In this document: positions 1 through 61,493 of the stretch, in pieces
How positions within the stretch are numbered: the first letter of the stretch is position 1
How the letters are laid out: every line of letters begins with the position of its first letter
Assembly: GCA_002796325.1 (NCBI GenBank)
Contig: PCXA01000001.1
Coordinates: 436,752-498,244, forward strand
Length of the DNA: 61,493 nt
From: Deltaproteobacteria bacterium CG11_big_fil_rev_8_21_14_0_20_47_16
GTDB taxonomy: Bacteria > UBA10199 > GCA-002796325 > 1-14-0-20-47-16
Reading direction: 5' to 3'
The notes under the pieces: generated by a model
What the model was told of the DNA's origin: nothing
The model's input: the letters and a program-made list of their open reading frames with translations, nothing else
Databases searched by the model: none
Position numbers and translations under genes: made by a program

Positions 1-145
1 GTGACTCCCGTTGGATACGACGGTGACCACCTGGCGTCCGATAACTCTCGAGCTGTTTCTTGTCGATCCAGTCGATAATCGTTGTTTGGTGGACGTGCAG
101 CAGGTCCGCAACCTCGCCTGTTGTAAATACGCTCTTATGATCCAT
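1..145 (-). CDS. Helix-turn-helix DNA-binding protein, 5' part only (MerR/excisionase-type HTH)
   Basis: The gene reads out of the window on the minus strand from the ATG at 145-143, so only about 48 N-terminal residues are visible. A strong Shine-Dalgarno (AAGGAGG, 150-156) sits just upstream and fixes the start. The peptide has the compact winged-HTH layout shared by MerR N-termini, BldC and the 'excisionase family' domain: TTGEVADLLHVHQTTIIDWI is the HTH and TPGGHRRI the wing. Such domains bind DNA; in deltaproteobacteria they also occur in front of receiver domains, so the complete protein could be a response regulator rather than a phage excisionase. No phage gene is nearby. The family assignment is firm, the role unknown. 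Confidence 0.75.
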   Translation of the reverse strand, partial: MDHKSVFTTGEVADLLHVHQTTIIDWIDKKQLESYRTPGGHRRIQRES

Positions 146-220
146 GCTTACCTCCTTGAAACCTAAGGGAGATTTCTAGTATTCACAGATATTCTATTCT
201 TTTATCCACAGGCCTGCAAG

Positions 221-240
221 GTGAAAGTGCACGCTTTCAC
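221..240. promoter_or_regulatory. Perfect 7-bp inverted repeat in the divergent spacer (possible operator or hairpin)
   Basis: GTGAAAG-6 nt-CTTTCAC forms a perfect dyad between the leftward HTH gene and the rightward tRNA-Pro/P-type ATPase. It lacks a following T-run on either strand, so it is not an obvious intrinsic terminator. Its place in a divergent spacer would suit an operator, for example for the HTH protein next door, but this is inference. The rest of the spacer (146-280) shows nothing else I can support. Confidence 0.4.
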
Positions 241-280
241 TTGCCATTTTAAAGGGAAGTTGTAAAAGGCCAACGATTTT

Positions 281-354
281 CGGGGTGTAGCTCAGCCTGG
301 TAGAGCGCTACGTTCGGGACGTAGAAGTCGCAAGTTCAAATCTTGTCACCCCGA
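281..354 (+). tRNA. tRNA-Pro, anticodon CGG
   Basis: The cloverleaf folds by eye. The acceptor is CGGGGTG (281-287) with CACCCCG (347-353), the D-arm is GCTC/GAGC, and the anticodon stem CTACG/CGTAG encloses the loop TTCGGGA. The anticodon CGG reads CCG (Pro). The T-arm is GCAAG-TTCAAAT-CTTGT. The discriminator base is A at 354 and no CCA is encoded. The next gene begins only 2 nt after the tRNA, so the two may share a transcript or the junction may be recombinational. Confidence 0.93.
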
Positions 355-356
355 CA

Positions 357-2195
357 TTGAAAATCCTTAATTATTGGCCAGAATTAACAAGAATTACCCT
401 TTTGGGACTTATTTTGACCCTCGTTTGGCTCAAAATCATTCCAAATTCTATTCTTTTGCCTGCAATTGCCATCGGAATTTACCCCATTCTGAAGGAATCC
501 CTGATTGAACTCTGGAAATACCGTCGTGTGACGACAGAACTCTTTATCACCATGGCAACCGCAGTGGCCGTTGTGGGTGGGGAATATCTGGCAGCGAGTG
601 TCATCCTTGTCCTGATTCTGATTGCAGAGCTTGTTGAAGAAATTAGCAGTGAACGTGCACGGCGCTCCATTCGTGCATTGATTGGTTCCGTTCCCAAAAT
701 CGCTTGGGTGAGACGTGATGGGGGTGAAGTTCAAGTGCCGGTTGAATCCCTCAAGGCCGGTGACATTGTTCTGGTTCGAAATGGTGAACAAATTCCTGTC
801 GACGGTCAGGTTGTGAAGGGAGACGCAGCTGTTAATCAGGCAACCATTACGGGTGAAAGTCTTCCTGTTGATAAGACGATTGGTGATCGGGTTTTTGCAG
901 GTACAATTTTAGAATCGAGTGCCTTGGATATTGTTGCGGAACGCGTGGGTGCAAACACGATGTACGCGCGGATCATTGCGCTTGTTGAAGAGGCTGATGG
1001 GCGCAAGGCCAAGATTCAGCGTCTTGCAGATAAGGTAACGGCGTGGCTTATTCCCATTGTTTTCATTTTTATTTTGGGTGTCTATCTCTACACACATGAC
1101 TTACGGCTTATCATTACCCTTCTGATTTTTACCTCTCCTGCAGAAATTGGTTTGGCAACCCCTCTTGTTGTAATTTCGGCCATTGCGCGCGCGGCACACA
1201 TGGGAATTTTGGTTAAGGGTGGCATTTATTTGGAACAGTTATCCAAGGCAACTGTGATTGTGTTTGATAAAACAGGAACGCTCACGTTTGGTGAACCTAA
1301 GTTGATGTCAGTTGAGTCGCTTGTTGATGATGTGTCACGCGATCAATTGTTATTGTGGGCAGGTGGGGCAGAGCGGCGATCTAATCACCCGTTTGCGAAG
1401 GCGCTTTTGCGTTATTTGCGTGAACATCAGCAAGCCCTTTTGGAGCCGAGTTCATTTGAGGTATTGCCAGGTGGTGTGCGCGCAACAGTGGATCAACATG
1501 TGATTTCAATTGGTAATGCGGTCTTTGCCGAAAAGCAGGGGGTAGCGGCCGCACACCTTGTACCGTGTGAAGATGCCACAACGTTATATGTGATGTGTGA
1601 TTCACGCTTGGTAGGTCGCTTGTGTTATCAAGATATGTTGCGTGAAGGAGGGCGGGCAGCGCTCGCTGATTTGCAAGAGCATGGCATCCGCATCATGATG
1701 CTTACTGGTGATAATTTGAAAACTGCGCGGCATGTTGCTGATCAGTTGGGGATCAATGAAGTTCGTGCGGACTTAACACCAGAAGACAAATTGATCATTA
1801 TTCGCAAATTGCAAAGTGAAGGTGAAGTGGTGGCAATGGTGGGAGATGGCGTAAACGATGCGCCCGCACTTGCGCAGGCAGACGTGGGTATCGCAATGGG
1901 TGTAATGGGCACTGAATCCGCAATTGAGGCAGCAGACGTTGCACTCATGACAGATAATTTGGCCAATATTCATGTGGCATTTCATATTGGTCGCCGAGCC
2001 TATCGAACGATTAAGGAGAATATCTTCTTCGGTGTGGGTGTGGTGCATGTGGCGGGTATTACACTGGCCCTACTTGGAATTATTGGCCCCATTGAAGCAG
2101 CTGTTTTGCACTTTTTCCCCGATCTCTTTGTATTTCTTAATTCCATCAAAATGCTCCGCATGTCTGAAAAGAAGATTCTGGGCCTCCCGTCATAA
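357..2195 (+). CDS. P-type (P1B-like) cation-transporting ATPase with an atypical membrane motif, 612 aa
   Basis: An integral-membrane ATP-driven cation pump with all catalytic P-type motifs: TGES in the actuator domain, the phosphorylation site DKTGTLT (Asp304), an NHPFAKALL nucleotide-domain motif like the HP motif of heavy-metal pumps, and GDGVNDAP. The architecture (helix pairs before the actuator, two helices after the catalytic core, 612 aa) is that of P1B heavy-metal pumps without N-terminal HMA domains. The metal-selecting motif in transmembrane helix 6, usually CPC, SPC, CPH or TPC, reads S260-P-A-E-I-G-L-A-T-P, so no cysteine or histidine is present there. Substrate is therefore unknown. 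The start is TTG, 2 nt after the tRNA, without a clear Shine-Dalgarno; no ATG or GTG occurs before about residue 66, which would lose the first helices. About 170 bp without a clear gene or terminator follow. Confidence 0.85.
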   Translation: MKILNYWPELTRITLLGLILTLVWLKIIPNSILLPAIAIGIYPILKESLIELWKYRRVTTELFITMATAVAVVGGEYLAASVILVLILIAELVEEISSERARRSIRALIGSVPKIAWVRRDGGEVQVPVESLKAGDIVLVRNGEQIPVDGQVVKGDAAVNQATITGESLPVDKTIGDRVFAGTILESSALDIVAERVGANTMYARIIALVEEADGRKAKIQRLADKVTAWLIPIVFIFILGVYLYTHDLRLIITLLIFTSPAEIGLATPLVVISAIARAAHMGILVKGGIYLEQLSKATVIVFDKTGTLTFGEPKLMSVESLVDDVSRDQLLLWAGGAERRSNHPFAKALLRYLREHQQALLEPSSFEVLPGGVRATVDQHVISIGNAVFAEKQGVAAAHLVPCEDATTLYVMCDSRLVGRLCYQDMLREGGRAALADLQEHGIRIMMLTGDNLKTARHVADQLGINEVRADLTPEDKLIIIRKLQSEGEVVAMVGDGVNDAPALAQADVGIAMGVMGTESAIEAADVALMTDNLANIHVAFHIGRRAYRTIKENIFFGVGVVHVAGITLALLGIIGPIEAAVLHFFPDLFVFLNSIKMLRMSEKKILGLPS

Positions 2196-2363
2196 TGATA
2201 ATTTTTTGACAGGTGGGTTTGTTATTACCCAAGAAATTTCCTTATTTTCTCACTCTAATATCACTAAAACGAGCCTAACGCAGTTAGTTCCTATAAATTT
2301 TGGTATGGTTATTGCTTTAACTATTACCCCTAGAGGGTGGTGTATCACGTGAGGGAGGCAATT

Positions 2364-4367
2364 ATGAAGAGAACCTATATTTGGTTGGCTGTACTGGCAG
2401 TGATGGGTCTGTCCATAACCAGTCATGCCGCGACTCTGTCGGTAACCAAGACGGATGATACTGCTGATGGTAAATGCGATTCCGATTGCTCTCTGCGTGA
2501 AGCCATTGTTGCAGCCAATACAACACCAGAAGTGGATACCATCCATCTATCCCCGGGCACATATAAAATCACGCTTCTTGGCGCTGATGATGCAGGATTA
2601 GTGGGCGATTTTGATATCAAAGCGCCAATTGAAATTGTGGGTAATACCTCTAATCCGACTGATGTTTTGATTGATGGACAAGGCAAAAGTCGCGTCTTCG
2701 ATGTCTTTAACAATAGCAAGTTAACGCTCAAAGGACTCCGAGTCACAGGAGGTTATGCTGATAAGGGGGCGTGCTTGTTGGCCAGTGGTGGTGGTTCGTT
2801 TGATTTGTCTCACGTCAGTTTCTTTTTATGTAAGGCAACACAACTTGGCGGTGCAATCATGTTGAGTGGTGCGGCTGAGTCAAGCATGGATAATGGGGCT
2901 ATTACGATCAGTGATAGTACGGGCAGTGGTGGTGGTGTTTTTGTGAGTAATTCGATTTTGAAGGTTAGTAACTTTCAGTTGAATTCCAATAGCGCCAATC
3001 AAGGTGGTGCTGTTGCGCTTGATAATGGTGCTATGTCTGTAACGTCATCTAGTTTTGTTACTAACGTGGCGACGGTAGATGGTGGTGCCATTTTTGTTAA
3101 AGGTGCACAGTCCATTGTTATCCTAAAATCGGATACTTTTAATGGCAATAAGGCCAGTGTGGGTGGTGCTGTTGCATTGAGTGATGGTAAGGTCACGATC
3201 AATAAATCTGCGGTCTTCTATAACACTGCAACTACACAAGGTGGTGGCTTGTATCTTAATAAGAGTGCAGATATTTTTGGTAGTACGGTTGCCGCTAATG
3301 AATCACTAAAAGGTAAAGGTGGAGGAATCTACTTGGGGCCTTCGGCTGTGGTTAATCTTACAAATGTATCTGTAAAGCGAAACCTTGCCTCTGAAGGAGC
3401 AGGTGTCTACGGTCAGAATGCGGCAGCCGGATTTTTTCTTCAGAATGATTTGATTGTGTATAACGTTGCTTTAGATGTCAAAGATGCTCACGATCTAAGC
3501 GCAGCCGCTCTTTCTAAGGGCCACAATTTAATCGGTTCTACAAATGCCAAGAATATTACGATCCAAGCAAGTGACAAGTTGGATGTGGATGCAACTATTG
3601 GTGAGACCGGAAATTTAATTGAAGGTAAGGCTGCAGGTGGCACCTATGTGGAGGTGCTTGGTTTAAGTTCTGCGATTAATGCGGGTGATTGTGCAGGCCT
3701 CGATCAGAGCTTCTTTGGGTCTGATCAGTTGGGCCACGTTCGTGTGGGTGCCTGTGATGTGGGTGCCATTGAAGCGGTGTGTGGCGATGGTATTGTACAA
3801 TCTAAAATTGGTGAGGAATGTGAAGATGGTAATGCCAATAATCAAGATGCGTGTTTGAACACTTGTTTGAAAGCAATTTGTGGTGATGGTCAAGTGCAGG
3901 CTGGTGTGGAAATATGTGATGATGGTAATAAGATCAATGACGATGGTTGTTCCAATACTTGTCAGTCGCCCACCTGTGGTGATGGAATTATACAGCAATC
4001 TAATGGTGAAACTTGCGATGACGGTAACGCCAATAACGAGGATGGTTGCCTGGATTCTTGCGTGCTCGCCAAGTGCGGTGATGGTGTTGTTCAGAAAGGC
4101 GTTGAAGAATGTGATGATGGTAATGTGGTAGATGGTGATAAATGTAGCTCAGCTTGCAAAATTGAAAAGGTAGAACCCAAACAGGATGAGCCCTTACCTC
4201 CTGTTCCGCCTGTCGCCTCTGGACCTGCATCAGACATCAAGCCAGGCGTTCCAGGATCTGATTCCCTCAATACAGGTTCAAATACAGGTGTGGGTCAAGT
4301 GGGTGGAGAACTTTCACAGCCCGCTGCTGCAACATCAAGCAGTGGTAGCTGTACGTTGATTCGATAA
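2364..4367 (+). CDS. Secreted CSLREA-domain beta-helix protein with four DUF4215 repeats, 667 aa
   Basis: The start chosen is the ATG at 2364, preceded by GGGAGG and followed by a signal peptide ending near SHA. An in-frame GTG 27 nt upstream is less likely. Residues about 25-60 carry the CSLREA motif (CDSDCSLREAIVAAN), known from outer-membrane and surface beta-helix proteins. About 60-420 is Gly/Asn/Ser-rich with repeated GGGxxV/GGAVAL steps, typical of a right-handed parallel beta-helix (polymorphic outer-membrane-like). About 472-600 holds four DUF4215 units (CGDG...E.CDDGN...DGC...C), each with conserved cysteines, a family enriched in Myxococcota. The tail is Pro/Ser-rich and ends in SGSCTLIR with no anchoring helix. 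Probably exported or surface exposed; function unknown, adhesion is a guess. Confidence 0.85.
   Translation: MKRTYIWLAVLAVMGLSITSHAATLSVTKTDDTADGKCDSDCSLREAIVAANTTPEVDTIHLSPGTYKITLLGADDAGLVGDFDIKAPIEIVGNTSNPTDVLIDGQGKSRVFDVFNNSKLTLKGLRVTGGYADKGACLLASGGGSFDLSHVSFFLCKATQLGGAIMLSGAAESSMDNGAITISDSTGSGGGVFVSNSILKVSNFQLNSNSANQGGAVALDNGAMSVTSSSFVTNVATVDGGAIFVKGAQSIVILKSDTFNGNKASVGGAVALSDGKVTINKSAVFYNTATTQGGGLYLNKSADIFGSTVAANESLKGKGGGIYLGPSAVVNLTNVSVKRNLASEGAGVYGQNAAAGFFLQNDLIVYNVALDVKDAHDLSAAALSKGHNLIGSTNAKNITIQASDKLDVDATIGETGNLIEGKAAGGTYVEVLGLSSAINAGDCAGLDQSFFGSDQLGHVRVGACDVGAIEAVCGDGIVQSKIGEECEDGNANNQDACLNTCLKAICGDGQVQAGVEICDDGNKINDDGCSNTCQSPTCGDGIIQQSNGETCDDGNANNEDGCLDSCVLAKCGDGVVQKGVEECDDGNVVDGDKCSSACKIEKVEPKQDEPLPPVPPVASGPASDIKPGVPGSDSLNTGSNTGVGQVGGELSQPAAATSSSGSCTLIR
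3778..4161 (+). repeat. Four tandem DUF4215 coding repeats
   Basis: Four degenerate units of about 30-33 codons, each beginning CGDG and containing a CxDGN core and two further cysteines. They are protein repeats within the CSLREA protein, not a DNA-level array. The pattern is diagnostic of the DUF4215 'Myxococcus cysteine-rich' family and is one reason for the lineage inference. Confidence 0.8.
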
Positions 4368-4423
4368 AAGTAATTCAGTCTTAATTGCTGGCCAGCACAT
4401 GTACGTTCAAGCGGGGGGGGCGC

Positions 4424-7123
4424 ATGGGTTTTGTCTTTAGCTTTAAACACTGTGTCGTGATCCTACTATTAGTTGGAGTTGTGGCATGTTCCGGAGGAAG
4501 CAAAAGCGAGTCGGTATCTGGAAGTGGACTCGATGTCACTAGTGTGGAAGGACCATCAGAGCCGGCATCGGCAGAGGCAAAACCCACAGCCATTGGCGAC
4601 TCAACTAGCACAGGCAATGCGACGACAACGGGCGTTACGATTGTTGAGACGCCAGCACCACTGTTACCGCCAGACGTACCCAAGCCTGTGGGGGTACCAA
4701 AACCTGATCCTATGGTGGCTAGCATTACGGCACCGGTTGCAGGAAGTTTATTTGCACTGATGCCAGATCCTTATACAAATCCTATTATATTAGCTGGATC
4801 GAGTAATAAGGAAGACGCGACCTACAAATGGGATGTTTTGGATCCAAACAGTGCAGCAGTTGATTTAAAAACCAATCCAGATACCCAAAAGCTATTTTTT
4901 ATCCCAAAATTGCCAGGAGATTACACGATCACGTTGTCTGGATCCGCGCCTGATGGAACATCTAACTCAGTTTCAGTTAAGGTCACAGTTGAAAAGCCGC
5001 CGAGTGAAGCAACATTTCTAAAGATTACTGGGATGAATGATGGCGCATCGTATCCTCTTGATGGCAGTTATCCGCTCCTCGCAATGAATTACTCAGATCA
5101 AACCAATATGCAGTATTTTTCGTTTAAGTGGGATGTTGTGAAAAAACCGGAGACATCAAAAGCTGATATTGCCAGCACAATTCACTCAGCAACATTTCAA
5201 GCAGATGTAGAGGGGAATTATACCATTCAAGTAACGGCAGTGAATGCTGTAGGTGAAAAAACTCAAAAGAGTATTGCCGTATCAATGTTGCCGTCACGGG
5301 TTGTGGAATTGTGGGGAGGTTTTTTTGGTAATATTCCCCCAAAGATGGTGCTTTCAAGTGGATATCAGGAAATCTATTTTGGGAGTGAATATGGTGTATT
5401 GAAATATGGCAAAGGAAAGCAGTGGTTACCCATTATTAACAACAGTGCTGGGACAGCACCTATTGTGAGTGCTGCGCGTGTATCAGAGACTGAAGTTTAT
5501 TTTGGTTCCAAAGGTAAAGTCATTCAGTATGATGGTGCTAATTATGCCACCATCAAATTGCCAGCCCCTTATGCAAATGCATTTGTAACAAATGTTTCTG
5601 CAACAGCTGGGGATGTATGGGCGATTGCAGATGCAGTTTTATTCCACGTGGTTAAAGGTAAAGCTGAAGTGGTAAATGTAAATGGTAAAGCGTTAAACGC
5701 TAATCATGTTATTTCGTATGGTCCTAATAACGTCATTGCATTTTTTGCAGCTTATACACCTGTGATGCAGTACCAAGGAGAGGCTCTGGGGTGGAAGGCA
5801 ATACCCTCTAAATACCAAGTGTGGGATGTAGACCATCTCGTCATAATGGTTAAATGCGGTCATGTAGCCGCTATCGATCCTGTTGTATGCTTAAGTGATG
5901 AGAATACAATTTATACGATTGAATATGATGCCAACAAAGGGTTCGGCCCATTAACGTATTCGAATACCTTGAATCCTGTGCCCAGCGATACGTTTGTCGA
6001 CATTGCAGCGAGCCCACAAAATGGTCTGCTCTTGTTAAATAAGTCCGGGCAGTTTTATGCGTTTAATCCGAATACCAATAGTTGGGGGAAGAGTAATCTT
6101 CAAAGTCCACCGTTGGACCCCAATTATGGTGTAGTGGGAACAGTTCAAGCAAATGCGCCATTCCTTATTGCAGGTGCGGGCGAATTATTCCAACTCGATA
6201 TGACGGGTAATAATATGATTTGGAAAAAGGAACCATTACCAAGTGGTTCTTTCCATATGTATGACGTGCATGCGTTATCGGATGGTACGATTGCTGTTTC
6301 GGGTGAAATGGATCAAAAAGCAGCATTCATAATTATGGATTCTGTTACAAAACAAATTCTGAATTACTACGCATCGGACATTGATGGTCCTCTGTATGGT
6401 GTGGTGGGTTCCGGTGTCGGTAATTTATATGGCAGTGTGAATGGAGGGTTGGCTCATTTTGATGGTAAAGCATTTAGCAAGCCAACTCCTTCAAATGCTA
6501 ATTTACTATTTAACAATTCCGGGCCCACTCCGATTGCTGCATCTCCAGATGGCAAAAAAATATATGGCGCAACTACTTATAAAACGAGTCACGCTTTCTT
6601 TGAAACCAGTGATGGTGTAAATTACACAATAATGTCCGCGGACTTAGAACCAAGCGATGTGGATAAAATCATAGTAGCGGATGTAAATAATATTTATGCC
6701 TTGGGTAAAACGAATACAAAATACTTTGTGATGTGGAAGTTGGATGAGGCAAGTTCCACATGGAAGAAAGTGGGTGACCACTACTTCTTCTATAGAGATG
6801 CCTATGCTGTATCCCCCAATGATATTACGGTGGTTGGCAAAAGTGGTACGATTATGCACTTTGACGGCGTTCAATGGCAAGACGAGACAAGTGGTGTGAC
6901 GGAAGATGTTATGGCTGTTTCGGGTACAAATGGCCAAGTATGGGCGCTTACAATCGGTGGGAAACTTTTAAAACGAGATGCCAACACAGCCAGCTGGAGT
7001 GTTGTGACAAATTTGCCCAAAAATCAGGTTGCAGGCTTAAGTGAGCTTTTCTTCATTGATCCCCAAAATTATATATATGGTGGTGCGCTTGACTTCAATT
7101 TTGTGGGTGTGATGAGCAATTAA
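4424..7123 (+). CDS. Large lipoprotein with PKD-like and beta-propeller-like regions, 899 aa
   Basis: The start is the ATG at 4424; the upstream in-frame TTG lacks support, while MGFVFSFKHC... gives a proper lipoprotein signal with lipobox VVAC|S (Cys22). A Ser/Thr/Pro-rich linker follows. About 105-295 contains two PKD/Ig-like modules (YKWDV... PGDYTITLSG and FKWDV... EGNYTIQVTA). The remaining roughly 600 residues repeat short W/Y-rich strands such as VYFGSKGKVIQYDG, VGTVQANAPFL and IMHFDGVQWQDET, like Kelch/YVTN-type propeller blades seen in large secreted deltaproteobacterial proteins. No catalytic motif is visible. It lies 57 bp after the CSLREA gene in the same direction and the two may be co-expressed. 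Its stop overlaps the convergent tkt stop. Confidence 0.75.
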   Translation: MGFVFSFKHCVVILLLVGVVACSGGSKSESVSGSGLDVTSVEGPSEPASAEAKPTAIGDSTSTGNATTTGVTIVETPAPLLPPDVPKPVGVPKPDPMVASITAPVAGSLFALMPDPYTNPIILAGSSNKEDATYKWDVLDPNSAAVDLKTNPDTQKLFFIPKLPGDYTITLSGSAPDGTSNSVSVKVTVEKPPSEATFLKITGMNDGASYPLDGSYPLLAMNYSDQTNMQYFSFKWDVVKKPETSKADIASTIHSATFQADVEGNYTIQVTAVNAVGEKTQKSIAVSMLPSRVVELWGGFFGNIPPKMVLSSGYQEIYFGSEYGVLKYGKGKQWLPIINNSAGTAPIVSAARVSETEVYFGSKGKVIQYDGANYATIKLPAPYANAFVTNVSATAGDVWAIADAVLFHVVKGKAEVVNVNGKALNANHVISYGPNNVIAFFAAYTPVMQYQGEALGWKAIPSKYQVWDVDHLVIMVKCGHVAAIDPVVCLSDENTIYTIEYDANKGFGPLTYSNTLNPVPSDTFVDIAASPQNGLLLLNKSGQFYAFNPNTNSWGKSNLQSPPLDPNYGVVGTVQANAPFLIAGAGELFQLDMTGNNMIWKKEPLPSGSFHMYDVHALSDGTIAVSGEMDQKAAFIIMDSVTKQILNYYASDIDGPLYGVVGSGVGNLYGSVNGGLAHFDGKAFSKPTPSNANLLFNNSGPTPIAASPDGKKIYGATTYKTSHAFFETSDGVNYTIMSADLEPSDVDKIIVADVNNIYALGKTNTKYFVMWKLDEASSTWKKVGDHYFFYRDAYAVSPNDITVVGKSGTIMHFDGVQWQDETSGVTEDVMAVSGTNGQVWALTIGGKLLKRDANTASWSVVTNLPKNQVAGLSELFFIDPQNYIYGGALDFNFVGVMSN

Positions 7124-9123
7124 GCTTCCTGAATTTTCTCTGCAATTTTTTGGCTGGTAAGTCCAAACTTATCAGCCAAAACTTCTGCAGGGGCGCTGGC
7201 ACCAAAGTGATCAATGCCAATCGCAATGCCGGTATCACCAATCAGTGTACGCCAGCACCCGGTGCGTCCTGCTTCAACGGAAATTAGCTTACAATTTTTG
7301 GGTAAGAGTTGGTTGCGATAGCTTTCGGGCTGCGCTGCAAAGAGTTCCATGCATGGCATGGAGACAACACGTGTGGCTGTTCCCTTGTCAGTTATGGTCT
7401 TTGCAGCTTCAATAGAGGGAGCCACCTCTGAACCTGTTGCAATAATGATTTGCTTGGGTGTCTGCGAAGGTTCCCAAACAATGTATGCACCCTTTAGCAT
7501 GTCCTCTTCTTTAAATCCTGCTGGGCGATCAAGTGCTGGCACCTTTTGTCGTGTGAGGGCAAGGCAGCTAGGGCTATTATGATTTGTAATAGCAGCGGTC
7601 CAAGCAGCGGCTGTTTCCAGTCCATCAGCGGGGCGCCACACATGGCAGTTGGGGATGCTGCGCAAAGCTTCCAAATGCTCAACAGCTTGGTGAGTGGGTC
7701 CGTCTTCGCCCAAGAAAATGCTATCGTGTGTAAATACAAAAATGCTGGGATATTTTGAAAGTGCCGCCAGTCGAATGGATGGGCGATTGTAGTCAGAAAA
7801 CACCAAGAACGTTGCACCAAAGGCACGCGTGGTGCCATAGACATTCATGCCGTTGATGGCGGCAGCCATGCCATGTTCACGGACACCAAAGTGAATATTG
7901 CGGGCATTGTCCCAAGATTTGCTTGGGCTTAACTCTGCAAATGCCTTGAGGTGGGTGCCGTTGGATTCGGTCAAATCTGCAGAGCCACCCAAAAAGAAGG
8001 GGAGCGCTTCTGCCAACTTTTGCAACACCTTGCCAGAGAGTTGGCGTGTGGCGGCACTGTCGCCTTTCACCGTGGCACAAAGATCGTTCAAAAGTGTTGC
8101 AGGCAATTTTTGTTCACAAAGTGCATCCCACAAGCGCCCTTTGTCAGGATTCTTTTCCCGCCAGTTCACCATCGATTGCTGCCACGCCTTTGCATCTGCT
8201 TCTTTAGTGGTAATAACTGCGTTGAAGTGGGCGCGTACATCATCGGGCACCAAGAATGTGGGTTCTGATGGCCAATTGAGTGCCTGTTTGGTGGCCTTCA
8301 TTTCATCACCACCCAATGGTGCTCCGTGAACGCTGGACTTGCCGGACTTATTGGGGCTGCCAAAGCCGATAGTGGTTTTACAAATAATGATAGAGGGTTT
8401 TGAGGATTCTTTTTGCGCGGCAATAATGGCATTTCGGATTTGATCGTGATTGTGACCATCAATGGATTGCACATGCCAGTGGTAACTTTCAAAACGTTTG
8501 GCAACATCGTCGGTGTAAGAGAGGTCTGTTGGGCCATCGATGGAAATTTGGTTAGCATCGTACATGCAGATCAAGTTGCCAAGCTTTAGGTGGCCGGCAA
8601 GGGATGCGGATTCGTGGGAGATTCCTTCCATGAGGTCGCCATCCCCCATGAAGGCATAAATGTAATTCTGGGAGGGGTCAAAGTCGGCACTTGCAACGCG
8701 CGCAGATGTCCATTTACCGGATATGGCCATTCCAACTGCATTGCCCAGACCTTGTCCTAGTGGACCTGTAGTGACTTCAACGCCAGTTGTATGGCCAAAT
8801 TCGGGATGGCCGGGTGTCTTGCTGCCCCACTGGCGGAATTGTTTGAGATCATCGATTGAAACATCAAAGCCATACAGGTGCAACATGGCATAAAGCAGCA
8901 TGGATGCGTGGCCGCCGGAGAGGATAAAACGGTCTCGGCCCATCCATTTGGGGTCCTTTGGGTTAAATTTTAGAAAATCTGTCCAGAGCACGTAGACCAT
9001 ATCCGCCATACCCATTGGGGCACCCGGATGGCCTGATTTGGCCTTTTCAACCCCGTCAGCGGCTAGAAGGCGGATAGTATTAGCACATTTTTGGTGCAAT
9101 TCAGAGGTGGCTGGGGATGTCAT
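7120..9123 (-). CDS. tkt: Transketolase, 667 aa
   Basis: A thiamine-diphosphate enzyme of the non-oxidative pentose phosphate pathway that transfers two-carbon ketol units between sugar phosphates in the cytosol. Family signatures: KSGHPGAPMGMAD near the N-terminus, GPLGQGLGNAVGMA, the ThDP motif GDGDLMEGISHE, HGAPLGGDE, and EDGPTHQAVE with RPADGLETAAAW in the pyrimidine domain. The length of 667 aa is normal. The start is the ATG at 9123 with an upstream AGGAG (9131-9136); the open frame continues 36 codons further without support. The gene is monocistronic, convergent with the lipoprotein gene (a few bases of overlap) and divergent from the YkgJ-type gene. Confidence 0.96.
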   Translation of the reverse strand: MTSPATSELHQKCANTIRLLAADGVEKAKSGHPGAPMGMADMVYVLWTDFLKFNPKDPKWMGRDRFILSGGHASMLLYAMLHLYGFDVSIDDLKQFRQWGSKTPGHPEFGHTTGVEVTTGPLGQGLGNAVGMAISGKWTSARVASADFDPSQNYIYAFMGDGDLMEGISHESASLAGHLKLGNLICMYDANQISIDGPTDLSYTDDVAKRFESYHWHVQSIDGHNHDQIRNAIIAAQKESSKPSIIICKTTIGFGSPNKSGKSSVHGAPLGGDEMKATKQALNWPSEPTFLVPDDVRAHFNAVITTKEADAKAWQQSMVNWREKNPDKGRLWDALCEQKLPATLLNDLCATVKGDSAATRQLSGKVLQKLAEALPFFLGGSADLTESNGTHLKAFAELSPSKSWDNARNIHFGVREHGMAAAINGMNVYGTTRAFGATFLVFSDYNRPSIRLAALSKYPSIFVFTHDSIFLGEDGPTHQAVEHLEALRSIPNCHVWRPADGLETAAAWTAAITNHNSPSCLALTRQKVPALDRPAGFKEEDMLKGAYIVWEPSQTPKQIIIATGSEVAPSIEAAKTITDKGTATRVVSMPCMELFAAQPESYRNQLLPKNCKLISVEAGRTGCWRTLIGDTGIAIGIDHFGASAPAEVLADKFGLTSQKIAEKIQEA

Positions 9124-9212
9124 AAGTTTGTCTCCTAAAGATGAATAATATTTGGGCCTGCCTAATGGGAAACCTTGCAGGGAGCAACAATTTATTGATA
9201 GAGGGCCACCCC

Positions 9213-9569
9213 ATGTCCAAGTACCACCCATCCAAACGTCAAGGCTGTGAATGTGAAGAATGCCAAGCCTTGTGCCGCAGAGAGCCCGGTTGGTTTATGC
9301 CAGAAGAGGTTCCGTATGCGGCTGCCCACCAAGGGATGACGGAAGAAGCCTTTCGCGAGCAGTTTCTGCAATGCCACCATACAGATGAAATTGATATGTG
9401 GTCACCCAAACAGCGTCCCGATGGAAGTTGTATTTTTTTTAAAGGTGGAAAGTGTACCATTCATTCTGTAAAGCCATTTGAATGTCGTAAGGTGTTTGGG
9501 TGTGAATCTGGCCGGAGACATCGGCGTGTGCGCGATGAGATGGTCAGTTTAGCCAAGCGATTCTCATAA
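9213..9569 (+). CDS. YkgJ-type CxxC cysteine-cluster protein (putative Zn/Fe-chelating), 118 aa
   Basis: A small cytosolic protein with the cysteine pattern of the YkgJ/'zinc- or iron-chelating' family: a CxCxxCxxxC cluster near the N-terminus, then GSCIFFKGGKCTIHSVKPFECR and a final GC. Members presumably bind a metal or Fe-S centre; biochemical role is undefined. The start at 9213 (MSKYHPS) follows AGAGGG; an in-frame ATG at 9141 would add 24 residues of uncharacteristic sequence. It ends 13 bp before gdhA and may be translated from the same mRNA. Confidence 0.75.
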   Translation: MSKYHPSKRQGCECEECQALCRREPGWFMPEEVPYAAAHQGMTEEAFREQFLQCHHTDEIDMWSPKQRPDGSCIFFKGGKCTIHSVKPFECRKVFGCESGRRHRRVRDEMVSLAKRFS

Positions 9570-9582
9570 GGAGAATTCTTAT

Positions 9583-10905
9583 ATGCACGGTGCCAAGCTA
9601 GATGGTTATGATATTAACAAAGGCGTACTCAAAGGGGCACCTCCCCATGTTGCTTGGGACACACCCGAGTACAACATGTTGCAAAAGCAGTTCGACCTTC
9701 TTGTTGAACGCATTCATCTCAATCAAAACATTGCCAATCGATTGCGTAATCCACGTCGAGTGCTGATTGTCTCTGTGCCAACGCGCATGGATAATGGTGA
9801 AGTGCGTGTCTTTGCAGGTTACCGCGTTCAGCACAGCCAGACATTAGGCCCATGTAAGGGGGGGATTCGCTATGCCCCAGATGTGACATTGGGTGAAGTT
9901 TGCTCATTGGCTATGCTGATGTCCTTTAAGTGTGCGCTGGTGGGATTGCCTCTAGGTGGTGCCAAGGGTGGAATTAAAATAGATCCGTCACGGTTGTCTC
10001 GACGCGAATTGCAAAACGTGACACGCCGCTTTACTGCAGAAATCCTTAATTTTATCGGTCCGGATCGCGATATTCCCGCGCCTGATATGGGTACCAATGC
10101 GCAAGTGATGAGTTGGATTATGGATACCTATTCCGCATCCAAGGGATATTCAGTGCCATCTGTGGTAACCGGAAAGCCCATTGCTATTGGTGGTACCCAT
10201 GGACGGGTGCCTGCAACCGGTAATGGTGTGGTGTATTCTGTTATTTCAGCGGCCAAGCATATTGGTATGACCTTGGGTGACAGTACAACAGTAGCGGTCC
10301 AGGGGTTTGGTAATGTGGGGATGTATGCAGCTAAGGGGTTTGCGGCATTGGGATGCAAGGTAATTGCTGTGAGTGACCATCGGGGTGGCGTGCATAATCC
10401 CAAGGGGCTTGATCTTGATGCAATGGAAGCGTTTCAACATGAGCATAAGACCATTCATGGTTTCCCGGGTGGTGATGAAATTGATAATTCTGAATTATTG
10501 TCTATGAAATGCGATGTGTTGGTACCAGCTGCTTCGGGTCATCAAATTACGATGAAAAATGTGGATAAGATTCAGTGTCGCATTTTGGCGGAAGGTGCCA
10601 ATGAACCCACCAATCACGATGCAAGTCGATTGTTGGAAGACAATGGAGTGTTCATTATCCCAGATATTCTGTGCAATGCGGGGGGTGTGATTGTTTCCTA
10701 TTTTGAATGGGTGCAAGGTCTGCAAAACTTCTTCTGGTCCGAAGAAGAAGTTAATAAAGAGATGAAAATGATCATGGATAACGCGTTTGCGCGTGTCATC
10801 GAAATAACGAAGAAGGATAAAATGAACATGCGCGATGCGAGTATGGCGGCTGCGGCTCGTCGTATTGAAGAAGCTCATCTTGCCCGCGGCCTCTTTCCAG
10901 AATGA
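9583..10905 (+). CDS. gdhA: Glu/Leu/Phe/Val dehydrogenase (glutamate dehydrogenase), 440 aa
   Basis: Catalyses reversible oxidative deamination of glutamate to 2-oxoglutarate and ammonia. Visible signatures are the substrate region GPCKGGIRYAP and PLGGAKGGIKIDP with the catalytic lysine, APDMGTNAQVMSWI, and the Rossmann motif GFGNVG followed by VSDHRGG. The 440-residue hexameric-type length and sequence resemble the NAD-preferring bacterial class, though cofactor choice cannot be settled by eye. AAGGAG (9569-9574) precedes the ATG. The stop overlaps the next start (ATGA), so translational coupling with the downstream epimerase is likely. gdh symbol usage varies (gdhA or gluD). Confidence 0.92.
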   Translation: MHGAKLDGYDINKGVLKGAPPHVAWDTPEYNMLQKQFDLLVERIHLNQNIANRLRNPRRVLIVSVPTRMDNGEVRVFAGYRVQHSQTLGPCKGGIRYAPDVTLGEVCSLAMLMSFKCALVGLPLGGAKGGIKIDPSRLSRRELQNVTRRFTAEILNFIGPDRDIPAPDMGTNAQVMSWIMDTYSASKGYSVPSVVTGKPIAIGGTHGRVPATGNGVVYSVISAAKHIGMTLGDSTTVAVQGFGNVGMYAAKGFAALGCKVIAVSDHRGGVHNPKGLDLDAMEAFQHEHKTIHGFPGGDEIDNSELLSMKCDVLVPAASGHQITMKNVDKIQCRILAEGANEPTNHDASRLLEDNGVFIIPDILCNAGGVIVSYFEWVQGLQNFFWSEEEVNKEMKMIMDNAFARVIEITKKDKMNMRDASMAAAARRIEEAHLARGLFPE

Positions 10906-11876
10906 AAATTCTTGTTACAGGTGCCACTGGTTTTTTGGGCGCCCATGTTGTGCGCTGTTTACTGCACGACGGACATCAGGTCCGTATTTTACGCCGCAAG
11001 ACATCCTCCACAATTGATCTTGATGGTCTTATATTTGAGACGGCGATTGGTGATATATGCGATGCCAATGCGCTTTCATCAGCGCTTCAAGGCGTTGATG
11101 CTGTCATTCATGCCGCTGCTCTCATTAGCTATTGGGAACCCGAGCGTGACGAAGTCTATCGTGTGAATGCAGAGGGGACGCGCTGCATTGCTGATGCGGC
11201 GCTGTCTGCCGGTGTGAAGCGTTTTGTGCATGTGAGTACAGTAATGGCGGTGGGAGTACCAGTGTCTGGAATGCGTGCTAATGAAACGCAAAGTTATAAT
11301 TTTGATCGTGTGGGGTGTGATACTATTTACAGTCGCAGTAAATATTTGGCTGAAGATCATATTCAAAGTGCAGTTGCTCGAGGTTTGCCGGCGGTGATTG
11401 TGAATCCAGGCGCCATTATTGGTCCCATGGATCGTCGCCGAATTGTAGGAGGGCTCTTTTTCCCTGGAAAGTTGAATCAATACTTTTATATCTCTGGTGG
11501 AATGTCTGCAGTTGATGTGGAAGATGTTGCTAGTGGCATTGTACGTGCTTTGAATGTGGGTCGTGTGGGTGAGCGGTATTTGTTAACAGGTGAAGATGTG
11601 AGTTACCGCGAAATGCGAGCAGTAATAGCTGAAGAAATGGGTACGCCGCGGCCATGTATTCGAATCCCTTCATTTGTGCTAAAATTTGCGTCGGTTTTGG
11701 GTGAGGTAGTGTCACGTATTACCCAAAAGCGACCACGTATTCCGCTGCCGATGGCACGCATGTTAGCCCATGAATTATATTTTTCATCGCACAAGGCCCA
11801 ATCAGAATTGGGTTGGTCATATCGGCCTTATCGAGAATCTGTTTGTCGCGCACTAGCGTGGCACGCTAGTGTCTAG
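10902..11876 (+). CDS. Extended SDR NAD(P)-dependent epimerase/reductase (HpnA/dihydroflavonol-reductase-like), 324 aa
   Basis: The N-terminal Rossmann motif TGATGFLGAHVV and the catalytic YSRSK (YxxxK) define an extended short-chain dehydrogenase. The pattern VIHAAALISYWEP, RFVHVSTVMAVG and VIVNPGAIIGPMDRRR resembles the hopanoid-associated sugar epimerase HpnA and dihydroflavonol-4-reductase-like enzymes. Substrate unknown: a nucleotide sugar or a lipid-linked ketone are both possible. Its start overlaps the gdhA stop, and its stop overlaps convergently with the GT-C gene stop by a few bases. No other hopanoid genes are in the window. Confidence 0.8.
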   Translation: MKILVTGATGFLGAHVVRCLLHDGHQVRILRRKTSSTIDLDGLIFETAIGDICDANALSSALQGVDAVIHAAALISYWEPERDEVYRVNAEGTRCIADAALSAGVKRFVHVSTVMAVGVPVSGMRANETQSYNFDRVGCDTIYSRSKYLAEDHIQSAVARGLPAVIVNPGAIIGPMDRRRIVGGLFFPGKLNQYFYISGGMSAVDVEDVASGIVRALNVGRVGERYLLTGEDVSYREMRAVIAEEMGTPRPCIRIPSFVLKFASVLGEVVSRITQKRPRIPLPMARMLAHELYFSSHKAQSELGWSYRPYRESVCRALAWHASV

Positions 11877-13429
11877 GACTTCTTTTGGCGATAGATGTTG
11901 ACGCCGTCAATTGTGGTCTCAAGATTGTAATTGCGTGTGATGTAGTCGTACAATTCTGGATAGTTGCGAATTGGAAATTTAGCATAGTCACGCAAATTGC
12001 CAGATGCACAATCAATAATATAACGTGGTGGATGTGTGTTCATGTCTTGCCAAAATAAGTGCCAACTATTTGGTCCAATATAAGCCGAAGTGTCAGTTGA
12101 GCCCTTTTGTGTCTCCTTAATGCCTGGTAGTCGACCGGTCAGGGCATCAACCCACAAAAAGCGTGTTGCTGGTTGATGTTCAGATAGGAAATAGAGGCCC
12201 GGCTCTGTTCCCCAGATGAACAAGGTGTCATTTGGAGCCATATTTAGCTTTAGATAGTTAGCGATCTTCATTTCTACTTTAAGATTTTGTAGATGAAAGT
12301 GATCAGCCCATGATTGGTACCAAATTCTTGGTCCCATCCATCCTGCGGTCAGGATAATGAATGTACACGACATTGCCCATCGTGTCTTGGTTGATCGCGA
12401 CCACCATTGATTAAAGCACGTGCCAGCGATGATGCATAAGGGTGGTAATATTTGAATAAAGTAATGTCCATAAAACCGACCACCTGCAACAATTGCTGGA
12501 ATTGTAAAAAAGAACCAGCCCCAAATCCATGTGGGCAGAGGGCGTGCTATGGGTTCGGCATTCAAATAGTTTTTGGCGCGATGTGTGAGTTGATGAATAA
12601 GGCCTAGCCAAAGAGGAAATGTGGCGGCTACATAAGATCCGATTTGGATGGAGGCACGTCTCCAGTAGCTACCGATATTTTCACCGTCCTTGATGTATGA
12701 AACGCTGGCACGGAGTGTCTGATTTAACATTGGCTTGAGGGCGTTGATGTGAGCCATCCATCCTAATGTGATACCAGTTACAATACCAAGGCCAAGTCCA
12801 AAGCATGTCAATACAACTGCTGTTTTGAACCAACTGTCGTTGAATTTACGAAAGTGAAGGTACGCTATAGCCCACACCACAAATGGGATCTGAATGAATG
12901 CCTGATATTTAATAAAAATCGCGAATGCACACAGCATGCCGCAGAAGACTATCCAAATAAGTGACTTGTGATCATACCACTGGATAAGGCACCAGACGCT
13001 ACAGGTAAGTGGTAATGCAATTAGTAGTGATGCGTGTACTGCAAGTGTTGGTGGAATATAACAGGTGGAAAAAATAGCAAATGAAAGTGCTGCCCAATAG
13101 CCAGACCTTACACTAAAAATGCGACTTCCTATTTTAAACAAATACCAACAGATTGCGCATGTGCATAAAATCCCCATGATATGAATGCTAACAGTATTTG
13201 ATTCACCAAATAGCCAAAGACATGCGGCATATATATAGTAGAGGATGGGCGGCTTATTATCGATAATTGTTACATATGGAATGCCACCATGGAGTAAAAC
13301 ACGCGCAAACGCGGAAAATGCTTCTTCGTCATCGATTAGGGGTTGTATGAATGTTGTTGCGCGCGTAACAAATATGATGGTGACGATAAACAGAAGCCAT
13401 TTCCAGTGATTTGACTTGGCATCTGACAT
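11873..13429 (-). CDS. GT-C membrane glycosyltransferase (ArnT/PMT-like, RgtA-type), 518 aa
   Basis: A polytopic membrane protein with about 10-12 hydrophobic helices. The first periplasmic loop carries DDEEAF and IIDNKPP(I)LYYIY, the acidic signature of the GT39/GT83 (ArnT, RgtA-B) superfamily, which transfers sugars from polyprenyl-phosphate donors in the periplasm. The soluble tail follows the last helix. The start at 13429 has GAGGTGAT correctly spaced; the in-frame ATG at 13444 overlaps the asnS stop but lacks a Shine-Dalgarno. It is the last gene of the minus-strand run rmlD-GT2-asnS-GT-C, so a role in decorating lipid A, core or O-antigen is plausible. Donor and acceptor unknown. Confidence 0.8.
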   Translation of the reverse strand: MSDAKSNHWKWLLFIVTIIFVTRATTFIQPLIDDEEAFSAFARVLLHGGIPYVTIIDNKPPILYYIYAACLWLFGESNTVSIHIMGILCTCAICWYLFKIGSRIFSVRSGYWAALSFAIFSTCYIPPTLAVHASLLIALPLTCSVWCLIQWYDHKSLIWIVFCGMLCAFAIFIKYQAFIQIPFVVWAIAYLHFRKFNDSWFKTAVVLTCFGLGLGIVTGITLGWMAHINALKPMLNQTLRASVSYIKDGENIGSYWRRASIQIGSYVAATFPLWLGLIHQLTHRAKNYLNAEPIARPLPTWIWGWFFFTIPAIVAGGRFYGHYFIQILPPLCIIAGTCFNQWWSRSTKTRWAMSCTFIILTAGWMGPRIWYQSWADHFHLQNLKVEMKIANYLKLNMAPNDTLFIWGTEPGLYFLSEHQPATRFLWVDALTGRLPGIKETQKGSTDTSAYIGPNSWHLFWQDMNTHPPRYIIDCASGNLRDYAKFPIRNYPELYDYITRNYNLETTIDGVNIYRQKKS

Positions 13430-13440
13430 ATCACCTCGAG

Positions 13441-14742
13441 TCATGGATATAGTCGACTAATGAGTCGCGGAAATGGAATGGTTTCGCGTACATGGGGTAC
13501 CCCGCAAATCCAACCTACTAAGCGCTCCAATCCATATCCAAAGCCACTGTGTGGGACACTGCCATATTTTCTAAGGTCCAAGTACCAGCCAAAGGATTTA
13601 AGTGGCAAGTTGTGCTCTTCAATGCGTGTTTTGAGTGTTTCGTACGAATCTTCGCGTTGTGATCCACCAATGAGTTCACCGAAGCCCTCGGGTGCTAGTA
13701 AATCGGCGCAAAGTGCTAATTCCGGATTGTTTGGATCCCGCTTCATATAGAATGCTTTAACTTTGGCTGGATACTTTTCAATAAAGAGAGGTCGGTCTAA
13801 ATCTTTGGTGATTAAGGTTTCATCATCTCCACCCAGGTCATCATCATCCTTAATATCAGATCCCAACCCACGAAGTTTGTGTACTGCTTCAGCATGAGTC
13901 ATGCGATAAAAGGGAGCTTTTATGGCTTCAAGTGTTGCAATGTTGCGTTCCAAAATGGTCAGCTCTTGGTGATTATCGCGAAGTACCGATTGAACAATGT
14001 GGCTTACCAATTCTTCCTGAATTTTTAAATTCTCATCATGCTCCACAAATGCTGCTTCAGCATCCATCATCCAAAATTCAGTGAGGTGCCGTCTTGTTTT
14101 GCTCTTTTCCGCACGGAATACCGGCCCAAAATCAAATACACGTCCATGGCTCATGATAGCGGCTTCGATATAGAGTTGGCCTGATTGTGAGAGGTAAGCC
14201 TTACCCATGTCAAAGTATTCCATTTCAAATAGAGTCGTAGTGCCTTCACAAGCATTTGGCGTTAAGATCGGCGAGTCAATTTTGATAAAGTGGTTTTGAT
14301 GAAAGAACTCGTAAGTGGCTTCGATGATTGTATCGCGCACGCGTTGAATGGCCCATTGCTTTTGCGAGCGGAGCCAAAGGTGGCGATTATCTAAGAGAAA
14401 ATCGGGTCCATGCTCTTTCTTTCCGATTGGATATTCATCAGCAATTTGCACGATCTGGATATCAGCTAATTGTAATTCGTACTCTTCCTTTTTGGGATGC
14501 TTGCTGACGTTACCCGTTATGATGACTGAGGATTCGAGAGTAAGCTTTTTGACATCCTCCCATTGCTTTTCAGATAGTGTAGCCTGATTAGCAATTACCT
14601 GGCAGAATCCAGTACCATCTCGAAATTGTAAAAATGCGATTTTGCCAGAGGAGCGAAGATTAAATATCCATCCGCGTAGCGTTACGACTTCGTCAACGTG
14701 CTTTGACATTTCACATACAAAATTAGGAATTTTGTTTGTCAT
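13441..14742 (-). CDS. asnS: Asparaginyl-tRNA synthetase, 433 aa
   Basis: A class II synthetase attaching Asn to tRNA-Asn. The N-terminal OB-fold (VVTLRGWIFNLRSSGKIAFLQFRDG) binds the anticodon. Motif 2 reads FRAEKSKTRRHLTEFWMMDAEAAF and motif 3 GFGYGLERLVGWICGVPHVRETIPFPR. The FWM after HLTE and the lack of the bacterial AspRS insertion point to AsnRS rather than AspRS. Length is normal. It is positioned, unusually, between a GT2 transferase gene (6 nt upstream) and a GT-C transferase gene, within an envelope polysaccharide operon. It appears catalytically intact. Confidence 0.93.
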   Translation of the reverse strand: MTNKIPNFVCEMSKHVDEVVTLRGWIFNLRSSGKIAFLQFRDGTGFCQVIANQATLSEKQWEDVKKLTLESSVIITGNVSKHPKKEEYELQLADIQIVQIADEYPIGKKEHGPDFLLDNRHLWLRSQKQWAIQRVRDTIIEATYEFFHQNHFIKIDSPILTPNACEGTTTLFEMEYFDMGKAYLSQSGQLYIEAAIMSHGRVFDFGPVFRAEKSKTRRHLTEFWMMDAEAAFVEHDENLKIQEELVSHIVQSVLRDNHQELTILERNIATLEAIKAPFYRMTHAEAVHKLRGLGSDIKDDDDLGGDDETLITKDLDRPLFIEKYPAKVKAFYMKRDPNNPELALCADLLAPEGFGELIGGSQREDSYETLKTRIEEHNLPLKSFGWYLDLRKYGSVPHSGFGYGLERLVGWICGVPHVRETIPFPRLISRLYP

Positions 14743-14748
14743 CTCTAA

Positions 14749-15489
14749 TTAGAAGTCAAGGTAGTGGAACTTCGTCAGCCCCATTTTTTGAAGCCGATAT
14801 TGGCATGCTGTTTTTAGAACGCCAATCCCGTATTGACAGCTACGGCGAAAGTTAATCGAAGATGCATCAGTAAAGTATTTTGTCGGACATGAAATTTCAC
14901 CAATTTCAAAACCGCCCTGCATCACTTGCACAAGCATTTGATTGTCAAAGACAAAGTCGTCGCTGTTGCGGTGATACGGAATTTTTTCCAAAACGCGACG
15001 ATGAAATGCCCTATAACCAGTATGATATTCGGTGAGCTTTTCTGAAACCAAAAGGTTTTCAGTAAGTGTGAGAAAGCGATTTGCAATATACTTATAAAGA
15101 GGCATGCCACCCACTAGGGCGCCTTTACCCAAAATGCGCGATGCGAGCACTACATCGTATGGCCCAAACGCGATCATGCTGGCAATTGTTGGAATAAGGG
15201 TTGGCTCGTACTGATAATCTGGATGCAGCATTATGACAATGTCTGCGCCTTGTTGTAATGCGTTATCGTAACAAGTTTTTTGATTGCCCCCATAACCACG
15301 ATTTTTGGGGTGGGTAATGGTGGAAATGCCCAATGCCTTGGACACCTGAGTTGTTTCGTCAGTGCTGGCATCATCAACCAAAATAAGCTCGTCAACATAG
15401 CCCTTTGGTATGGAACTTATTGTTTTTTCAAGTGTTTTTTCAGCATTATATGCCGGCATTACTACAACAACTTTTTGGTCATTAATCAT
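14749..15489 (-). CDS. GT2 family glycosyltransferase (dolichyl/undecaprenyl-phosphate sugar synthase-like), 246 aa
   Basis: A cytosolic GT-A fold enzyme with VVMPAYNAEKTLEKT at the N-terminus, the LVDDASTDET nucleotide-binding motif and an HPDYQY segment in place of the usual DAD(G/L)QH. It resembles the DPM1/GtrB-like branch that makes polyprenyl-phosphate sugars. No C-terminal membrane helices are seen, so it may be a soluble transferase. The start overlaps the rmlD stop by 4 bp and it ends 6 bp before asnS. A donor for the adjacent GT-C protein is an attractive inference. Confidence 0.82.
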   Translation of the reverse strand: MINDQKVVVVMPAYNAEKTLEKTISSIPKGYVDELILVDDASTDETTQVSKALGISTITHPKNRGYGGNQKTCYDNALQQGADIVIMLHPDYQYEPTLIPTIASMIAFGPYDVVLASRILGKGALVGGMPLYKYIANRFLTLTENLLVSEKLTEYHTGYRAFHRRVLEKIPYHRNSDDFVFDNQMLVQVMQGGFEIGEISCPTKYFTDASSINFRRSCQYGIGVLKTACQYRLQKMGLTKFHYLDF

Positions 15490-16328
15490 AGGAATTTTGC
15501 CTCATGCAAGAAACGGGAGATTGCGTCTTGCCAGCTTGGGGGAATAATCCCTAGATGCCTGATTTTGTCAACAGAAAGGCGGCAGTTTAGAGGGCGTTCT
15601 GCAGGGAGTTTAAGCTCTTTTAATAAGACAGGTGTGATTGAGGGGGTTTGTATATTTAGTTGTTGTGCAATTTCATGTGCAGCGTCAACACGGCTTGCAT
15701 AACCGGAATTGACTACATTAAATATTCCTCGATGGCCGCCATTGTATAGAGCGATACTCATGCGCGCAATATCAACTGAGTAGGTGGGTGCTCCCACCTG
15801 ATCCGAAAATGCGCGGACTTCTTGGGCTGCGAGCAGCTTTTTGGCTGTATCAAAAATAAAGTTGTTGCGCGCTCCTCCAAAAACAAGCTGTACACGTGCA
15901 ATGATCCAATCCTTGCAATTGGATTTTACTGCATCTTCACCTTTAAGTTTGCTGTCACCATAAATACTCATTGGATGCGGAGAATGACTCTCGGACATCG
16001 GTACATCACCTGTGCCATCAAAAATGTAATCCGTACTAAAGTGGATCAGTGTTGTAGAATGGGATTTACAGAGCTTTGCTAGATTTCCAACTGCAACAGC
16101 ATTAATTTCATAAGCGCTATTTCTTTCTGTTTCACAGAGATCTACATTGGTCATTGCCGCACAGTTGAAAATAGCCTGCGGCTTATATTTAAGGAATATT
16201 TTTTCCAATGCAGCTGTGTCTAAAATGTCACATTCACTTCTAGCGAATGCGTGTGCATCCGGAAGTTGTTTTGCCAATTCAGTGCCGACAAGGCCATTCG
16301 CCCCTATGATAAGTATATTTTGTCCCAT
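15486..16328 (-). CDS. rmlD: dTDP-4-dehydrorhamnose reductase, 280 aa
   Basis: The last step of dTDP-L-rhamnose synthesis: NAD(P)H reduction of dTDP-4-keto-L-rhamnose. It has the Rossmann motif GANGLVGTELAK, FNCAAMTNVDLCE, the STDYIFDG motif and the catalytic YGDSKLKGE (YxxxK), all characteristic of RmlD/RfbD. The length is normal. It heads the minus-strand run rmlD-GT2-asnS-GT-C, divergent from rmlC with a 48-bp spacer that must hold both promoters. Confidence 0.93.
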   Translation of the reverse strand: MGQNILIIGANGLVGTELAKQLPDAHAFARSECDILDTAALEKIFLKYKPQAIFNCAAMTNVDLCETERNSAYEINAVAVGNLAKLCKSHSTTLIHFSTDYIFDGTGDVPMSESHSPHPMSIYGDSKLKGEDAVKSNCKDWIIARVQLVFGGARNNFIFDTAKKLLAAQEVRAFSDQVGAPTYSVDIARMSIALYNGGHRGIFNVVNSGYASRVDAAHEIAQQLNIQTPSITPVLLKELKLPAERPLNCRLSVDKIRHLGIIPPSWQDAISRFLHEAKFL

Positions 16329-16376
16329 AAAGTTATTGTCAGGTGTCTACGACATGCATTAGTAATATGCAACACT

Positions 16377-16910
16377 ATGCAGCGGCTAAAAACCAAAATC
16401 CAAGACATAATTTTGCTAGAACCAAGAGTATTTGGCGATGCCCGAGGGTATTTTTTTGAGACATGGCGTCAAAATTCCTACAAAGAATTGGGTATTCCGG
16501 ATTTCGTACAAGATAATTTGTCACGTTCCACATATGGTGTGCTTCGAGGTCTCCATATTCAAGAACCACACTCACAAGGGAAGCTTGTAACGGTTCTATG
16601 GGGCGAAGTTTATGATGTGGCAGTTGATTTACGTCGTGATTCACCTACATTTGGAAATTGGGAAGCAGTATTGTTGTCATCTGATAATCATCGGCAGTTA
16701 TATGTGCCGCCGGGTTTTGGTCATGGCTTTTGTGTGACTAGTCAAGATGCGGTGTTTGCATATAAGTGTACAGATTACTATCACCCTGAATTTGAGAAAA
16801 CTGTTCAATGGAACGACCCCGATTTGGCCATTCCTTGGCCAGTTTCTAACCCAGTAATTTCAGCGAAAGATGTAAAAGGGATATCTTTACTTCAATTTAA
16901 GAATGGCTGA
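16377..16910 (+). CDS. rmlC: dTDP-4-dehydrorhamnose 3,5-epimerase, 177 aa
   Basis: A cupin epimerase converting dTDP-4-keto-6-deoxyglucose to dTDP-4-keto-rhamnose. It contains DARGYFFETWRQ, the catalytic region VLRGLHIQEPHSQGKLV with the conserved His, VAVDLRRDSPTFG, and PPGFGHGFCV. The start chosen is the ATG at 16377, giving the standard length; an open frame further upstream runs antisense through rmlD. It is the only rml gene on the plus strand, and its 3' end overlaps the rmlB 3' end by 14 bp. Confidence 0.93.
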   Translation: MQRLKTKIQDIILLEPRVFGDARGYFFETWRQNSYKELGIPDFVQDNLSRSTYGVLRGLHIQEPHSQGKLVTVLWGEVYDVAVDLRRDSPTFGNWEAVLLSSDNHRQLYVPPGFGHGFCVTSQDAVFAYKCTDYYHPEFEKTVQWNDPDLAIPWPVSNPVISAKDVKGISLLQFKNG

Positions 16911-17868
16911 GTACGGTTTCAATCCAATTCTGATTGTCTTGATACCATTTTATGGTTTCTGAAAGTCCTGTGGCAAAAGGGATCTTGGGTGCCCAATTTA
17001 ATTCTCTTTGCGACTTGCTACTGTCAACACTATAACGACGATCGTGACCCAACCGATCCTTCACATGTTGAATAAGATCATTCGGTTGTCCAAGTTGTTC
17101 TAAAATAAGGCGTACCAAATCAATATTGGTAATGTCTGTATCATCGCTAAAGTTATAAACTTGACCAGCACGTCCATGTTCAAGAACAGCCAACACCCCT
17201 CTACAATGGTCCATTACGTGAATCCATTCGCGTTGTTGCATGCCATCTCCATAGACGGGGATATGTTTGCCTTGCATTGCATTGCAAATGATAACTGGGA
17301 TAAATTTTTCAGGAAATTGGTATGAACCATAGTTATTTGTGCAGCGTGTGATGCATGCAGGAAGATCGTAAGTAACATGGTAAGCGCGGACCAGATGATC
17401 TGCTGCTGCTTTGCTAGCGGAGTATGGGTTGTTGGGTTGAATGATTGATGATTCGGTAAAGTGTTCAGATTCACCCGCGGATCCGTAAACTTCATCTGTG
17501 GAGACCTGAACATAGCGTTTAATTTTATGACGACGTGCTGCGGAGAGTAATGATTCTGTGCCAAGAACATTGGTTGTTAGAAAGGGAAGGCTGCTTTCAA
17601 TACTGCGATCGACATGGGATTCAGCTGCAAAATTAACAATCGCATCAATATGATGATCTTCAATTAAATTAGAGACCAGCGCTGTATCGCAAATATCGCC
17701 CTTAACAAAATGATGGTGGGGGGAGGTAATATCCTTGATGGTGGCCATGTTGCCAGCATAGGTTAATTTATCAAGGTTGATAATTGTCCAGTCCGGTCGT
17801 TCTTTTAAGAGAAGTCTTACAAAGTGCCCCCCAATAAAACCGGCACCGCCAGTGACAAGTAGTTTCAC
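16897..17868 (-). CDS. rmlB: dTDP-glucose 4,6-dehydratase, 323 aa
   Basis: An NAD+-dependent extended SDR that turns dTDP-glucose into dTDP-4-keto-6-deoxyglucose. Signatures are TGGAGFIGGHFV, NFAAESHVDRSI, STDEVYGSAGE, the catalytic YSASKAAADHLVRAYH (YxxxK) and TRCTNNYGSYQFPEKFIP. It lies directly downstream of rmlA (stop and start abut) and forms an rmlA-rmlB pair. Its 3' end runs into rmlC convergently. Confidence 0.95.
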   Translation of the reverse strand: MKLLVTGGAGFIGGHFVRLLLKERPDWTIINLDKLTYAGNMATIKDITSPHHHFVKGDICDTALVSNLIEDHHIDAIVNFAAESHVDRSIESSLPFLTTNVLGTESLLSAARRHKIKRYVQVSTDEVYGSAGESEHFTESSIIQPNNPYSASKAAADHLVRAYHVTYDLPACITRCTNNYGSYQFPEKFIPVIICNAMQGKHIPVYGDGMQQREWIHVMDHCRGVLAVLEHGRAGQVYNFSDDTDITNIDLVRLILEQLGQPNDLIQHVKDRLGHDRRYSVDSSKSQRELNWAPKIPFATGLSETIKWYQDNQNWIETVLSHS

Positions 17869-18582
17869 TTAAATATCCTTATAGGCTAATTTGTTGGCGA
17901 AGTTGAGTGATTCAAATGTTCCTGCATCTGTCCACCAACCATCAACAATGTCGTATCCTAAATTGCCTTGTTCCAGATAGACGTTGTTTACATCGGTAAT
18001 CTCGTATTCACCTCTATCAGAGGGTTTTAGATTATTAATGATGTTAAACACAGTTTGGTCGTACAGGTAGAGTCCTGTTACTGCATAGGATGAACGTGGA
18101 TTTTTTGGTTTTTCGTGGATGTGGACAATGCGACCATCACGAATTTCAGCAACACCAAATCGTTGAGGATCAGGGACTTCCTTTAAAAAGAGATGTGCAC
18201 CGTTATTGGTTTCTGAGAAGTTGCGAATGATATTGCCAAAGCGTTTTTCAAAAATGTTATCGCCTAAAATTACGGCTACGGAGTCACCGTGAGCAAAGTC
18301 CTCAATCAGTGCCAGCGCTTGTGCAATGCCGCCGGCCTCATCTTGTACTTTATAGGTAAAGCGTGCTCCAAACTCCTTACCGCTACCAAGCAGGTTTACC
18401 ACATCCCCCATGTGGTCTGTTCCTGTGACCACAGCAATTTGGGTGATTCCGGCCTCTAGAAGGATTTCGAGAGGGTAGTAAATCATAGGCTTTTTCCCAA
18501 CAGGCAAGAGATGCTTGTTGGTAACCTTTGTAAGTGGCAAAAGGCGGCTTCCCGTGCCGCCAGCTAGAATAACACCTTTCAT
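17869..18582 (-). CDS. rmlA: Glucose-1-phosphate thymidylyltransferase, short form, 237 aa
   Basis: The first step of dTDP-sugar synthesis: glucose-1-phosphate plus dTTP gives dTDP-glucose. The N-terminal nucleotidyltransferase motif GVILAGGTGSRLLPLTKVTNKHLLPVGKKPM is classic. The protein is about 50 residues shorter than E. coli RmlA (about 290 aa) and matches the short-form clade that lacks the C-terminal extension. The start is the ATG at 18582 behind AAGGGGGG; upstream codons in the open frame are not supported. Divergent from the epimerase gene at 18671. Confidence 0.92.
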   Translation of the reverse strand: MKGVILAGGTGSRLLPLTKVTNKHLLPVGKKPMIYYPLEILLEAGITQIAVVTGTDHMGDVVNLLGSGKEFGARFTYKVQDEAGGIAQALALIEDFAHGDSVAVILGDNIFEKRFGNIIRNFSETNNGAHLFLKEVPDPQRFGVAEIRDGRIVHIHEKPKNPRSSYAVTGLYLYDQTVFNIINNLKPSDRGEYEITDVNNVYLEQGNLGYDIVDGWWTDAGTFESLNFANKLAYKDI

Positions 18583-18670
18583 AGTGCGGCCCCCCTTAGT
18601 CAAAACTTTATATGATGGCAAATGTTATTCTTGTTGTCTCAGAAGAGTTGCTTTGCTAGGTTGCCGCCCC

Positions 18671-19705
18671 ATGTCACAGCCAAAGTCCATTTTAGTTACA
18701 GGTGGTTGCGGGTTTATTGGTAGCAATTTGGCCGCCCACTACTTAGATAAAGGTTATTCTGTTTCGGTTTTAGACAACTTTTGGCGAGTTGGATCCCGTC
18801 AAAATCTAGAATGGTTGAAAGAGCGTGCTGAAAAATCAAAGGGGACCTTTCAGTTTTATGAAGTCGATCTTCGTGAGCGTTCTTCCGTACAAAATCTGCT
18901 TTCTCAGTTAAAACCCGAAGCGGTATTGCATTTTGCAGGGCAAGTGGCTGCAACAGTGTCAATTCAAGATCCTTACGTTGATTTTTCAATTAATGCTGAA
19001 GGGACGTTCTATCTTTTAGACGCAGTGCGGGAGTCCTGCCCTGAAGCACTCTTTGTATTTGCTTCTACCAATAAGGTTTATGGTGATCTTTCAGTGTTTG
19101 GTGTGGTGGAAGAGGAGACGCGATATACATGTCCAGAGCATCAACGGGGTTTTAATGAAAAAACGCCCCTTGATTTTTATTCACCATATGGATGCTCTAA
19201 AGGTGCTGCAGACCAATATGTGCGTGATTTTGGTCGAATCTATAATATGCACACCGTGGTGTTGCGACTTTCAACAATTTACGGTGGTCGCCAATTTGCC
19301 ACATATGATCAAGGTTGGATCGGTTGGTTTGTAGAGCAAGTAATACGACAAGAGCGTTTTAGTATCTCTGGAAATGGAAAGCAGGTTCGCGATATTTTGC
19401 ATGCGCATGATCTGATTGCGCTAATAGATAGTCTTATGAAAAAGGCAACCACTTTGTCAGGTGAGATTTTTAATATCGGTGGTGGTATTGATAACAGTTT
19501 ATCAATACGCGAATTAATTTCATATTTGGAAAAAACGTTAGGGTGCAAGGCTGACTCATATCATATTGATGCCCGTAAGGGGGATCAGCCATTTTATGTT
19601 TCCAATATTCAAAAGGCACAGGATAAATTGGAGTGGGTACCCAAAGTTGACAAGTGGGATGGTGTTAACAAGATGATCGAGTGGGTTAACTCAGGGATAA
19701 AATAA
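18671..19705 (+). CDS. rfbE: CDP-paratose 2-epimerase-like extended SDR, 344 aa
   Basis: Rossmann motif TGGCGFIGSNLAAHY and the catalytic YSPYGCSKGAADQYV (YxxxK). The distinctive STNKVYGD, LRLSTIYGGRQFATYDQGWIGWF and GKQVRDILHAHDL segments match CDP-tyvelose epimerases (RfbE/Tyv), which invert C2 of CDP-paratose to give CDP-tyvelose. The neighbouring rfbF-G-H genes make the precursor, which supports the call. The start at 18671 is chosen over the long upstream open frame that runs antisense through rmlA. It is convergent with the next SDR gene, overlapping by 20 bp. C2 specificity rests on resemblance and context. Confidence 0.82.
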   Translation: MSQPKSILVTGGCGFIGSNLAAHYLDKGYSVSVLDNFWRVGSRQNLEWLKERAEKSKGTFQFYEVDLRERSSVQNLLSQLKPEAVLHFAGQVAATVSIQDPYVDFSINAEGTFYLLDAVRESCPEALFVFASTNKVYGDLSVFGVVEEETRYTCPEHQRGFNEKTPLDFYSPYGCSKGAADQYVRDFGRIYNMHTVVLRLSTIYGGRQFATYDQGWIGWFVEQVIRQERFSISGNGKQVRDILHAHDLIALIDSLMKKATTLSGEIFNIGGGIDNSLSIRELISYLEKTLGCKADSYHIDARKGDQPFYVSNIQKAQDKLEWVPKVDKWDGVNKMIEWVNSGIK

Positions 19706-20585
19706 GGGACCGCAAGCCAGATTCTAGTGTAAATTCTGCCTTCCAGCCAAGCTTTTGAATCGCGTCAATATTTGCCACAACTGCCGGGCTATCACCAAGT
19801 CGATTTGGTAGTGCACCAAAGAGGGGTTTGCCTCGTTTGGCAGTGTGACAGGCAAGTGTGATCATTTCTCGTACTGAAGTTCCGACACCGCTTCCGATAT
19901 TAAAATGTTTGCCAGGTGCGAATGGTGAGTTCAGAGCTGCTTTTAACAGGCACATCATTGCGGCTGTGAAGTCGTTTATGTGTAGAAAGTCACGGATTTG
20001 TTCGCCAGATGACAATTTAATGTCAGAATTACTTTGAATTCCGTCTAAAAGTGCACGGAAAAGACCAGTTCGTACATTTGCGCCGTAGACTAAAAAGGGG
20101 CGAGCAATCACAATGGGGAGATTGTGTGTTACAGCATGGCGATAAACGGCTTTGGTAGAAACAAGCTTTGCAAAGCCATATGCCGTTGCGGGGAGGCAGA
20201 CACTGGTTTCTGATTGTGGGGCTGGCGCAAACCCATACTCTTCACCGCTTCCTAAGTGAATAAAGGTCTGAATAGTTTTCCATGAAAGGACATCGAGAAG
20301 ATTTTGAGTGCCGGCACAATGTGAATTAATCAGAGCATCACCATTTGCTATGGACGCATTGGTTGACAGGTATCCGGCTGCATTAATTACCACATCAAAT
20401 GCCTGGTCTTTAAGGGCTGCCTCTAAGGCTTCCTTGTTGCACCAGTCGGTACAAATGTTGTTGCAATGGGGGTGTTTTGTATTTCGGCTTAAGATTGTGA
20501 CATGTTTGCCCTGTGCCAATAGTGCTTCTGAGATTGCACTGCCCAAAAAGCCTGTCCCACCTGCAATCAAAATTCGTTGGCTCAT
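19686..20585 (-). CDS. Extended SDR, probable CDP-paratose/abequose synthase-type reductase, 299 aa
   Basis: An NAD(P)-dependent SDR with AGGTGFLGSAISEALL, NAAGYLSTNAS, HLGSGEEYGFAP and the catalytic YGFAK (YxxxK). The fold and setting suit RfbJ/RfbS (abequose or paratose synthase), which reduces the C4 keto group of CDP-3,6-dideoxyglucoseen-derived intermediates. It is the last gene of the run rfbF-rfbG-rfbH-this gene and overlaps the rfbH stop by 4 bp. Because an RfbE-type epimerase is present, a paratose synthase (RfbS) is the logical reading, but abequose synthase cannot be excluded by eye. Confidence 0.72.
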   Translation of the reverse strand: MSQRILIAGGTGFLGSAISEALLAQGKHVTILSRNTKHPHCNNICTDWCNKEALEAALKDQAFDVVINAAGYLSTNASIANGDALINSHCAGTQNLLDVLSWKTIQTFIHLGSGEEYGFAPAPQSETSVCLPATAYGFAKLVSTKAVYRHAVTHNLPIVIARPFLVYGANVRTGLFRALLDGIQSNSDIKLSSGEQIRDFLHINDFTAAMMCLLKAALNSPFAPGKHFNIGSGVGTSVREMITLACHTAKRGKPLFGALPNRLGDSPAVVANIDAIQKLGWKAEFTLESGLRSLILSLS

Positions 20586-21877
20586 AAATACTTTTTGAAG
20601 AATTGGGTCAGAATATCAATCATGTAAGTTTGCATTTCAGTTGTAATGCCAGGGTATAGCCCGATGCCTAAGCCTTGATCCATTACTTCGTCTGTATGTA
20701 GTAATGGCATTGCTACACGAGTTGGGGCATTTTGGTATGCGGGTTGGCGCAATAAGTTTCCTCCGAAGAGCATGCGTGTTTGAATCCGCTTACTCTCAAG
20801 ATGGGTAACCAGGTCCTGCCGTTTGAAGGGAGCGTTGGGTTTGACACGCATGAAGAACAGGAACCAGCTGGGAGTACTCTTGGGTGTTGGGTGTAGCCAA
20901 TCAATCCACTCTGAATAGGGTGCAAGTGCTTTAACAAATACATCATAATTTTTGCGACGAACTTGAGTGAAGCTTGGCAGCTTTTCCAGCTGCGCAACTC
21001 CGATAGCGGCTTGCATGTCTGTTGGTTTCAAGTTGTATCCGATATGGCTGAAAATATATTTATGGTCATATCCCAGCGGTAATGAGCCTAACTGCCAGTC
21101 AAAGCGCTTATTACATGTATTATCAATGCCTGGAGGGCACCAACAATCCTTGCCCCAGTCGCGCAATGAACCCACAATTCGATCCATCAGACTGTCATTG
21201 GTAAATACACAACCACCTTCGCCTGTTGTCATGTGGTGGGCTGGATACATTGACAATGTGGACAAATCTCCAAAGGCACCTGTCTTTTTGCCGTCATATT
21301 CAGAATCAAGGGCGTCACAGTTGTCTTCAATAAAATAAAGGTTATGTTTGCGACAAATTTCAAGCAGGGGATCTAGATCAAGAACGTTCCCAAGTGTATG
21401 TGCCAAAAATACAGCACGTGTTTTTGGAGAAATTGCTTGTTCAACCCACTCTGGTTTGGGGAGCAGTGTTTGAGGATCCACATCCACAAATACGGGAATG
21501 CATCCATTTTGTAGGATTGGGTTAACAGTGGTGGGGAATCCCGCTGCTGCTGTAATGACTTCGTCGCCGCTCTTCAGCGGTCGTTCCAATTTGGGGCTCA
21601 AGAGTGCTGAGAAGGCTAGTAAATTGGCGGATGAGCCAGAGTTAACCATGCACGCATGCTTAACATTGAGGTGCTCTGCAATCTTTCGCTCAAACTTCCT
21701 GCCCCAAGGGCCCAATGTAAGCCAAAAATCAAGGCTGGCGCTTACTGCATTGCATACCTCAGCCTCATCGTAAATGCGGCCAGCATATGGAACAAGCGTC
21801 TTTCCTGGTATAAATGTCTTTTTTGCCAACTCATTTTTGACATGAGTTGCTGTCATTTCTAAAATTTGTTCTTTCAC
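20582..21877 (-). CDS. rfbH: CDP-4-dehydro-6-deoxyglucose 3-dehydratase (E1), 431 aa
   Basis: A PMP-dependent, aminotransferase-fold enzyme that removes the 3-OH of CDP-4-keto-6-deoxyglucose. The PLP-lysine of ordinary sugar aminotransferases is replaced by His215 in the YPAHHMTTGEGG motif, the hallmark of RfbH/DdhC. Cysteines near CWCPPGIDNTCNKRF match the [2Fe-2S] region of the family. Also visible are VNSGSSANLLAFSAL and the phosphate-binding ITAAAGFPTT. The start is GTG (21877); an ATG 7 codons in is an alternative. The reductase E3 (rfbI/ddhD) that normally pairs with it is not in the window. Confidence 0.94.
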   Translation of the reverse strand: MKEQILEMTATHVKNELAKKTFIPGKTLVPYAGRIYDEAEVCNAVSASLDFWLTLGPWGRKFERKIAEHLNVKHACMVNSGSSANLLAFSALLSPKLERPLKSGDEVITAAAGFPTTVNPILQNGCIPVFVDVDPQTLLPKPEWVEQAISPKTRAVFLAHTLGNVLDLDPLLEICRKHNLYFIEDNCDALDSEYDGKKTGAFGDLSTLSMYPAHHMTTGEGGCVFTNDSLMDRIVGSLRDWGKDCWCPPGIDNTCNKRFDWQLGSLPLGYDHKYIFSHIGYNLKPTDMQAAIGVAQLEKLPSFTQVRRKNYDVFVKALAPYSEWIDWLHPTPKSTPSWFLFFMRVKPNAPFKRQDLVTHLESKRIQTRMLFGGNLLRQPAYQNAPTRVAMPLLHTDEVMDQGLGIGLYPGITTEMQTYMIDILTQFFKKYL

Positions 21878-21894
21878 GATTAAGGCCCTTTTAA

Positions 21895-22971
21895 TTATTG
21901 GACAGCTTTTAGGAACGTGTCCAGATGATGTTGACTAATGGTCATAATGTTTTTTGGATCTTCCAAAAATGTATTATACCATTCCACTGTTTTTTCAATG
22001 CCTTGCTGAAGATCCCAGACAGGTTGCCACCCCAAGTTTTGGGCGGCTTTATCCCAATTTAAAGCAAGTAATGTTGTTTCTTTTAATTGGTTGTTCTGTT
22101 GAGGCTCGACTTCCCACTGACCTTTGCCCCATGTTTCTTGAAGGCTTTGAATAACTTCGCCTGCAGTGAGATGGTCGCTTGTTCTGGGGCCAAAGTTCCA
22201 GTGTCCCGAAAACTTTTCAGGCTCGTCCATTAAATGTGAGGCCAAAAGAATATAGCCCCATAAGCAGTTGAGCACGTGCTGCCAGGGCCTGACGTTTTTG
22301 GGGTGACGCATTTTTAATACATGATTGTTGGTAACAGCTCTGACGAAATCGGGGATAAGTCTGTATTGACCCCAGTCGCCGCCACCAAATACATTACCAG
22401 CGCGTACAGTGCAATATCCCATGCGGGTATTCAAATGTTTAAAGAAGCTATTAAACCATGCTTGCGCTACGATTTCAGTAGCGGCTTTGCTGGCGCTATA
22501 TGGATCATGTCCGCCAAGAGGATCACCTTCACGGTAGCCTTCCGACTTTTCATGATTTTCGTAACACTTGTCGCTTGTGACAACCATTGTCAGCTTTACG
22601 TCGGGAGAATTTCTAACACATTCCAAAACGTTGGCAGTGCCCATCACGTTGGTGGAGAAGGTGCTGAGTGGATTGTGGTAGGACTCTAGCACCATGGGCT
22701 GAGCTGCGAAGTGAAAAACGAGTTCAGGTTTAAATTCAGAAAAGACCTTTTGCATATCTTCCAACGAACGAATGTCGCCACGTCTATCATCAATGCGTGT
22801 GGCTAGTTGGGTAGCATCAAAAAATGAGGGTTTAGTGGGAACATCGATGGAGTAACCGAGCACATTTGCACCCCAATGTGACATCCAAAGGCTAAACCAG
22901 CCGCCTTTAAAGCCTGTGTGACCAGTAACAAGTACTCGTTTGCCTTTAAATTTATTTACCAGAGTTTCCAT
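21895..22971 (-). CDS. rfbG: CDP-glucose 4,6-dehydratase, 358 aa
   Basis: An NAD+-dependent SDR making CDP-4-keto-6-deoxyglucose. It has VTGHTGFKGGWFSLWM (the FKGGW variant is typical of RfbG), FHFAAQPMVLESYHNP, VVTSDKCYEN, the catalytic YSASKAATEIVAQAW and VRAGNVFGGGDWGQYRLIPD. Its length is typical. Its start overlaps the rfbF stop by 16 bp, and it ends 17 bp before rfbH. Confidence 0.95.
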   Translation of the reverse strand: METLVNKFKGKRVLVTGHTGFKGGWFSLWMSHWGANVLGYSIDVPTKPSFFDATQLATRIDDRRGDIRSLEDMQKVFSEFKPELVFHFAAQPMVLESYHNPLSTFSTNVMGTANVLECVRNSPDVKLTMVVTSDKCYENHEKSEGYREGDPLGGHDPYSASKAATEIVAQAWFNSFFKHLNTRMGYCTVRAGNVFGGGDWGQYRLIPDFVRAVTNNHVLKMRHPKNVRPWQHVLNCLWGYILLASHLMDEPEKFSGHWNFGPRTSDHLTAGEVIQSLQETWGKGQWEVEPQQNNQLKETTLLALNWDKAAQNLGWQPVWDLQQGIEKTVEWYNTFLEDPKNIMTISQHHLDTFLKAVQ

Positions 22972-23774
22972 GGGGCTTTTTGGGTCTGCCAGAGTTGATT
23001 GAGGTAGCCGTACTCACGTGGTGTATCCATACACTGCCAAAAACCATCATGGCAGAAGGCTTCAATTTGGTTGTCGTTAGCTGCGTGAATTAAAGGGGCC
23101 TGTTCTAACACCAAGCTCATATCATCACTTAGGTAACGCTTTAAGAAATCACGATGGCACATCATGAATCCGCCGTTGATGTACCCTGCTGACGTCTGGG
23201 GTTTTTCATTAAAGGAACGTACGCTTGTGCCATCAATTTCCATCTCTCCAAAACGACCACTGGGATGTACGGCGCTGATGGTGACAAGCTTGTTGTGTGA
23301 TGTATGAAATTCAACGAGTGCATTGAGGTTAATGTTTGAAAGACCATCACCATATGTCAGCATAAAGTGTTCGTCATTCAAATACTGTCCTGCGCGAAAC
23401 AGTCGGCATCCTGTCATGCTGTCAAGCCCTGTGTGTGCAAGGGTGACTTCCCAACCTTCTTCATTATTGGGTGTGTGAAAGTTTGCTTTGTGCATTTCAC
23501 CCAAAGTCAGTGTGACGTCGCTGTTGTAGGCGCGATAATTGACAAAATAATCCACAAATTTATCTGCTTGGAATCCCAGACATAGAACAAATTTCTTAAA
23601 CCCAAAGTGGGCGTAATACTTCATAATATGCCAAACGATAGGTTTATTCCCAATCGAAAACATTGGTTTTGGCAGGGATTCGCCGACGTCACGTAGACGT
23701 GTTCCGCGGCCACCACAGAGAATGACTACCGGAATGTTTTGAATATTAGAAAGCGCTTTGTTTGAGGGTTGCAT
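22956..23774 (-). CDS. rfbF: Glucose-1-phosphate cytidylyltransferase, 272 aa
   Basis: Makes CDP-glucose from CTP and glucose-1-phosphate, the entry step of CDP-3,6-dideoxyhexoses. It has the nucleotidyltransferase motif VVILCGGRGTRLRDVGESLPKPM, VWHIMKYYAHFG, FMLTYGDGLSNIN and the C-terminal QCMDTPREYGYLNQLW, which is specific to RfbF. The N-terminus carries about 14 extra residues relative to the core. It overlaps rfbG by 16 bp and the upstream GT2 gene by 29 bp, indicating one operon. Confidence 0.95.
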   Translation of the reverse strand: MQPSNKALSNIQNIPVVILCGGRGTRLRDVGESLPKPMFSIGNKPIVWHIMKYYAHFGFKKFVLCLGFQADKFVDYFVNYRAYNSDVTLTLGEMHKANFHTPNNEEGWEVTLAHTGLDSMTGCRLFRAGQYLNDEHFMLTYGDGLSNINLNALVEFHTSHNKLVTISAVHPSGRFGEMEIDGTSVRSFNEKPQTSAGYINGGFMMCHRDFLKRYLSDDMSLVLEQAPLIHAANDNQIEAFCHDGFWQCMDTPREYGYLNQLWQTQKAPWKLW

Positions 23775-24474
23775 GTTTTGCCCTTACTTGAAATGATTTA
23801 AGCTTACGCATTGTTTTGAGGTAAGAAAAAATGAAAGTTAATAAATTGCGCTTTGTTTTTCCCTGATTTCGTCTGTGAAAGGAGCTTGGAATTTCCAGTA
23901 AACGCATGTTGGGATACGCAATGAACAGCTTGATCAAAATTTCTTCGACAATATCAAAATGAGAAGACGTGAGATGAAGCGAACGTAATTGGTTGCCATT
24001 ATATAAGCGGAAACTGTTGGATACGTCAGCTGCAGGAATGTTCAGGTATAGTCGATATGTCCAGTTTAGAATGCGTGACATTAAATAAAGCGGCAAACTG
24101 TTGTCGGTGGTTCCGCCGGCAATGTAGCGAGAGGCAATGATGCAATCTGCATTATTGCGTTCACCCCACATTTTAGGAATGAAGTTTGGATCGTGGGAGC
24201 TGTCCGCATCCATAATGACGATATAGTCACCTGTGCTGGCTTGAATACCAGTGCGGATGGCGTCCCCATAATCGTTGCCACCAGCTCTATTCATATAGCG
24301 AACAGATGGGTGTTGACGGCATATTTCTGGGGTGTCATCTTTTGCCGTTACAGTATCTACTACTAAGATTTCAAATGAGACGTCTAACTTCTTGATAATA
24401 GAAATTATTTTAGGTAAGTTGGCCCGCAAATTAGGACCTTCTTCATAGGCTGGAAAGATGACGGAAAACTGCAT
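23746..24474 (-). CDS. GT2 family glycosyltransferase (dolichol-phosphate mannose synthase-like), 242 aa
   Basis: A soluble GT-A fold enzyme: SVIFPAYEEGPNLRANL at the N-terminus, ILVVDTVTAKDDTPEI, and the metal-binding IVIMDADSSHDPNFI (DxD-like). FDIVEEILIKLF followed by IPSSFHRRNQGKTK matches the DPM1/PpgS branch that builds polyprenyl-phosphate-linked sugars or transfers O-antigen sugars. The start is the ATG at 24474; the open frame upstream has no ribosome site. It heads the minus-strand run into rfbF-G-H. The divergent GT-C gene begins within 20 bp. Confidence 0.83.
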   Translation of the reverse strand: MQFSVIFPAYEEGPNLRANLPKIISIIKKLDVSFEILVVDTVTAKDDTPEICRQHPSVRYMNRAGGNDYGDAIRTGIQASTGDYIVIMDADSSHDPNFIPKMWGERNNADCIIASRYIAGGTTDNSLPLYLMSRILNWTYRLYLNIPAADVSNSFRLYNGNQLRSLHLTSSHFDIVEEILIKLFIAYPNMRLLEIPSSFHRRNQGKTKRNLLTFIFSYLKTMRKLKSFQVRAKHATLKQSAF

Positions 24475-25795
24475 GGGCGGACGACTAATTATAGACCATA
24501 GTATTGTCAAGAGAATACGTGACAACTCTATAGTGCATTTTATTGGCAGGCATATGCTAGCGGTCATTTTATGTGTGTGTGTGTTACCTAGTTTGAAAAA
24601 TTCGGGCCCCAGTACCTATGCGGTTTCAATTTTGCTTTTAGGGATATGGTTAGTTTCCTATAAATACAAGAAAGTGCGTGCCGTGTGCTTGCTGGGATTG
24701 GTTATAACCTTACTGCTAATCCCAATGGGTTTGCGTATTGCGAAGCGATCATCCGGAGTGATGAAAGGTACTCACGACGGATTGCTTCAAACAGAATATG
24801 CGACATCTCTTATTCTTGAGGGGCGTAACCTGTATCATGAGGACACTGCCAAATCTGTTTTCCCGCCACCTCATGATAAACTTAATATTCAGTTCGGTGA
24901 CAAGCATGAGGAAACGATTGTTAATCCGGCTCTTTATCACTTCGTGTATCCGCCATTGTACTTTTTGCAGTTTGTACCTGCCTATTGGATATTTGAGACC
25001 ACTTTTCATTGGTTTGACCTTAGGATTTGTCTTCTTTTGTACCTTATGGCGACCGTATTGCTGATTTGGCGGCAACCACTTGAACATTCATTCAAAACAG
25101 CAATGTGCTTTTTACTCTTCTTAAATCCGTATTTTCTCACTTACTTTATTGAAGGACGAAATGATATTGTTGTGCTCTTTTGGTTGCTTTGGTCATTTCT
25201 TCTATTGCATGAAAGGCGCTATCAGTTTGCTGTATGGACAATTGTTGTAGCGTGTTCAGTAAAGCAAACCGCTTGGATAATTACGCCATTTTTAATGGTG
25301 TATTTACTGCACAACCTTCCGTGGAAAACATGTGTTCGGATGTTTCTATTGCCGGTGGCTCTGGCGCTTTCTATTGTTTTGCCATTTCTGATTTGGGACC
25401 CAAGTGGCTTGTGGATGGACATGATTATGTATCCATCTGGGAAGCTTGCAACGAGTTATCCGGTGAATGGCTATTCCTTGTTGGCGCAGCTTGTTCGTTT
25501 TGGAATTTTATATTCTCCATTGGAATATTACCCAATTTCGTATGTTCAGATTCCATTTTATGTGTTGGTTCTATGGATGACAAATCGAGTACTAGTGCGT
25601 CATTGCACTGTCAGTGCGATGACATTTTGTGCGAGCATTGGCATTGCCGTCTTTTGGTTTTTCTCTAGGTTTTATAACGACAACTATGTGGAATTTACTG
25701 CAAGTATTGTAGTCGTGTCTTGGATGTTTTGGAAGTTAGAACAGAGAAAGTCTCTTTCTTTGCAGGGGTGCGTACCCATAAGTGGTAGTGTATAG
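24458..25795 (+). CDS. Polytopic GT-C (GT87-like) putative mannosyltransferase, 445 aa
   Basis: About 10 hydrophobic helices with a first large loop containing GTHDGLLQTEYATSLILEGRNLY and PPLYFLQFV, the general layout of lipid-linked sugar GT-C enzymes such as GT87. FIEGRNDIVVLFWLLWSF and ACSVKQTAWIITPF are the next conserved-looking blocks. The start is uncertain: the ATG at 24458 would overlap the divergent GT2 gene, whereas 24473 and 24554 are in-frame alternatives, the latter just before the first helix. The 3' end overlaps the next, opposite-strand gene by 101 bp. Specific role unknown; probably O-antigen or glycan assembly. Confidence 0.7.
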   Translation: MTENCMGGRLIIDHSIVKRIRDNSIVHFIGRHMLAVILCVCVLPSLKNSGPSTYAVSILLLGIWLVSYKYKKVRAVCLLGLVITLLLIPMGLRIAKRSSGVMKGTHDGLLQTEYATSLILEGRNLYHEDTAKSVFPPPHDKLNIQFGDKHEETIVNPALYHFVYPPLYFLQFVPAYWIFETTFHWFDLRICLLLYLMATVLLIWRQPLEHSFKTAMCFLLFLNPYFLTYFIEGRNDIVVLFWLLWSFLLLHERRYQFAVWTIVVACSVKQTAWIITPFLMVYLLHNLPWKTCVRMFLLPVALALSIVLPFLIWDPSGLWMDMIMYPSGKLATSYPVNGYSLLAQLVRFGILYSPLEYYPISYVQIPFYVLVLWMTNRVLVRHCTVSAMTFCASIGIAVFWFFSRFYNDNYVEFTASIVVVSWMFWKLEQRKSLSLQGCVPISGSV

Positions 25796-27236
25796 GGCCA
25801 ACGTCACAGGAAATATTTTGAAATGTACCTTGGTCAAATTGATGTCTTAAAGCATTGCCATGGTCAAATCTCTGTAAAAAATGTGAATCTTTAGATGTAA
25901 CAACGTAATTGATGCTTCGTGCAATTCCTTCCCATGGCTTTGTGTATCGTGCGAAATCGCTATATCTACGGATGTCTAAGTCATTTCTTTTTATAGATAA
26001 CTCAACTGAGGGGTCTGGATAGGCTAGAACATAAAGTTTAGCACCGAGTGGGATATTATTTGATAAACACTGAACGCTACTTTGATATGCTGGCCAGTTA
26101 AATAAGTATTTGGCAACATAACTGTCAAAGAAGATGCTATATGTGAGTGATGAAATGACTATGCTTGCGAGAATGATTCGAAAATTCCAATTAAGATGCG
26201 GCACTAGGTCCTTCCATAATGCTACAGTAACTACCGAAAAGTAGAAAATCATGTAAGGTGTGTAAGAAACAAATGATGTCCCAATACAGATAGATATCCA
26301 TACTGCAATTGCTTGCTGGGTCCGATGGGTTAATTGGATTTTCTGACGCCATTTGATGATAAGTCCGGTAATGGCTGTAATAAGAGATAAGTGAAAAACG
26401 ACAGGCAACCAGCGGGGGACGATATTTGATTCTGTATAAATAGTAGATGATGGGAAGAAGAGTGGTTGTAAAAAATGCTGTAAAAAATTGAGTATGGAGT
26501 GAGATGTGTTTGTGTGAAGCCGGTTGTTAAGTACTTGAATTTTAAAACTATTTATGTTTGACAGTATGTACCAAGTATAGGGCGTCATGAAAATGAATGT
26601 GCTTAGTAAAATGTATAGGCCCAGGCGGGCACGTCTTTTGAGTGTATTCTCAGAAATCCAACATTCGTAGATCACAAATGGGATAAAAAAGATGGAGAAG
26701 TAGTGCGTTTGTGCGGCTAGCGCCAATAAAAGGCCCGTTAGTATACAAGTGGATATATAATGGGACCTGTTATAGTTGCAAAGAACTCTCCAAATCCAGC
26801 TTAGGATATAGACGTTGAGCCATTCTGGGCGAATAAGGTTGGCTGAGTGGATGACTAAAGGGTTAAAGGTAATAAGGCACAGTAAATACCATTCATGTCC
26901 GCGAAGTTGTAAAATTCGACCAATATTGTAGCAGCTGAGCAAAACAAGCAGATAGTTTGTTACAACGAGGATTCGGCTGTCGGTTGTCCCAAATAGTTTG
27001 AACATTAGCAAATGGAGTAGTGAGTATATGGGGCCGTTATCAAAGTTAGCTTGAAGATATGCTGGATCAAAGTCAGAGAAAATGCTGCAACGAAAGAGGT
27101 GGGTCTTTAGAAAGTCCCGCATGATGCTGTCATACATGATGGCATCCGGCCACATGGGGGTTGGAAAATGTGTGGCAATGACTACCAAAAATGGGAGGCA
27201 GAGTAGTAATCCGATGGTAAGTGTCGAAGATTTCAT
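25695..27236 (-). CDS. Polytopic GT-C (GT39-like) putative glycosyltransferase, 513 aa
   Basis: About 10 hydrophobic helices. The first periplasmic loop has TPMWPDAIMYDSIMRDFLKTHLF (acidic, like the DxD/ExD of GT39-type enzymes) and FDNGPIYSLLHLLMFKLFG, followed by helices and a soluble C-terminal domain. It is AT-richer than its neighbours by inspection, and its 3' end runs 101 bp antisense into the GT-C gene on the plus strand. It lies divergent from the histidine kinase gene that opens the Pel cluster, with a 69-bp spacer. Substrate unknown. Confidence 0.72.
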   Translation of the reverse strand: MKSSTLTIGLLLCLPFLVVIATHFPTPMWPDAIMYDSIMRDFLKTHLFRCSIFSDFDPAYLQANFDNGPIYSLLHLLMFKLFGTTDSRILVVTNYLLVLLSCYNIGRILQLRGHEWYLLCLITFNPLVIHSANLIRPEWLNVYILSWIWRVLCNYNRSHYISTCILTGLLLALAAQTHYFSIFFIPFVIYECWISENTLKRRARLGLYILLSTFIFMTPYTWYILSNINSFKIQVLNNRLHTNTSHSILNFLQHFLQPLFFPSSTIYTESNIVPRWLPVVFHLSLITAITGLIIKWRQKIQLTHRTQQAIAVWISICIGTSFVSYTPYMIFYFSVVTVALWKDLVPHLNWNFRIILASIVISSLTYSIFFDSYVAKYLFNWPAYQSSVQCLSNNIPLGAKLYVLAYPDPSVELSIKRNDLDIRRYSDFARYTKPWEGIARSINYVVTSKDSHFLQRFDHGNALRHQFDQGTFQNISCDVGPIHYHLWVRTPAKKETFSVLTSKTSKTRLQYLQ

Positions 27237-27305
27237 GATAAATGTTTTACTTTTTGGGTGCTTATACTAAGTGCTTCAGGAATTCAACCGTATTGGAGCT
27301 GATCT

Positions 27306-29336
27306 GTGGCGCCTCGAGATAAAAAGAAAAAGGTAGTGAAAAAGGTGGTTAAGAAAAACGTCAGGTCCGTCCCCCTTGATTCACCTGTTCATGCGCAATT
27401 GGCTCGACGTGAAGCTGAGCTCAAAATTTTAGAAAGAATGTCCAAATCATTTTGGTCAACGCTTGATTACACCACCATTTCACAACATCTTTTTCAAATG
27501 CTTCATGAGTATACTCCATTTGATGCGCTACTACTTATGTTGCGAGGTCCCAATGGCCACCAGTTAATTGTGACATCCCAGAAGAAGATTACGCAGTCAT
27601 CCGTGGGCATCCTATGCAAAGATGCTATTCAGCAATTTGGACGCAGCACCTCTACTAAATTGTCCAAAAATGACATTTTCTGTATTCCCAATATAATTAA
27701 GACTTCTGATATATCGGGTAATTTGACTGTTAAGCATACCCATTTTTTGCCGCTGAATGTGTTAGATAAAACCCATGGCATTATCGGTTTTGTCTCGTCA
27801 GATCGTAAGGTGCAATTTGATGAGAATACATTTATCAATATTGTGGCCAACGAGTTGGCGCTGGTGGTGGATTATCAGCATATCCAGGAAAAGCTCCTAC
27901 GAGAGCGCAATATGCTGTCATCAATCCTGCATAGTATGACAAGTGCTGTGGTGGTGGTGGATGAGTTGCAAAATGTGATATTGTTGAACCCAATGGCAGA
28001 AGTGATTTTAGGTGTGAGTGCCAATAATGTGATTGGTAAAAAGATACAACATGTGGTTTCAGATAAAGAAGTTTGTAAATTATTTGGTGTTGTTTCTAAT
28101 CAGGCAAGTGAATATTTAAGTCGAGAAATGGAAATTGCCAATACGACTCAAGGTCGGTCGATGGAAGTCAAAGCCAATCTTGCAAAGGTGCGTAATCCAG
28201 GGGGGAGGGTCGCTGGTGTCGTGATGGTGTTAAACGACGTCACCCATGAACACGATGTTGAACGCGCGCGCACGGAATTTGTATCTGTGACATCTCATGA
28301 ACTGCGTACGCCAATGGCGGCGATTCGTGAAGCAGTTTCACTCATCATCGATGGTGTAACGGGCCCGATAAACGATAAACAGCGTAAGTTCCTAGATATG
28401 GCACGTCGTAACATTGATCGCCTAACAGCTATTATTAACGATCTGTTGGATTTATCTAAAATTGAATCAGGTAAGCTGCAATTAACACGTGAAATGGTTT
28501 CGCCGAATACCATTGCAGAGGGTGTATTTATAACCTTCGAATCCGCTGCTCAAGAAAAGGAGATTTCACTCCTGAAGAATTTTGCAGAACGCTTACCGAA
28601 AATTCAGGTAGATCAAGATAAAGTGGCACAAATTTTGACGAATTTGGTTTCGAATGCCATTAAGTTTACACCCAAAGAAGGAATGATCACGATTGGAACG
28701 TGTTTGAGTAAAAAAAATAATAAGTTCATTGAATTTTATGTCAAGGATACGGGTATTGGGATTGACCATAAGGACTTTGGAAAACTATTTCAAAAGTTTG
28801 CCCAAATCGACTCTTCATTAAGTAAAGTTGCTGGTGGTACAGGTTTGGGATTGGCGATTTCTAAGGAGCTGGCTGAAATGCATGGCGGTCATATTTGGGT
28901 AGAGTCGGAGCCTGGAAAGGGAAGTAGTTTTCATTTATTGTTGCCTGTTCGGGCATTGGAAGTAGCCGATCGTCATCGGTATGTGCTGTTGGTGACGGGT
29001 AATGTGGAGACAAGCGATCTTCTGAGTAGCGCTCTTAGAAAAGGAAGGTTTGATGTGGGATGTGTGGCGCGCGGCGTTCAGGTTTTGGACAAAATTCACG
29101 AGAGACGTCCAGACTTGATTATTGTTGATAGTAAGTTGCCAGACATGGATGGTCTGGCCTTGTGTAAGAATCTGAAAAGTGATTCTACGACAGCGCTTTT
29201 GCCAATTGTCTTTTTGACAGAGGCAGGTCAGGAAAATAAAATATGGGGCGCCTTGTCACTTGGAGTGAATGGCTATCTGGTGGGGCCCATGGATCGAAAT
29301 GCAATTTTGACAGCAGTCAAGGAAGCAATACCTTAA
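27306..29336 (+). CDS. Soluble hybrid sensor histidine kinase with a degenerate receiver domain, 676 aa
   Basis: No membrane helix is seen. Order: Lys-rich N-terminus (1-20); GAF-like sensor (about 45-190); PAS (about 205-310, SSILHSMTSAVVVVDELQN); HisKA with SHELRTPMAAI (phospho-His331); HATPase_c with NLVSNAIKFTP, DTGIGI and GGTGLGLAISKEL; C-terminal receiver (about 550-676). In that receiver Asp608 is present (VDSKLPDMDG), but the acidic pair is replaced by TGN and the conserved Lys by Gly (YLVGP), so phosphotransfer is doubtful. The start is GTG (27306) after GGAG. It is the first gene of the Pel run. A TATACT hexamer at 27263-27268 is a candidate -10, without a clear -35. Probably controls Pel synthesis through the adjacent receiver. 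Confidence 0.88.
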   Translation: MAPRDKKKKVVKKVVKKNVRSVPLDSPVHAQLARREAELKILERMSKSFWSTLDYTTISQHLFQMLHEYTPFDALLLMLRGPNGHQLIVTSQKKITQSSVGILCKDAIQQFGRSTSTKLSKNDIFCIPNIIKTSDISGNLTVKHTHFLPLNVLDKTHGIIGFVSSDRKVQFDENTFINIVANELALVVDYQHIQEKLLRERNMLSSILHSMTSAVVVVDELQNVILLNPMAEVILGVSANNVIGKKIQHVVSDKEVCKLFGVVSNQASEYLSREMEIANTTQGRSMEVKANLAKVRNPGGRVAGVVMVLNDVTHEHDVERARTEFVSVTSHELRTPMAAIREAVSLIIDGVTGPINDKQRKFLDMARRNIDRLTAIINDLLDLSKIESGKLQLTREMVSPNTIAEGVFITFESAAQEKEISLLKNFAERLPKIQVDQDKVAQILTNLVSNAIKFTPKEGMITIGTCLSKKNNKFIEFYVKDTGIGIDHKDFGKLFQKFAQIDSSLSKVAGGTGLGLAISKELAEMHGGHIWVESEPGKGSSFHLLLPVRALEVADRHRYVLLVTGNVETSDLLSSALRKGRFDVGCVARGVQVLDKIHERRPDLIIVDSKLPDMDGLALCKNLKSDSTTALLPIVFLTEAGQENKIWGALSLGVNGYLVGPMDRNAILTAVKEAIP

Positions 29337-29345
29337 GGAGTTTTT

Positions 29346-29720
29346 ATGGCAGAAAAACAAAAAATTATGATCGTGGAAGACCAGTTTTTTCTGGCTGAAA
29401 TGATCCGCACCCGTTTGGAATTTTTGGGATATGATGTGATTTATGCCGAGCATGGTGCGCGGGCACTTGAGTTGTTGCAGAAGGATCCAGTTGATTTGAT
29501 CATTATGGACGTTATGATGCCAGTGATGGATGGTATTGAGGCAACCAAGCGTATTCGCACCGATAAGGCAATCAAGGATATCCCAATTATCTTTTTGACT
29601 GCCAGGGCCCGGGCAGAAGATCGTCAGCAGGCGATGGATGCGGGTGCTACGGACTATATTGCAAAGCCATTTGAAAGTAGCCAGTTAACCGCAATGGTGG
29701 AGAAGTGGCTCAAAAAATAA
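29346..29720 (+). CDS. Single-domain response regulator (canonical receiver), 124 aa
   Basis: A CheY-like receiver without output domain. All catalytic residues are present: Glu11-Asp12 acidic pair, Asp55 phosphoacceptor (IIMDVMMPVMDG), Thr85 and Lys107 (YIAKPF). AAGGAG immediately precedes the start, 10 bp after the kinase gene, and the pelA-like gene starts within its 3' end (16 bp overlap), so kinase, receiver and polysaccharide genes are on one message. It probably accepts phosphate from His331 of the kinase and acts by protein contact, perhaps on a Pel subunit. Confidence 0.92.
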   Translation: MAEKQKIMIVEDQFFLAEMIRTRLEFLGYDVIYAEHGARALELLQKDPVDLIIMDVMMPVMDGIEATKRIRTDKAIKDIPIIFLTARARAEDRQQAMDAGATDYIAKPFESSQLTAMVEKWLKK

Positions 29721-31750
29721 TTTTGGCTCTTTTGTTAGTTTCATCTGTTGCCTTTGCAGGAGAACCCCTTCCTCGCAAGATTCTCGCGCTGTACGATGCC
29801 CGCGAGTATTCCGATCACTTTTTTACACCTCTTCATCAACAAGCGGAAATGCCACTCAATTATTTGGGTATGGAGCTGGTTTTTCGAGATGTTAACCAGC
29901 CTTTGCCATCAACTGCTGAGATGGCCAACTTTAGGGGAGTCATTACGTGGTTTGAAAAGCGTCAGGCTGTGCAAAGGCCTGCAGATTATTGCTCCTGGAT
30001 ATTGTCAGAGATGGATCGGGGAAAGAAACTGGTTATTTTGGGGCGCTTGGGATTTGCGACGATGGAAAGAGATCGCATTGATCCAGTTTGCCAAAAAGCG
30101 CTAGAGAAACTGGGTGTTCGCTATTTGGGTAATCGTTCAGAATCGCGATTTTTTTTAAAAATTACTAAAAAGGACCATGACATGGTCGAGTTTGAGCATG
30201 ATCTGGGTGCAAATGATGACTTGAATTATGCCCAGTTCAAGATTGTTGATCCTAGAGCGCATGTTTATTTGCAGGCAAATCGCATTGACATGTCAGATAG
30301 TGAGTCGGCGTTGGTGATTACAAGTCCCAATGGCGGACTTGTGTATGATTCTTACGTATTGATTGAAGATCGTGACTTACATAAGTTGCATTGGCGGATT
30401 AATCCATACCGTTTTTTTGAAGAAGCGTTTGGTGTGACAGGGTGGCCGCGTCCTGATCCAACAACCATGAATGGGTCTCGCATTTTCTATAGTCACATTG
30501 ATGGCGATGGTATCTTCAATGTTTCACACATTGACCAACATTCCTACTCTGCCGAAATCATATTAGAAGATGTGCTGAAGAAAAATTTGGATGTGCCAGT
30601 CTCGGCATCTATTATCGCTGGCTATTTGGATCTTCCTCAGTATGCAGGTGAGCGAGAAATGAGTTTGTACCGCAATTTGTTTTCGCTTTCCAATGTTGAG
30701 CCCGGTGTACATGGGTATGCGCATCCCTTAATTTGGAAGAAGCAGACGGTGGCACTCAAGATTCCAGGATATCAGTATAGTGTTGATATGGAAGTAAAAG
30801 GGGCTGTTGAGAAAACACGGAACCTGCTCTCAAAGCTGCACATTCCAAAGGATGTGACCCTATATCAATGGACAGGAAATTGTTTGTTGCCGCCCGAGGC
30901 CCTGGCGAGTGCAGAGGCAGCGCACGTGGAAAATATGAATGGTGGTGATACCCGCTTTGATCGACAGTTTGATAGCTATGCGTTTGTGTATCCGTTGAGT
31001 ATTGTAAAGGGTGGACGTCGACAAGTGTATATTAGTGCATCGAATGAGAATACATATACCAATCTTTGGGAGGGGCCCTATTATGGATATGCAGATGTGC
31101 TGCAGACGTTTGATAATACAGAATCTCCACGTCGGATAAAGCCTGTAAATATCTACTATCACTACTATAGTGGTGAACGGCAAGCTGCCTTGCAGGCTGT
31201 TAAAAAGGCCTATGATTATGCCCATACCCATTCACTTTTAGCGATGTGGGCCAGTGATTGGCCACCCATTGTGAATGATTTTTTTGCAACAAAAGTGACA
31301 CCGATTGCAGGTGGCTATCAGATTCATAATCTGGGTAAGTTGCGTACAATTCGTTTTGATCATGAAAGGCGCAATGTGGATATGCTGCATTCCAAGGGTG
31401 TTGTTGGGTTTGCACATGAACGGGGCAGTCTTTATGTGAGTCTGGATGAGGGGGTAGATCATTCTATTATTTTGACGTCGGCACACCAAGACCGTCCGTA
31501 CATCATAAATGCAACATTCAAAACGCGTGCGTTTCAGTGGGAACCCGGCGGTATTCGCTTTGAAAAGTTGGGGTGGATGACGAGTCATATGCGTTTGGGG
31601 GGTATGCATCCAAATGCGACATATACTATCTTGGCTGGCACAGCGCCATTTTCAGAAAAGGCAGATCGTAATGGTGAATTAGAGATCCATTTTTCAAAAG
31701 CAGAGATGGGTCGGCAGTACCAAGAAGTGATTGTCCGATTGTCGCAGTAA
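29705..31750 (+). CDS. pelA: PelA-like periplasmic polysaccharide deacetylase lacking the glycoside-hydrolase domain, 681 aa
   Basis: Probably deacetylates GalNAc/GlcNAc units of Pel polysaccharide in the periplasm. A signal peptide ends near AFA|GEP. Residues about 24-240 match the Rossmann/flavodoxin-like middle domain of PelA. About 255-560 is the CE18-type deacetylase: the metal/base motif HIDGDG (264-269), GVHGYAHP (334-341) with two His, MNGGDTRFDR, and YYHYYSGERQAALQAV. A C-terminal beta-rich domain follows. Pseudomonas PelA is about 948 aa and begins with a GH114-type hydrolase domain, which is absent here. The start is GTG at 29705, inside the end of the receiver gene. Confidence 0.88.
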   Translation: MAQKIILALLLVSSVAFAGEPLPRKILALYDAREYSDHFFTPLHQQAEMPLNYLGMELVFRDVNQPLPSTAEMANFRGVITWFEKRQAVQRPADYCSWILSEMDRGKKLVILGRLGFATMERDRIDPVCQKALEKLGVRYLGNRSESRFFLKITKKDHDMVEFEHDLGANDDLNYAQFKIVDPRAHVYLQANRIDMSDSESALVITSPNGGLVYDSYVLIEDRDLHKLHWRINPYRFFEEAFGVTGWPRPDPTTMNGSRIFYSHIDGDGIFNVSHIDQHSYSAEIILEDVLKKNLDVPVSASIIAGYLDLPQYAGEREMSLYRNLFSLSNVEPGVHGYAHPLIWKKQTVALKIPGYQYSVDMEVKGAVEKTRNLLSKLHIPKDVTLYQWTGNCLLPPEALASAEAAHVENMNGGDTRFDRQFDSYAFVYPLSIVKGGRRQVYISASNENTYTNLWEGPYYGYADVLQTFDNTESPRRIKPVNIYYHYYSGERQAALQAVKKAYDYAHTHSLLAMWASDWPPIVNDFFATKVTPIAGGYQIHNLGKLRTIRFDHERRNVDMLHSKGVVGFAHERGSLYVSLDEGVDHSIILTSAHQDRPYIINATFKTRAFQWEPGGIRFEKLGWMTSHMRLGGMHPNATYTILAGTAPFSEKADRNGELEIHFSKAEMGRQYQEVIVRLSQ

Positions 31751-31792
31751 AAGTCATGGATATTCGGATTGCATCTATATATATAGGGCCGC

Positions 31793-34684
31793 TTGAAACT
31801 CTCTAAACTCAAATTGTTTGCCTTTTTTGGTGTGTTGGCACTTTTGCTGTGGGCGTTGTACCCGCGTGGTATGTTGTTAGGGTATATCTACGAAGGTCTT
31901 GCTGATCTATCACGATCAGAAGCTTATTACCGAGACTATCTTCTCCAAAATCCAACAGACAAGCGCGCAGTGGTGCGTTTGGTTTCAGTCTATGATCGCC
32001 TGGGTGAACCCAATAAAGCGAATGAATTGTTAGCGCATCTGTATGATCATCGGCCCACTGATTTTGAAGTGGCTTCACTTTGGTTGGATCATCTTGAAAA
32101 TGTACACGATGAAAATGCTTTATATGATGCCCGTCTGAAAGTTGCCCGCAATTTGATGCAGTCAGCACATCCGCCGAAGCAGGAAGTGGAAGATCTTCTC
32201 AGTTCTGCATTTGCTCAAGCTCGCTGGAATCATAAAGTGGATGATATGGAAGAGATTCTTGCAACGCTTCTGATTGTTGCACGCGACAAGGTGCCTTACC
32301 GCGAGGAGTTAAAGCATCTCTATTTCAATGTGCGCAAGACGGATAAGTTGCTAGCAATTCTTAAAGAGCGCTTACGAGCCTACCCCGATGATATCGATAC
32401 AACAGAAGAGTTGATCGTAATTGATATGACTTTGGGTAATCTGAAGGAAGCGCAGATCTATATTGACTCTGCGCTCCATCAAGATCCCAATTCACCTGTT
32501 ATTTTGCAATTACAAGTGGAACTGTTGGGGCAGCAAAAACAATATGCTCAGCAGGTGCTTGTTGCCAAAAACCTACTGAGCTTACATGTGCTTTCGACAG
32601 AGGAAGAGTGGGGTGTAACCTCAAGTCTTGCAGAAGCCTTGGTTAGTTTGGGAAAATTTGATGAGGCAATGGAATATTATCAAGCGCTTTTGGCGCAAGA
32701 TCGTTCGAATCCGAATAATTGGCTCAATGTGATGAGTGTTTTGGATAGACAGGGTAAGTATCGCGACTTGCTTGCACTCCTGAAGGACTACCTTCAGCAA
32801 TTTCCGGAAGACAGTGAGCAAAAGAAGATGTTGGCTGAAACCTATCTCTATAAGCTGAAGGACCTTTCAGTCCTACCTGTTTACCGAGAGTATGTGGAAA
32901 GCAGCCATTCGCTTACTTTTGCAATGGATGTGGGTAACAGTTTGGCCGATGCCAAGTTGCTACCTGAGGCAATTGATTGGATCACCGAAATGCTGTCGTT
33001 GTTTCCACGAAATCAGCAAATGATTTTGTCTCTTGCAGAATGGTCTGCGGTGCTTCATCGAACGGCCGATGCCCAGCATTGGTATGTGGTTCTGGCGGAC
33101 CTGACACCGAACGATGCAACCCTTCAATTGAAAATTGGATCAGAATTATTTGCATTGGCAGATCCTAAAGATGCTGAGGTGTCTCTCAATCGGGTAGTAA
33201 AGATGGATGCTAACAATGCAGATGCCTGGTTTTGGCTCTCTGAAATTCATGCCCAGAATAATATGACGCTGGCTAAAAGTGAAGCGCAGCGTGTGGTAAC
33301 ACTGTTGGAAGGCCGTAACACTTTAGATGAGCAGCATAGTTGGATGTTGCTCCACTCGCGTATGCGTCTAAGGGAGTCACCAAAGGTTTTGCTCCCCGAT
33401 TATGCAGTTGCTGTGGCCCAATATCCACATCATGCAGATTTGTTAGCAGATGAAATTGATTTGATGATTGAATCCCATCATCTATCTGAAGCACGTGCAC
33501 GAATTTCAGATTATCAGCGTCAATTCCCAAAAGACGCAAGACGAGTGCGGCTTATGCAGGTGAGGCTTGCCTTTGTGGAGAAGGATTGGAAGGCTGCCAT
33601 AGCCTTGTTAGAACCAATGGCGAACGAAACCCCTGGGGATGAGCATGTTGCCAATGATCAATGGGGTGTGAAGCGTGATTTAGGGGAGGCCTATTACAAT
33701 GATGGACAGTGGTGGAAGGCCCTTCCGCTATTAGAAAAAGTTCAGGCAGCCACAGGTGAGCGTTATCAGGTTGCCACCACCATTTTTGATTTGCATAAAA
33801 ATTATGATACGCGTGTGACACCACTGTTTAGTTATACGCGTTTCGGAAGCGAATATTTTACATTTGGTGGTGTGCAGTTTAAAAAATATCTCACTCACAA
33901 TTGGGAACTTAATTCTGAAGTTAAAGAAGGCTACTTTGCGTCGCCATCTTCCAACTATAGTGGTTATACCGAAACCGGAAGCGTAACGGTGGCCAGTCAT
34001 CACCTGCGTCCTTGGCATGTCTCTTTGGGTGTGGAAGGTGCTGGGAGTAGTGAGCGTACAACGGCATCTCCCACATTGACATTGGAGTACAGGCCAGAGC
34101 CAGATACGTTCTTTCAGTTTTTGGGCACCTATCGTAAATTGCGGCAGGATTTACCCCAAGCCGTGGCCTTTGGTAACCTGATGGACATTGTTCAATTTCA
34201 AGGGCAGAGAGTGTTTTTTGATCGTCTCGTGTTATCTGCTAAATATTGGTATGAACGTGATTATTTGCCTTCAGGGGCGTCTGCTCATGGGAGTAATACA
34301 GAACCCTCGGCCCAAGTGATTATCTTTAAAAAGCCTTACGTTACGTTGGGATGGCAGATGGATTATATTCGACTGAATTCCGATGGGAACTTCCTTAATT
34401 CAGTACCGCTTATCCCTTATATGAATGCACAATACGCGGTGGGTGCCATTAGTGGACGCCCCGTGCCCGAATTGTTATTGGAAGGCAGCTTTTACGACGG
34501 TCATGACTTTGACCGGGGGCTAAGTATTTTAGGGGGCGATTTGTGGGGCGTGAGGGGTGGATTTGACTGGGCGGCGACCCACTGGTTGGATATATTTGGA
34601 TCATACGAATTTGGCCGGCAACGCTTGCTTGATATTCCCGGCTATAGTAGCTTTGTAAAATTCGGACTTTCAGGACACTGGTGA
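31793..34684 (+). CDS. pelB: PelB-like TPR scaffold with C-terminal outer-membrane beta-barrel, 963 aa
   Basis: The putative Pel export channel. An N-terminal membrane anchor (LFAFFGVLALLLWAL) is followed by TPR-type helical repeats over about 40-660 (LQNPTDKRAVVRLVSVYDRLGEP and similar), then from about residue 677 alternating beta-strands (PLFSYTRFGSEYF...) ending in an aromatic residue (SGHW), the usual outer-membrane barrel end. Pseudomonas PelB has the same plan at about 1193 aa. The start is TTG (31793) after AGGG; no ATG gives the anchor. It is 42 bp after pelA, and its stop overlaps the next receiver gene by 4 bp. Confidence 0.85.
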   Translation: MKLSKLKLFAFFGVLALLLWALYPRGMLLGYIYEGLADLSRSEAYYRDYLLQNPTDKRAVVRLVSVYDRLGEPNKANELLAHLYDHRPTDFEVASLWLDHLENVHDENALYDARLKVARNLMQSAHPPKQEVEDLLSSAFAQARWNHKVDDMEEILATLLIVARDKVPYREELKHLYFNVRKTDKLLAILKERLRAYPDDIDTTEELIVIDMTLGNLKEAQIYIDSALHQDPNSPVILQLQVELLGQQKQYAQQVLVAKNLLSLHVLSTEEEWGVTSSLAEALVSLGKFDEAMEYYQALLAQDRSNPNNWLNVMSVLDRQGKYRDLLALLKDYLQQFPEDSEQKKMLAETYLYKLKDLSVLPVYREYVESSHSLTFAMDVGNSLADAKLLPEAIDWITEMLSLFPRNQQMILSLAEWSAVLHRTADAQHWYVVLADLTPNDATLQLKIGSELFALADPKDAEVSLNRVVKMDANNADAWFWLSEIHAQNNMTLAKSEAQRVVTLLEGRNTLDEQHSWMLLHSRMRLRESPKVLLPDYAVAVAQYPHHADLLADEIDLMIESHHLSEARARISDYQRQFPKDARRVRLMQVRLAFVEKDWKAAIALLEPMANETPGDEHVANDQWGVKRDLGEAYYNDGQWWKALPLLEKVQAATGERYQVATTIFDLHKNYDTRVTPLFSYTRFGSEYFTFGGVQFKKYLTHNWELNSEVKEGYFASPSSNYSGYTETGSVTVASHHLRPWHVSLGVEGAGSSERTTASPTLTLEYRPEPDTFFQFLGTYRKLRQDLPQAVAFGNLMDIVQFQGQRVFFDRLVLSAKYWYERDYLPSGASAHGSNTEPSAQVIIFKKPYVTLGWQMDYIRLNSDGNFLNSVPLIPYMNAQYAVGAISGRPVPELLLEGSFYDGHDFDRGLSILGGDLWGVRGGFDWAATHWLDIFGSYEFGRQRLLDIPGYSSFVKFGLSGHW

Positions 34685-35055
34685 CCATGGATAAAAAACA
34701 AATTTTGATTGTAGATGATGAAGTTGATTTTACGGAAATTGTGAGCACGCTACTCGATTTTCATAACTTTCAGGCCGATACCATTAATGATCCCAAGCAA
34801 GTTGTCGAAGCGTTGCAAAAGAAACATTACGATCTTATCGTCACAGATCTTATGATGCCCGGTATGGATGGATTTCAGTTGGTTGAGACGCTTCGTGGCG
34901 ACCCTAAGTACCATAATATTCCAGTCATTGTGTTGTCAGCGAAGCTTTTGTCCGATGAAGAACGCAAGCGGTTACTGGTGAGTAATGTGAGTTTTCTGAC
35001 CAAGCCCTTTGAGCCCCAGGGTCTTGTTGAAAAAATTACCCAGATGCTTGCATAA
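34681..35055 (+). CDS. Single-domain response regulator located in the usual pelC position, 124 aa
   Basis: A stand-alone receiver: acidic pair Asp12-Asp13, phosphoacceptor Asp56 (IVTDLMMPGMDG), Ser86 and Lys108 (LTKPF), so it should be phosphorylatable. It sits between pelB and pelD, exactly where pelC (outer-membrane lipoprotein) lies in pelABCDEFG operons, and bears no resemblance to PelC. The start is GTG at 34681 with a Shine-Dalgarno-like AGGA 5 nt upstream; the ATG at 34687 is an alternative. The 4-bp overlap with pelB implies translational coupling. Confidence 0.9.
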   Translation: MTMDKKQILIVDDEVDFTEIVSTLLDFHNFQADTINDPKQVVEALQKKHYDLIVTDLMMPGMDGFQLVETLRGDPKYHNIPVIVLSAKLLSDEERKRLLVSNVSFLTKPFEPQGLVEKITQMLA

Positions 35056-35111
35056 GCCACCCTAAGCACTTGTCTTTATAGCATTTTCCATATATCGTGC
35101 AGCACTAACTC

Positions 35112-36488
35112 ATGAAACTTCGCCACTTCATTGAAGTCATCGTTGTTTATGTTGCCTTGGCAGCCATAAACCTTCTTCTATTTCCCCAATATCCAGGATT
35201 TGTTGGTGTGGATCCAAGTCCATATTGGATCGGTGTTTTACTTTTTGGATTTCGCTATGGTGTTGTGGCAGGTTTGATGTCGGGGCTGGCCTCTGCATCA
35301 TTGTATCTTGCTATGGCCTGGTTGGGAATTGAGCGTTATCAATTCGAAGACATTTCCTTCTATATTCTGCCAGCGCTTTTTGTGATTGTGGGTGTTTTAA
35401 TTGGTGTGGGTGTCTATCAATATCGTGAAATCATTCGTCAGCTTAAGGGGGAAAAGAGTGTTTTGGAAGTGCAGTTAGCAGGAAAAGAAACAGAAGTGAC
35501 AACGTTGACCACTATTAATTCAGGTTTGGAAAAGCGTATTGTTACCCGGATGCAAACACTCGTCACTCTCTATGAAGGTGCGTTATCCTTGGGAGAAACC
35601 GAGCTCGATGTGTTGTATCGTGCAATTCTAAAATTTGTCTCTAAAACCCTGCAGGCAGAGTCTGCAGCAATATATGTGAAGGTAGATGATGGCTGGCGAC
35701 TTAAGGAGAGTATCGGCTGGAAGGAGTATGAGCGCCATTTGACTTCACTAAAGCCACGTGAGGGGTTAACGGGGTTGGCGGGTTCTGGTAATAAAATTGT
35801 GACGATTAGGGATTTTGTTACACCAAATCAAAATGAAGATATCTTGGCTGATGCAGTAATGGCGGGACCCATTCACGCTGGTGAAAAGGGGGAAGTTGTC
35901 GCGGTTCTTTCTATTCAGGACATCCCATTCTTACAGTTTAGTAGTGCCTCTGTTAACTTGTTTTCATTTTTGCTGGATTGGGCTTCGCGCTCTTTGGGTC
36001 GTGCTAAAGAAATGGAGACGCTCAAGGAGGGTGAAATTTGGGATAGCCAGTTTAATGTGTTTTCCCATCGCTATTTTGAGCAGCGTGCGGGTCAAGAATG
36101 GATCCGTTCCAAGACATACTATTTGCCACTAAGTATGGGCTTGGTTGAAGTGTTGGGTTTAGACACATTATCCAAAGATGCCGAGGAACAGCTTCTATTG
36201 ATCGTTGCACAGGTGCTCCGTGAGAGTTGTCGGGAAATGGATGTAGTGGCGCGTTATCCTGATCCTGGTATCCCATTTGCGTTTTTGCTTATTACAGCCA
36301 GTGCCACTCAGGCTGCTGAGATTCAGAAGAAGATTCTTAACAATTTTGAAAAGTTGCAGCTAGGACACCATAATTCGACATTCGCTTCTATCTCAATCAA
36401 AGTGGGGCTTTCCAATTTTACACCCCAAGTGCCCAATATTGACGCCATGAATCGTCAGGCAATGGAGTCACTCCATGCTACAGTCTAG
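35112..36488 (+). CDS. pelD: PelD-like c-di-GMP receptor, GAF plus degenerate GGDEF, 458 aa
   Basis: An inner-membrane regulatory subunit that in Pseudomonas binds c-di-GMP and switches on Pel synthesis. Three or four N-terminal helices (about 8-110) are followed by a coiled coil (about 110-150), a GAF domain (about 155-305) and a C-terminal GGDEF-like domain. The GGDEF signature has decayed (RYPDPGIPF), so cyclase activity is unlikely, but the inhibitory-site RxxD survives as R374-E-M-D377, just upstream as in Pseudomonas PelD (R367xxD370). c-di-GMP control is thus expected. It starts 56 bp after the receiver gene and overlaps pelE by 14 bp. Confidence 0.9.
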   Translation: MKLRHFIEVIVVYVALAAINLLLFPQYPGFVGVDPSPYWIGVLLFGFRYGVVAGLMSGLASASLYLAMAWLGIERYQFEDISFYILPALFVIVGVLIGVGVYQYREIIRQLKGEKSVLEVQLAGKETEVTTLTTINSGLEKRIVTRMQTLVTLYEGALSLGETELDVLYRAILKFVSKTLQAESAAIYVKVDDGWRLKESIGWKEYERHLTSLKPREGLTGLAGSGNKIVTIRDFVTPNQNEDILADAVMAGPIHAGEKGEVVAVLSIQDIPFLQFSSASVNLFSFLLDWASRSLGRAKEMETLKEGEIWDSQFNVFSHRYFEQRAGQEWIRSKTYYLPLSMGLVEVLGLDTLSKDAEEQLLLIVAQVLRESCREMDVVARYPDPGIPFAFLLITASATQAAEIQKKILNNFEKLQLGHHNSTFASISIKVGLSNFTPQVPNIDAMNRQAMESLHATV

Positions 36489-37488
36489 ATCTCTGATCAT
36501 TTGGATCGTTGTGGGTTTGTGTGAGTTACCTGTTTCGGCAAATCTGCTTTTGGGCAAGCACATGTTGTGGAGTGTTGCAATTGCCGCACATTTGGTTGCA
36601 GGAATTTTGGCCTATTTGGCACCTGCCAAGCAAGCTCAACACCGTATTCATTTGATACTATCAACGCCCTGGGCGGTATGGCTTGCACTGTGGGTGCTTT
36701 TTTTACCCGGAGTTGGGTGGATTTTTGGATCTATAATGCTCGTGGGCAGCCGTTGGGGAAATGTCAAAGCCCATCAGGATGATACGGGTGAAGTGTTACC
36801 TGCCAGCGCGCTTCCAATTATAAAGCCCGCACAAGAGCCGACAAGCCGTGTGATGCAACAATTGGATTTTCTACCACTTGTTGAGGTGATGGCATGTGAT
36901 GATATTGATTTGAAGCGAAGTGCGATCGAGCAGCTGGCACGATTACGATCGCCCGACGCAATGAAGATTTTACTGCAGTATCGTCGTGATCCATCGTTGG
37001 AAGTGCGATTCTATGTCAATTCAGCACTGTCACGAATCAAGAAGGAGTTTGATGAGGCGTTGGATGCTGCTCGTCGGCAAATGCAGCTGGATGTTTATAA
37101 GGTTTCGGCACGTATATTTTTGGCCAAAATCTATTTGCAGTATGCACAGTCGGGCCTTTTAGATCATGACATGGTCAAGATGTATGAAGATGAGGCCATC
37201 TTTCACCTGACATTTTCAATTGAATCAAAATATGCTGTCCCAGAGGCATTTCGCATATTGGTGAATTGTTATATAGAGCAAGCAGAGTGGGATAAAGCCT
37301 TAGCTGTTGTGCAAAAATCGTGTGATGTTCAAATTGGATATGATCTTGAAATGCAGCAGTGCTATGTCGAGATTTTGTATCATATGAAGAGGTTTGCAGA
37401 TGTGCGTCCAGCGCTACAGGTGCTGCAGTCAAATTATCTGTTGCCTCATGATTGGCAAACAACTGCACTTTGGTGGGGGGCTTCGTAA
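36475..37488 (+). CDS. pelE: PelE-like membrane protein with HEAT/TPR-type soluble region, 337 aa
   Basis: Two to three N-terminal hydrophobic helices (about 5-95), then a helical repeat region: KRSAIEQLARLRSPDAMKILLQYRRDPSLEVRFYVNSALSRIKKE is HEAT-like and the rest TPR-like. Pseudomonas PelE has the same membrane-plus-helical-repeat plan and works with PelD in the inner-membrane complex. Identification rests on architecture and position between pelD and pelF rather than on motifs. The start lies 14 bp inside pelD, and the stop overlaps the next start (TAATG). Confidence 0.75.
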   Translation: MLQSRSLIIWIVVGLCELPVSANLLLGKHMLWSVAIAAHLVAGILAYLAPAKQAQHRIHLILSTPWAVWLALWVLFLPGVGWIFGSIMLVGSRWGNVKAHQDDTGEVLPASALPIIKPAQEPTSRVMQQLDFLPLVEVMACDDIDLKRSAIEQLARLRSPDAMKILLQYRRDPSLEVRFYVNSALSRIKKEFDEALDAARRQMQLDVYKVSARIFLAKIYLQYAQSGLLDHDMVKMYEDEAIFHLTFSIESKYAVPEAFRILVNCYIEQAEWDKALAVVQKSCDVQIGYDLEMQQCYVEILYHMKRFADVRPALQVLQSNYLLPHDWQTTALWWGAS

Positions 37489-39446
37489 TGGACCTTCAGC
37501 AAATACGACGTGATATTGAAGGAGAATTGGAAGACGCACGATTTTTGGCGTTCATGTCATTGTACACATCATCAGAACCAGGTGTTCAAGAGGAAGTTGA
37601 TCGTATCGTTAATCAAAATGATCCCATTTTGAAGCTCATGTTTCTGCGCTTTTTAAGTCATGTGCCTGAAAGAAAAGCGGTGGGATACATTTGCCGGCTT
37701 ATGGAAAATGATAACGTCGTCGTCTCAGAAGCCGCCAGGCATGCATTTGAACAAAACCGATATGAAGCGCGGCTAGACATATTAATGCCACTCATTTTTT
37801 CAAAAATCTTTTATGCGCAACGTTTTGCCATAGAGTTTGTAGGGCGTGAAGGACGAATGGATGCGGTTGAACCGCTTGTCACAATGGCAGAAAATGCAAA
37901 TGAAGCGCTGTTGCTTGTTATTCTAACAACATTGCGATTTCTGCCCAGTGTTAGCTCGATTCCAATAACCTTACACTATATTAATGATCAGAGAGAGGAA
38001 GTGCGCTTTCGGGCAACCCTGCTTTGTGGCGAATTGATGGATGTTGAGATGAAGCAATTGCGCTCTTCGCTTTTATCTCTTTTACAGGATCCGTCTTCAC
38101 GTGTGCGGCGTGCGGCGCTATGGGGATTGCGTCGACATCCTGAAAAGAGCGATGTTGAGATACTGATTGTGATTGCGACAAAAGACTCTGACCCCATGGT
38201 TCGCCAAGAAGCAATTTTGGGTTTAGCAGAATTTCCAAACGATAGGGTGATTCAGATGCTGTTAAATATTTTGGTAACAGAAAAAGATCGCTGGGTATCT
38301 TTGAAGTGTGAATCTGTTTTGTTGGGAATGCCATCACGATATTTAATTAAAGGTCTTAATGATGTTTTAGCGCACGCAAAAGGGGATGTTCGCAATAAGG
38401 CAATTTTATTGGCTGCAGACTACCAGCGTGGCTCTCCTGAATATTTGAAGTTCCTTCTAAAAGGGCTTGTCAATGTGGCATCCGACAAAGAGAGGATTCC
38501 TTATTTGGAAGCGTTGGGTATTTTTGGCAGCCCTGATGCGGTCCCAATTCTATTGATGTATGTTTATGGCAGTCCGATTGTGGCTTATGTGGCGATGACA
38601 TCGCTACTCAAAGTCCACCCCAGTCCTGATACCTATTTAACTTATCTTGAGAAGCCAAATACATCTTCGCTTATTAAACAAATTGTGTTGCGCTATCTTG
38701 CGCGGAAGCCACTGGTTGATCGTACTTATCGAGATCGTCTGGTGAAATGTCTGATGGGCTTTTTGAGGGGTGATAATATTAATATGCGCTATCTGGCCGC
38801 GCAGGTTCTCATTAATGTAACGGGCGAAGAGGCGCAGGAGGCGTTGCTGGATACCATTGAACATGAAACAGATCCGGCATCACTTCATTTGCTTAGAACC
38901 AGCCTTACCGAATTTTTTACTAAGGATCCTCAAGGGTTTGTGGACTTGCTATCACGGCGGCGTGATTCTGAATTTGTCTTTGGCGAAATGGGGCTACTGC
39001 TTCAAGATGTTATCTGGAGTTCAAATGATATTCTTGCACAGTTGCCGTCGTTGCTTTCTCCAGATTTTGTAAAGGGGAATGAAGTTTATCTTCAGAACTG
39101 TGTAGTTTGGTTGGCGGACCAAATTCTACAGGGACGTGTTTCTCTTGAAAATGTCCTTAAAACGATAAGGGGTATACCTGGTGTGGAGTCAGTAGTTGTG
39201 CGTCTTTCCAAAATCCTGGTAGCGCACCCCGATGTGCGCCTGACAATTTCTGCTGATACATGTCAACGCTGGCTGAAAACTGGGGATGATGCCTCATGTG
39301 CAGCTATTATTGATTTGATGGGTATTGCTCATGATGTGTCGAGCATTCCTGTTTTGGTCTCAGTTGTATGCAATGATGCGCTGCAGCCATTTCGACAGAA
39401 TGCGGTGGAGGCCTTAGGTCGCTTAACGGGGGCAGTGAATGATTGA
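37488..39446 (+). CDS. HEAT-repeat scaffold protein inserted between pelE and pelF, 652 aa
   Basis: A soluble all-helical protein with at least 10-12 HEAT units: DPSSRVRRAALWGLRRHP and DPMVRQEAILGLAEFPNDRV are clear examples, with a last unit near FRQNAVEALGRLTG. No signal peptide or membrane segment is visible, so it is probably cytoplasmic. The start at 37488 shares its A with the pelE stop codon, after GGTGGGGGG; its stop overlaps pelF by 8 bp, so it is an integral operon member. The canonical pelABCDEFG operon has no such gene. A scaffold linking PelD/PelE to the PelF transferase, or docking the receiver proteins, is inference only. Confidence 0.85.
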   Translation: MDLQQIRRDIEGELEDARFLAFMSLYTSSEPGVQEEVDRIVNQNDPILKLMFLRFLSHVPERKAVGYICRLMENDNVVVSEAARHAFEQNRYEARLDILMPLIFSKIFYAQRFAIEFVGREGRMDAVEPLVTMAENANEALLLVILTTLRFLPSVSSIPITLHYINDQREEVRFRATLLCGELMDVEMKQLRSSLLSLLQDPSSRVRRAALWGLRRHPEKSDVEILIVIATKDSDPMVRQEAILGLAEFPNDRVIQMLLNILVTEKDRWVSLKCESVLLGMPSRYLIKGLNDVLAHAKGDVRNKAILLAADYQRGSPEYLKFLLKGLVNVASDKERIPYLEALGIFGSPDAVPILLMYVYGSPIVAYVAMTSLLKVHPSPDTYLTYLEKPNTSSLIKQIVLRYLARKPLVDRTYRDRLVKCLMGFLRGDNINMRYLAAQVLINVTGEEAQEALLDTIEHETDPASLHLLRTSLTEFFTKDPQGFVDLLSRRRDSEFVFGEMGLLLQDVIWSSNDILAQLPSLLSPDFVKGNEVYLQNCVVWLADQILQGRVSLENVLKTIRGIPGVESVVVRLSKILVAHPDVRLTISADTCQRWLKTGDDASCAAIIDLMGIAHDVSSIPVLVSVVCNDALQPFRQNAVEALGRLTGAVND

Positions 39447-40899
39447 TGTGTGTCTACTATTGGAAGGATCTTATCCCTATGTGGCAGGTGGTGTATCCAC
39501 GTGGGTACATCAGCTTATTGGTGCGATGAAAGATATTCGATTTGGGATTGTGTATATCACACCCCATTCAGATCCAACACGTGAGTTCAAATACACACTT
39601 CCCAATAATGTGATTTATCTTAAGGAATTGTGCCTACACGATTATGCCCTAGATGTTGTTGCGCCACGTCGCCCTAAAAAGTCGGACTATGAAACGTTGA
39701 TTGGATTTTATGAAAATGTGCTGCAAGGGCGTTATGATGGTTTTGAAGATGTTGTTCCTCTCTTTCAAGGACATAATGCCTGTTTTGACTTTAAGTCCTT
39801 CTTTGAATCAAAATCTATATGGGCAAGTCTCATTAAAAATTATCAACAGTATGCATCAGACACCGCCTTTTTAGATTTCTTTTGGACATGGCGTGGCACT
39901 CAGTTGCCGCTGTTGCAGGTTGTGATGACCGAGGTGCCGAGAGCGCCCATCGTTCATGCTATTTCAACGGGATATGCTGGTCTTTTGGGGGCTGTTGCCA
40001 AGATTGCATATGGTAATCAGTTTTTCTTAACTGAACATGGCATTTATACCCATGAGCGTATGCTGGAAATTGCACAAGCAACTTGGATTTATGAGCGTGA
40101 ACGTATGGGCTATCGTGCAGAACAACATATGTCAGTGTTTAAACAATGGTGGCTAGGTATTTTTAAGGTGATGGGTAGTTTGGCATATCGACATGTGGAT
40201 CGAATTTTTACGTTGTACGAAGGCAATCGACTCCGCGAAATTCTGGAAGGTGCTAATCCTGAAAAGATTACCATCATTCCAAATGGGATCGACGTGGCAT
40301 CCTATGAATCAATCGAAAGAGAGCGCAAGCCTGTTCCTCAAATCGGTTTTGTGGGTCGTATTGTGCGCATTAAAGATGCCAAAACCTTTATTCAGGCAGC
40401 CCGTTTGGTTCTAGATCAAATTCCAGATGCTGAATTTTATCTAATCGGACCTACTGATGAAGAAGAGGATTATGTAGAGGAGTGCGAGCTCATGATCGAG
40501 GCGCAGCATATGGAATCTAAAATTAAGTTGGTGGGAAGGTCAGATGTAAAAGAATATTACAAGTTTCTGGATCTGGTGGTTTTGACAAGTATTTCAGAGG
40601 CACAGCCCTATGTCATTTTGGAGGCGGGGGCGTCTGGTATTCCTGTGGTGGCGTCCGATGTGGGAGCGTGTCGTGAGATGCTGGAAGGACGTGATCCCGA
40701 GGATATTGCCATTGGCCCTGGAGGGATTGTTACAGAGGTGTCCAATGCAGAATCAACGGCAGAGGCAATTGTTAAGTTGTTAAGTGACCGCGTGCTACAA
40801 AAGCGTTGTTCTGAGGCGGCACGCATTCGCGTGCACCGTTATTATAATCAAGACGATTTGTTGAGTCGTTATCTTAACTGTTACGAGCAGGGGATGTAA
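39439..40899 (+). CDS. pelF: PelF, GT4 family UDP-sugar glycosyltransferase, 486 aa
   Basis: The cytosolic polymerising transferase of Pel. The N-terminus IDVCLLLEGSYPYVAGGVSTWVHQLI is diagnostic of PelF. Other family blocks are GHNACFDFKSFFES, FLTEHGIYTHERMLEI, IPNGIDVASYE, GFVGRIVRIKDAKTFI and the EX7E-type donor site SISEAQPYVILEAGASG. The length is close to that of Pseudomonas PelF (about 507). It overlaps the HEAT gene by 8 bp and is directly followed by pelG. Confidence 0.96.
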   Translation: MIDVCLLLEGSYPYVAGGVSTWVHQLIGAMKDIRFGIVYITPHSDPTREFKYTLPNNVIYLKELCLHDYALDVVAPRRPKKSDYETLIGFYENVLQGRYDGFEDVVPLFQGHNACFDFKSFFESKSIWASLIKNYQQYASDTAFLDFFWTWRGTQLPLLQVVMTEVPRAPIVHAISTGYAGLLGAVAKIAYGNQFFLTEHGIYTHERMLEIAQATWIYERERMGYRAEQHMSVFKQWWLGIFKVMGSLAYRHVDRIFTLYEGNRLREILEGANPEKITIIPNGIDVASYESIERERKPVPQIGFVGRIVRIKDAKTFIQAARLVLDQIPDAEFYLIGPTDEEEDYVEECELMIEAQHMESKIKLVGRSDVKEYYKFLDLVVLTSISEAQPYVILEAGASGIPVVASDVGACREMLEGRDPEDIAIGPGGIVTEVSNAESTAEAIVKLLSDRVLQKRCSEAARIRVHRYYNQDDLLSRYLNCYEQGM

Positions 40900-42297
40900 A
40901 TGGCGGGTATTGGCTTTCGACTGCAAAAGTTACTCAGTGGTGATTCATATACCGATTTGGTGAAGGCCTACCTATATTCGGCGATGATTGCGGCGGGTCC
41001 CATGTTGGTGGTGATGGCCACGTTGGGGATTGTGAAGCGCATTGCCCAAGACTCATTGGGCCTGGATGGTGAAGCAGAGTTTATGGGTTTGGTTGTTTAT
41101 GTGTATTCATTTTCAATGGTTATTGTTTCTCCTTTCTATTTTACAGTGACGCGCTTTTTGGCAGATCGTTATTATCTTAAAGATTTTGCAAGTTTCTCCC
41201 CGACATACTTTTCAGTGATGGGTATTGTGATTGTTCTGCAAGTTATGTTGGGAGGGTGGTGGGTGTCGCGCCTGCCAATACCTCTGGAAGTGGCTGTGTG
41301 GGAAGTGATGCTGTATGTTAGTGTGAGTGGAATCTGGATGGCGTCCATTTTTCTATCAGCTGCGCATAACTATATCTGGATGGCTGTATCATTTGTGGGC
41401 GGTGGAATATTGGGGGTCATTTGCGGCATTGTGGGCGGTTATTATTACGGACTAGCGGGGTTTTTGGGCGGATTTGCAATTGGCCAAATTGCAACCTGGG
41501 CGATGCTGAGTTTACAAATTGTTCGCGAATTTGGGTATCACATTGCCTATCAGTTTGGATTTTTGAAATATTTTATTAAGTACCCACTGCTGGTGTCTGT
41601 TGGGTTGCTCTATTATATTGGTATCTGGGTTGATAAGTGGGTGTTTTGGATGTCCCCAAATGCGACGCTCATTTTACAACATATTCGGGTGATGCCAGAT
41701 TATGATACCTCTTTGTTTGTGGCCTATCTCACAATTGTGCCATCGCTTGCCTTTTTTCTTATTCAAATGGAAACCTCATTTGTACAAGTCTACCAAAGTT
41801 ATTTTGTCGCAATTCGGCAGCACGCCACGTTTGGTGTGATTAGCGCGTGTGAACAGCGTATCGCGGATACAATTTCCAACCAATTCCAGCGCTTTGCAGT
41901 ATTTCAAGGGCTAATTAGTGGCATGGCGATCTTGTTTGCGCCTCAGATTGCTGACCTATTTAAGTTAAGTCCTGCGCAAGTGGGTATCTTCCGCGTGGGT
42001 ATTCTGGGTGCATTCATGCAGATGGGAATGATTATGATTATTAACCTGCTATTTTATTTCGATGCTCAGTTAGATGCGGTTTTGATTACGCTTTTGTTTA
42101 TGATCTGTAATGCTGTTTTTGCGCAAGTGACGCTGTATTTGGGGCTTCCGGCATATGGGTTCGGTTATACGTGCGCCTCGTTTTTGTCGCTGTTGATTGG
42201 ATTCTTTGTGCTAGATCGCCGCATTCGATTCATGAGCTATTGGACCTTTATGCGTCAGCCTGTTGTGATTCCGAAGTTTAAGCTGGAATCGGAATAG
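40900..42297 (+). CDS. pelG: PelG, polytopic polysaccharide transport protein, 465 aa
   Basis: An inner-membrane MOP/Wzx-like protein with about 12 helices that, in the Pseudomonas model, moves Pel across the membrane with PelF, PelD and PelE. The N-terminus MAGIGFRLQKLLSGDSYTDLVKAYLYSAMIAAGP and the block ALFFLIQMETSFVQVYQSYF-like (present as LAFFLIQMETSFVQVYQSYF) are typical of PelG. Its start follows the pelF stop with no gap. It is the last gene of the run. Downstream, 20 bp later, lies the REP-like element and then the opposite-strand RAYT gene. Confidence 0.94.
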   Translation: MAGIGFRLQKLLSGDSYTDLVKAYLYSAMIAAGPMLVVMATLGIVKRIAQDSLGLDGEAEFMGLVVYVYSFSMVIVSPFYFTVTRFLADRYYLKDFASFSPTYFSVMGIVIVLQVMLGGWWVSRLPIPLEVAVWEVMLYVSVSGIWMASIFLSAAHNYIWMAVSFVGGGILGVICGIVGGYYYGLAGFLGGFAIGQIATWAMLSLQIVREFGYHIAYQFGFLKYFIKYPLLVSVGLLYYIGIWVDKWVFWMSPNATLILQHIRVMPDYDTSLFVAYLTIVPSLAFFLIQMETSFVQVYQSYFVAIRQHATFGVISACEQRIADTISNQFQRFAVFQGLISGMAILFAPQIADLFKLSPAQVGIFRVGILGAFMQMGMIMIINLLFYFDAQLDAVLITLLFMICNAVFAQVTLYLGLPAYGFGYTCASFLSLLIGFFVLDRRIRFMSYWTFMRQPVVIPKFKLESE

Positions 42298-42317
42298 CTT
42301 TTAACTTCTCTCTCATC

Positions 42318-42349
42318 TGTGCACCCCGTACATTTCGCCTAGGGTTTAT
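42318..42349 (+). repeat. REP-like element, copy 1 (left flank of RAYT)
   Basis: 32 bp identical to 52284-52315 and present inverted (28 bp, one mismatch) at 43139-43166. The core is CCCCGTACATTTCGCC. It can fold as a bulged hairpin: ACCC pairs with GGGT, and CG with CG around a TACATTT loop, with CCTA bulged. It lies between pelG and the RAYT stop. Placement beside a RAYT suggests a REP mobilised by that protein. Confidence 0.8.
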
Positions 42350-42368
42350 TTCTATTAATATCAGTTAG

Positions 42369-42998
42369 TTAGATTGTTTTTGGTTTTTTGGGAAGGCGTT
42401 TTGGTTGTAGCATATGGCGTATTGTTGCTTGCTCCCTTGCTTCATCGCTGGGTAATAAGTTGATGACAAAATCTCTGTAGAAACCTCGTCGGACTTCTTC
42501 GTTGTGTGCGAGTCCTAAGTATGATGGGTGTGGATCGATCGGAATTTTTGAATCGCCATGTGAATAAAAATTATATGCTGACCACGCCCATTTTTTTGGA
42601 TGTTCAACAATTCCGGCACGGACTGGATTGCGATCTAAATATCTCATGCAAGAAAGTGCGTATCTGTCTGTGTCAATTACCGAACATTTATAGTCATTGA
42701 TCCAAAGATGCCCATGGCGCTGATGTCGTTTATTGTAATCAAAAGCATACTTCTGATTGATTCCGTGCATGACGTGATTAAGCAGCGCAGGCCCGGGGGT
42801 GGTAATAATCAAATGAACATGACTATGCATAATAACAAGGTGATTTAGAAAAAATCCAAGCTGTTGGCGGCACTGGTCTACTATAAAAAGATATCGGTCA
42901 AAATCGTCCTTGGTTTGAAATCGAAAGTCCTTGTTGTTGCACTGCACGCGCACATGATAGCAAAGTCCCTCACCCAGTTTTCTTGGATAGCGTCCCAT
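42369..42998 (-). CDS. REP-associated tyrosine transposase (RAYT, Y1_Tnp/IS200-like), 209 aa
   Basis: A single-strand-DNA HUH nuclease. The HUH motif is HSHVHLI (in LVIMHSHVHLIITTP). The putative nucleophile tyrosine lies in the helix NQKYAFDYNKRH. RHGHLW, YALSCMRYLDRNPVRAGIVEHPKKWAWSAY is the RAYT-specific C-terminal block. The N-terminal MGRYPRKLGEGLCYHVRVQCNN is also typical. These proteins bind and cleave REP hairpins and are usually single copy and domesticated. Here the gene is flanked by inverted copies of a REP-like element. It appears intact and is isolated between the convergent pel and btu operons. Confidence 0.93.
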   Translation of the reverse strand: MGRYPRKLGEGLCYHVRVQCNNKDFRFQTKDDFDRYLFIVDQCRQQLGFFLNHLVIMHSHVHLIITTPGPALLNHVMHGINQKYAFDYNKRHQRHGHLWINDYKCSVIDTDRYALSCMRYLDRNPVRAGIVEHPKKWAWSAYNFYSHGDSKIPIDPHPSYLGLAHNEEVRRGFYRDFVINLLPSDEAREQATIRHMLQPKRLPKKPKTI

Positions 42999-43138
42999 AC
43001 CATTTGCTTTTGCAGATATTATGCCAATTGTTGTTGGCTATTTGTTGGGATTTGAGAGGGGTACTGTTTTATTTTTGGACAATGAATGTACAAAACTTGA
43101 ACGGCGAAAGTCTGTAACATGTTGATTGCGAATAGGAA

Positions 43139-43166
43139 AAACCCTGGGCGAAATGTACGGGGTGCA
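43139..43166 (-). repeat. REP-like element, copy 2 (right flank of RAYT, inverted)
   Basis: On the minus strand this reads as copy 1 with a single C-for-T change in the CGCC(T/C)AGGG segment, and the few bases beyond GGGTTT also resemble copy 1. It therefore forms an inverted pair with 42318-42349 around the RAYT gene. A short tandem GGTGCAGGGG x2 (43161-43180) abuts it. Spacer 42999-43183 holds nothing else I recognise. Confidence 0.78.
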
Positions 43167-43183
43167 GGGGGGTGCAGGGGAGG

Positions 43184-43846
43184 TTAATGAATCGTGAAAA
43201 CCAATGGGAATTGTATGTGGCCAGAATAGAGCGGCAGTGGGGCGCTACGTTCAACGGCTTGCATAGCAGCGCTATCGAGTGTCGGCACTCCTGAAGATTG
43301 TATAATTGTAATGTCTGTTGGGATGCCGTTGTCCTGAATGCGAAAACGAAGTCTGACACGTCCCTCTTGTCGCATGAGACGTGCCTGTTCGGGATAATGT
43401 TTGGCGCGTTCAATGCGGCGTCGAATTTCTGCCAATACTGGGTTTCCTGCACCTGGCGTGCCGCCACTACCCGTACCGGCTACTCCAGTTCCTTCACCAT
43501 TGCCTGTGGTAGTGGTGCCAACCGCTTCAGAGCTATCTGTTGTTGTCTTGTGTTCGGTGCTTTGGGTTTTTATTGATTCTGGTGACGACGGTTGCGATTT
43601 TTGAACTGTGGGTTTCGACTGAGCTGTTGCGCCACCGTCATCTCCGTCACCAATAATGACATCGTCTACAAATAGTGCAGAGCCAGGATGGTCGGCAGGC
43701 ACGTTCCACCATGCGGCTACAACAAGCGCAATTAAAATGCCCAAGTGAATGATAATTGACAGCGTAATGCCCTGTCGGAATTCAAGTGGGCGTTCGTTTT
43801 TTTTCTTTCTGCGCCGTCGGCGTCTTTTGGGAGTCACTCGTTTCAT
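43184..43846 (-). CDS. tonB: TonB-like energy transducer, 220 aa
   Basis: Transmits proton-motive energy to TonB-dependent outer-membrane receptors. Order: a very basic cytosolic tail (RRRRRRKKK, about 7-16); one transmembrane helix (about 25-47, ITLSIIIHLGILIALVVAAWW); a low-complexity Ser/Thr/Gly periplasmic spacer (about 60-130); and a C-terminal TonB domain with ARLMRQEGRVRLRFRIQDNG and SGVPTLDSAAMQAVE. It is the last gene of the btu run, 2 nt after btuD, so it is probably dedicated to the BtuB receptor. No exbB or exbD is nearby, so it must borrow a motor encoded elsewhere. Confidence 0.87.
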   Translation of the reverse strand: MKRVTPKRRRRRRKKKNERPLEFRQGITLSIIIHLGILIALVVAAWWNVPADHPGSALFVDDVIIGDGDDGGATAQSKPTVQKSQPSSPESIKTQSTEHKTTTDSSEAVGTTTTGNGEGTGVAGTGSGGTPGAGNPVLAEIRRRIERAKHYPEQARLMRQEGRVRLRFRIQDNGIPTDITIIQSSGVPTLDSAAMQAVERSAPLPLYSGHIQFPLVFTIH

Positions 43847-43848
43847 AG

Positions 43849-44616
43849 TTACATTGGAACAAAATAGGGCCGTCCATTCACTTCATTAATGCCCACGTAG
43901 ACATCTGCATCAAATGTGGCACAGACATTTCTGTAGCTTAGTGTTTTTTCTGTAGGGCCGCTAGCATATACCTGCCCACCCTTTAATAATACCACGTGGG
44001 TGCAAATTTGGGCAGCGAGGTTTAAGTCATGCAAGACAGCAATGACCGTGCCATTTGTTTTGCTTACCCAGTCTCGCAAAATGCGCACGACATCAGACTG
44101 ATGACGGATATCCATAAAGGTGGTGGGTTCATCCAGCAATAAGAGTTGCGGCGTTTGCGCCAGTGCGCGGGCAAGGATGATGCGCTGACGTTCACCGCCA
44201 GAGAGTTCGCCAACATAACGATCCCGAAGATCCCAACAGTCACATAGCTGCATGGCTTCAAACACCATATGCTGATCATCCTGCGACGCAAATCCAAAGC
44301 CAGTGCTAAAGGGAAGACGTCCCAAAAGTACCAAGTCAATTGCGCGCATGGGAAAAATCTGGGGTGTCTCTTGTGGTACATAGGCCACGTGTTGCGCCAA
44401 TTTTCGGCGACTCCACGTGGACTGTATTTTTCCAAAAATTGTAATGTCGCCCCGTGTTGGCAATAAGCTGCTGCTCATCAATTTAAGGAGTGTGGTCTTT
44501 CCTGCACCGTTGGGTCCAAGGATACCGGTGATTTGACCCTTTGGAAAATCAAGCGATGTAATTTCCAAAATGCGACGTTCATCGTATGCAAATTGAATAT
44601 TGTTTAGAGAGATCAT
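43849..44616 (-). CDS. btuD: Vitamin B12 ABC transporter ATPase, 255 aa
   Basis: The ATP-hydrolysing subunit of a BtuCD/FecCD-type importer. Walker A is GPNGAGKTT, the Q-loop region is VAYVPQETPQIFPM, the signature is LSGGERQ and Walker B is LLLLDEPTTFMD. The start at 44616 (MISLNNIQF) overlaps the btuC stop (ATGA); the upstream open frame is a shadow of btuC. Cobalamin rather than iron-siderophore as substrate is inferred from the cobalamin riboswitch and btuB in the same operon. Confidence 0.9.
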   Translation of the reverse strand: MISLNNIQFAYDERRILEITSLDFPKGQITGILGPNGAGKTTLLKLMSSSLLPTRGDITIFGKIQSTWSRRKLAQHVAYVPQETPQIFPMRAIDLVLLGRLPFSTGFGFASQDDQHMVFEAMQLCDCWDLRDRYVGELSGGERQRIILARALAQTPQLLLLDEPTTFMDIRHQSDVVRILRDWVSKTNGTVIAVLHDLNLAAQICTHVVLLKGGQVYASGPTEKTLSYRNVCATFDADVYVGINEVNGRPYFVPM

Positions 44617-45584
44617 GCCGTCATCTCCCGTCGCAAGAGCCAGACAAATACGGGTCCACCAATGAGTGCCGTAATGACACCGACAGGTAGTTCGGTTTGA
44701 ATTTGGGGTACCGCAGAGAGTGCGCGTGCAAGGGTGTCGGCAACAATCAAGAAGCTGCCCCCAACCAATGCGGAAGCAGGAATGGAGAAGCGGTGATCGC
44801 TTCCCCATAATAGACGCACAATGTGGGGAATGAAGAGGCCAACGAATCCAATTAGCCCAGCAACGGCAACGACTGCGCCGATCATAATGGATGCGGCGAT
44901 GAATGTTTGAATGGAAAGTCGTTGCGGATTGATGCCGACAGAATGCGCAGTTTCATCACCCAGGCACATGGCGTTCAGCGCTGCGCCATTACGTGTTAGC
45001 CAAATGAGTGATGGGATAACTGCAAGCGAAATCCATCCAACCGTTTTGAGTGAAACCGTTTCAAGACTGCCGATCAGTAGAAAAAGAATGGCATGGGCGT
45101 CTTCCATGCGTACCAAGGTGTGAACCAGCATGATGACGGCAAATGCGAATGCATTGAAAATCACACCCGCTAACAAGAGTGCATGTGGGGATTGGCGCTG
45201 GCCTACTGCCCACACTAAAAAAAGCATGGTGGCAATGCTGCTGCCAAAGGCACAGAAGATGGTGATGATGAATGGGAGCTTCAATACAACGCCCATGACG
45301 CTTCCGAGTGCGGCGCCGCCGGAAACACCTAATACATAAGGGTCTGCGAGTGGGTTTCGTAGAAGCGCTTGGAATGCGCAGCCCGATGAGGCAAGCGCCA
45401 TGCCAACGATCATTCCCAAGAGAACGCGTGGCAGGCGCACTTGCCATAAAATGATTTGGCTCGTGGGGTCATTCCATTGCAGCATTTGCGGGCCGACTGC
45501 GAGTCCAAAGATCATGCAGATGATCGCTACGATTGCTAGAAGCCCAAGGCCGATGAGCCATTTTTTAAATGACAGTGTGCTCAT
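44613..45584 (-). CDS. btuC: Vitamin B12 ABC transporter permease, 323 aa
   Basis: A FecCD-family inner-membrane permease with about ten helices. Characteristic stretches are VRLPRVLLGMIVGMALASSGCAFQALLRNPLADPYVLGVSGGAALG, AGLIGFVGLFIPHIVRLLWGSDHR and the final LPVGVITALIGGPVFVWLLRR. These form the substrate path and the ATPase-coupling loop. It overlaps the btuF stop and the btuD start by 4 bp each. Confidence 0.93.
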   Translation of the reverse strand: MSTLSFKKWLIGLGLLAIVAIICMIFGLAVGPQMLQWNDPTSQIILWQVRLPRVLLGMIVGMALASSGCAFQALLRNPLADPYVLGVSGGAALGSVMGVVLKLPFIITIFCAFGSSIATMLFLVWAVGQRQSPHALLLAGVIFNAFAFAVIMLVHTLVRMEDAHAILFLLIGSLETVSLKTVGWISLAVIPSLIWLTRNGAALNAMCLGDETAHSVGINPQRLSIQTFIAASIMIGAVVAVAGLIGFVGLFIPHIVRLLWGSDHRFSIPASALVGGSFLIVADTLARALSAVPQIQTELPVGVITALIGGPVFVWLLRREMTA

Positions 45585-46411
45585 AGTTGTTTGGCCAGTT
45601 GCATGGCAGCTGCGGGCAGACGTGGTCCTGGGCGAAAGTCATCCATGTTGAGTGAGATGATGCGATTGTGCTTCACAGCCGATAGCATGGGAAACTGGTT
45701 CCAAAATTGCTGGGAGCGTTCAGTGCCCATGGTGATATCAATAATGATGGTGGGATTTAATTTTAATAATGTTTCAGTATTCAAATGAGGGTAGGGCAGC
45801 GGTGTATTTCCCATGACATTTTGAACGCCAAGAGCTGATAGCACTTCACCCAAAAATGTTTGGGCTCCCACAACAATCAGCGGGCGATAGCCCACTACGA
45901 TGAGTGCATTTTGATCGTGGGCTTTGGGAATTTTATTCATTTGTGTGTGCATGTCTTTAACAAGTCGCGCCGCTTCTTTGGGGCGTCCCACTTGATCGCC
46001 TATTTTTTGGATGGATTGATACATGTCCTCCAAGGTTTTGAATGAGAAGAACGCCGTCTGCAACCCCAATTTTTGGAGCTGCAGTGTGGCGTTTTTGGCA
46101 CTGTTCTCTTCCGAGCCCATCACTAGATCAGGATGCACGGCAAGCAGCTGTTCTGGGAATGGCCGCAAATAATCGGCGACCTTGGGAAGCGCACGTGCTG
46201 CAATCGGTTGGTTGCACCATGTGGTGACACCCACCACTTGATTGCCCACACCCAGTGCAAAAAGAATCTCGGTGATGTTGGGTTTGAGCGAGACAATGCG
46301 TTTTACAACTACTTGATTTTCAATAGGAAAAGCTGTTGTGGAAAAACATCCGGTGCACAGGAGAGTGGTAATCAGTCCCAGTGCCGCCATAATAGATGCA
46401 ATTCGTCTCAC
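45581..46411 (-). CDS. btuF: Cobalamin-binding substrate-binding lipoprotein, 276 aa
   Basis: A class III binding protein that hands B12 to BtuCD. Signal peptide with lipobox LLCTGC|F (Cys22), so it is membrane anchored, unlike soluble E. coli BtuF. RIVSLKPNITEILFALGVGNQVVGVTTWCNQP is the typical N-lobe motif, followed by the long helix linking two lobes (DMYQSIQKIGDQVGR...). The start is GTG (46411), overlapping the upstream stop. Family membership is clear; cobalamin specificity follows from the operon. Confidence 0.88.
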   Translation of the reverse strand: MRRIASIMAALGLITTLLCTGCFSTTAFPIENQVVVKRIVSLKPNITEILFALGVGNQVVGVTTWCNQPIAARALPKVADYLRPFPEQLLAVHPDLVMGSEENSAKNATLQLQKLGLQTAFFSFKTLEDMYQSIQKIGDQVGRPKEAARLVKDMHTQMNKIPKAHDQNALIVVGYRPLIVVGAQTFLGEVLSALGVQNVMGNTPLPYPHLNTETLLKLNPTIIIDITMGTERSQQFWNQFPMLSAVKHNRIISLNMDDFRPGPRLPAAAMQLAKQL

Positions 46412-47721
46412 TGGATCTCCACAATATCAGGACCGTTTGCGATAAAAAGGCGGCTGCCCCAGCACACACCTTTTGCCAATCCAGAATAGTCTGTCAAATT
46501 CTTGTCTATCGTAACGGGTTGGCCAAAAGTTTTGGGAGTTGATCCTGAAATATCCCATGCGTGTACAATGCCAGTATTAAAATTGCCGGCAATTAGATGG
46601 TCATCTCCAATAAATGTGGCGAAGGAAATCAAATGTGCGCCACTCGTGACCAGTGCTTCAGGAGCTGTTGCGACTTGGGGTGTGGCTTTCAAATCGTTTG
46701 TACTAAGAATGACAACGCGTCCCGAATTGTCTGCAGATGGAATGGCAATGTGTTGATTGTCGTCCGATACAGTAATTTCGCCTGCAACCCCAAGGCCGGC
46801 GAAGGGTAGTTCAATTTTTTGAATAAATGCCAGCGTCTCGGCATCAAAGACAACCAAACTACTGTGAGTCCCACTTGTGTCACCTGCCCCATCCAGCGAC
46901 TCAGTGTTGATGATGCCTACGTAGGTTTTTCCATTGAGGGTCCATTTCCCAATGCTGGTGGGGTTGGCGCCTTGAGTTGCCAATACTTTTGGTGGGCTGT
47001 CTGGCGATGTGGCAGAGTAGACCAATACTGACCCCGGATCGTACTCCGGTTTTCCAGTAGAAAATGAAATATTACTTGTTACCACAAATACATTATCCCC
47101 ATAAATAAGAGTGCCCTTCGGAAAACTGGGTTTAAATTCCTTCTCTGAAAGAGAAACCGGTGCGAATGTTTTCCAAATTGGTTTTGCATTCACATTGGTC
47201 ATCCATTGGATGCCTGATTCATAGGTGGCAGCGTCTGACCCGGTAATAATGAGAATGCCATTATTCCCTAATGCGATTTGGTCTGCCGTTGATGAAAGGG
47301 GTGTATTCATTGATATCCCAGACAACCCCCATTGGAAAAATGTGTTGTTTTTTGCAAAATCAGAACAGGTACCTGCGCCTGTTTCGTCCAAGTCATTGAT
47401 GATAGCACTGTTTGTGCAGGGTGTGGCAAGCGCCTTTACCTTTCCCAATTCAAACGCTGCAACGCAGCCAGTTGGCACTCTTGTTTGAATATCAGTTTTT
47501 GTATCTTTTGATTCCACATAGCTATCAGTAGTTTCATTCCGTGATGTTAAATCACTTGAAGTTATGCTGTCAGGGCTAAACGTGTCGACCGCAAATTCTA
47601 CATCGACACCTGATGCATCTGCACCACCGTCAGTAGCGCCAGTTGTGTCATCCGTATCACTTAATCGACTTGCACACCCTGATACGACTAAGCCAACTGC
47701 AATTGCAATTCCGATTGCCAT
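46408..47721 (-). CDS. Beta-propeller-like lipoprotein in the B12 operon, 437 aa
   Basis: The start at 47721 has AGGGAG upstream and gives a lipoprotein signal MAIGIAIAVGLVVSGC|A with lipobox VSGC; the longer open frame lacks support. After an Asp/Thr-rich linker, repeating strands (GILIITGSDAATYESGIQW, LVVFDAETLAFIQKIELPF, RVVILSTNDLKATPQV, NTGIVHAWDIS) look like a YncE/YVTN-type propeller. Its position between btuB and btuF under the same riboswitch suggests that it helps bind or deliver cobalamin at the cell surface, as BtuG propeller lipoproteins do in Bacteroides. That role is inference; no ligand residue can be assigned. Confidence 0.72.
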   Translation of the reverse strand: MAIGIAIAVGLVVSGCASRLSDTDDTTGATDGGADASGVDVEFAVDTFSPDSITSSDLTSRNETTDSYVESKDTKTDIQTRVPTGCVAAFELGKVKALATPCTNSAIINDLDETGAGTCSDFAKNNTFFQWGLSGISMNTPLSSTADQIALGNNGILIITGSDAATYESGIQWMTNVNAKPIWKTFAPVSLSEKEFKPSFPKGTLIYGDNVFVVTSNISFSTGKPEYDPGSVLVYSATSPDSPPKVLATQGANPTSIGKWTLNGKTYVGIINTESLDGAGDTSGTHSSLVVFDAETLAFIQKIELPFAGLGVAGEITVSDDNQHIAIPSADNSGRVVILSTNDLKATPQVATAPEALVTSGAHLISFATFIGDDHLIAGNFNTGIVHAWDISGSTPKTFGQPVTIDKNLTDYSGLAKGVCWGSRLFIANGPDIVEIQ

Positions 47722-47746
47722 GTCTATTCTCCCTGTTAATTGGTTA

Positions 47747-50041
47747 TTATGGTTTTGAGCCATGCACCACTGCAATGGCATCTAAATCAAATCCGTTGGT
47801 TCCGTTGATTCCTTTAAAGGGGGTCAGCCCCTGATCGATGATGCGAATAAATTTGACCTTTTGCACACCAATTGCTGCTAAATCAAATGGGTCACCGCCA
47901 GCTGTCTGTGGATCTAGTGGATCTACTCCATTGGTGGGGTTGGACAGCACCGGATGTGTGCCGGCACAGCCTGGATAGTTGGGCGAGTTGTTTAGATCGC
48001 ACGGGAAATCAGTAAAATTCACACCATCCATGCTCACACCAACAATAGCAGGCTCACTAAATACCGCATTCGGATTGCCGCCGGCATAAAATGCATTTTC
48101 AAAAACGATGAAGTCGGTGCCAGGACCATCGGCAATGGGGCAGTGGTTGAACGCCACAATAATCTGCCCCTTATCACCCAGTGAAAATGTGTCGGTGCTT
48201 CCCATGATGACGCTCCCACCCTGCGGAGGTCCTTGAATCACCTGTGGTAAATTGTTTTCGTTGGCGCCACCACCCGATCCCACCACATAACTGACAATTT
48301 GATTCACAAATGGTATAGCGCCAATGTCTTTGCAATTCACAACAACAAGTTTCCCATTATCCTCTGGTGTTTCTGTTGTGGGGGCAGACGATATGTTGGG
48401 TACGGCACCAGTGTGGATAGCAACAGTCGTTTGCGCAGATACTCCCCCCACGCTGACAGTGATCTTGGTGATACCTGTGGAAATGCCTGTCACTAGGCCA
48501 TCTGCGGACACTGTGGCAATTGCAGGGTTGTCGCTATGCCAATGAAGTGTGTAGATTTGCTGGGTGTCTGGGTGCGTAAAATGAGTGGTGATGTTGATTA
48601 ATTGTTTGCCGGTACCAAGCGTTACAAGTCCTGAAACATAAGATTGATTGCCAACACCCAATGGAACGAATGCAGGTCGAATTTCAACACTGCGAAGTGG
48701 TGGTATCTTTTGGGGTGCACCTGAATAAGTATTAATTGTAACCATGCTGCCAGGATTTCCGGTGAGCGCAAAGACATCAGGCCCGGTGAAGTCAGTGCCC
48801 GCAATTCCAGGGCGGATGGCAATGTCTGAGATGCCAGTGTTAACACCACTGGGGTTATCTGGTGTAACACCTTTTGAAAATCCAACAGGCCATGACGTGG
48901 GAAAAGGAGTGACTGGATTAGATGTAAGATCTAAAATAAAAACACTACTTTGGTCAAAACTTCCTACAAACGCACGCTCACCATCGGGCGTGATTGCAAC
49001 AGCTGTGAGGTAGTCGTTCGAAATGCTGCTATTAATTGTAATAGGGTTTGATAAGTCGCGTATCCATTGATTTTGCAGTAGATCCAGTTGGTAGACGTGT
49101 GGAAATGCAGTGCTGCCAAAATAGGCAAACTGTCCTGTTGGATCAATGCGAGGTGCAAAAAATGACAACGATGATTTGCCCATTGGTAAGCTCGAAGTAA
49201 GTGCTCCTGTTGTAGCGTTTACAATGTCAACAGACGATGGTGTTTCAGGAGAGGCTTCGCCATCAATAATGTTGAGTACCCCAGAATTGGTAATGAGAAC
49301 GGTGCCATTACCCACATTGGTAATGCCCGTGGGATTGTAGCCCGATGTAATGATGGTGGGTTGAGGTGCAGCAACAAGTCCCGTTTCGGTAATGGTGTAG
49401 CGAAACACCGTTCCCGGTGCGGCAACCGCAGGGGGTGCGTAGCGTAAGTAGTTGGCAGTACTCACCCATAGCGTGTCATTTGTAATGGCGATCCCACCCG
49501 GAAAGGCAACATGGATTTCATTTGTTGTGGTATCAACATTGCCATCGTTATCAAAATCCAGAGGACCTGACAGTGGCAGTGACGAGTCCAGTTTTACACT
49601 TTTTGGAAGCGCAACGGCTGCGCGCACGTCACCGGTTGTCGGGTTGAAGTCAATTACGTGAGATGATGTGAGCATGAACGCACGTGTGGGACTTTGAATA
49701 ATTAAATTGTTGGGCAATCCTGTTCCTGGAGGGGAGGTAACGCCTTTAAATTTTGTAGATATAGAATACGGGCGACTATCCAGATCAATCGCGACCACGC
49801 CTGATGGATTGAGTGTGCTGACGACAAATGCGGTGGAGCGCATGCTGTCGATATCTGGAATGATGATACGTGCCGGATAGGGACTTGCAAATAGAAAGGC
49901 ATCCTTGGTGATAGTGGCACTTCCCAGCTCGGTGGATTCAGAAGTGAATATCTGGGGATCTTTATCAACATTGGTGTACAGCATGCCATCGCCGCATGCC
50001 GATATGGTGAAGGCAACAATCAATAGTAGTAAGCGGTTCAT
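47747..50041 (-). CDS. YncE/YVTN propeller lipoprotein with Ig-like (BIG2) and C-terminal surface domain, 764 aa
   Basis: A lipoprotein signal (MNRLLLLIVAFTISAC|G) is followed by propeller-type repeats (about 40-430) such as NPSGVVAIDLDSRPYSIS, NPTGITNVGNGTVLIT and TPDGERAFVGSFDQSSVFILDL. About 460-540 is a BIG2-type Ig-like domain (ISTGITKITVSVGGVSAQTTV). About 560-764 is a domain with FIVFENAF, EPAIVGVSMDGVNFTDFPCD and FDLAAIGVQKVKFIRI, met in proteins annotated 'cell surface protein'. It overlaps btuB by 4 bp and so shares the riboswitch. By analogy with Bacteroides BtuG it may capture cobalamin next to BtuB. No direct evidence for ligand binding is visible. Confidence 0.78.
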   Translation of the reverse strand: MNRLLLLIVAFTISACGDGMLYTNVDKDPQIFTSESTELGSATITKDAFLFASPYPARIIIPDIDSMRSTAFVVSTLNPSGVVAIDLDSRPYSISTKFKGVTSPPGTGLPNNLIIQSPTRAFMLTSSHVIDFNPTTGDVRAAVALPKSVKLDSSLPLSGPLDFDNDGNVDTTTNEIHVAFPGGIAITNDTLWVSTANYLRYAPPAVAAPGTVFRYTITETGLVAAPQPTIITSGYNPTGITNVGNGTVLITNSGVLNIIDGEASPETPSSVDIVNATTGALTSSLPMGKSSLSFFAPRIDPTGQFAYFGSTAFPHVYQLDLLQNQWIRDLSNPITINSSISNDYLTAVAITPDGERAFVGSFDQSSVFILDLTSNPVTPFPTSWPVGFSKGVTPDNPSGVNTGISDIAIRPGIAGTDFTGPDVFALTGNPGSMVTINTYSGAPQKIPPLRSVEIRPAFVPLGVGNQSYVSGLVTLGTGKQLINITTHFTHPDTQQIYTLHWHSDNPAIATVSADGLVTGISTGITKITVSVGGVSAQTTVAIHTGAVPNISSAPTTETPEDNGKLVVVNCKDIGAIPFVNQIVSYVVGSGGGANENNLPQVIQGPPQGGSVIMGSTDTFSLGDKGQIIVAFNHCPIADGPGTDFIVFENAFYAGGNPNAVFSEPAIVGVSMDGVNFTDFPCDLNNSPNYPGCAGTHPVLSNPTNGVDPLDPQTAGGDPFDLAAIGVQKVKFIRIIDQGLTPFKGINGTNGFDLDAIAVVHGSKP

Positions 50042-52038
50042 GTTTTTGGCTCCTTCGCCCAGTCGTATTTGATGGTTGCAAAAAAGCTACGACGCGGCAG
50101 TGGAAACGCACGCACGTCATAAAGCTGAATGTTGGCCAAGTTCTTGCCTTCAACGATAATGCTCCAATTCTTCCAAACGGTGCCCACAATGCCCGCATCC
50201 ACTTGTGTTTTGGATGAAATGAAAACGGTATTCTGTACGTTGACGGGAATGCGGGAGATCATTTGAACATCCGAGAAGATTGCCAACGCCCAATTTTTGC
50301 CCCACTTTTGATCATAGGTGAGGCGCACATTTCCCAATTGTATGGGACGTCCCGCCAATTGATTGCCTGTGCTGGCAAAATGCGCACTCGTCCATGTGTA
50401 GTTGGCTTCTGCAGTCATGACTTTTGCAAAGTGGAGTTTTCCGGAAGCCTCGATGCCATGGATATGCACCTTGAATGTGTTGATGGGTGCAATGGTTAGG
50501 GCGCTGATGGGTACAAAGATGATCGAGTTGTAGACTTGGTTTAAGTAATAGGCCAATTCAAGGTGGCCGCGATTGGAATGCAGCTTGAACCCAACATCAA
50601 AGTTGAGTGACTTTTCTTTGTCCAAGTTGGGATTGCCACGCAAAAAACCTTCATTGGGAAAGTAAAGTTCGCTGAAGTTGGGAATGCGATACCCATACTC
50701 AATGTTGGATTTGAACAAAAGCCATCGTGTGGCATTGGCGACAACACCCAGCTTGAGTCCTGTGTTGTGTTGGTAGTGTGTAGCGGTTTCGTATCGAACA
50801 ACAGGTAAAATGACAAAATAGTCGTGAGGGGTGTGCCACTCATCTTGTAACATAATCATGCCCACATTGCGGTGCTGGGTACCAATGGGTACTGTTGTTG
50901 AATTGCCGACAGAGTCAGTTTGGCGTTCCAGTCGGTAGTCGGCGCGGAATTTGGTTTCATGCTCACCGGCACCACTCCACGAGTAGCCCATCGTAAAATT
51001 TGGATTGGCTGCTAGGTAATTGACAGTGTGGTTGATGGGGCTGCCAACGGCAGGGCTTTCATCGCGGAAGTGACGAAACTCATACTGAAAGTTACCGGCA
51101 GGTTGGAAAAATAAATGGTCGGCAGCGCATCCACTACATGTACCTTGCACGGTTGCAACGTTACGCCAGTAGCGTTCTTGCGCATCGAGTGGATCACCGG
51201 GGTAGAGGAGTGTGGTTTGCTCTTCCGTGCCGGGCATCTGGCGTGTGGTCCAAAAGAAGTTGTCAGATCCCTGTAAAAACCAATGATCGCCCACCATCAT
51301 GTCGCCTTTGGCAAGAAGGGAATCGGATAATGATCTATTGTGGACACGATCAAACACTTGGCCGGTGACACCTGTGGGCGTGCCGGTCAGGGTGGTGGCA
51401 GCCGCCTTGAAGTGATAATCACCCTTTGTCATAAAATGACTAAATGACAAAAGGCCGCTCTTGGTTTTGGTTTCTTTGGCAACGCTTCCACCAGCTTTGA
51501 ATGTTTGAAAATAACCGCCACCGGCATAGACCGCTGCTTGTTCCCCGCGCTTGGCGTGTTTGGTAATGATGTTGATGACACCGCCAATGGCATCTTGACC
51601 GAATTGTGCGGTACCACCGCCACGAATGACTTCGATGCGATCAATAATATCAATGGGGATACTTGAAAGATCAACTGTTCCGGTCGCTCCTGTATTGAGT
51701 CGAATGCCGTCCATGTAAACAGCAACTTGTTCAGGTGTGGAACCGCGAATGGTCATGGTGGAGAACTGACCCAATCCACCTGTTTCCTGAACGTTCACAC
51801 CTACGGTTCGTGAAACAATTTCAGTTAAGTTGCGAAATTGCGTTTTAAGGGCAGATGGTTTGATAACGGTTGTAAATGAAGAGGGTGCGCCCGCAGATGT
51901 ATCATCGGCCTCAGCCTCAACACGAATTTCTCCCAAGCTAGCAGCATCATCGGACAAGGTGCTGTCTTGTGCGCGCACGGGATGTGGGCAGGCGAGACAA
52001 AAAACAAACAACAGCAATGGGAGTCGATAAGGGTGCAT
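50038..52038 (-). CDS. btuB: TonB-dependent outer-membrane receptor, BtuB-type, 666 aa
   Basis: A 22-stranded-barrel type receptor with plug. The signal peptide ends at VRA|Q. A TonB-box-like segment (LGEIRVEAE) is followed by the plug (FSTMTIRGSTPEQVAVYMDGIRLN, and IDIIDRIEVIRGGGTAQFGQDAIGGVINIITK) and then barrel strands to the terminal aromatic-containing region (RRSFFATIKYDW). The length is near that of BtuB (about 610). It is the first gene after a cobalamin riboswitch, which identifies cobalamin or a corrinoid as the likely ligand. A GTGGGGA ribosome site precedes the ATG at 52038. Confidence 0.9.
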   Translation of the reverse strand: MHPYRLPLLLFVFCLACPHPVRAQDSTLSDDAASLGEIRVEAEADDTSAGAPSSFTTVIKPSALKTQFRNLTEIVSRTVGVNVQETGGLGQFSTMTIRGSTPEQVAVYMDGIRLNTGATGTVDLSSIPIDIIDRIEVIRGGGTAQFGQDAIGGVINIITKHAKRGEQAAVYAGGGYFQTFKAGGSVAKETKTKSGLLSFSHFMTKGDYHFKAAATTLTGTPTGVTGQVFDRVHNRSLSDSLLAKGDMMVGDHWFLQGSDNFFWTTRQMPGTEEQTTLLYPGDPLDAQERYWRNVATVQGTCSGCAADHLFFQPAGNFQYEFRHFRDESPAVGSPINHTVNYLAANPNFTMGYSWSGAGEHETKFRADYRLERQTDSVGNSTTVPIGTQHRNVGMIMLQDEWHTPHDYFVILPVVRYETATHYQHNTGLKLGVVANATRWLLFKSNIEYGYRIPNFSELYFPNEGFLRGNPNLDKEKSLNFDVGFKLHSNRGHLELAYYLNQVYNSIIFVPISALTIAPINTFKVHIHGIEASGKLHFAKVMTAEANYTWTSAHFASTGNQLAGRPIQLGNVRLTYDQKWGKNWALAIFSDVQMISRIPVNVQNTVFISSKTQVDAGIVGTVWKNWSIIVEGKNLANIQLYDVRAFPLPRRSFFATIKYDWAKEPKT

Positions 52039-52045
52039 GTCCCCA

Positions 52046-52061
52046 CTCTTTCCGCGAAGAG
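52046..52061 (-). promoter_or_regulatory. Hairpin next to the btuB ribosome site (putative expression platform)
   Basis: CTCTT (52046-52050) pairs with AAGAG (52057-52061) around a 6-nt loop on the transcript, and the ribosome site GGGGA and start codon follow immediately. Lying between the B12 box and the start codon, it could be part of the switch controlling translation. No T-run follows, so control of translation is likelier than termination. Confidence 0.45.
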
Positions 52062-52074
52062 GGTTAAGTGAAAG

Positions 52075-52262
52075 TTACTCTGAAGAGAGGTCTCCTGACT
52101 TGCGACAAACTGGTTCCCCTTGCCTTCCCATTTGGTTGGAAAAACCAAACAGTGACTAACGGGGACCCCCCAAAATCGCTTACAGTGGCGGGACCGTGTA
52201 GGAATTGCACCTACTTCCCTGATTCTTCAGTGTGTGGGCGCTTAGTGCCTCAGTGGGGTAAC
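52075..52262 (-). promoter_or_regulatory. Cobalamin riboswitch controlling the btu operon
   Basis: Reading on the minus strand, the transcript carries the conserved aptamer blocks in order: GGGAAGTAGGTGCAATTCCT, then CGGTCCCGCCACTGTAAGCG, a variable arm, and finally the B12 box AAGTCAGGAGACCT (52088-52101). This is the standard AdoCbl-type aptamer. It lies about 40 nt upstream of btuB and faces it, so cobalamin should repress the run btuB to tonB. Exact boundaries are approximate. Confidence 0.95.
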
Positions 52263-52283
52263 GTCAAGCAAATCCCCCCCTTG

Positions 52284-52315
52284 TGTGCACCCCGTACATT
52301 TCGCCTAGGGTTTAT
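52284..52315 (+). repeat. REP-like element, solo copy 3 beside the riboswitch
   Basis: Identical over 32 bp to 42318-42349, 10 kb from the RAYT gene. The next 20 bp after GGGTTTAT are also partly similar (T-rich, ending TTAGT-like). It occupies the 65-bp gap between the riboswitch 5' end and the stop of the O-antigen ligase-like gene. No transposase accompanies it, as expected for a REP dispersed by a RAYT in trans. Confidence 0.8.
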
Positions 52316-52326
52316 CTCTTTTAAAA

Positions 52327-53964
52327 TTAGTGGGTTATGGATTTTAGAAAATGGTGGGCCCCTTGATTGCTGGGGTCGTTGTGGAGACTATGTTCAAAAT
52401 AGCTTCGTGCGGCTGCGCGGTCACCATCACGTAGTGCCTGTACACCCTTCATGTAGAGAACTGCAGGAACGAAGGGATACTCATTATATAATTGGCTCAC
52501 AACCGCAGCTGCTTCCGGTGCATTCGCTTGCATCAAATTTGCAGCCAATGTGAATTGGGCATCAAAGTTGTGTGGCGCCAAACGTGCGGCCATTCGTGAT
52601 TCAGAAATGCGATCTTGAAGTGAGGATGCTGTTTGTGTGCGTTGAACGTAAATGAGAGCCGTTTGATTGAGTGCAACATTTAATGTGAGCACCAGTACAA
52701 TTATTGCAGCGAGTATTTTAGATGTGATTAATATTCGTGAGCTATTGTTTGCGGTGGCATAAAAAAGAATACCAATAGAAAATGCGATATATAAGCGTGT
52801 TATGGGCATAATGTAATTTGTACTGAACTGCCAACTGATGAGGGCGATAGTGATGCTCATCAGGCTGGTAATGATAAGAATCTGATTTTGAAAGGGACGT
52901 TTTGAAATATCCTTGAAACCTCTGCGGTAAATGTAAACGCATCCTAGTAGGAAGAGAAAGAGTCCTGGTATTCCAAGCTCCATTGTCTGATGTAGCAGCT
53001 CGTTGTGTGGATGCATAAACCAGACATGGCTGGTCACCACAGAGTCGAACGCCTTGCGGTGTGCATATTCTGGGTAAATGAACCTAAAGTTGTCTAAGCC
53101 CCAGCCTATTATAGGGCGATCACGGATGATGCTGAGTGTTGTGAGGTAAGTGTGCCACCGATTAGATGATGCATCTTCCAAGCGGAGTGTGACCATGTCA
53201 TGTAAGCGCTGAATTGTTGGATCGCTGACTTGGGTTTTTTGTGAAATGGTTGTGATAGCGGCACCAACAATTAGCGTGAGTGCCAAAAATGTGTAAATCT
53301 GCTTTCGCTTCAAATAATGGATTTTATGGAGACCAATGATCATTATAAGGATTCCACCTACACACCCCAAAATGCTTGCACGTCTTGCGGACTCCCATAG
53401 GCCTTCAAGAATAATAATCACTAATAGTGTTGTGAGTGGTACCCAAATTTTTCTGGATACTTTTGTGCTGAGATAAAAAACTAATGGAATTTGCAGTGCT
53501 ATAAAATCGCTATAGTAGGTGATGTGGCCAATAGGTGAAACAAAAGGAGCTTGCGACCAAAGGAATGATGTGGTTGGGAGCAAGTGTTTGGCAGCAATAA
53601 TTAGTACGGCTGAGGTAATGCTACAAATTGAAATGTATAAAATGGTTGTTGAGCTTTGTTGTGAAAAAAACCATGCGATGGCAATCCAAAGCAGGAGTTG
53701 GCTCAATTCTTCAAATCCAAATATATAACCCATTGGTGATAGTAAAATTGAGATAATGCAGATGGTGCAGTAAAGAACAAGGCCCGTTGTGAGTGCCGTG
53801 GAAGGGATGGCAATGCCCCTTCTTAAAATAAGCCAAGTCACACATAATCCACCTCCAACATAGAGTAAGGTGTTTTTGACATCATCGTACGGTCGGGGGA
53901 AAACTTCGGTAAAACTCCAAATGATGGCGAGCCACCAGGCTAGAATAACTGTGACTAATTTCAT
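52327..53964 (-). CDS. O-antigen ligase/polymerase-like (Wzy/WaaL) membrane protein with C-terminal TPRs, 545 aa
   Basis: About 10-12 helices with the O-antigen-ligase signature region: WESARRASILG, RPIIGWGLDNFRFIYPEYAHRKAF in the large periplasmic loop, and HPHNELLHQTMELGIPGLFLF, containing the conserved H-x-H-N-x-x-L pattern. A soluble C-terminus (about 440-545) has TPR-like repeats (LAPHNFDAQFTLAANLMQANAPEAA, LRDGDRAAARSYFEHSLHNDPSNQGAHH), as in several WaaL/PglL-like enzymes. It may ligate or polymerise O-antigen, or glycosylate proteins. It follows the cysteine-rich gene by 40 bp in the same direction. Confidence 0.82.
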   Translation of the reverse strand: MKLVTVILAWWLAIIWSFTEVFPRPYDDVKNTLLYVGGGLCVTWLILRRGIAIPSTALTTGLVLYCTICIISILLSPMGYIFGFEELSQLLLWIAIAWFFSQQSSTTILYISICSITSAVLIIAAKHLLPTTSFLWSQAPFVSPIGHITYYSDFIALQIPLVFYLSTKVSRKIWVPLTTLLVIIILEGLWESARRASILGCVGGILIMIIGLHKIHYLKRKQIYTFLALTLIVGAAITTISQKTQVSDPTIQRLHDMVTLRLEDASSNRWHTYLTTLSIIRDRPIIGWGLDNFRFIYPEYAHRKAFDSVVTSHVWFMHPHNELLHQTMELGIPGLFLFLLGCVYIYRRGFKDISKRPFQNQILIITSLMSITIALISWQFSTNYIMPITRLYIAFSIGILFYATANNSSRILITSKILAAIIVLVLTLNVALNQTALIYVQRTQTASSLQDRISESRMAARLAPHNFDAQFTLAANLMQANAPEAAAVVSQLYNEYPFVPAVLYMKGVQALRDGDRAAARSYFEHSLHNDPSNQGAHHFLKSITH

Positions 53965-54004
53965 GGTTGTTTATGTATCATAGCTATTTCGTCAGTGCCA
54001 TAAG

Positions 54005-57000
54005 CTAATTTCCATACGGGTCCTTAGGAGGGGAAGAGTATGGATCTTTGGGAGGTGTGCATTTTGGTATACTGTCAAATGTGGGACATGTAACGGTTGT
54101 GTTAACATAGCCAGGATAATATATGACATCTTTGGATATGCATGTGGAGGAGATTGTTGGAGAATATGGATCTTTGGGATTGCCAGTGCAGACTAACATT
54201 CCTGAAGTGTTTGTGCAGCCAGCAGTATTTTTCCCTTCTGTATTTTTGATGTTACATGCAGGTTCTCCAAAGGCGCAGACCGGGTCTAATGCGGAGGTTG
54301 CTAACAATGGATATTGTGTACCCGTTCCGATACCCAGTTGCCCATCTTTGTTGATGCCCCAACATTTAACGGTACCATCTTTAAGAATCGCGCAATTGAA
54401 GCCGCTACCGCTTGTAAGGCTTGTAGCGCCTGCAAGGCCTTTGACGGTAATTGGTATGAGCGACTTGTTGGTTGTTCCATCTCCCAGTTGGCCCGATACG
54501 TTATTGCCCCAACATTTAATAGTGCTGTCTGAGAGAAGGGCGCAGCTAAATGTGTCACTTCTGTTGATTTGTTGGACATTATTTAGGTTCTTAACGGTAG
54601 CTGGGTCGGATGAATAAGCTTCGGTGCCATTTCCTGCTTGCCCATAGTAATTGTATCCCCAGCATTTAGCGGTTCCGTCATTAAGTGTGACGCAGGTTGT
54701 GCTATTGTAGGAATTAATTGATATTGCATTGGATACTCCGACAACGCTAGCTGGTAAGGGCGCATCATTTTGTGTGCCGTTGCCAAGTTCTTTTGCTATG
54801 TTGTATCCCCAACATTTAGCGGTTCCGTCTTTAAGAAGAGCACAGTTGAACATGTAGCCAGAGCTGATTGCTATTGCATTATCAATGCCAGTTACATTGG
54901 TGGGGACGCTTGAATTATTTTTTGTGCCATTACCCAGTTGGCCGTGATTGTTGCGTCCCAGGCATTTAACAGTACCATCGTTGAGTAGGGCACAGGTGGT
55001 ATCATTGCCCAAGATTACTTTTGATATATTCGAAATATTGGGAACGACGATGGGTGTCTGCATATAGTTATTTGATCCATAACCCAGTTGTCCAGAATAG
55101 TTGTCTCCCCAGCATGAGAGGCTGCCATCACTTGAAGTGGCACAGGCGTTGGTGGGTCCAACAAATATGTTTGTGGCATTTGTGATGTTGCTGACTTTGA
55201 CGGGAATGTTTGATGAGCTTGTAGATCCATTACCCAGTTGTCCATAGTTGTTCGTTCCCCAACACATAACGGTTCCATCTTTAAGTAATGCACAGAAGAA
55301 TTTTTTGCCGGCTGCTATTTGAGAGGCGTTGGTTATATTTTTGACGTTGGTTGGTGAATAAGCATCAAAGTCAGTGCCAATGCCTAGCTGCCCAGAGTAG
55401 TTTGCTCCCCAACATTTGATTGACCCGCTATTGAGAAGTGCACAGACTGAGCTGTTGTCAATTGCAATTTCCTTTATACCACTTATGTTGCATTCGCATG
55501 CATCACCCTTGCCATCTGAATTGCTGTCCTTTTGGTCAGTGTTGGCCTGGAACGGACAATTATCTTTATCGTCCTTAATACTGTCGTTGTCTGAGTCGAT
55601 GCATTGGGAATCTGATGTGTTTGCTGTGCCTTCAACACAGGTTCCTGCAATACATTTTTCACTGCCATTGCAGATATTGCTATCAAGACATTCACTGTCG
55701 GTCTGGCATAGTTTGGGTGGCAGTCCTTTGTCTGCACCAAGTGGTTTTTCACAGGCGCCATCTAGCGGATTGCATAAATTAGGTGCAGCGCATTTTTGAA
55801 TATGACTCACGGTACCATTAGTGCAGCTGTCGATTGTGCAAATATCACCATCATCGGTTTGTTTGCCAATGCAAGGGTCTTCACATGCACCAGTGTTAGG
55901 ATTGCAGACGTTGGGTGAGGTGCATTTTGGTGTGTGGGTGACAGTGCCGTTTGTACACGCATCAATTGTACAGATGTTGCTGTCATCGACTTGCTTGCCT
56001 GAACAAAGGTCAATGGGCTTGCATTGCCCTGTTTCGTCACACTTTTCTCCGACAGGGCAAAGGTCTTGGGGTGTTTTGACTATGCCTTTCAAAGGATCAC
56101 AACTGACATTTTCGCAGGCGGTTGATGATGTTGTTATAGCCAAATGTGAACAGGTATTGGCAGAGCAGGCGTCAGTGGTGCATGCGTTGTTGTCATTGCA
56201 ATCGCTCGCAGATAGGCATTCAAGACATGTACCTCCGGAGCAAACCTTCTTATCAGTTGGGCAATCGATTGCTTGAGTGTAACTATTGCTGTCGTTGATA
56301 CATTGGACTTGGATCAATTTTCCACTATTGTCGCAGAAGTCGTTACCAGAGATTGTTTTTCCGTTTTCAATCCACGAAATTTCACCCAAAATGGTTGGAT
56401 CGTTTTGAGGATCGATGGCATCCTTGCAATTAGTACATAGATTGTTAGCGCCACAACCAAGTGGGCAGATTTCAACTTTCTTGTAGGCATCTCCTATGCT
56501 TTGGCAAAGCCCTGAAGCTATAGCGTTGTCGTCACAGCATGCCCAAGTTTCATGTGTGTTTTGTGCTTGAATGCAGGAGTTGATACTTTCTTTGGTGTCG
56601 ATAATTTCTCCTTTGAAATTGGTGGTAATCTGAATGACTCCATCCTGAGTAGGTTTGTATCCGCAAGTTTTTGTTAATTTTTCAACACAGAGCCCCTGAT
56701 AGCAAACTTTACCGTCAGGACAAAACTCAGGGTCTTTGGATTTGAATCCAGATGGATTACTTATGTCGCATATGGTTTTAACAATTTTTTCAGGTATTGC
56801 GAGGTCACAACTATCATAACTAGTAAATGCGGAGCCCTTTGAGGTTGTTCCCTTAACACCATGTACGCCGACATCATTTTGAATGTCAGTGCATTGGGGT
56901 TCTTGTGGGAGATAGCATACACCGTCACCGCAGAGTTGTGTGCCGGGACACGTGAATGTTTTACTGCTATATCCTTTAGAGTTTCCAGCATCGCATTTGA

Positions 57001-58177
57001 ATTGTTCGACAATTTTCTTTGTTTTACAGCTATCGTTGGCCACTGATGCTACAACACCTTTTAGTTTGATTTGGCCAAAAGCATCCAATTTGCCATGAGA
57101 ATTTGTTGATCCACTAATATCGGTATCGTTACAATCTGGTGTGCCATTTGTACCGCTATTGCCGTTGCCTGTGTCAATCGGGAGTTGTTTGTTGTCACAA
57201 AGTCCCTTTTGGCAGGTGCCTGGTAAGCAAGGTGAAGTGCCAACTTTTGGTGTTCCATTATCGCACCATTCGTGTTTGACGGTATAGAGTGTCACGCAAG
57301 AATCGGCAACCCACGTGCCTCCATCCATAGGAGAAATGGTTGTGTCGCTGCCATACTTCTTCTGCATCTCTTCCTGAGTAAGTGAAGGGTCGCAAATATC
57401 TTTACTCGGAGGACAGTCGAACGACGTCATTTGACAGCCATCAATTTCAGGACACATGTCGTTAAAGTTTTCGGGACATGGGTCGGGTTTCGGAACACAG
57501 GCAGCAGATACTGCTGGGCTATCGGTGCCGCTGGCATCTGGGTTATACAAAACTCCGGTTGGCACCCCCTGACAGATATAGCCATCTGGGCACTTTACCG
57601 GAGTCTTTTTGATCAATTGTTGAAAATTAGAAGTGCTTGGCGCTGCTGTACAGATTTGTTCATATAGAAAGGACGAATCTTTGCAGTAATCTCCAGCGTA
57701 ATGGAAATCGTCATCAGCAATGGTCTTATACTTGACGAATCCAGCTGTTTTAATCTGGGGATTATATTTGCCAAGCCAACTGCCCCAAGTGCTGGTATCC
57801 GATGCTCCAATAAAGTCACTGTCATAGCAACCAAGTGGTTTAGGTGGAATAACGCACTTACCTTGATCGCAGACCTCTCCCTCTCCACAGCTATAAGTAT
57901 AGATCACCTTTTTTGATGTATATTGGGGAACTGATTGTGCTGGGAGGATTTCTTCTTGAACACATTTTCCTGCAACAACAATCTTGCCTGCGCCGTCGGT
58001 TGTTTGGCAGACAGGAGTGAATGTCGTTTCCAGCCCATTAAATGTGCTATGGACAATTGTCTTTCCATCAATGTCTTCACTCCAACAGTCGTTGGCGCGC
58101 GCAATTGACCCCAGCAGAACGCTAAGAAGAATGACCGCAACGCAGCTCAATAGCTTATTTGGGTACACATTCGCCAT
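54005..58177 (-). CDS. Giant secreted cysteine-rich protein with eight RCC1-like repeats, 1390 aa
   Basis: The start at 58177 gives a signal peptide (NKLLSCVAVILLSVLLGSIARA|ND); upstream in-frame codons lie inside the preceding gene. Cysteine-rich modules of about 60-90 residues fill the first 700 aa (CxxDxQ..., CPDGxxCxxGxC). Then come CNDNNACTTDAC and DICTIDSCTNGTV type repeats (Myxococcus cysteine-rich) and a thrombospondin type-3-like Ca-binding stretch (DSDNDSIKDDKDNCPFQAN). Eight RCC1 blades with two Cys each follow, ending in a PKDPY-rich tail. No anchor is seen. It is 23 bp overlapping with the similar gene upstream, so both are co-expressed. Surface or matrix protein; function unknown. 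Confidence 0.82.
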   Translation of the reverse strand: MANVYPNKLLSCVAVILLSVLLGSIARANDCWSEDIDGKTIVHSTFNGLETTFTPVCQTTDGAGKIVVAGKCVQEEILPAQSVPQYTSKKVIYTYSCGEGEVCDQGKCVIPPKPLGCYDSDFIGASDTSTWGSWLGKYNPQIKTAGFVKYKTIADDDFHYAGDYCKDSSFLYEQICTAAPSTSNFQQLIKKTPVKCPDGYICQGVPTGVLYNPDASGTDSPAVSAACVPKPDPCPENFNDMCPEIDGCQMTSFDCPPSKDICDPSLTQEEMQKKYGSDTTISPMDGGTWVADSCVTLYTVKHEWCDNGTPKVGTSPCLPGTCQKGLCDNKQLPIDTGNGNSGTNGTPDCNDTDISGSTNSHGKLDAFGQIKLKGVVASVANDSCKTKKIVEQFKCDAGNSKGYSSKTFTCPGTQLCGDGVCYLPQEPQCTDIQNDVGVHGVKGTTSKGSAFTSYDSCDLAIPEKIVKTICDISNPSGFKSKDPEFCPDGKVCYQGLCVEKLTKTCGYKPTQDGVIQITTNFKGEIIDTKESINSCIQAQNTHETWACCDDNAIASGLCQSIGDAYKKVEICPLGCGANNLCTNCKDAIDPQNDPTILGEISWIENGKTISGNDFCDNSGKLIQVQCINDSNSYTQAIDCPTDKKVCSGGTCLECLSASDCNDNNACTTDACSANTCSHLAITTSSTACENVSCDPLKGIVKTPQDLCPVGEKCDETGQCKPIDLCSGKQVDDSNICTIDACTNGTVTHTPKCTSPNVCNPNTGACEDPCIGKQTDDGDICTIDSCTNGTVSHIQKCAAPNLCNPLDGACEKPLGADKGLPPKLCQTDSECLDSNICNGSEKCIAGTCVEGTANTSDSQCIDSDNDSIKDDKDNCPFQANTDQKDSNSDGKGDACECNISGIKEIAIDNSSVCALLNSGSIKCWGANYSGQLGIGTDFDAYSPTNVKNITNASQIAAGKKFFCALLKDGTVMCWGTNNYGQLGNGSTSSSNIPVKVSNITNATNIFVGPTNACATSSDGSLSCWGDNYSGQLGYGSNNYMQTPIVVPNISNISKVILGNDTTCALLNDGTVKCLGRNNHGQLGNGTKNNSSVPTNVTGIDNAIAISSGYMFNCALLKDGTAKCWGYNIAKELGNGTQNDAPLPASVVGVSNAISINSYNSTTCVTLNDGTAKCWGYNYYGQAGNGTEAYSSDPATVKNLNNVQQINRSDTFSCALLSDSTIKCWGNNVSGQLGDGTTNKSLIPITVKGLAGATSLTSGSGFNCAILKDGTVKCWGINKDGQLGIGTGTQYPLLATSALDPVCAFGEPACNIKNTEGKNTAGCTNTSGMLVCTGNPKDPYSPTISSTCISKDVIYYPGYVNTTVTCPTFDSIPKCTPPKDPYSSPPKDPYGN
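54320..55470 (-). repeat. Eight RCC1-like coding repeats of about 50 residues
   Basis: Each unit contains C(A/V)xLxDGTxKCWGxNxxGQLGNG, with paired cysteines 10 residues apart, and an ALxxPxxV-like strand. Eight units close into one seven- or eight-bladed propeller. The added cysteine pair per blade is not a feature of cytosolic RCC1 and points to an extracellular, disulfide-stabilised propeller. Confidence 0.82.
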
Positions 58178-61100
58178 TTTCACATCCATTTGTTGTTTCA
58201 ATTGCGCATGCGACCTTTTCAAAGAAGAAGGTATTGTTGGGGCCGCACGCCACTTGCAAAACAGCAGTGAATTTCTTTCCATCAAAATCTACGCAAGTGT
58301 CGCTTGTTGATTTTTCTTTGGGTGTGCTTGGGAAAATAACAGCAGTGCCTTTGATGTTTGGATCATTGGACACGTCGTTGTCGTAACAATAGTTGAGTGA
58401 CTCTTTGCACTGCGGATCGTTTTGGTTGGCGGGATTGTCGCAGCTAAAGCCACCCGTTGGTTTCTTGGGACAGGCAGGGTTGTCAGGTGTTTTGCTGCAG
58501 TCTACCGTAATTTTACATAGCGGATCTGTAGGTGTTTTAGTGCAATCCAGTACATTTACGCATTTTGGATCGTTCTGGTTAGCAGTATCAGTACAGTCGA
58601 TGTCCTTTGGTTTTTGCGGACAAGCAGGGTTATCAGGTGTTTTGCTGCAATCTACTGTTGGTGTTGAACATTGTGGGTCTGTAGGTGTTTTGCTGCACAG
58701 ATCAGATAATTTGCATGCAGGTGTATCAATGGCTGTGTGAATAATAACTGCTTTGCCATCGACAGAATTGCAGGTGTCAATGGTACAGTTGTTGTAGTCG
58801 TCGACGTTAATTGGTGTGTTGAAAATGTCACCTGTGTCTTCTTTGCAGCTATCATCGGTACATGGATTCTTATCGTCAATTTTGTCCTTCTTTACAAAAC
58901 AAGCATCTGGGATACACACACCGCCATCACAATGGTGCTGGTTAGCACAGGTTTCGTAGTAGGCTTGATAACCTGCGGGGCTATCCACTATTTTAAACTT
59001 CTTAACTGTCTTTTTGCCTTGTGATGGGATGCATTGGTCTTTGACATCAACGGTATGTCCAAATGAATCAGTACCTTTTATCTCACATGGGGTTGTGGCG
59101 GTTGCAGGTGTTTCACTGAGTTTAGCTTTTGGTAAATTCTTTTGGCAGATACCAAACTGTGCAGTTCCCGGTTTTGCCGTCCAATCACAGGATTCTGCTT
59201 GGGACCAATCACAGGGGCCAATACTAGGAATTGGGCCTGTCTTGCCAATACATCCGTATTGGGTCAGTAGTGGCAATAAATCTGTATCTTGCCATTTACA
59301 TTTGTCTTTGAATTTATCTTCGATATCAAGATCTGGAAGTGGGATGCCTCCGCACGAGAGCTCAGCTTTGGATACGCCATAGATATAGGGGTTACCCATT
59401 AGGACAATCCCATTGACGACGGGGTGCATATTGTCCGTTGGCTCTTTGCAATTAAACTCCACGGTACATAGCTTGCCATCGGGTGTTGTACTTTTGTCAC
59501 CGGGATCAGGTAGTGGGTTGTCACCATTTTTGTCAGTAGGTGGTTTTGTGGGATCATAAGGTGGTGTGCTATCTGTACCACTACTACCGCTACTTCCACC
59601 GCTACCACCGCTGCCGTTGTTTGATATGGGTTTTGGTTTGCATATTCCGTCAGAGCAAAATTCAGTCATGCTGCAGGGTGTTGGATAATACTGAATCGAA
59701 GAGTCAATGGGCGAAGTGCATAGTACATTCTCAACAACGTCAGCGTACTTACCTGGATTTTGCAAGCAGGTGTTGTATGCTGCTGGATCTGATTTGAATT
59801 GATTGCAGGGGTCACCACATTTGTCCCATAACTGAGAAGAACCGTTAATGGTGACCCAGCCTTTGATTTTGGGATTCTTATTGGAATAGGTGCCATCACA
59901 CAGATCAGTATTGCTATCAATGCAGCTGCCTTTTAGACAAATCTGACCGGGAGTGCAGGAATTCTTAGATGTACTCATGACGCCTTTGCTTTTATCAAGC
60001 TCGGAGCAAACAATGGATGTGAGCTCAAATGGTGAGGAGCAATATTCCGATAAGACCCAACCACCATCTTCCAGACCTTTGGCCTTTACCACCACACCAT
60101 ACTTGGCTTTATCAGCATCACTTAATCCGCAGATTTCACTGCGATCCGCGCATGTGTCACTGTTGCCATCGCCGTTTGCGTCTTTAGCATACATACCTTC
60201 CGGACAAGCGCAGGCATCTGGCGTGCCATTGCCGTTGGTGTCCAAAAATGGGGCCTGGCTTACAAAGCAACCATTCCAAGAAGCGCTACCAGAGGCAGGA
60301 ACGCACGCGCCATTTATACACTCGGTGCCGGTTTTACAGGTTGTGATAAACTCTGCTGGGGTGCCAATGCAGATATCGGGGTAAGAACATGCTGTACCAG
60401 CTGTACATTTGGGATTTGGTTTGCAGTTGCTTGCAAGTTTGGCGCAATACAATTCATGTAGTTTGCTTTTTCCTGTATTTATATCAGTTTGGCAAAAATC
60501 AGTTGATGACTGGATGTTGGTGAGCAATCCGCCTGGTGTTTGCGTCCAACTAATTTTGCCCTTGGTTTGCAGTGCTGCTTCGTTGGGCTTTTCATCTTTG
60601 GCAGGATCTAACCAGAGTGGGATATCACTTTTTTCGCAACCGCTTGCGTTAACCATTTCGTAGTAATACGGGCTCTGCTCGTACAGTACTTGGGTGGTTG
60701 CCGTAATCTGATCTGTGTATTGGTCAATCCATGCTGTGTCAGTGTTATTGAATGATGATGGTGGTGTGTATGGCGGAGGAGGGGGGGGTGGTAGAGCAAT
60801 CGGTGGTGTGCAGTAGTCCCACGTTGTTCCTGCTTGGCCAATTGGACTATATTTAGAGATGTAGGCAACCTTTGTAGGGCACCACGGTCCATTGGGATCA
60901 TTATCAGGATTAGAGCAATGTGCAGGGAAGTTGCCCGGTTCAGATCCATTGGGATAGGGGCCAGGATTAATTCCTTTGCTGTTCACAAATAGCCATGGAT
61001 CTTGAACGCACTTTGTTTCATTTCCATCCTTACAATAGACCCAATCAGTACCATATTTTTTGCCTGAGACATACGCCGCTTGTGTGGCGCACCACATTTT

Positions 61101-61493
61101 GGGATCATTGTCGATGGTATCAGGCGGGTCATCGCATTTGTGATAGGGACCGTAGAATTCAGTTTCCGTTTTGGCGTAGTACCACTCGTTGACGCACTTA
61201 TCGCTGGTTGTAATCGCGTTGATATCATCCACAAATGAATCAATGAATGGCGTGTTGTTATTGAATTGATCCAAGATGAAATTATCTGACAGCGCGAAGT
61301 TGTAGAGCTTCACATCTCCGATGTTACCCTTCCAAAGATACTGCGAGCTCGACACGCCATTCAATTGCAGTGATCCAATAAAGACTGGCACGTTGAAACT
61401 TTTTGGAAGTCCTGTTTGAGCGACGCTGCCAACTTGCGCTCCATCCACATAGAGTTTGGCGTTTTGGCCATCGTAGGTGGCAGCAATCAGGTG
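58155..61493 (-). CDS. Giant secreted cysteine-rich protein with LamG-type domain, N-terminus beyond the window, 1112 aa visible
   Basis: The frame is open to the window edge; the first visible codons read HLIAATYDGQNAKLYVDG, the core of a LamG/concanavalin-like carbohydrate- or protein-binding domain, so the real start is upstream. Then follow Pro-rich linkers (PPPPPPYTPP), modules with C-D-NxxxC spacing, DTNGNGTPDACACPEGM and DANGDGNSDTCAD Ca-binding TSP3-like repeats, and NPCTDDSC/NCTIDTC cysteine repeats. Near the C-terminus a 50-aa tandem repeat encodes CSKTPDNPACP and ANQNDPxC units. It ends NGECVPK. The next gene starts inside its 3' end. Likely extracellular or surface; function unknown. 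Confidence 0.82.
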   Translation of the reverse strand, partial: HLIAATYDGQNAKLYVDGAQVGSVAQTGLPKSFNVPVFIGSLQLNGVSSSQYLWKGNIGDVKLYNFALSDNFILDQFNNNTPFIDSFVDDINAITTSDKCVNEWYYAKTETEFYGPYHKCDDPPDTIDNDPKMWCATQAAYVSGKKYGTDWVYCKDGNETKCVQDPWLFVNSKGINPGPYPNGSEPGNFPAHCSNPDNDPNGPWCPTKVAYISKYSPIGQAGTTWDYCTPPIALPPPPPPPYTPPSSFNNTDTAWIDQYTDQITATTQVLYEQSPYYYEMVNASGCEKSDIPLWLDPAKDEKPNEAALQTKGKISWTQTPGGLLTNIQSSTDFCQTDINTGKSKLHELYCAKLASNCKPNPKCTAGTACSYPDICIGTPAEFITTCKTGTECINGACVPASGSASWNGCFVSQAPFLDTNGNGTPDACACPEGMYAKDANGDGNSDTCADRSEICGLSDADKAKYGVVVKAKGLEDGGWVLSEYCSSPFELTSIVCSELDKSKGVMSTSKNSCTPGQICLKGSCIDSNTDLCDGTYSNKNPKIKGWVTINGSSQLWDKCGDPCNQFKSDPAAYNTCLQNPGKYADVVENVLCTSPIDSSIQYYPTPCSMTEFCSDGICKPKPISNNGSGGSGGSSGSSGTDSTPPYDPTKPPTDKNGDNPLPDPGDKSTTPDGKLCTVEFNCKEPTDNMHPVVNGIVLMGNPYIYGVSKAELSCGGIPLPDLDIEDKFKDKCKWQDTDLLPLLTQYGCIGKTGPIPSIGPCDWSQAESCDWTAKPGTAQFGICQKNLPKAKLSETPATATTPCEIKGTDSFGHTVDVKDQCIPSQGKKTVKKFKIVDSPAGYQAYYETCANQHHCDGGVCIPDACFVKKDKIDDKNPCTDDSCKEDTGDIFNTPINVDDYNNCTIDTCNSVDGKAVIIHTAIDTPACKLSDLCSKTPTDPQCSTPTVDCSKTPDNPACPQKPKDIDCTDTANQNDPKCVNVLDCTKTPTDPLCKITVDCSKTPDNPACPKKPTGGFSCDNPANQNDPQCKESLNYCYDNDVSNDPNIKGTAVIFPSTPKEKSTSDTCVDFDGKKFTAVLQVACGPNNTFFFEKVACAIETTNGCENGECVPK
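58405..58705 (-). repeat. Two tandem copies of a 150-bp coding repeat
   Basis: Segments such as GGACA(G/A)GCAGGGTT(G/A)TC recur 150 bp apart (58468 and 58618), as do GGATCGTT(T/C)TGGTT (58417 and 58566). The encoded unit is CSKTPDNPACPxKP...C...ANQNDPxC...CTKTPTDPxC. High DNA similarity suggests a recent in-frame duplication in the giant cysteine-rich protein. Confidence 0.75.

Follow-up and report, generated by a model that had tools for sequence, protein, structure and literature searches.

Why does an operon for Pel, a biofilm polysaccharide, carry a gene for a HEAT-repeat protein between pelE and pelF? In Pseudomonas, PelD, PelE, and PelG bring soluble PelF, which was inactive on its own, to the membrane (review PMC8461298), and the coupling of PelF to the membrane complex has been described as occurring "in a still unknown fashion" (PMC12141448). 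The gene in question (37488-39446, plus strand, 652 aa) lies in a stretch of 61,493 nucleotides from Deltaproteobacteria bacterium CG11_big_fil_rev_8_21_14_0_20_47_16, the whole of which we refer to as the window. An earlier note on this DNA took the gene for an undescribed, dedicated component of a Pel system that is missing from canonical operons. This claim held up, with pel-linked homologs found across our surveys. In our view, the gene likely codes for a cytosolic scaffold that is a dedicated subunit of the Pel synthase in a distinct subtype, for which the gene order would be receiver, pelD, pelE, HEAT, pelF, and pelG. A solenoid subunit whose gene separates pelE from pelF, with a receiver partner and in several phyla, offers a concrete handle on how PelF is anchored and switched.

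The window operon and its additional gene

The window operon lies on the plus strand, in the order kinase, RR1, pelA-like, pelB-like, RR2, pelD, pelE, HEAT gene, pelF, and pelG. PelF (39439-40899), a GT4 glycosyltransferase and the Pel polymerase, matched NCBIfam PelF NF038011 with 469.6 bits (cut-off 100), and PelG (40900-42297), a membrane transporter-like subunit, matched Pfam PelG PF16933 with 376.3 bits (cut-off 29). The pelD-like gene (35112-36488) encodes an N-terminal hydrophobic part followed by GAF and GGDEF matches; the GGDEF domain is degenerate, with YPDPG in place of the GGDEF motif, and the RxxD c-di-GMP site (I-site) is intact (R374-E-M-D377). In its AlphaFold2 model, PelE (36475-37488) has N-terminal hydrophobic membrane helices, a linker, and a cytosolic helical solenoid of HEAT-like and TPR units, the TPR match being weak. 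Further upstream, the pelA-like gene (29705-31750; weak DUF2194 match) was assigned by position and operon conservation, and the pelB-like TPR gene (31793-34684) by Pfam TPR matches and position, which would suit a putative role in outer-membrane export. Directly before pelD is a single-domain receiver, RR2 (34681-35055; Pfam Response_reg, E = 9e-25), in which D12, D13, D56, S86, and K108 are all present. Judged by its PelF, PelG, PelD, and PelE, this is a predicted Pel polysaccharide synthase operon.

The run is headed (27306-29720) by a histidine kinase with a C-terminal receiver (27306-29336) and by the receiver-only response regulator RR1 (29346-29720), the 3' end of which overlaps the pelA-like ORF; RR1-like or kinase genes also lie upstream of pel in L046, L050, L052, L053, and L058. 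At the other end, directly 3' of pelG and on the minus strand, an ORF (42369-42998) resembles a small REP-associated/IS200-type transposase. A promoter/terminator scan gave no clear excess over shuffles.

The HEAT gene is packed tightly between its neighbors, as the earlier note had described. The last base of the pelE stop codon is also the first of its ATG (TAA 37486-37488, ATG 37488; TAATG), and its ORF overlaps pelF by 8 bp (HEAT stop TGA 39444-39446, pelF ATG 39439). Mechanical ORF calling placed the start at a TTG 36 bp earlier (37452; 664 aa). A GGTGGGGGG stretch lies ~7 nt 5' of the ATG, and a start at this ATG (37488; 652 aa) is preferable. Since its ORF overlaps those of both pelE and pelF, the gene is probably translationally coupled to the two.

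The window operon matches Pseudomonas aeruginosa pelABCDEFG in PelD (GAF, degenerate GGDEF, and RxxD), PelE (TM and TPR), PelF (GT4), and PelG and in how these are ordered, but it adds a HEAT subunit between PelE and PelF and a receiver before PelD, and it lacks a PelC-like gene. No PelC-like lipoprotein ORF was found between pelA, pelB, and pelD (31750-35112). The Pseudomonas PelC ring is described as essential. PelC is, however, also missing from Gram-positive pel operons (PMC7112168), so its absence from the window operon does not exclude a Pel system. Small CsgG/LpoB-like ORFs occupy the place of PelC in two other loci (L073, 4682-5254; L136, 4845-5369). The Gram-positive operon of Bacillus cereus, pelDEA(DA)FG, shares the PelD-PelE-PelF-PelG core with the window; no HEAT or receiver gene is described for it, "heat" in that paper referring to calorimetry only (PMC7112168).

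Linkage of the HEAT gene to pel loci

We sampled 46 genomes from the window's phylum, 15 of which have PelG. Wherever the pel locus can be read, the HEAT gene lies between pelE and pelF, including in one genome (G001) with a very divergent copy that a single-sequence search overlooked. One genome was left out, its pel region being masked with N (G007); in G034 the HEAT gene is present and pelF is cut by the contig end, and in G040 and G044 the pel loci are split over contigs. With a profile built with the pel-linked sequences included, which tests the absence of others, scores over the 46 genomes were bimodal: pel-linked proteins scored 219 to 797 bits and all others at most 100 bits, mostly through N-terminal repeats. 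All matches of at least 200 bits came from 15 genomes and lay at pel loci; the best match elsewhere (100 bits) shared generic N-terminal repeats only. The gene of this best non-pel match (G036, within L060:658-14638) encodes a HEAT-TPR protein beside secretion/flagellar-type export genes and was rejected as a family member, its homology being confined to the N-terminal repeats. One HEAT profile had included this protein, and the held-out test was also made without it.

To extend the survey, a PelF-based scan of GTDB genomes supplied 80 loci, and three more phyla plus Omnitrophota supplied 35 more stretches. The pelE-pelF slot is filled by a HEAT gene in L073, L075, L077, L080, L084, L085, L088, and L136, in every Bdellovibrionota locus that could be read, and in a set of Wallbacteria-like loci (L095, L108, L111, and L114). 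The gene is also found in Auribacterota, in one Planctomycetota MAG, and in Omnitrophota, where pel itself is rare (3/237 genomes), so that surveying this phylum contributed little. Among 290 Bdellovibrionota genomes, a profile made from that phylum (5 of the 20 matched genomes were not in the profile) matched 20 of the 21 genomes with PelF and none of the 269 others; in the 21st (G393, L218), a HEAT gene fills the slot as well. About 60 other surveyed loci have pelF directly after pelE with no HEAT gene between, among them loci of Pseudomonadota, Thermodesulfobacteriota, Myxococcota, Acidobacteriota, and Chlamydiota and most Riflebacteria loci, in agreement with the earlier statement that canonical Pel machines have no such protein.

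Slot and size are constant: the protein has about 612-686 aa, and the ends of its gene abut or overlap pelE and pelF. HEAT proteins from the window's phylum and from Bdellovibrionota are co-linear over their full length (hhalign probability 99.96%, 631 columns, E = 7.5e-39), whereas an unrelated generic HEAT protein aligned over 232 N-terminal columns only. The Wallbacteria-like group aligned more weakly (hhalign 96%, 517 columns) and is a probable relative of the subfamily. By its pelE-pelF slot, its size (within about 610-690 aa), and its co-linear full-length homology, the window protein belongs to this pel-linked subfamily.

These results bear directly on the possibility that a generic HEAT gene is a hitch-hiker in one lineage's operon. 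Repeats of this kind are common and cross-match easily, and Wallbacteria-like genomes hold at least 50 HEAT matches, as hitch-hiking would allow; the bimodal scores, the invariant slot and size, the occurrence in several phyla, and the full-length co-linear homology nonetheless make it very improbable. A generic HEAT gene present by chance was rejected on the bimodal profile scores and the constant slot. The profile search that the earlier note had called for returned homologs that are pel-linked rather than scattered, and it strongly contradicts a family found mainly away from pel genes. On the PelF tree, most HEAT-bearing loci fall into one large group, and HEAT presence needs only four state changes. 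The HEAT gene is co-inherited with PelF over several phyla without visible loss.

Other arrangements were seen elsewhere. The Planctomycetota locus L098 (13015-14851) has a pelD-like gene together with a HEAT gene of 316 aa downstream of pelG, and its pelE is adjacent to pelF, possibly a rearranged or independent version of the HEAT-type locus. KSB1 genomes (L076, L083, and L097) have pelF and pelG, no recognizable pelD or pelE, and a receiver gene (675, 135, and 132 aa, respectively) directly 5' of pelF, possibly another regulatory arrangement.

The receiver gene upstream of pelD

Where the HEAT gene is present, a single-domain receiver gene almost always lies directly 5' of pelD, a clue missing from the earlier note. 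With labels set by hand for each row from the locus table, 36 survey rows have both genes, three have the HEAT gene only (L061, L130, and L214), none has the receiver only, and 49, two of them duplicates, have neither. Because so few changes of HEAT state are needed on the PelF tree, this co-occurrence rests on few independent events, and an independent-pairs test of receiver versus HEAT gave one pair on starred branches and four on all branches. We suggest that the association is mostly one old, long-kept link rather than the product of many independent gains.

The phospho-acceptor Asp is kept in 33 of 39 receivers and lost in L088, L095, L108, L114, L217, and L218, the assignment of L217 as a receiver being weak; phosphorylation therefore cannot be the mechanism everywhere. 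Pseudo-receivers without this residue lie beside HEAT-type pel genes at L095:1074-1457, L108:4971-5360, L114:2675-3106, and L088:5122-5556. Meanwhile, the RxxD c-di-GMP site of PelD is present at 33 of 43 HEAT loci versus 37 of 49 others. Because the site is kept as often in HEAT-locus PelD as elsewhere, the HEAT module would add to c-di-GMP control and not replace it.

The HEAT protein might, on this evidence, be chiefly a receptor for the single-domain receiver. It would then gate PelD/PelF as a phospho-dependent adaptor or brake instead of serving as a structural assembly scaffold. The near-perfect co-occurrence (36/3/0/49) extends to divergent Wallbacteria-like loci with a degenerate receiver, HEAT solenoids commonly bind folded partners, and in Myxococcus a single-domain receiver, EpsW, is known to activate, through direct contact, the phosphoglycosyl transferase EpsZ of a different exopolysaccharide pathway (PMC12802240). 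The Myxococcus xanthus pair resembles the window in tying a single-domain receiver to an exopolysaccharide machine, but EpsZ belongs to a Wzx/Wzy pathway, and no HEAT protein is involved (PMC12802240). A role that is mainly that of a receptor nevertheless appears unlikely to us, given the few independent events on the tree, the three HEAT loci with no adjacent receiver (L061, L130, and L214), the six receivers that lost the phospho-site, and a low partial co-variation between the HEAT protein and the receiver (r = 0.16, with shared operon history removed).

The HEAT solenoid and its likely place in the synthase

The HEAT content of the protein is far above chance (Pfam HEAT_2 PF13646, 117.4 bits, cut-off 27.7; PF02985, 44.6 bits, cut-off 23.5). 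Its AlphaFold2 model, built from a 21-sequence alignment (pLDDT 91.5), is an all-alpha, uninterrupted solenoid of 41 helices along the entire chain, and no transmembrane segment was found in the 652 residues of this soluble protein. Scores against phycobilisome-type HEAT proteins remained below the NCBIfam equivalog thresholds (NblB, 28 bits versus 300; CpeY, 14.6 bits versus 600). Foldseek and VIA-align neighbors of the model are karyopherins, CAND1, PP2A PR65, and designed alphaRep binders, with VIA-align Z of 16-19 for HEAT/alphaRep/PR65 neighbors. These are non-catalytic binding scaffolds, and the match indicates architecture, not function. For the eukaryotic scaffolds (PP2A PR65/A subunit, karyopherins, and CAND1; Foldseek E 5e-8 to 2e-6), a HEAT solenoid is common to both sides; the likeness (TM-score 0.42 with PP2A PR65; VIA Z about 16-18 for PP2A A-subunit chains) is one of general architecture only, and nothing beyond the repeat points to a shared function or descent.

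Conservation over 44 homologs is highest in helices 363-376, 394-406, and 431-444 (Y367/A369, Q398/L401, and R434-Y435-L436; motifs YxA..L, LxxQxxL, and NxNxRYLA), which are alternate helices of adjacent repeats. In HEAT proteins, such helices usually line one face. The conserved helices would then lie on one face of the protein, and residues 363-444 (38574-38819), its most conserved stretch, are a candidate binding surface.

The earlier note had also drawn attention to HEAT-like units in PelE and proposed that PelE and the HEAT protein stack into a joint scaffold. The units are indeed present in the window PelE (HEAT_2, E = 1e-7), but they are not special: they also occur in PelE from canonical loci that lack the HEAT gene (HEAT_2 E 2e-8 in L101 and 1e-6 in L074; the alignment agrees). 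We rejected them as a distinguishing feature, and because HEAT units are general in PelE, there is no special reason to expect a stacked HEAT-HEAT scaffold. A cytosolic scaffold that touches PelE remains plausible on other grounds, namely the lack of a transmembrane segment and a fusion at L130 (bacterium ADurb.Bin243). Here, a 699-aa ORF joins PelE (membrane helices, HEAT, and TPR) to ~350 residues of HEAT repeats and is followed by pelF with an 8-bp overlap; the same assembly also holds L111, with separate pelE and HEAT genes. As a single MAG locus, the fusion supports, but does not prove, a PelE-HEAT contact. Partial co-variation with HEAT distances, again with shared operon history removed, gave r of 0.40 for PelD, 0.27 for PelF, and 0.07 for PelE, a hint that weakly disfavors PelE as the main partner and points to PelD and PelF. 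A solved Pel complex that might serve as a template was sought by sequence; PelG returned none, and the PelD matches were all GGDEF proteins.

We suggest that the scaffold subunit would dock to the membrane complex of PelD, PelE, and PelG from the cytosolic side, with putative contacts to PelD, PelE, or PelF, and would hold or position PelF there. More tentatively, the HEAT protein or PelD might be the docking site for the single-domain receiver, and receiver phosphorylation might gate the synthase as an input additional to the binding of c-di-GMP by PelD; in Pseudomonas, this binding leaves complex assembly unchanged (review PMC8461298). Alternatively, the protein's tie to Pel might be one of regulation or assembly alone, with no place in the working synthase, as for a chaperone that helps PelF fold or reach the membrane. 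This would suit a gene that lies directly before pelF with overlapping ORFs, and canonical synthases work without the protein. Its retention in a deep PelF clade without visible loss, together with the one PelE fusion, suggests instead a standing place in the complex, and we judge such an accessory role improbable. Beyond a scaffold subunit, one may speculate, with some doubt, that receiver and HEAT solenoid form a gate on PelD/PelF in a widespread second type of Pel synthase with dual input, c-di-GMP via PelD and two-component phosphorylation via the receiver-HEAT pair.

No mention of a HEAT protein in pel operons was found in open-access Pel-operon papers and surveys, a search that leaves room for subscription papers. 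A subtype of Pel synthase with the HEAT protein and the receiver as two additional cytosolic parts is new to the open literature, and it suggests that published surveys of Pel operons leave a whole subtype undescribed. The HEAT protein can be used as its marker gene, general family libraries giving only a generic HEAT-repeat label.

Follow-up and report, generated by a model that had tools for sequence, protein, structure and literature searches.

The locus described here raises the question of whether a RAYT gene that lies between inverted repeats belongs to a REPtron, the unit formed by a RAYT (TnpA-REP) gene and its flanking REPs (PMC2817692, PMC6006769), and of what kind of element its repeats represent. 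The gene is found in a stretch of 61,493 nucleotides (hereafter the window) from the genome of Deltaproteobacteria bacterium CG11_big_fil_rev_8_21_14_0_20_47_16. A first-pass annotation of the window had proposed a REPtron-like unit, consisting of an intact RAYT bracketed by inverted copies of an intergenic element of 28-32 bp, and had placed a third, solitary copy near positions 52284-52315. It had also attributed a short bulged hairpin to the element, considered it a candidate for a new REP family, and suggested a location at the 3' ends of genes. The features discussed below are collected in Table 1.

Table 1. Coordinates of the RAYT, the element copies and neighbouring features (window positions, except for the second repeat, which is given by genome, contig and position)
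Feature	Position	Strand	Details
Element copy, 3' side of the RAYT	42320-42371	+	core 42320-42349 with CCCCGTACATTTCGCC match at 42324-42339 (+), 4-bp spacer, AT-rich stretch, IHF-type site 42359-42371 (TATCAGTTAGTTA)
RAYT stop codon, overlapped by the tail	42369-42371		
RAYT / TnpA-REP-like Y1 transposase	42369-42998	-	209 aa; Pfam Y1_Tnp 39 bits; NCBIfam REP_Tyr_transpos 68.4 bits
Inverted element copy, 5' side of the RAYT	43115-43166	-	core 43137-43166 with CCCCGTACATTTCGCC match at 43147-43162 (-), IHF-type site 43115-43127 (AATCAACATGTTA, - strand)
Short repeat of the element's outer end	43167-43181	.	TGCACCCC on - strand, abutting the 5'-side copy
Cobalamin riboswitch	52068-52269	-	82 bits
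Solitary element copy	52286-52337	+	core 52286-52315 with CCCCGTACATTTCGCC match at 52290-52305 (+), IHF-type site 52325-52337 (AATTAGTGGGTTA)
Stop codon of the O-antigen-ligase-like gene, overlapped by the tail	52327-52329		
Tandem 150-bp repeats	54324-55429		
Second repeat, copies L127-L133	G000:C1:370518, C2:31950, C9:48606, C9:101677, C9:107305, C9:125237, C14:74355		GGTGTCCCACACC NNN GGTGCAGGGCT

The gene between the inverted copies is indeed an intact RAYT: the HuH motif SHVH (in MHSHVHL), W98, Y119 and the NPVRAG motif (in RYLDRNPVRAG) are all present, and H59, H61, W98, Y119 and N123 are conserved in an alignment of 22 sequences. The match to the NCBIfam model REP_Tyr_transpos (NF047646) covers the full length and scores below the cut-off of 80 bits, the protein being a divergent member of this family. 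Its AlphaFold model (pLDDT 90.4) has as best fold match in the PDB the E. coli RAYT in complex with a REP hairpin (4er8, E 7e-7, TM 0.76 by target length), which is followed by the IS200/IS605 transposases; a sequence search against the PDB gave no match, and a pattern search found no close relative of the protein. In most of its closest relatives the residue preceding the HuH motif is S or T, versus N or D in the published subclasses (PMC6006769), and the lineage with S/T at this position may constitute an undescribed subclass. No other RAYT gene occurs in the genome. An IS200/IS605 insertion sequence was discarded as an explanation of the locus, since this would require multiple near-identical full copies with transposase, and the genome holds a single transposase copy.

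The repeat that flanks this gene forms a small family dispersed over the genome. Even with up to three mismatches allowed, the core CCCCGTACATTTCGCC matches the window only at the two flanking copies and at the solitary copy, which was thus correctly recognized in the first-pass annotation; shuffled sequences yielded a mean of 0.29 matches, and none of 100 shuffles gave three. The whole source genome (G000; 1.95 Mb, 20 contigs) contains 11 cores (9 exact, 2 with one mismatch) and no match to the reversed control pattern, so that the family is not limited to the three copies of the window. A profile search with the complete element returned exactly 11 full copies and nothing intermediate, the next-best match being a tail-only site (E 0.013, a rough value, as are all E-values from shortened calibrations). 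Two copies are inverted around the RAYT and nine are solitary elsewhere in the genome. None of the 11 falls within a gene, although called genes cover 92.3% of the bases and intergenic DNA 7.7% in a 1.55-Mb sample; the intergenic location noted for the copies of the window therefore applies to the entire family, at odds with any chance distribution over genes. The exact core was not found in the GTDB collection searched (own genome excluded), nor was the R1 repeat pattern found in 45 other genomes of the class, in a comparison set where the family of the source organism is represented by the source genome alone. As the RAYT has an inverted copy on either side and the repeat is dispersed and strictly extragenic, the unit can be called REPtron-like, as had been proposed.

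In a gapless alignment of the 11 copies, for which the core alone had served as query, the element proves longer than the 28-32 bp initially assigned to it. It measures approximately 52 bp and consists of TGCACCCCGTACATTTCGCCTAGGGTTTAT, four variable bases and TTTAAAATYAANNNGTTR, i.e., a spacer and a conserved tail extend beyond the core. The left edge is sharp at TGCA and the right one lies just past GTTR. Mean pairwise identity reaches 0.96 in the core (30 bp), drops to 0.30 in the 4-bp spacer and amounts to 0.69 in the remainder of the element. Every element in the source genome has one core, and both flanking copies have their tail on the side that faces the RAYT. A dissimilar 4-bp spacer between conserved blocks is unlike the outcome of a simple recent copying of the 52-bp unit; the combination of an invariant core, a random spacer and a conserved site implies one of two histories: either whole elements are old and selection has acted on each block separately, or cores came to lie at a constant distance from sites that already existed. 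The short repeat of the outer end that abuts the 5'-side copy (TGCACCCC) was not seen adjoining the other 10 copies, and is possibly an insertion scar.

Known RAYTs bind folded single strands. The bulged hairpin attributed to the element was not recovered by fold prediction: the core as single-stranded DNA reaches -1.5 kcal/mol, and 119 of 200 dinucleotide shuffles fold at least as well (z +0.37), as do 132 of 200 for the opposite strand (z +0.48). The GT[AG]G foot of REPs is also absent, the drawn stem being preceded by TGC (GTGC in 8 of the 11 copies). The element lacks support for one defining feature of REPs, the hairpin, and does not have a second, the foot; it does share with them the trait of being extragenic, dispersed and multicopy, with a number of copies far below the typical family size. 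As for the suggested new REP family, the repeat sequence is absent from the other genomes searched, but it is no canonical REP.

What the element possesses is a tail with the consensus AATYARNNNNTTR, which fits the IHF consensus WATCARNNNNTTR given in the literature (PMC8421141). The match lies at one fixed position in all copies, with 7 mismatches over 99 scored cells: six copies match throughout, four differ by one C-to-T change each and one by three mismatches. In 5000 permutations of the tail columns (any offset, either strand) the best total had a mean of 36.7 and a minimum of 13. As the copies were collected by the core alone, the tail was not selected for. An AT-rich stretch lies to the left of the match, and strong IHF sites have an A-tract on their left side. 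The pattern WATCAANNNNTTR occurs 38 times in intergenic and 110 times in coding DNA over 1.55 Mb, of which 7.7% is intergenic. Its intergenic count ranks first among 120 letter-permuted patterns (38 versus 16 for the next) and its intergenic fraction third, the two patterns above it having 6-7 intergenic matches each; 31 intergenic sites are left once both repeat families of this genome (see below for the second) are excluded. This strong genome-wide preference for intergenic DNA supports a real host site, and the tail is a likely binding site for the DNA-bending protein IHF. Searches with the E. coli IHF and HU proteins, covering 1.55 of the 1.95 Mb (80% of the genome), detected a single HU homologue but neither an IHF alpha nor an IHF beta gene of the canonical type.

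Intergenic TTTAAAATCAANNNNTTR-like sites without a core were also observed (L151, L157, L158, L160, L165, L167 and L168), some of them upstream of fusA-like, pnp-like and hemC-like genes, and are likely ordinary IHF-type sites. The source genome moreover contains a second dispersed repeat, partly terminator-like, with seven exact copies (Table 1). The IHF-type tail recurs in several of these, in an unchanged register with respect to an AGGG motif, which points to a variable core part combined with a retained tail. Because the genome has one RAYT, none belongs to this second repeat.

The location of the element at gene 3' ends, already suspected from the window, holds for nearly the whole family: 10 of the 11 copies start 0-32 bp past the stop codon of the left-hand gene, in the same orientation as that gene. 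In six of the 11 a gene enters the tail from the opposite side, with its stop codon inside the tail in all six, which led us to discard a promoter function. Within the window, the tails overlap the stop codons of the RAYT and of an O-antigen-ligase-like gene, the 3' end of the latter being covered by the solitary copy; this copy sits between that upstream gene's stop and a cobalamin riboswitch ahead of a btuB-like gene. No copy lies between divergent genes (P 0.03), and five of the nine solitary ones occupy a convergent gap or the end of a convergent gene (P 0.003). The latter value is generous, since one copy (L006) can be counted as codirectional, its downstream gene being riboswitch-led and on the same strand, which leaves four of nine; these placement statistics, obtained from gene calls over 1.55 Mb made with a simple ORF rule, are descriptive. 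It is possible that the element affects mRNA 3' ends. An intrinsic terminator was rejected for want of a stable hairpin and T-run. The tail has stop codons in two or three frames more often than shuffles do, yet a three-frame stop cassette was equally rejected: all three frames are stopped in just 4 of the 11 copies, and the IHF consensus accounts better for these positions.

The closest relatives of the RAYT are found in other orders of the class, and most have inverted repeats on both sides, often palindromic ones (e.g. GGTACCAGGTACC and GGTGCCAGGCACC), with dispersed copies too. The closest one (L071, 53% identity), encoded by genome G037 of another order, shows a parallel architecture. Its own repeat core, GTACCWGGTCGCG, hardly folds and is dispersed in G037, for the most part in direct pairs with a constant distance of 54 bp; the gene itself is located between two inverted units that each consist of a core, an IHF-like site and a second core. 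The IHF-like site occupies the same offset in eight of eight units (0-2 mismatches), and the 41-nt spacer between the cores is constant in length and variable in sequence. Some units of G037 lie in divergent promoter regions, which means that placement at 3' ends is not universal. Near the repeats of more distant RAYT relatives, an IHF site was found in 5 of 25 flanks versus 2.8 in shuffles (p 0.13), and it was accordingly discarded as a general trait of the RAYT subfamily. The RAYT-like genes of the source organism's order-mates belong to another group, the TIRYT kind, and have GGGGTCAAG-type TIRs on either side; in L042, L064 and L067 such TIRYT-type terminal repeats are arranged in direct tandem at distances of 40-57 bp, either beside RAYT-like genes or on their own. 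In the genomes of two relatives, G033 and G035, we counted 51 and 63 matches to the reversed control pattern CCAYGGACCRTGG, and these genomes probably hold another abundant palindromic repeat family.

When compared to described systems, the unit shares with REPtrons an HuH/Y1 RAYT and, on both sides of it, inverted copies of a repeat that is lineage-specific, extragenic and dispersed over the genome, and differs from them in a repeat that is not demonstrably palindromic, has no GT[AG]G foot and exists in 11 copies rather than hundreds, as well as in the S/T before HuH. The TIRtrons and their TIRYT genes described by Di Nocera et al. (PMC3733652) likewise combine a RAYT-like gene with terminal inverted repeats that enclose it and have no relation to REPs, and their dispersed TIR copies are moderately abundant. 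Unlike these, our repeat lacks the GGGGWSAS motif and contains an IHF-type site in each copy, and the 209-aa protein is without the C-terminal HTH/DnaA-like extension of TIRYTs (subclass 2.1), an extension found in the order-mates' proteins of about 300 aa. The association of a RAYT-linked repeat with an IHF-consensus site, at a fixed position and at gene 3' ends, recalls the RIB/BIME-1 elements of enterobacteria, presented as REP-IHF site-REP at gene 3' ends where PMC2817692 cites Boccard and Prentki (1993), and the core-IHF-core units of G037 do so as well. With respect to that description, our element has one core, and G037 two direct ones, in place of inverted REPs; core sequence and lineage are unrelated; and the IHF site is here a putative one. 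The only BIME cluster found in two 50-kb stretches of E. coli MG1655 was without an IHF match and gave no yardstick for RIBs. Small dispersed elements with an internal IHF site are further known among MITEs, namely the Correia elements of Neisseria and QMITE1 of Coxiella (PMC2229807, PMC5896051); these have terminal inverted repeats inside a single element, and the passages that present them mention no RAYT nearby, whereas a solitary copy here corresponds to a single end. Altogether, the unit resembles a TIRtron or REPtron with a RIB-like (REP plus IHF) element and not one with a canonical REP.

We consider it fairly probable that the locus is a unit of the REPtron/TIRtron type whose cognate element is a composite of core and IHF-type site, the copies having been dispersed by the RAYT and an IHF/HU-type protein bending the DNA at gene ends. 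Against this reading speak the poor folding of the core, the lack of a canonical IHF gene in the 80% of the genome covered, the deviations from the IHF consensus in five copies, the failure to find IHF sites near the repeats of more distant RAYT relatives, and the random spacer. The mobility, protein binding and effect on expression that we infer for it could be accounted for as follows. The core of about 30 bp would presumably be the part recognized by the RAYT, which, now or formerly, would have copied or moved the core-containing element via single-stranded DNA, and selection would have removed all but the extragenic copies. An IHF- or HU-type nucleoid protein could bind the tail and bend the DNA, and may aid the assembly of the RAYT complex, while solitary copies may isolate convergent or successive genes, as is thought for the enterobacterial RIB/BIME-1. 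The succession of an invariant core, a random spacer and a partly conserved tail could also arise if the tail were the RAYT's own cleavage or target motif, with cores inserted at a fixed offset from pre-existing TTTAAAATYAANNNNGTTR sites; such insertion explains why an invariant core stands next to a random spacer, tail-only sites of the same consensus do exist at other intergenic places, and IS200/IS605 cleavage sites are chosen through guide sequences beside palindromes (PMC8266576). We regard this as unlikely, as the tail faces the RAYT in both flanking copies and would therefore be part of the unit rather than an outer target, reproduces the IHF consensus down to its degenerate positions, and contains a pattern (WATCAANNNNTTR) enriched in intergenic DNA far beyond the element repeats.

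A near-invariant core beside a randomized spacer is equally what would be expected of old selected sites, and the placement of the copies, almost all of them no more than 32 bp from a stop codon and none in a divergent gap, agrees with this. The element might then be an immobile host regulatory or 3'-end site (a terminator, an insulator or the site of another protein), selected at 11 places and only secondarily associated with the RAYT. This appears improbable to us in view of the missing terminator-like hairpin, of the inverted repeats that flank RAYTs of the same family throughout the class, and of the different core in the cognate repeat of the closest relative, changed together with its RAYT. 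A canonical REP family, i.e., a short palindromic hairpin with a tetranucleotide foot recognized by the RAYT, is disfavoured and seems very unlikely: the inverted flanking copies, the extragenic dispersal, a CCC/GGG stem that can be drawn and the clearly palindromic repeats of related RAYTs in the class, such as GGTGCCAGGCACC, would fit it, but the core folds no better than shuffles on either strand, the foot is missing and the copies number 11 as opposed to hundreds. A bolder proposal, conceivable if rather doubtful, is that of a RAYT lineage whose cognate element is no folded palindrome but a composite of core and IHF site, in which substrate recognition or strand opening would depend on a DNA-bending nucleoid protein.

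Under this last proposal, RAYT systems would have adopted the REP-IHF (RIB) architecture repeatedly, and it would be no peculiarity of enterobacteria. Why REP-type repeats persist, and why some contain IHF sites, are questions that rest mainly on enterobacteria. The small and clean system found here (one RAYT, 11 elements and a fixed core-to-IHF spacing), with a counterpart in a second order, offers a way of testing whether the RAYT, the ends of host genes or both profit from the nucleoid protein. RAYT-linked repeats can be devoid of the hairpin that is usually searched for, and surveys based on palindromes may miss such families.

Further along the window, we observed a series of at least seven tandem 150-bp repeats (Table 1), about 60-75% alike and with a period divisible by three, which probably encode a repeat protein.

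Follow-up and report, generated by a model that had tools for sequence, protein, structure and literature searches.

The surface lipoprotein BtuG, which is coupled to the cobalamin transporter BtuB, has been reported as exclusive to the Bacteroidetes (PMC6143338), and competition between gut bacteria was offered as the explanation for it. In Bacteroides thetaiotaomicron, BtuG1 carries a fused H domain (8blw_B), and BtuH2 has been solved with B12 bound (7biz). In this protein, Asn399 touches the B12 phosphate and Phe401 the lower ligand (PMC8941943). DUF4465/BtuJ B12-binding proteins are B12-operon lipoproteins that have been reported from several phyla, including Myxococcota (PMC13398666). Our literature search found no description of BtuG or BtuH outside Bacteroidota. 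The evidence assembled here supports a BtuGH-type capture module outside that phylum, as a variant of the known BtuG/BtuH system.

Layout and genome setting of the operon

The window (the whole stretch of DNA that was analysed, 61,493 nucleotides) carries on its minus strand what reads as one operon, running from 52269 to 43184: a cobalamin riboswitch, btuB, LP1, LP2, btuF, btuC, btuD, and tonB (Table 1). A preliminary description had placed two lipoproteins between the btuB and btuF of a riboswitch-controlled B12 operon, with overlapping or close junctions, and this layout is confirmed by the RF00174 match and by the Pfam and NCBIfam assignments of the btu genes. Region 46408-50041 of the minus strand holds two reading frames, LP1 and LP2. 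The btuB stop overlaps the LP1 start (ATGA), 25 bases separate the LP1 stop from the likely LP2 start, and the end of LP2 shares bases with the GTG start of btuF (GTGA). This likely LP2 start is the ATG at 47721, behind AGGGAGA; it is preferred to the mechanical start at 47781, which would overlap LP1. The best NCBIfam match of btuB is TIGR01779 (TonB-B12, E 2.5e-42), although below that model's equivalog cut-off. BtuF has a lipobox of its own (LLCTGC), and therefore the substrate-binding protein is probably membrane-anchored; membrane anchoring is likewise predicted for BtuF2 of B. thetaiotaomicron (PMC12751083).

Table 1. Features of the B12 operon, with positions in the window.
Feature	Position	Strand	Evidence
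tonB-family energy transducer, last operon gene	43184..43846	-	TonB_C E 6e-17
btuD, ATPase	43849..44616	-	ABC_tran E 2e-32
btuC, permease	44613..45584	-	FecCD E 5e-80; NCBIfam best match BtuC
btuF, substrate-binding protein	45581..46411	-	Peripla_BP_2; NCBIfam best match BtuF
LP2, second propeller lipoprotein (predicted), 437 aa	46408..47721	-	profile similarity to LP1 and solved propellers
LP1, G-Ig-H lipoprotein (predicted), 764 aa, BtuG1 (BtuGH)-like architecture	47747..50041	-	ORF, Pfam, model, Foldseek, hhalign, HMM
LP1 H domain, BtuH-type, residues about 575-762	47756..48319	-	model, Foldseek, hhalign, HMM
Asn-Ala-Phe motif in H, residues 649-651, aligned with BtuH2 Asn399/Phe401	48089..48097	-	profile alignment; contacts PMC8941943
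LP1 Big_2 Ig-like domain, between G and H, residues 492-540	48422..48568	-	PF02368 E 2.7e-8
LP1 beta-propeller (G domain, predicted)	48722..49924	-	model; Foldseek; BtuG homology via sister-operon propellers
LP1 lipoprotein signal, lipobox ISA-C16	49994..50041	-	sequence; C16 invariant among fused homologues (alignment A4)
btuB, TonB-dependent outer-membrane cobalamin transporter	50038..52038	-	Pfam plug and barrel; NCBIfam; tree
Cobalamin riboswitch (RF00174), operon head	52068..52269	-	Rfam match 82.4 bits, E 8.6e-19

A search of the whole genome (1.95 Mb, 99.75% complete) found no second cobalamin riboswitch. B12-binding domains are present in a frame of 1142 residues and in another of 144, which from domain and length would be MetH-like and mutase-like, respectively. 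As these domains are present and no CobS was found in the genome, the bacterium probably depends on cobamide from outside. The genome also has no DUF4465 (BtuJ-type) protein. Elsewhere in the window, and judging from sequence only, two neighbouring genes resemble pelF and pelG of Pel polysaccharide synthesis (39439-42297), a gene like those of REP-associated tyrosine transposases lies just past the end of the operon (42369-42998), and 54005-58285 encodes a secreted protein of 1426 residues with cysteine-rich and RCC1-like repeats (CALLNDGTVKCWG).

The C-terminal domain of LP1

The additional surface domain announced in the preliminary description is present at the C-terminus of LP1, and it can now be specified as BtuH-type from fold, HMM, and hhalign comparisons. 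Because a full-length model built with ten sequences left this H domain poorly folded, it was folded alone with 103 sequences, giving a mean pLDDT of 95.9. When the model was compared with 350,542 PDB chains, just three matched at E<=1e-3, and these occupy ranks 1 to 3: 8blw_B (BtuG1), 7biz_B, and 7biz_A (both BtuH2), with TM-scores of 0.50-0.54 by query length. Discoidin and CBM32 domains follow after these.

For the last 190 residues of LP1, no Pfam family gives a match in any of 38 relatives. The sole PDB sequence retrieved by the H profile at E<=10 is BtuH2, at an E of 0.48 that is weak when taken alone. Profiles of Bacteroidota BtuH were built from B. finegoldii, Persicobacter, and contigs from faecal phage collections; a scan of viral contigs for BtuH2 returned nothing, and the Bacteroidota sequences were taken instead from plasmid and phage collections. 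Aligned with these by hhalign, the H profile scores 96.4% (E 1.4e-9), or 96.9% (E 1.6e-10) with more rows, while the control alignment of H with the BtuG profile yields 0.1%. Among the reading frames of the loci that were fetched, the BtuH HMM finds 108 matches, the best 40 of which are all H proteins, and it recognizes the LP1 domain at E 1.3e-5. By profile comparison and predicted fold, then, the C-terminal domain of LP1 is a homologue of BtuH. The convergent origin suggested in the preliminary description is thereby excluded for this domain. Among the source sequences, the B. finegoldii “plasmids” 18 and 34 carry Bacteroides btu operons, one of them next to carB and integrases, and are probably pieces of chromosome; five unverified faecal “phage” scaffolds (L088-L092) carry genes similar to those of the Bacteroides btu operon.

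The fragment of B. finegoldii BtuH2, which is identical to 7biz in this region, puts Asn399 and Phe401 at an N-A-F motif, and this motif aligns with FENAF of LP1. Among the 103 rows of H relatives, the aligned Asn is found in every one, and the Phe in 97. The sequence alignment with BtuH2 reaches the nucleotide-loop half only. The corrin-ring contacts of BtuH2 (Tyr510, Trp511, Trp577, and His476) lie in the region left unaligned by the profile, and alignment A7 has no conserved Trp, Tyr, or His column. The ring side of the H pocket may therefore differ from that of BtuH2.

The fact that these aromatic contacts are not visibly kept, together with a BtuB under the TonB-B12 equivalog cut-off, would suit a module whose ligand is something other than cobalamin, such as incomplete corrinoids, protein-bound cobamides, or another tetrapyrrole. 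We consider this very improbable, since cobalamin riboswitches control the genes in several lineages, the invariant phosphate-contacting Asn would be useful only with a nucleotide loop, and the genome lacks a CobS to finish an incomplete corrinoid. Capture of a complete cobamide through its nucleotide loop is the preferred reading.

The propellers of LP1 and LP2

Propellers had been proposed for both lipoproteins. That of LP1 is supported by its model, and that of LP2 by the resemblance of its profile to LP1 and solved propellers. With ten sequences, AlphaFold places the LP1 propeller at residues about 40-440 with a mean pLDDT near 88, the remainder being poorly folded. The comparison of predicted structure with BtuG that the preliminary description called for was made with LP1: BtuG2 from the BtuB complex ranks second and BtuG (3dsm) fourth, but 919 PDB chains match at E<=1e-3, and the TM-score to LP1 is higher for YncE (3vgz, 7seu) than for BtuG. 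The propeller fold alone is thus not specific for BtuG.

Single-sequence phmmer searches of the PDB with LP1 and LP2 return no BtuG or BtuH match, so profiles are needed, and a BtuG HMM has no direct match to either protein. In direct hhalign comparisons with the BtuG profile, LP1 reaches 55.8% and LP2 90.5%. The YncE control gives 4.5% with LP1 and 16% with LP2, but the YncE profile, made from a single sequence, is weaker, and YncE is matched at 67.5% even by BtuG; for these reasons the direct link between LP1 and BtuG is not taken as proof. The best PDB matches of the LP2 profile are 8ptd and 8ptf, followed by 8blw_B (E 3e-5 to 9e-4). From the matched residues, 8ptd and 8ptf appear to be BtuG1-type chains as well. 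The propellers of LP1 and LP2 align at 99.65%, and by this profile measure they are one family.

Sister operons often carry a propeller gene of their own, placed after btuB and before the gene for H or the reverse. Eleven of these propellers were combined in a profile (A10), which replaced a wider but too gappy alignment (A9). In the PDB, this profile finds nine BtuG sequences first (7e-5 to 1e-3), with YncE at 0.15. Its alignment to BtuG spans 302 columns (97.2%, E 3.9e-11), and that to the propeller of LP1 spans 331 (98.5%, E 2.9e-15). As the sister propellers match both, the LP1 propeller can be tied to BtuG through intermediates rather than directly, and judging from these profiles it is only distantly related to it. 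In another locus of this kind (L068 from genome G031, 8359-15300), one riboswitch operon has propeller genes both before and after btuB, and paired propellers therefore recur.

Because its C-terminal domain is BtuH-type, LP1 has the architecture of BtuG1 (BtuGH) plus an Ig insert, the latter being the extra Ig-like domain that had been anticipated and that is found as Big_2. The LP2 lipobox is VSG-C16, followed by an acidic Asp/Ser/Thr linker, and the lipobox Cys is nearly invariant in LP1 and LP2 homologues. The residues that begin at this Cys are CGDGMLYT in LP1 and CASRLSDT in LP2; inspected by eye, both lack the Bacteroidota lipoprotein export signal. This signal is reported to be exclusive to Bacteroidetes (PMC6143338), and surface display in this bacterium would therefore need another route. 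Its absence is also why LP1 is called BtuGH-like rather than filed as BtuG.

These contrasts between domains raise the question of whether the propellers touch the ligand at all. With strong homology for H and a distant link to BtuG for the propellers, and with BtuG2 corrin contacts that are not mappable onto LP1 or LP2, H alone might bind B12, both propellers then being structural scaffolds, or lids that keep LP1 in place on BtuB through protein-protein contacts. This is unlikely in our judgment: BtuG is the best solved match of LP2-type and sister propellers, and the LP1-type propellers are acidic, as BtuG is, and come after BtuB wherever the flank suffices to tell. A corrinoid role for the propellers therefore stays part of the preferred reading.

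Distribution, history, and closest known systems

The H domain occurs in 40 of the 46 genomes of the host's class, counting the host itself, and in 37 of the 339 genomes that belong to other lineages. Of the relatives' H genes, 37 were fetched and 36 scanned for riboswitches; 27 of these 36 have a same-strand cobalamin riboswitch upstream, counting one (L075) that overlaps a mechanical ORF start. Of the nine without it, seven have less than 2 kb of contig on the upstream side, so that the true exceptions are L062 and L077. A wider genome scan recovered H loci from Myxococcus, Corallococcus, Archangium, Labilithrix, CSSED10-310, and others, and all nine loci tested there have the riboswitch. 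In Myxococcus xanthus AM003 (L162, 174-8576), two cobalamin riboswitches and three lipoprotein genes share one btu locus, in the order riboswitch, btuB, MXAN_6577-like lipoprotein, btuF, btuC, second riboswitch, further lipoprotein, H lipoprotein, btuD. Judging from their sequence, the two lipoproteins without H are presumably propellers. One record titled Comamonas sp. KCTC 72670 (L110, BNCN01000012.1) has a BtuB that falls inside Myxococcus on a short branch, and is therefore probably mislabelled or contaminated.

Propeller and jelly-roll folds are widespread and structurally promiscuous, so that generic secreted propeller and discoidin-like proteins could have landed in a B12 operon by chance. 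This is scarcely credible, given that the gene order and the link to a riboswitch are seen repeatedly within the class, and in myxobacteria as far as H is concerned, that no second LP1 copy was found in the genome, and that BtuH precedes all discoidin and CBM32 domains among the fold matches.

In the BtuB tree, the BtuB of the LP1 operon falls within its own order, and Bacteroidota BtuBs form one distant, separate clade. The tree thus points to inheritance of BtuB within the lineage, and the transfer proposed earlier as the other possible origin finds no support as a recent event from Bacteroidota. The host had also been called Myxococcota-like, which is not established: it is a MAG lineage filed by NCBI as Deltaproteobacteria, and on that ground it is not Bacteroidota. 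The ten fused G-H proteins (LP1 and nine relatives) coincide exactly with one ten-row clade of the tree (support 97), whose neighbours have G and H as separate genes, and a single fusion is therefore the simplest reading. As the tree was built by a quick method and has some long branches, its deep order is not relied upon.

The H-domain homology, the LP2 profile matches to BtuG1, the sister propellers, and the linkage make BtuG-like capture outside Bacteroidota, as first suggested, the best reading. The locus probably serves to scavenge B12, as an operon under riboswitch control whose two lipoproteins form a surface capture module with homology to BtuG and BtuH of Bacteroidota. By analogy with these homologues, from which surface exposure, B12 binding by each domain, the BtuB lid, and the hand-over are all drawn, a mechanism can be proposed. 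The riboswitch would shut the operon when B12 is plentiful. LP1 would be held at the outer membrane by its lipid anchor, with its propeller sitting on BtuB as a lid and the Big_2 domain acting as a spacer between G and H. The H domain would reach out, catch a cobamide by its nucleotide loop, and hand it to the LP1 propeller and BtuB. LP2 may be an additional or alternative corrinoid binder, or a second lid. Import would be powered by TonB, and uptake completed by BtuFCD.

We lean slightly toward a broader view: that surface capture by a propeller lid and an H domain is an ancient cross-phylum module and not an invention of Bacteroidota, that a single fusion of neighbouring G and H genes in the host's class, here with an Ig spacer, produced a protein in which catching a cobamide and passing it on to the BtuB lid take place in a single polypeptide, with LP2 as second lid or binder, and that the unfused module works in M. 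xanthus. Since the parts of LP1 and LP2, found in the B12 operon of an unrelated small-genome bacterium, are distant relatives of Bacteroides proteins, this way of capturing B12 is probably far older, and present in far more lineages, than has been reported. Homologous modules in a small-genome lineage, in myxobacteria (for the H domain), and elsewhere would mean that B12 capture at the cell surface arose outside the gut. A function is now suggested for the H domain, which has no Pfam model, and M. xanthus offers a cultured, genetically tractable organism in which to test the module.

Among known systems, DUF4465/BtuJ proteins are likewise B12-operon lipoproteins, but their domain differs from those of LP1 and LP2. 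The Leptospira LIC_13355 family (NF033170), whose name states no function, has a model that matches the LP1 H domain at E 2.7e-13, below its curated cut-off; LIC13355 of L. interrogans is listed among genes raised in host-adapted cells (PMC3953431). BtuG2 (BT_1954, 3DSM/8BMX) is also an acidic propeller lipoprotein coupled to BtuB, but LP1 and LP2 are related to it mainly via intermediate profiles, and their propellers span about 400 residues versus 330. BtuH2 (BT_1956, 7BIZ) shares with LP1 the H fold, the NAF motif with its phosphate-contacting Asn, and an Ig-like domain before H. In B. thetaiotaomicron it is a separate protein without a propeller, whereas the LP1 H domain is about 80 residues shorter, has a conserved Cys pair of its own, and does not visibly keep the ring-contacting Tyr and Trp. 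The closest system is BtuG1/BtuGH (BT_1490, 8BLW), the best fold match of the H domain: in both, an N-terminal propeller and a C-terminal H domain form one lipoprotein, whose gene directly adjoins btuB in a cobalamin-riboswitch locus. Compared with BtuG1, LP1 has a Big_2 domain between G and H, a distant propeller, an H domain again shorter by about 80 residues, and no export signal of the Bacteroidota type.
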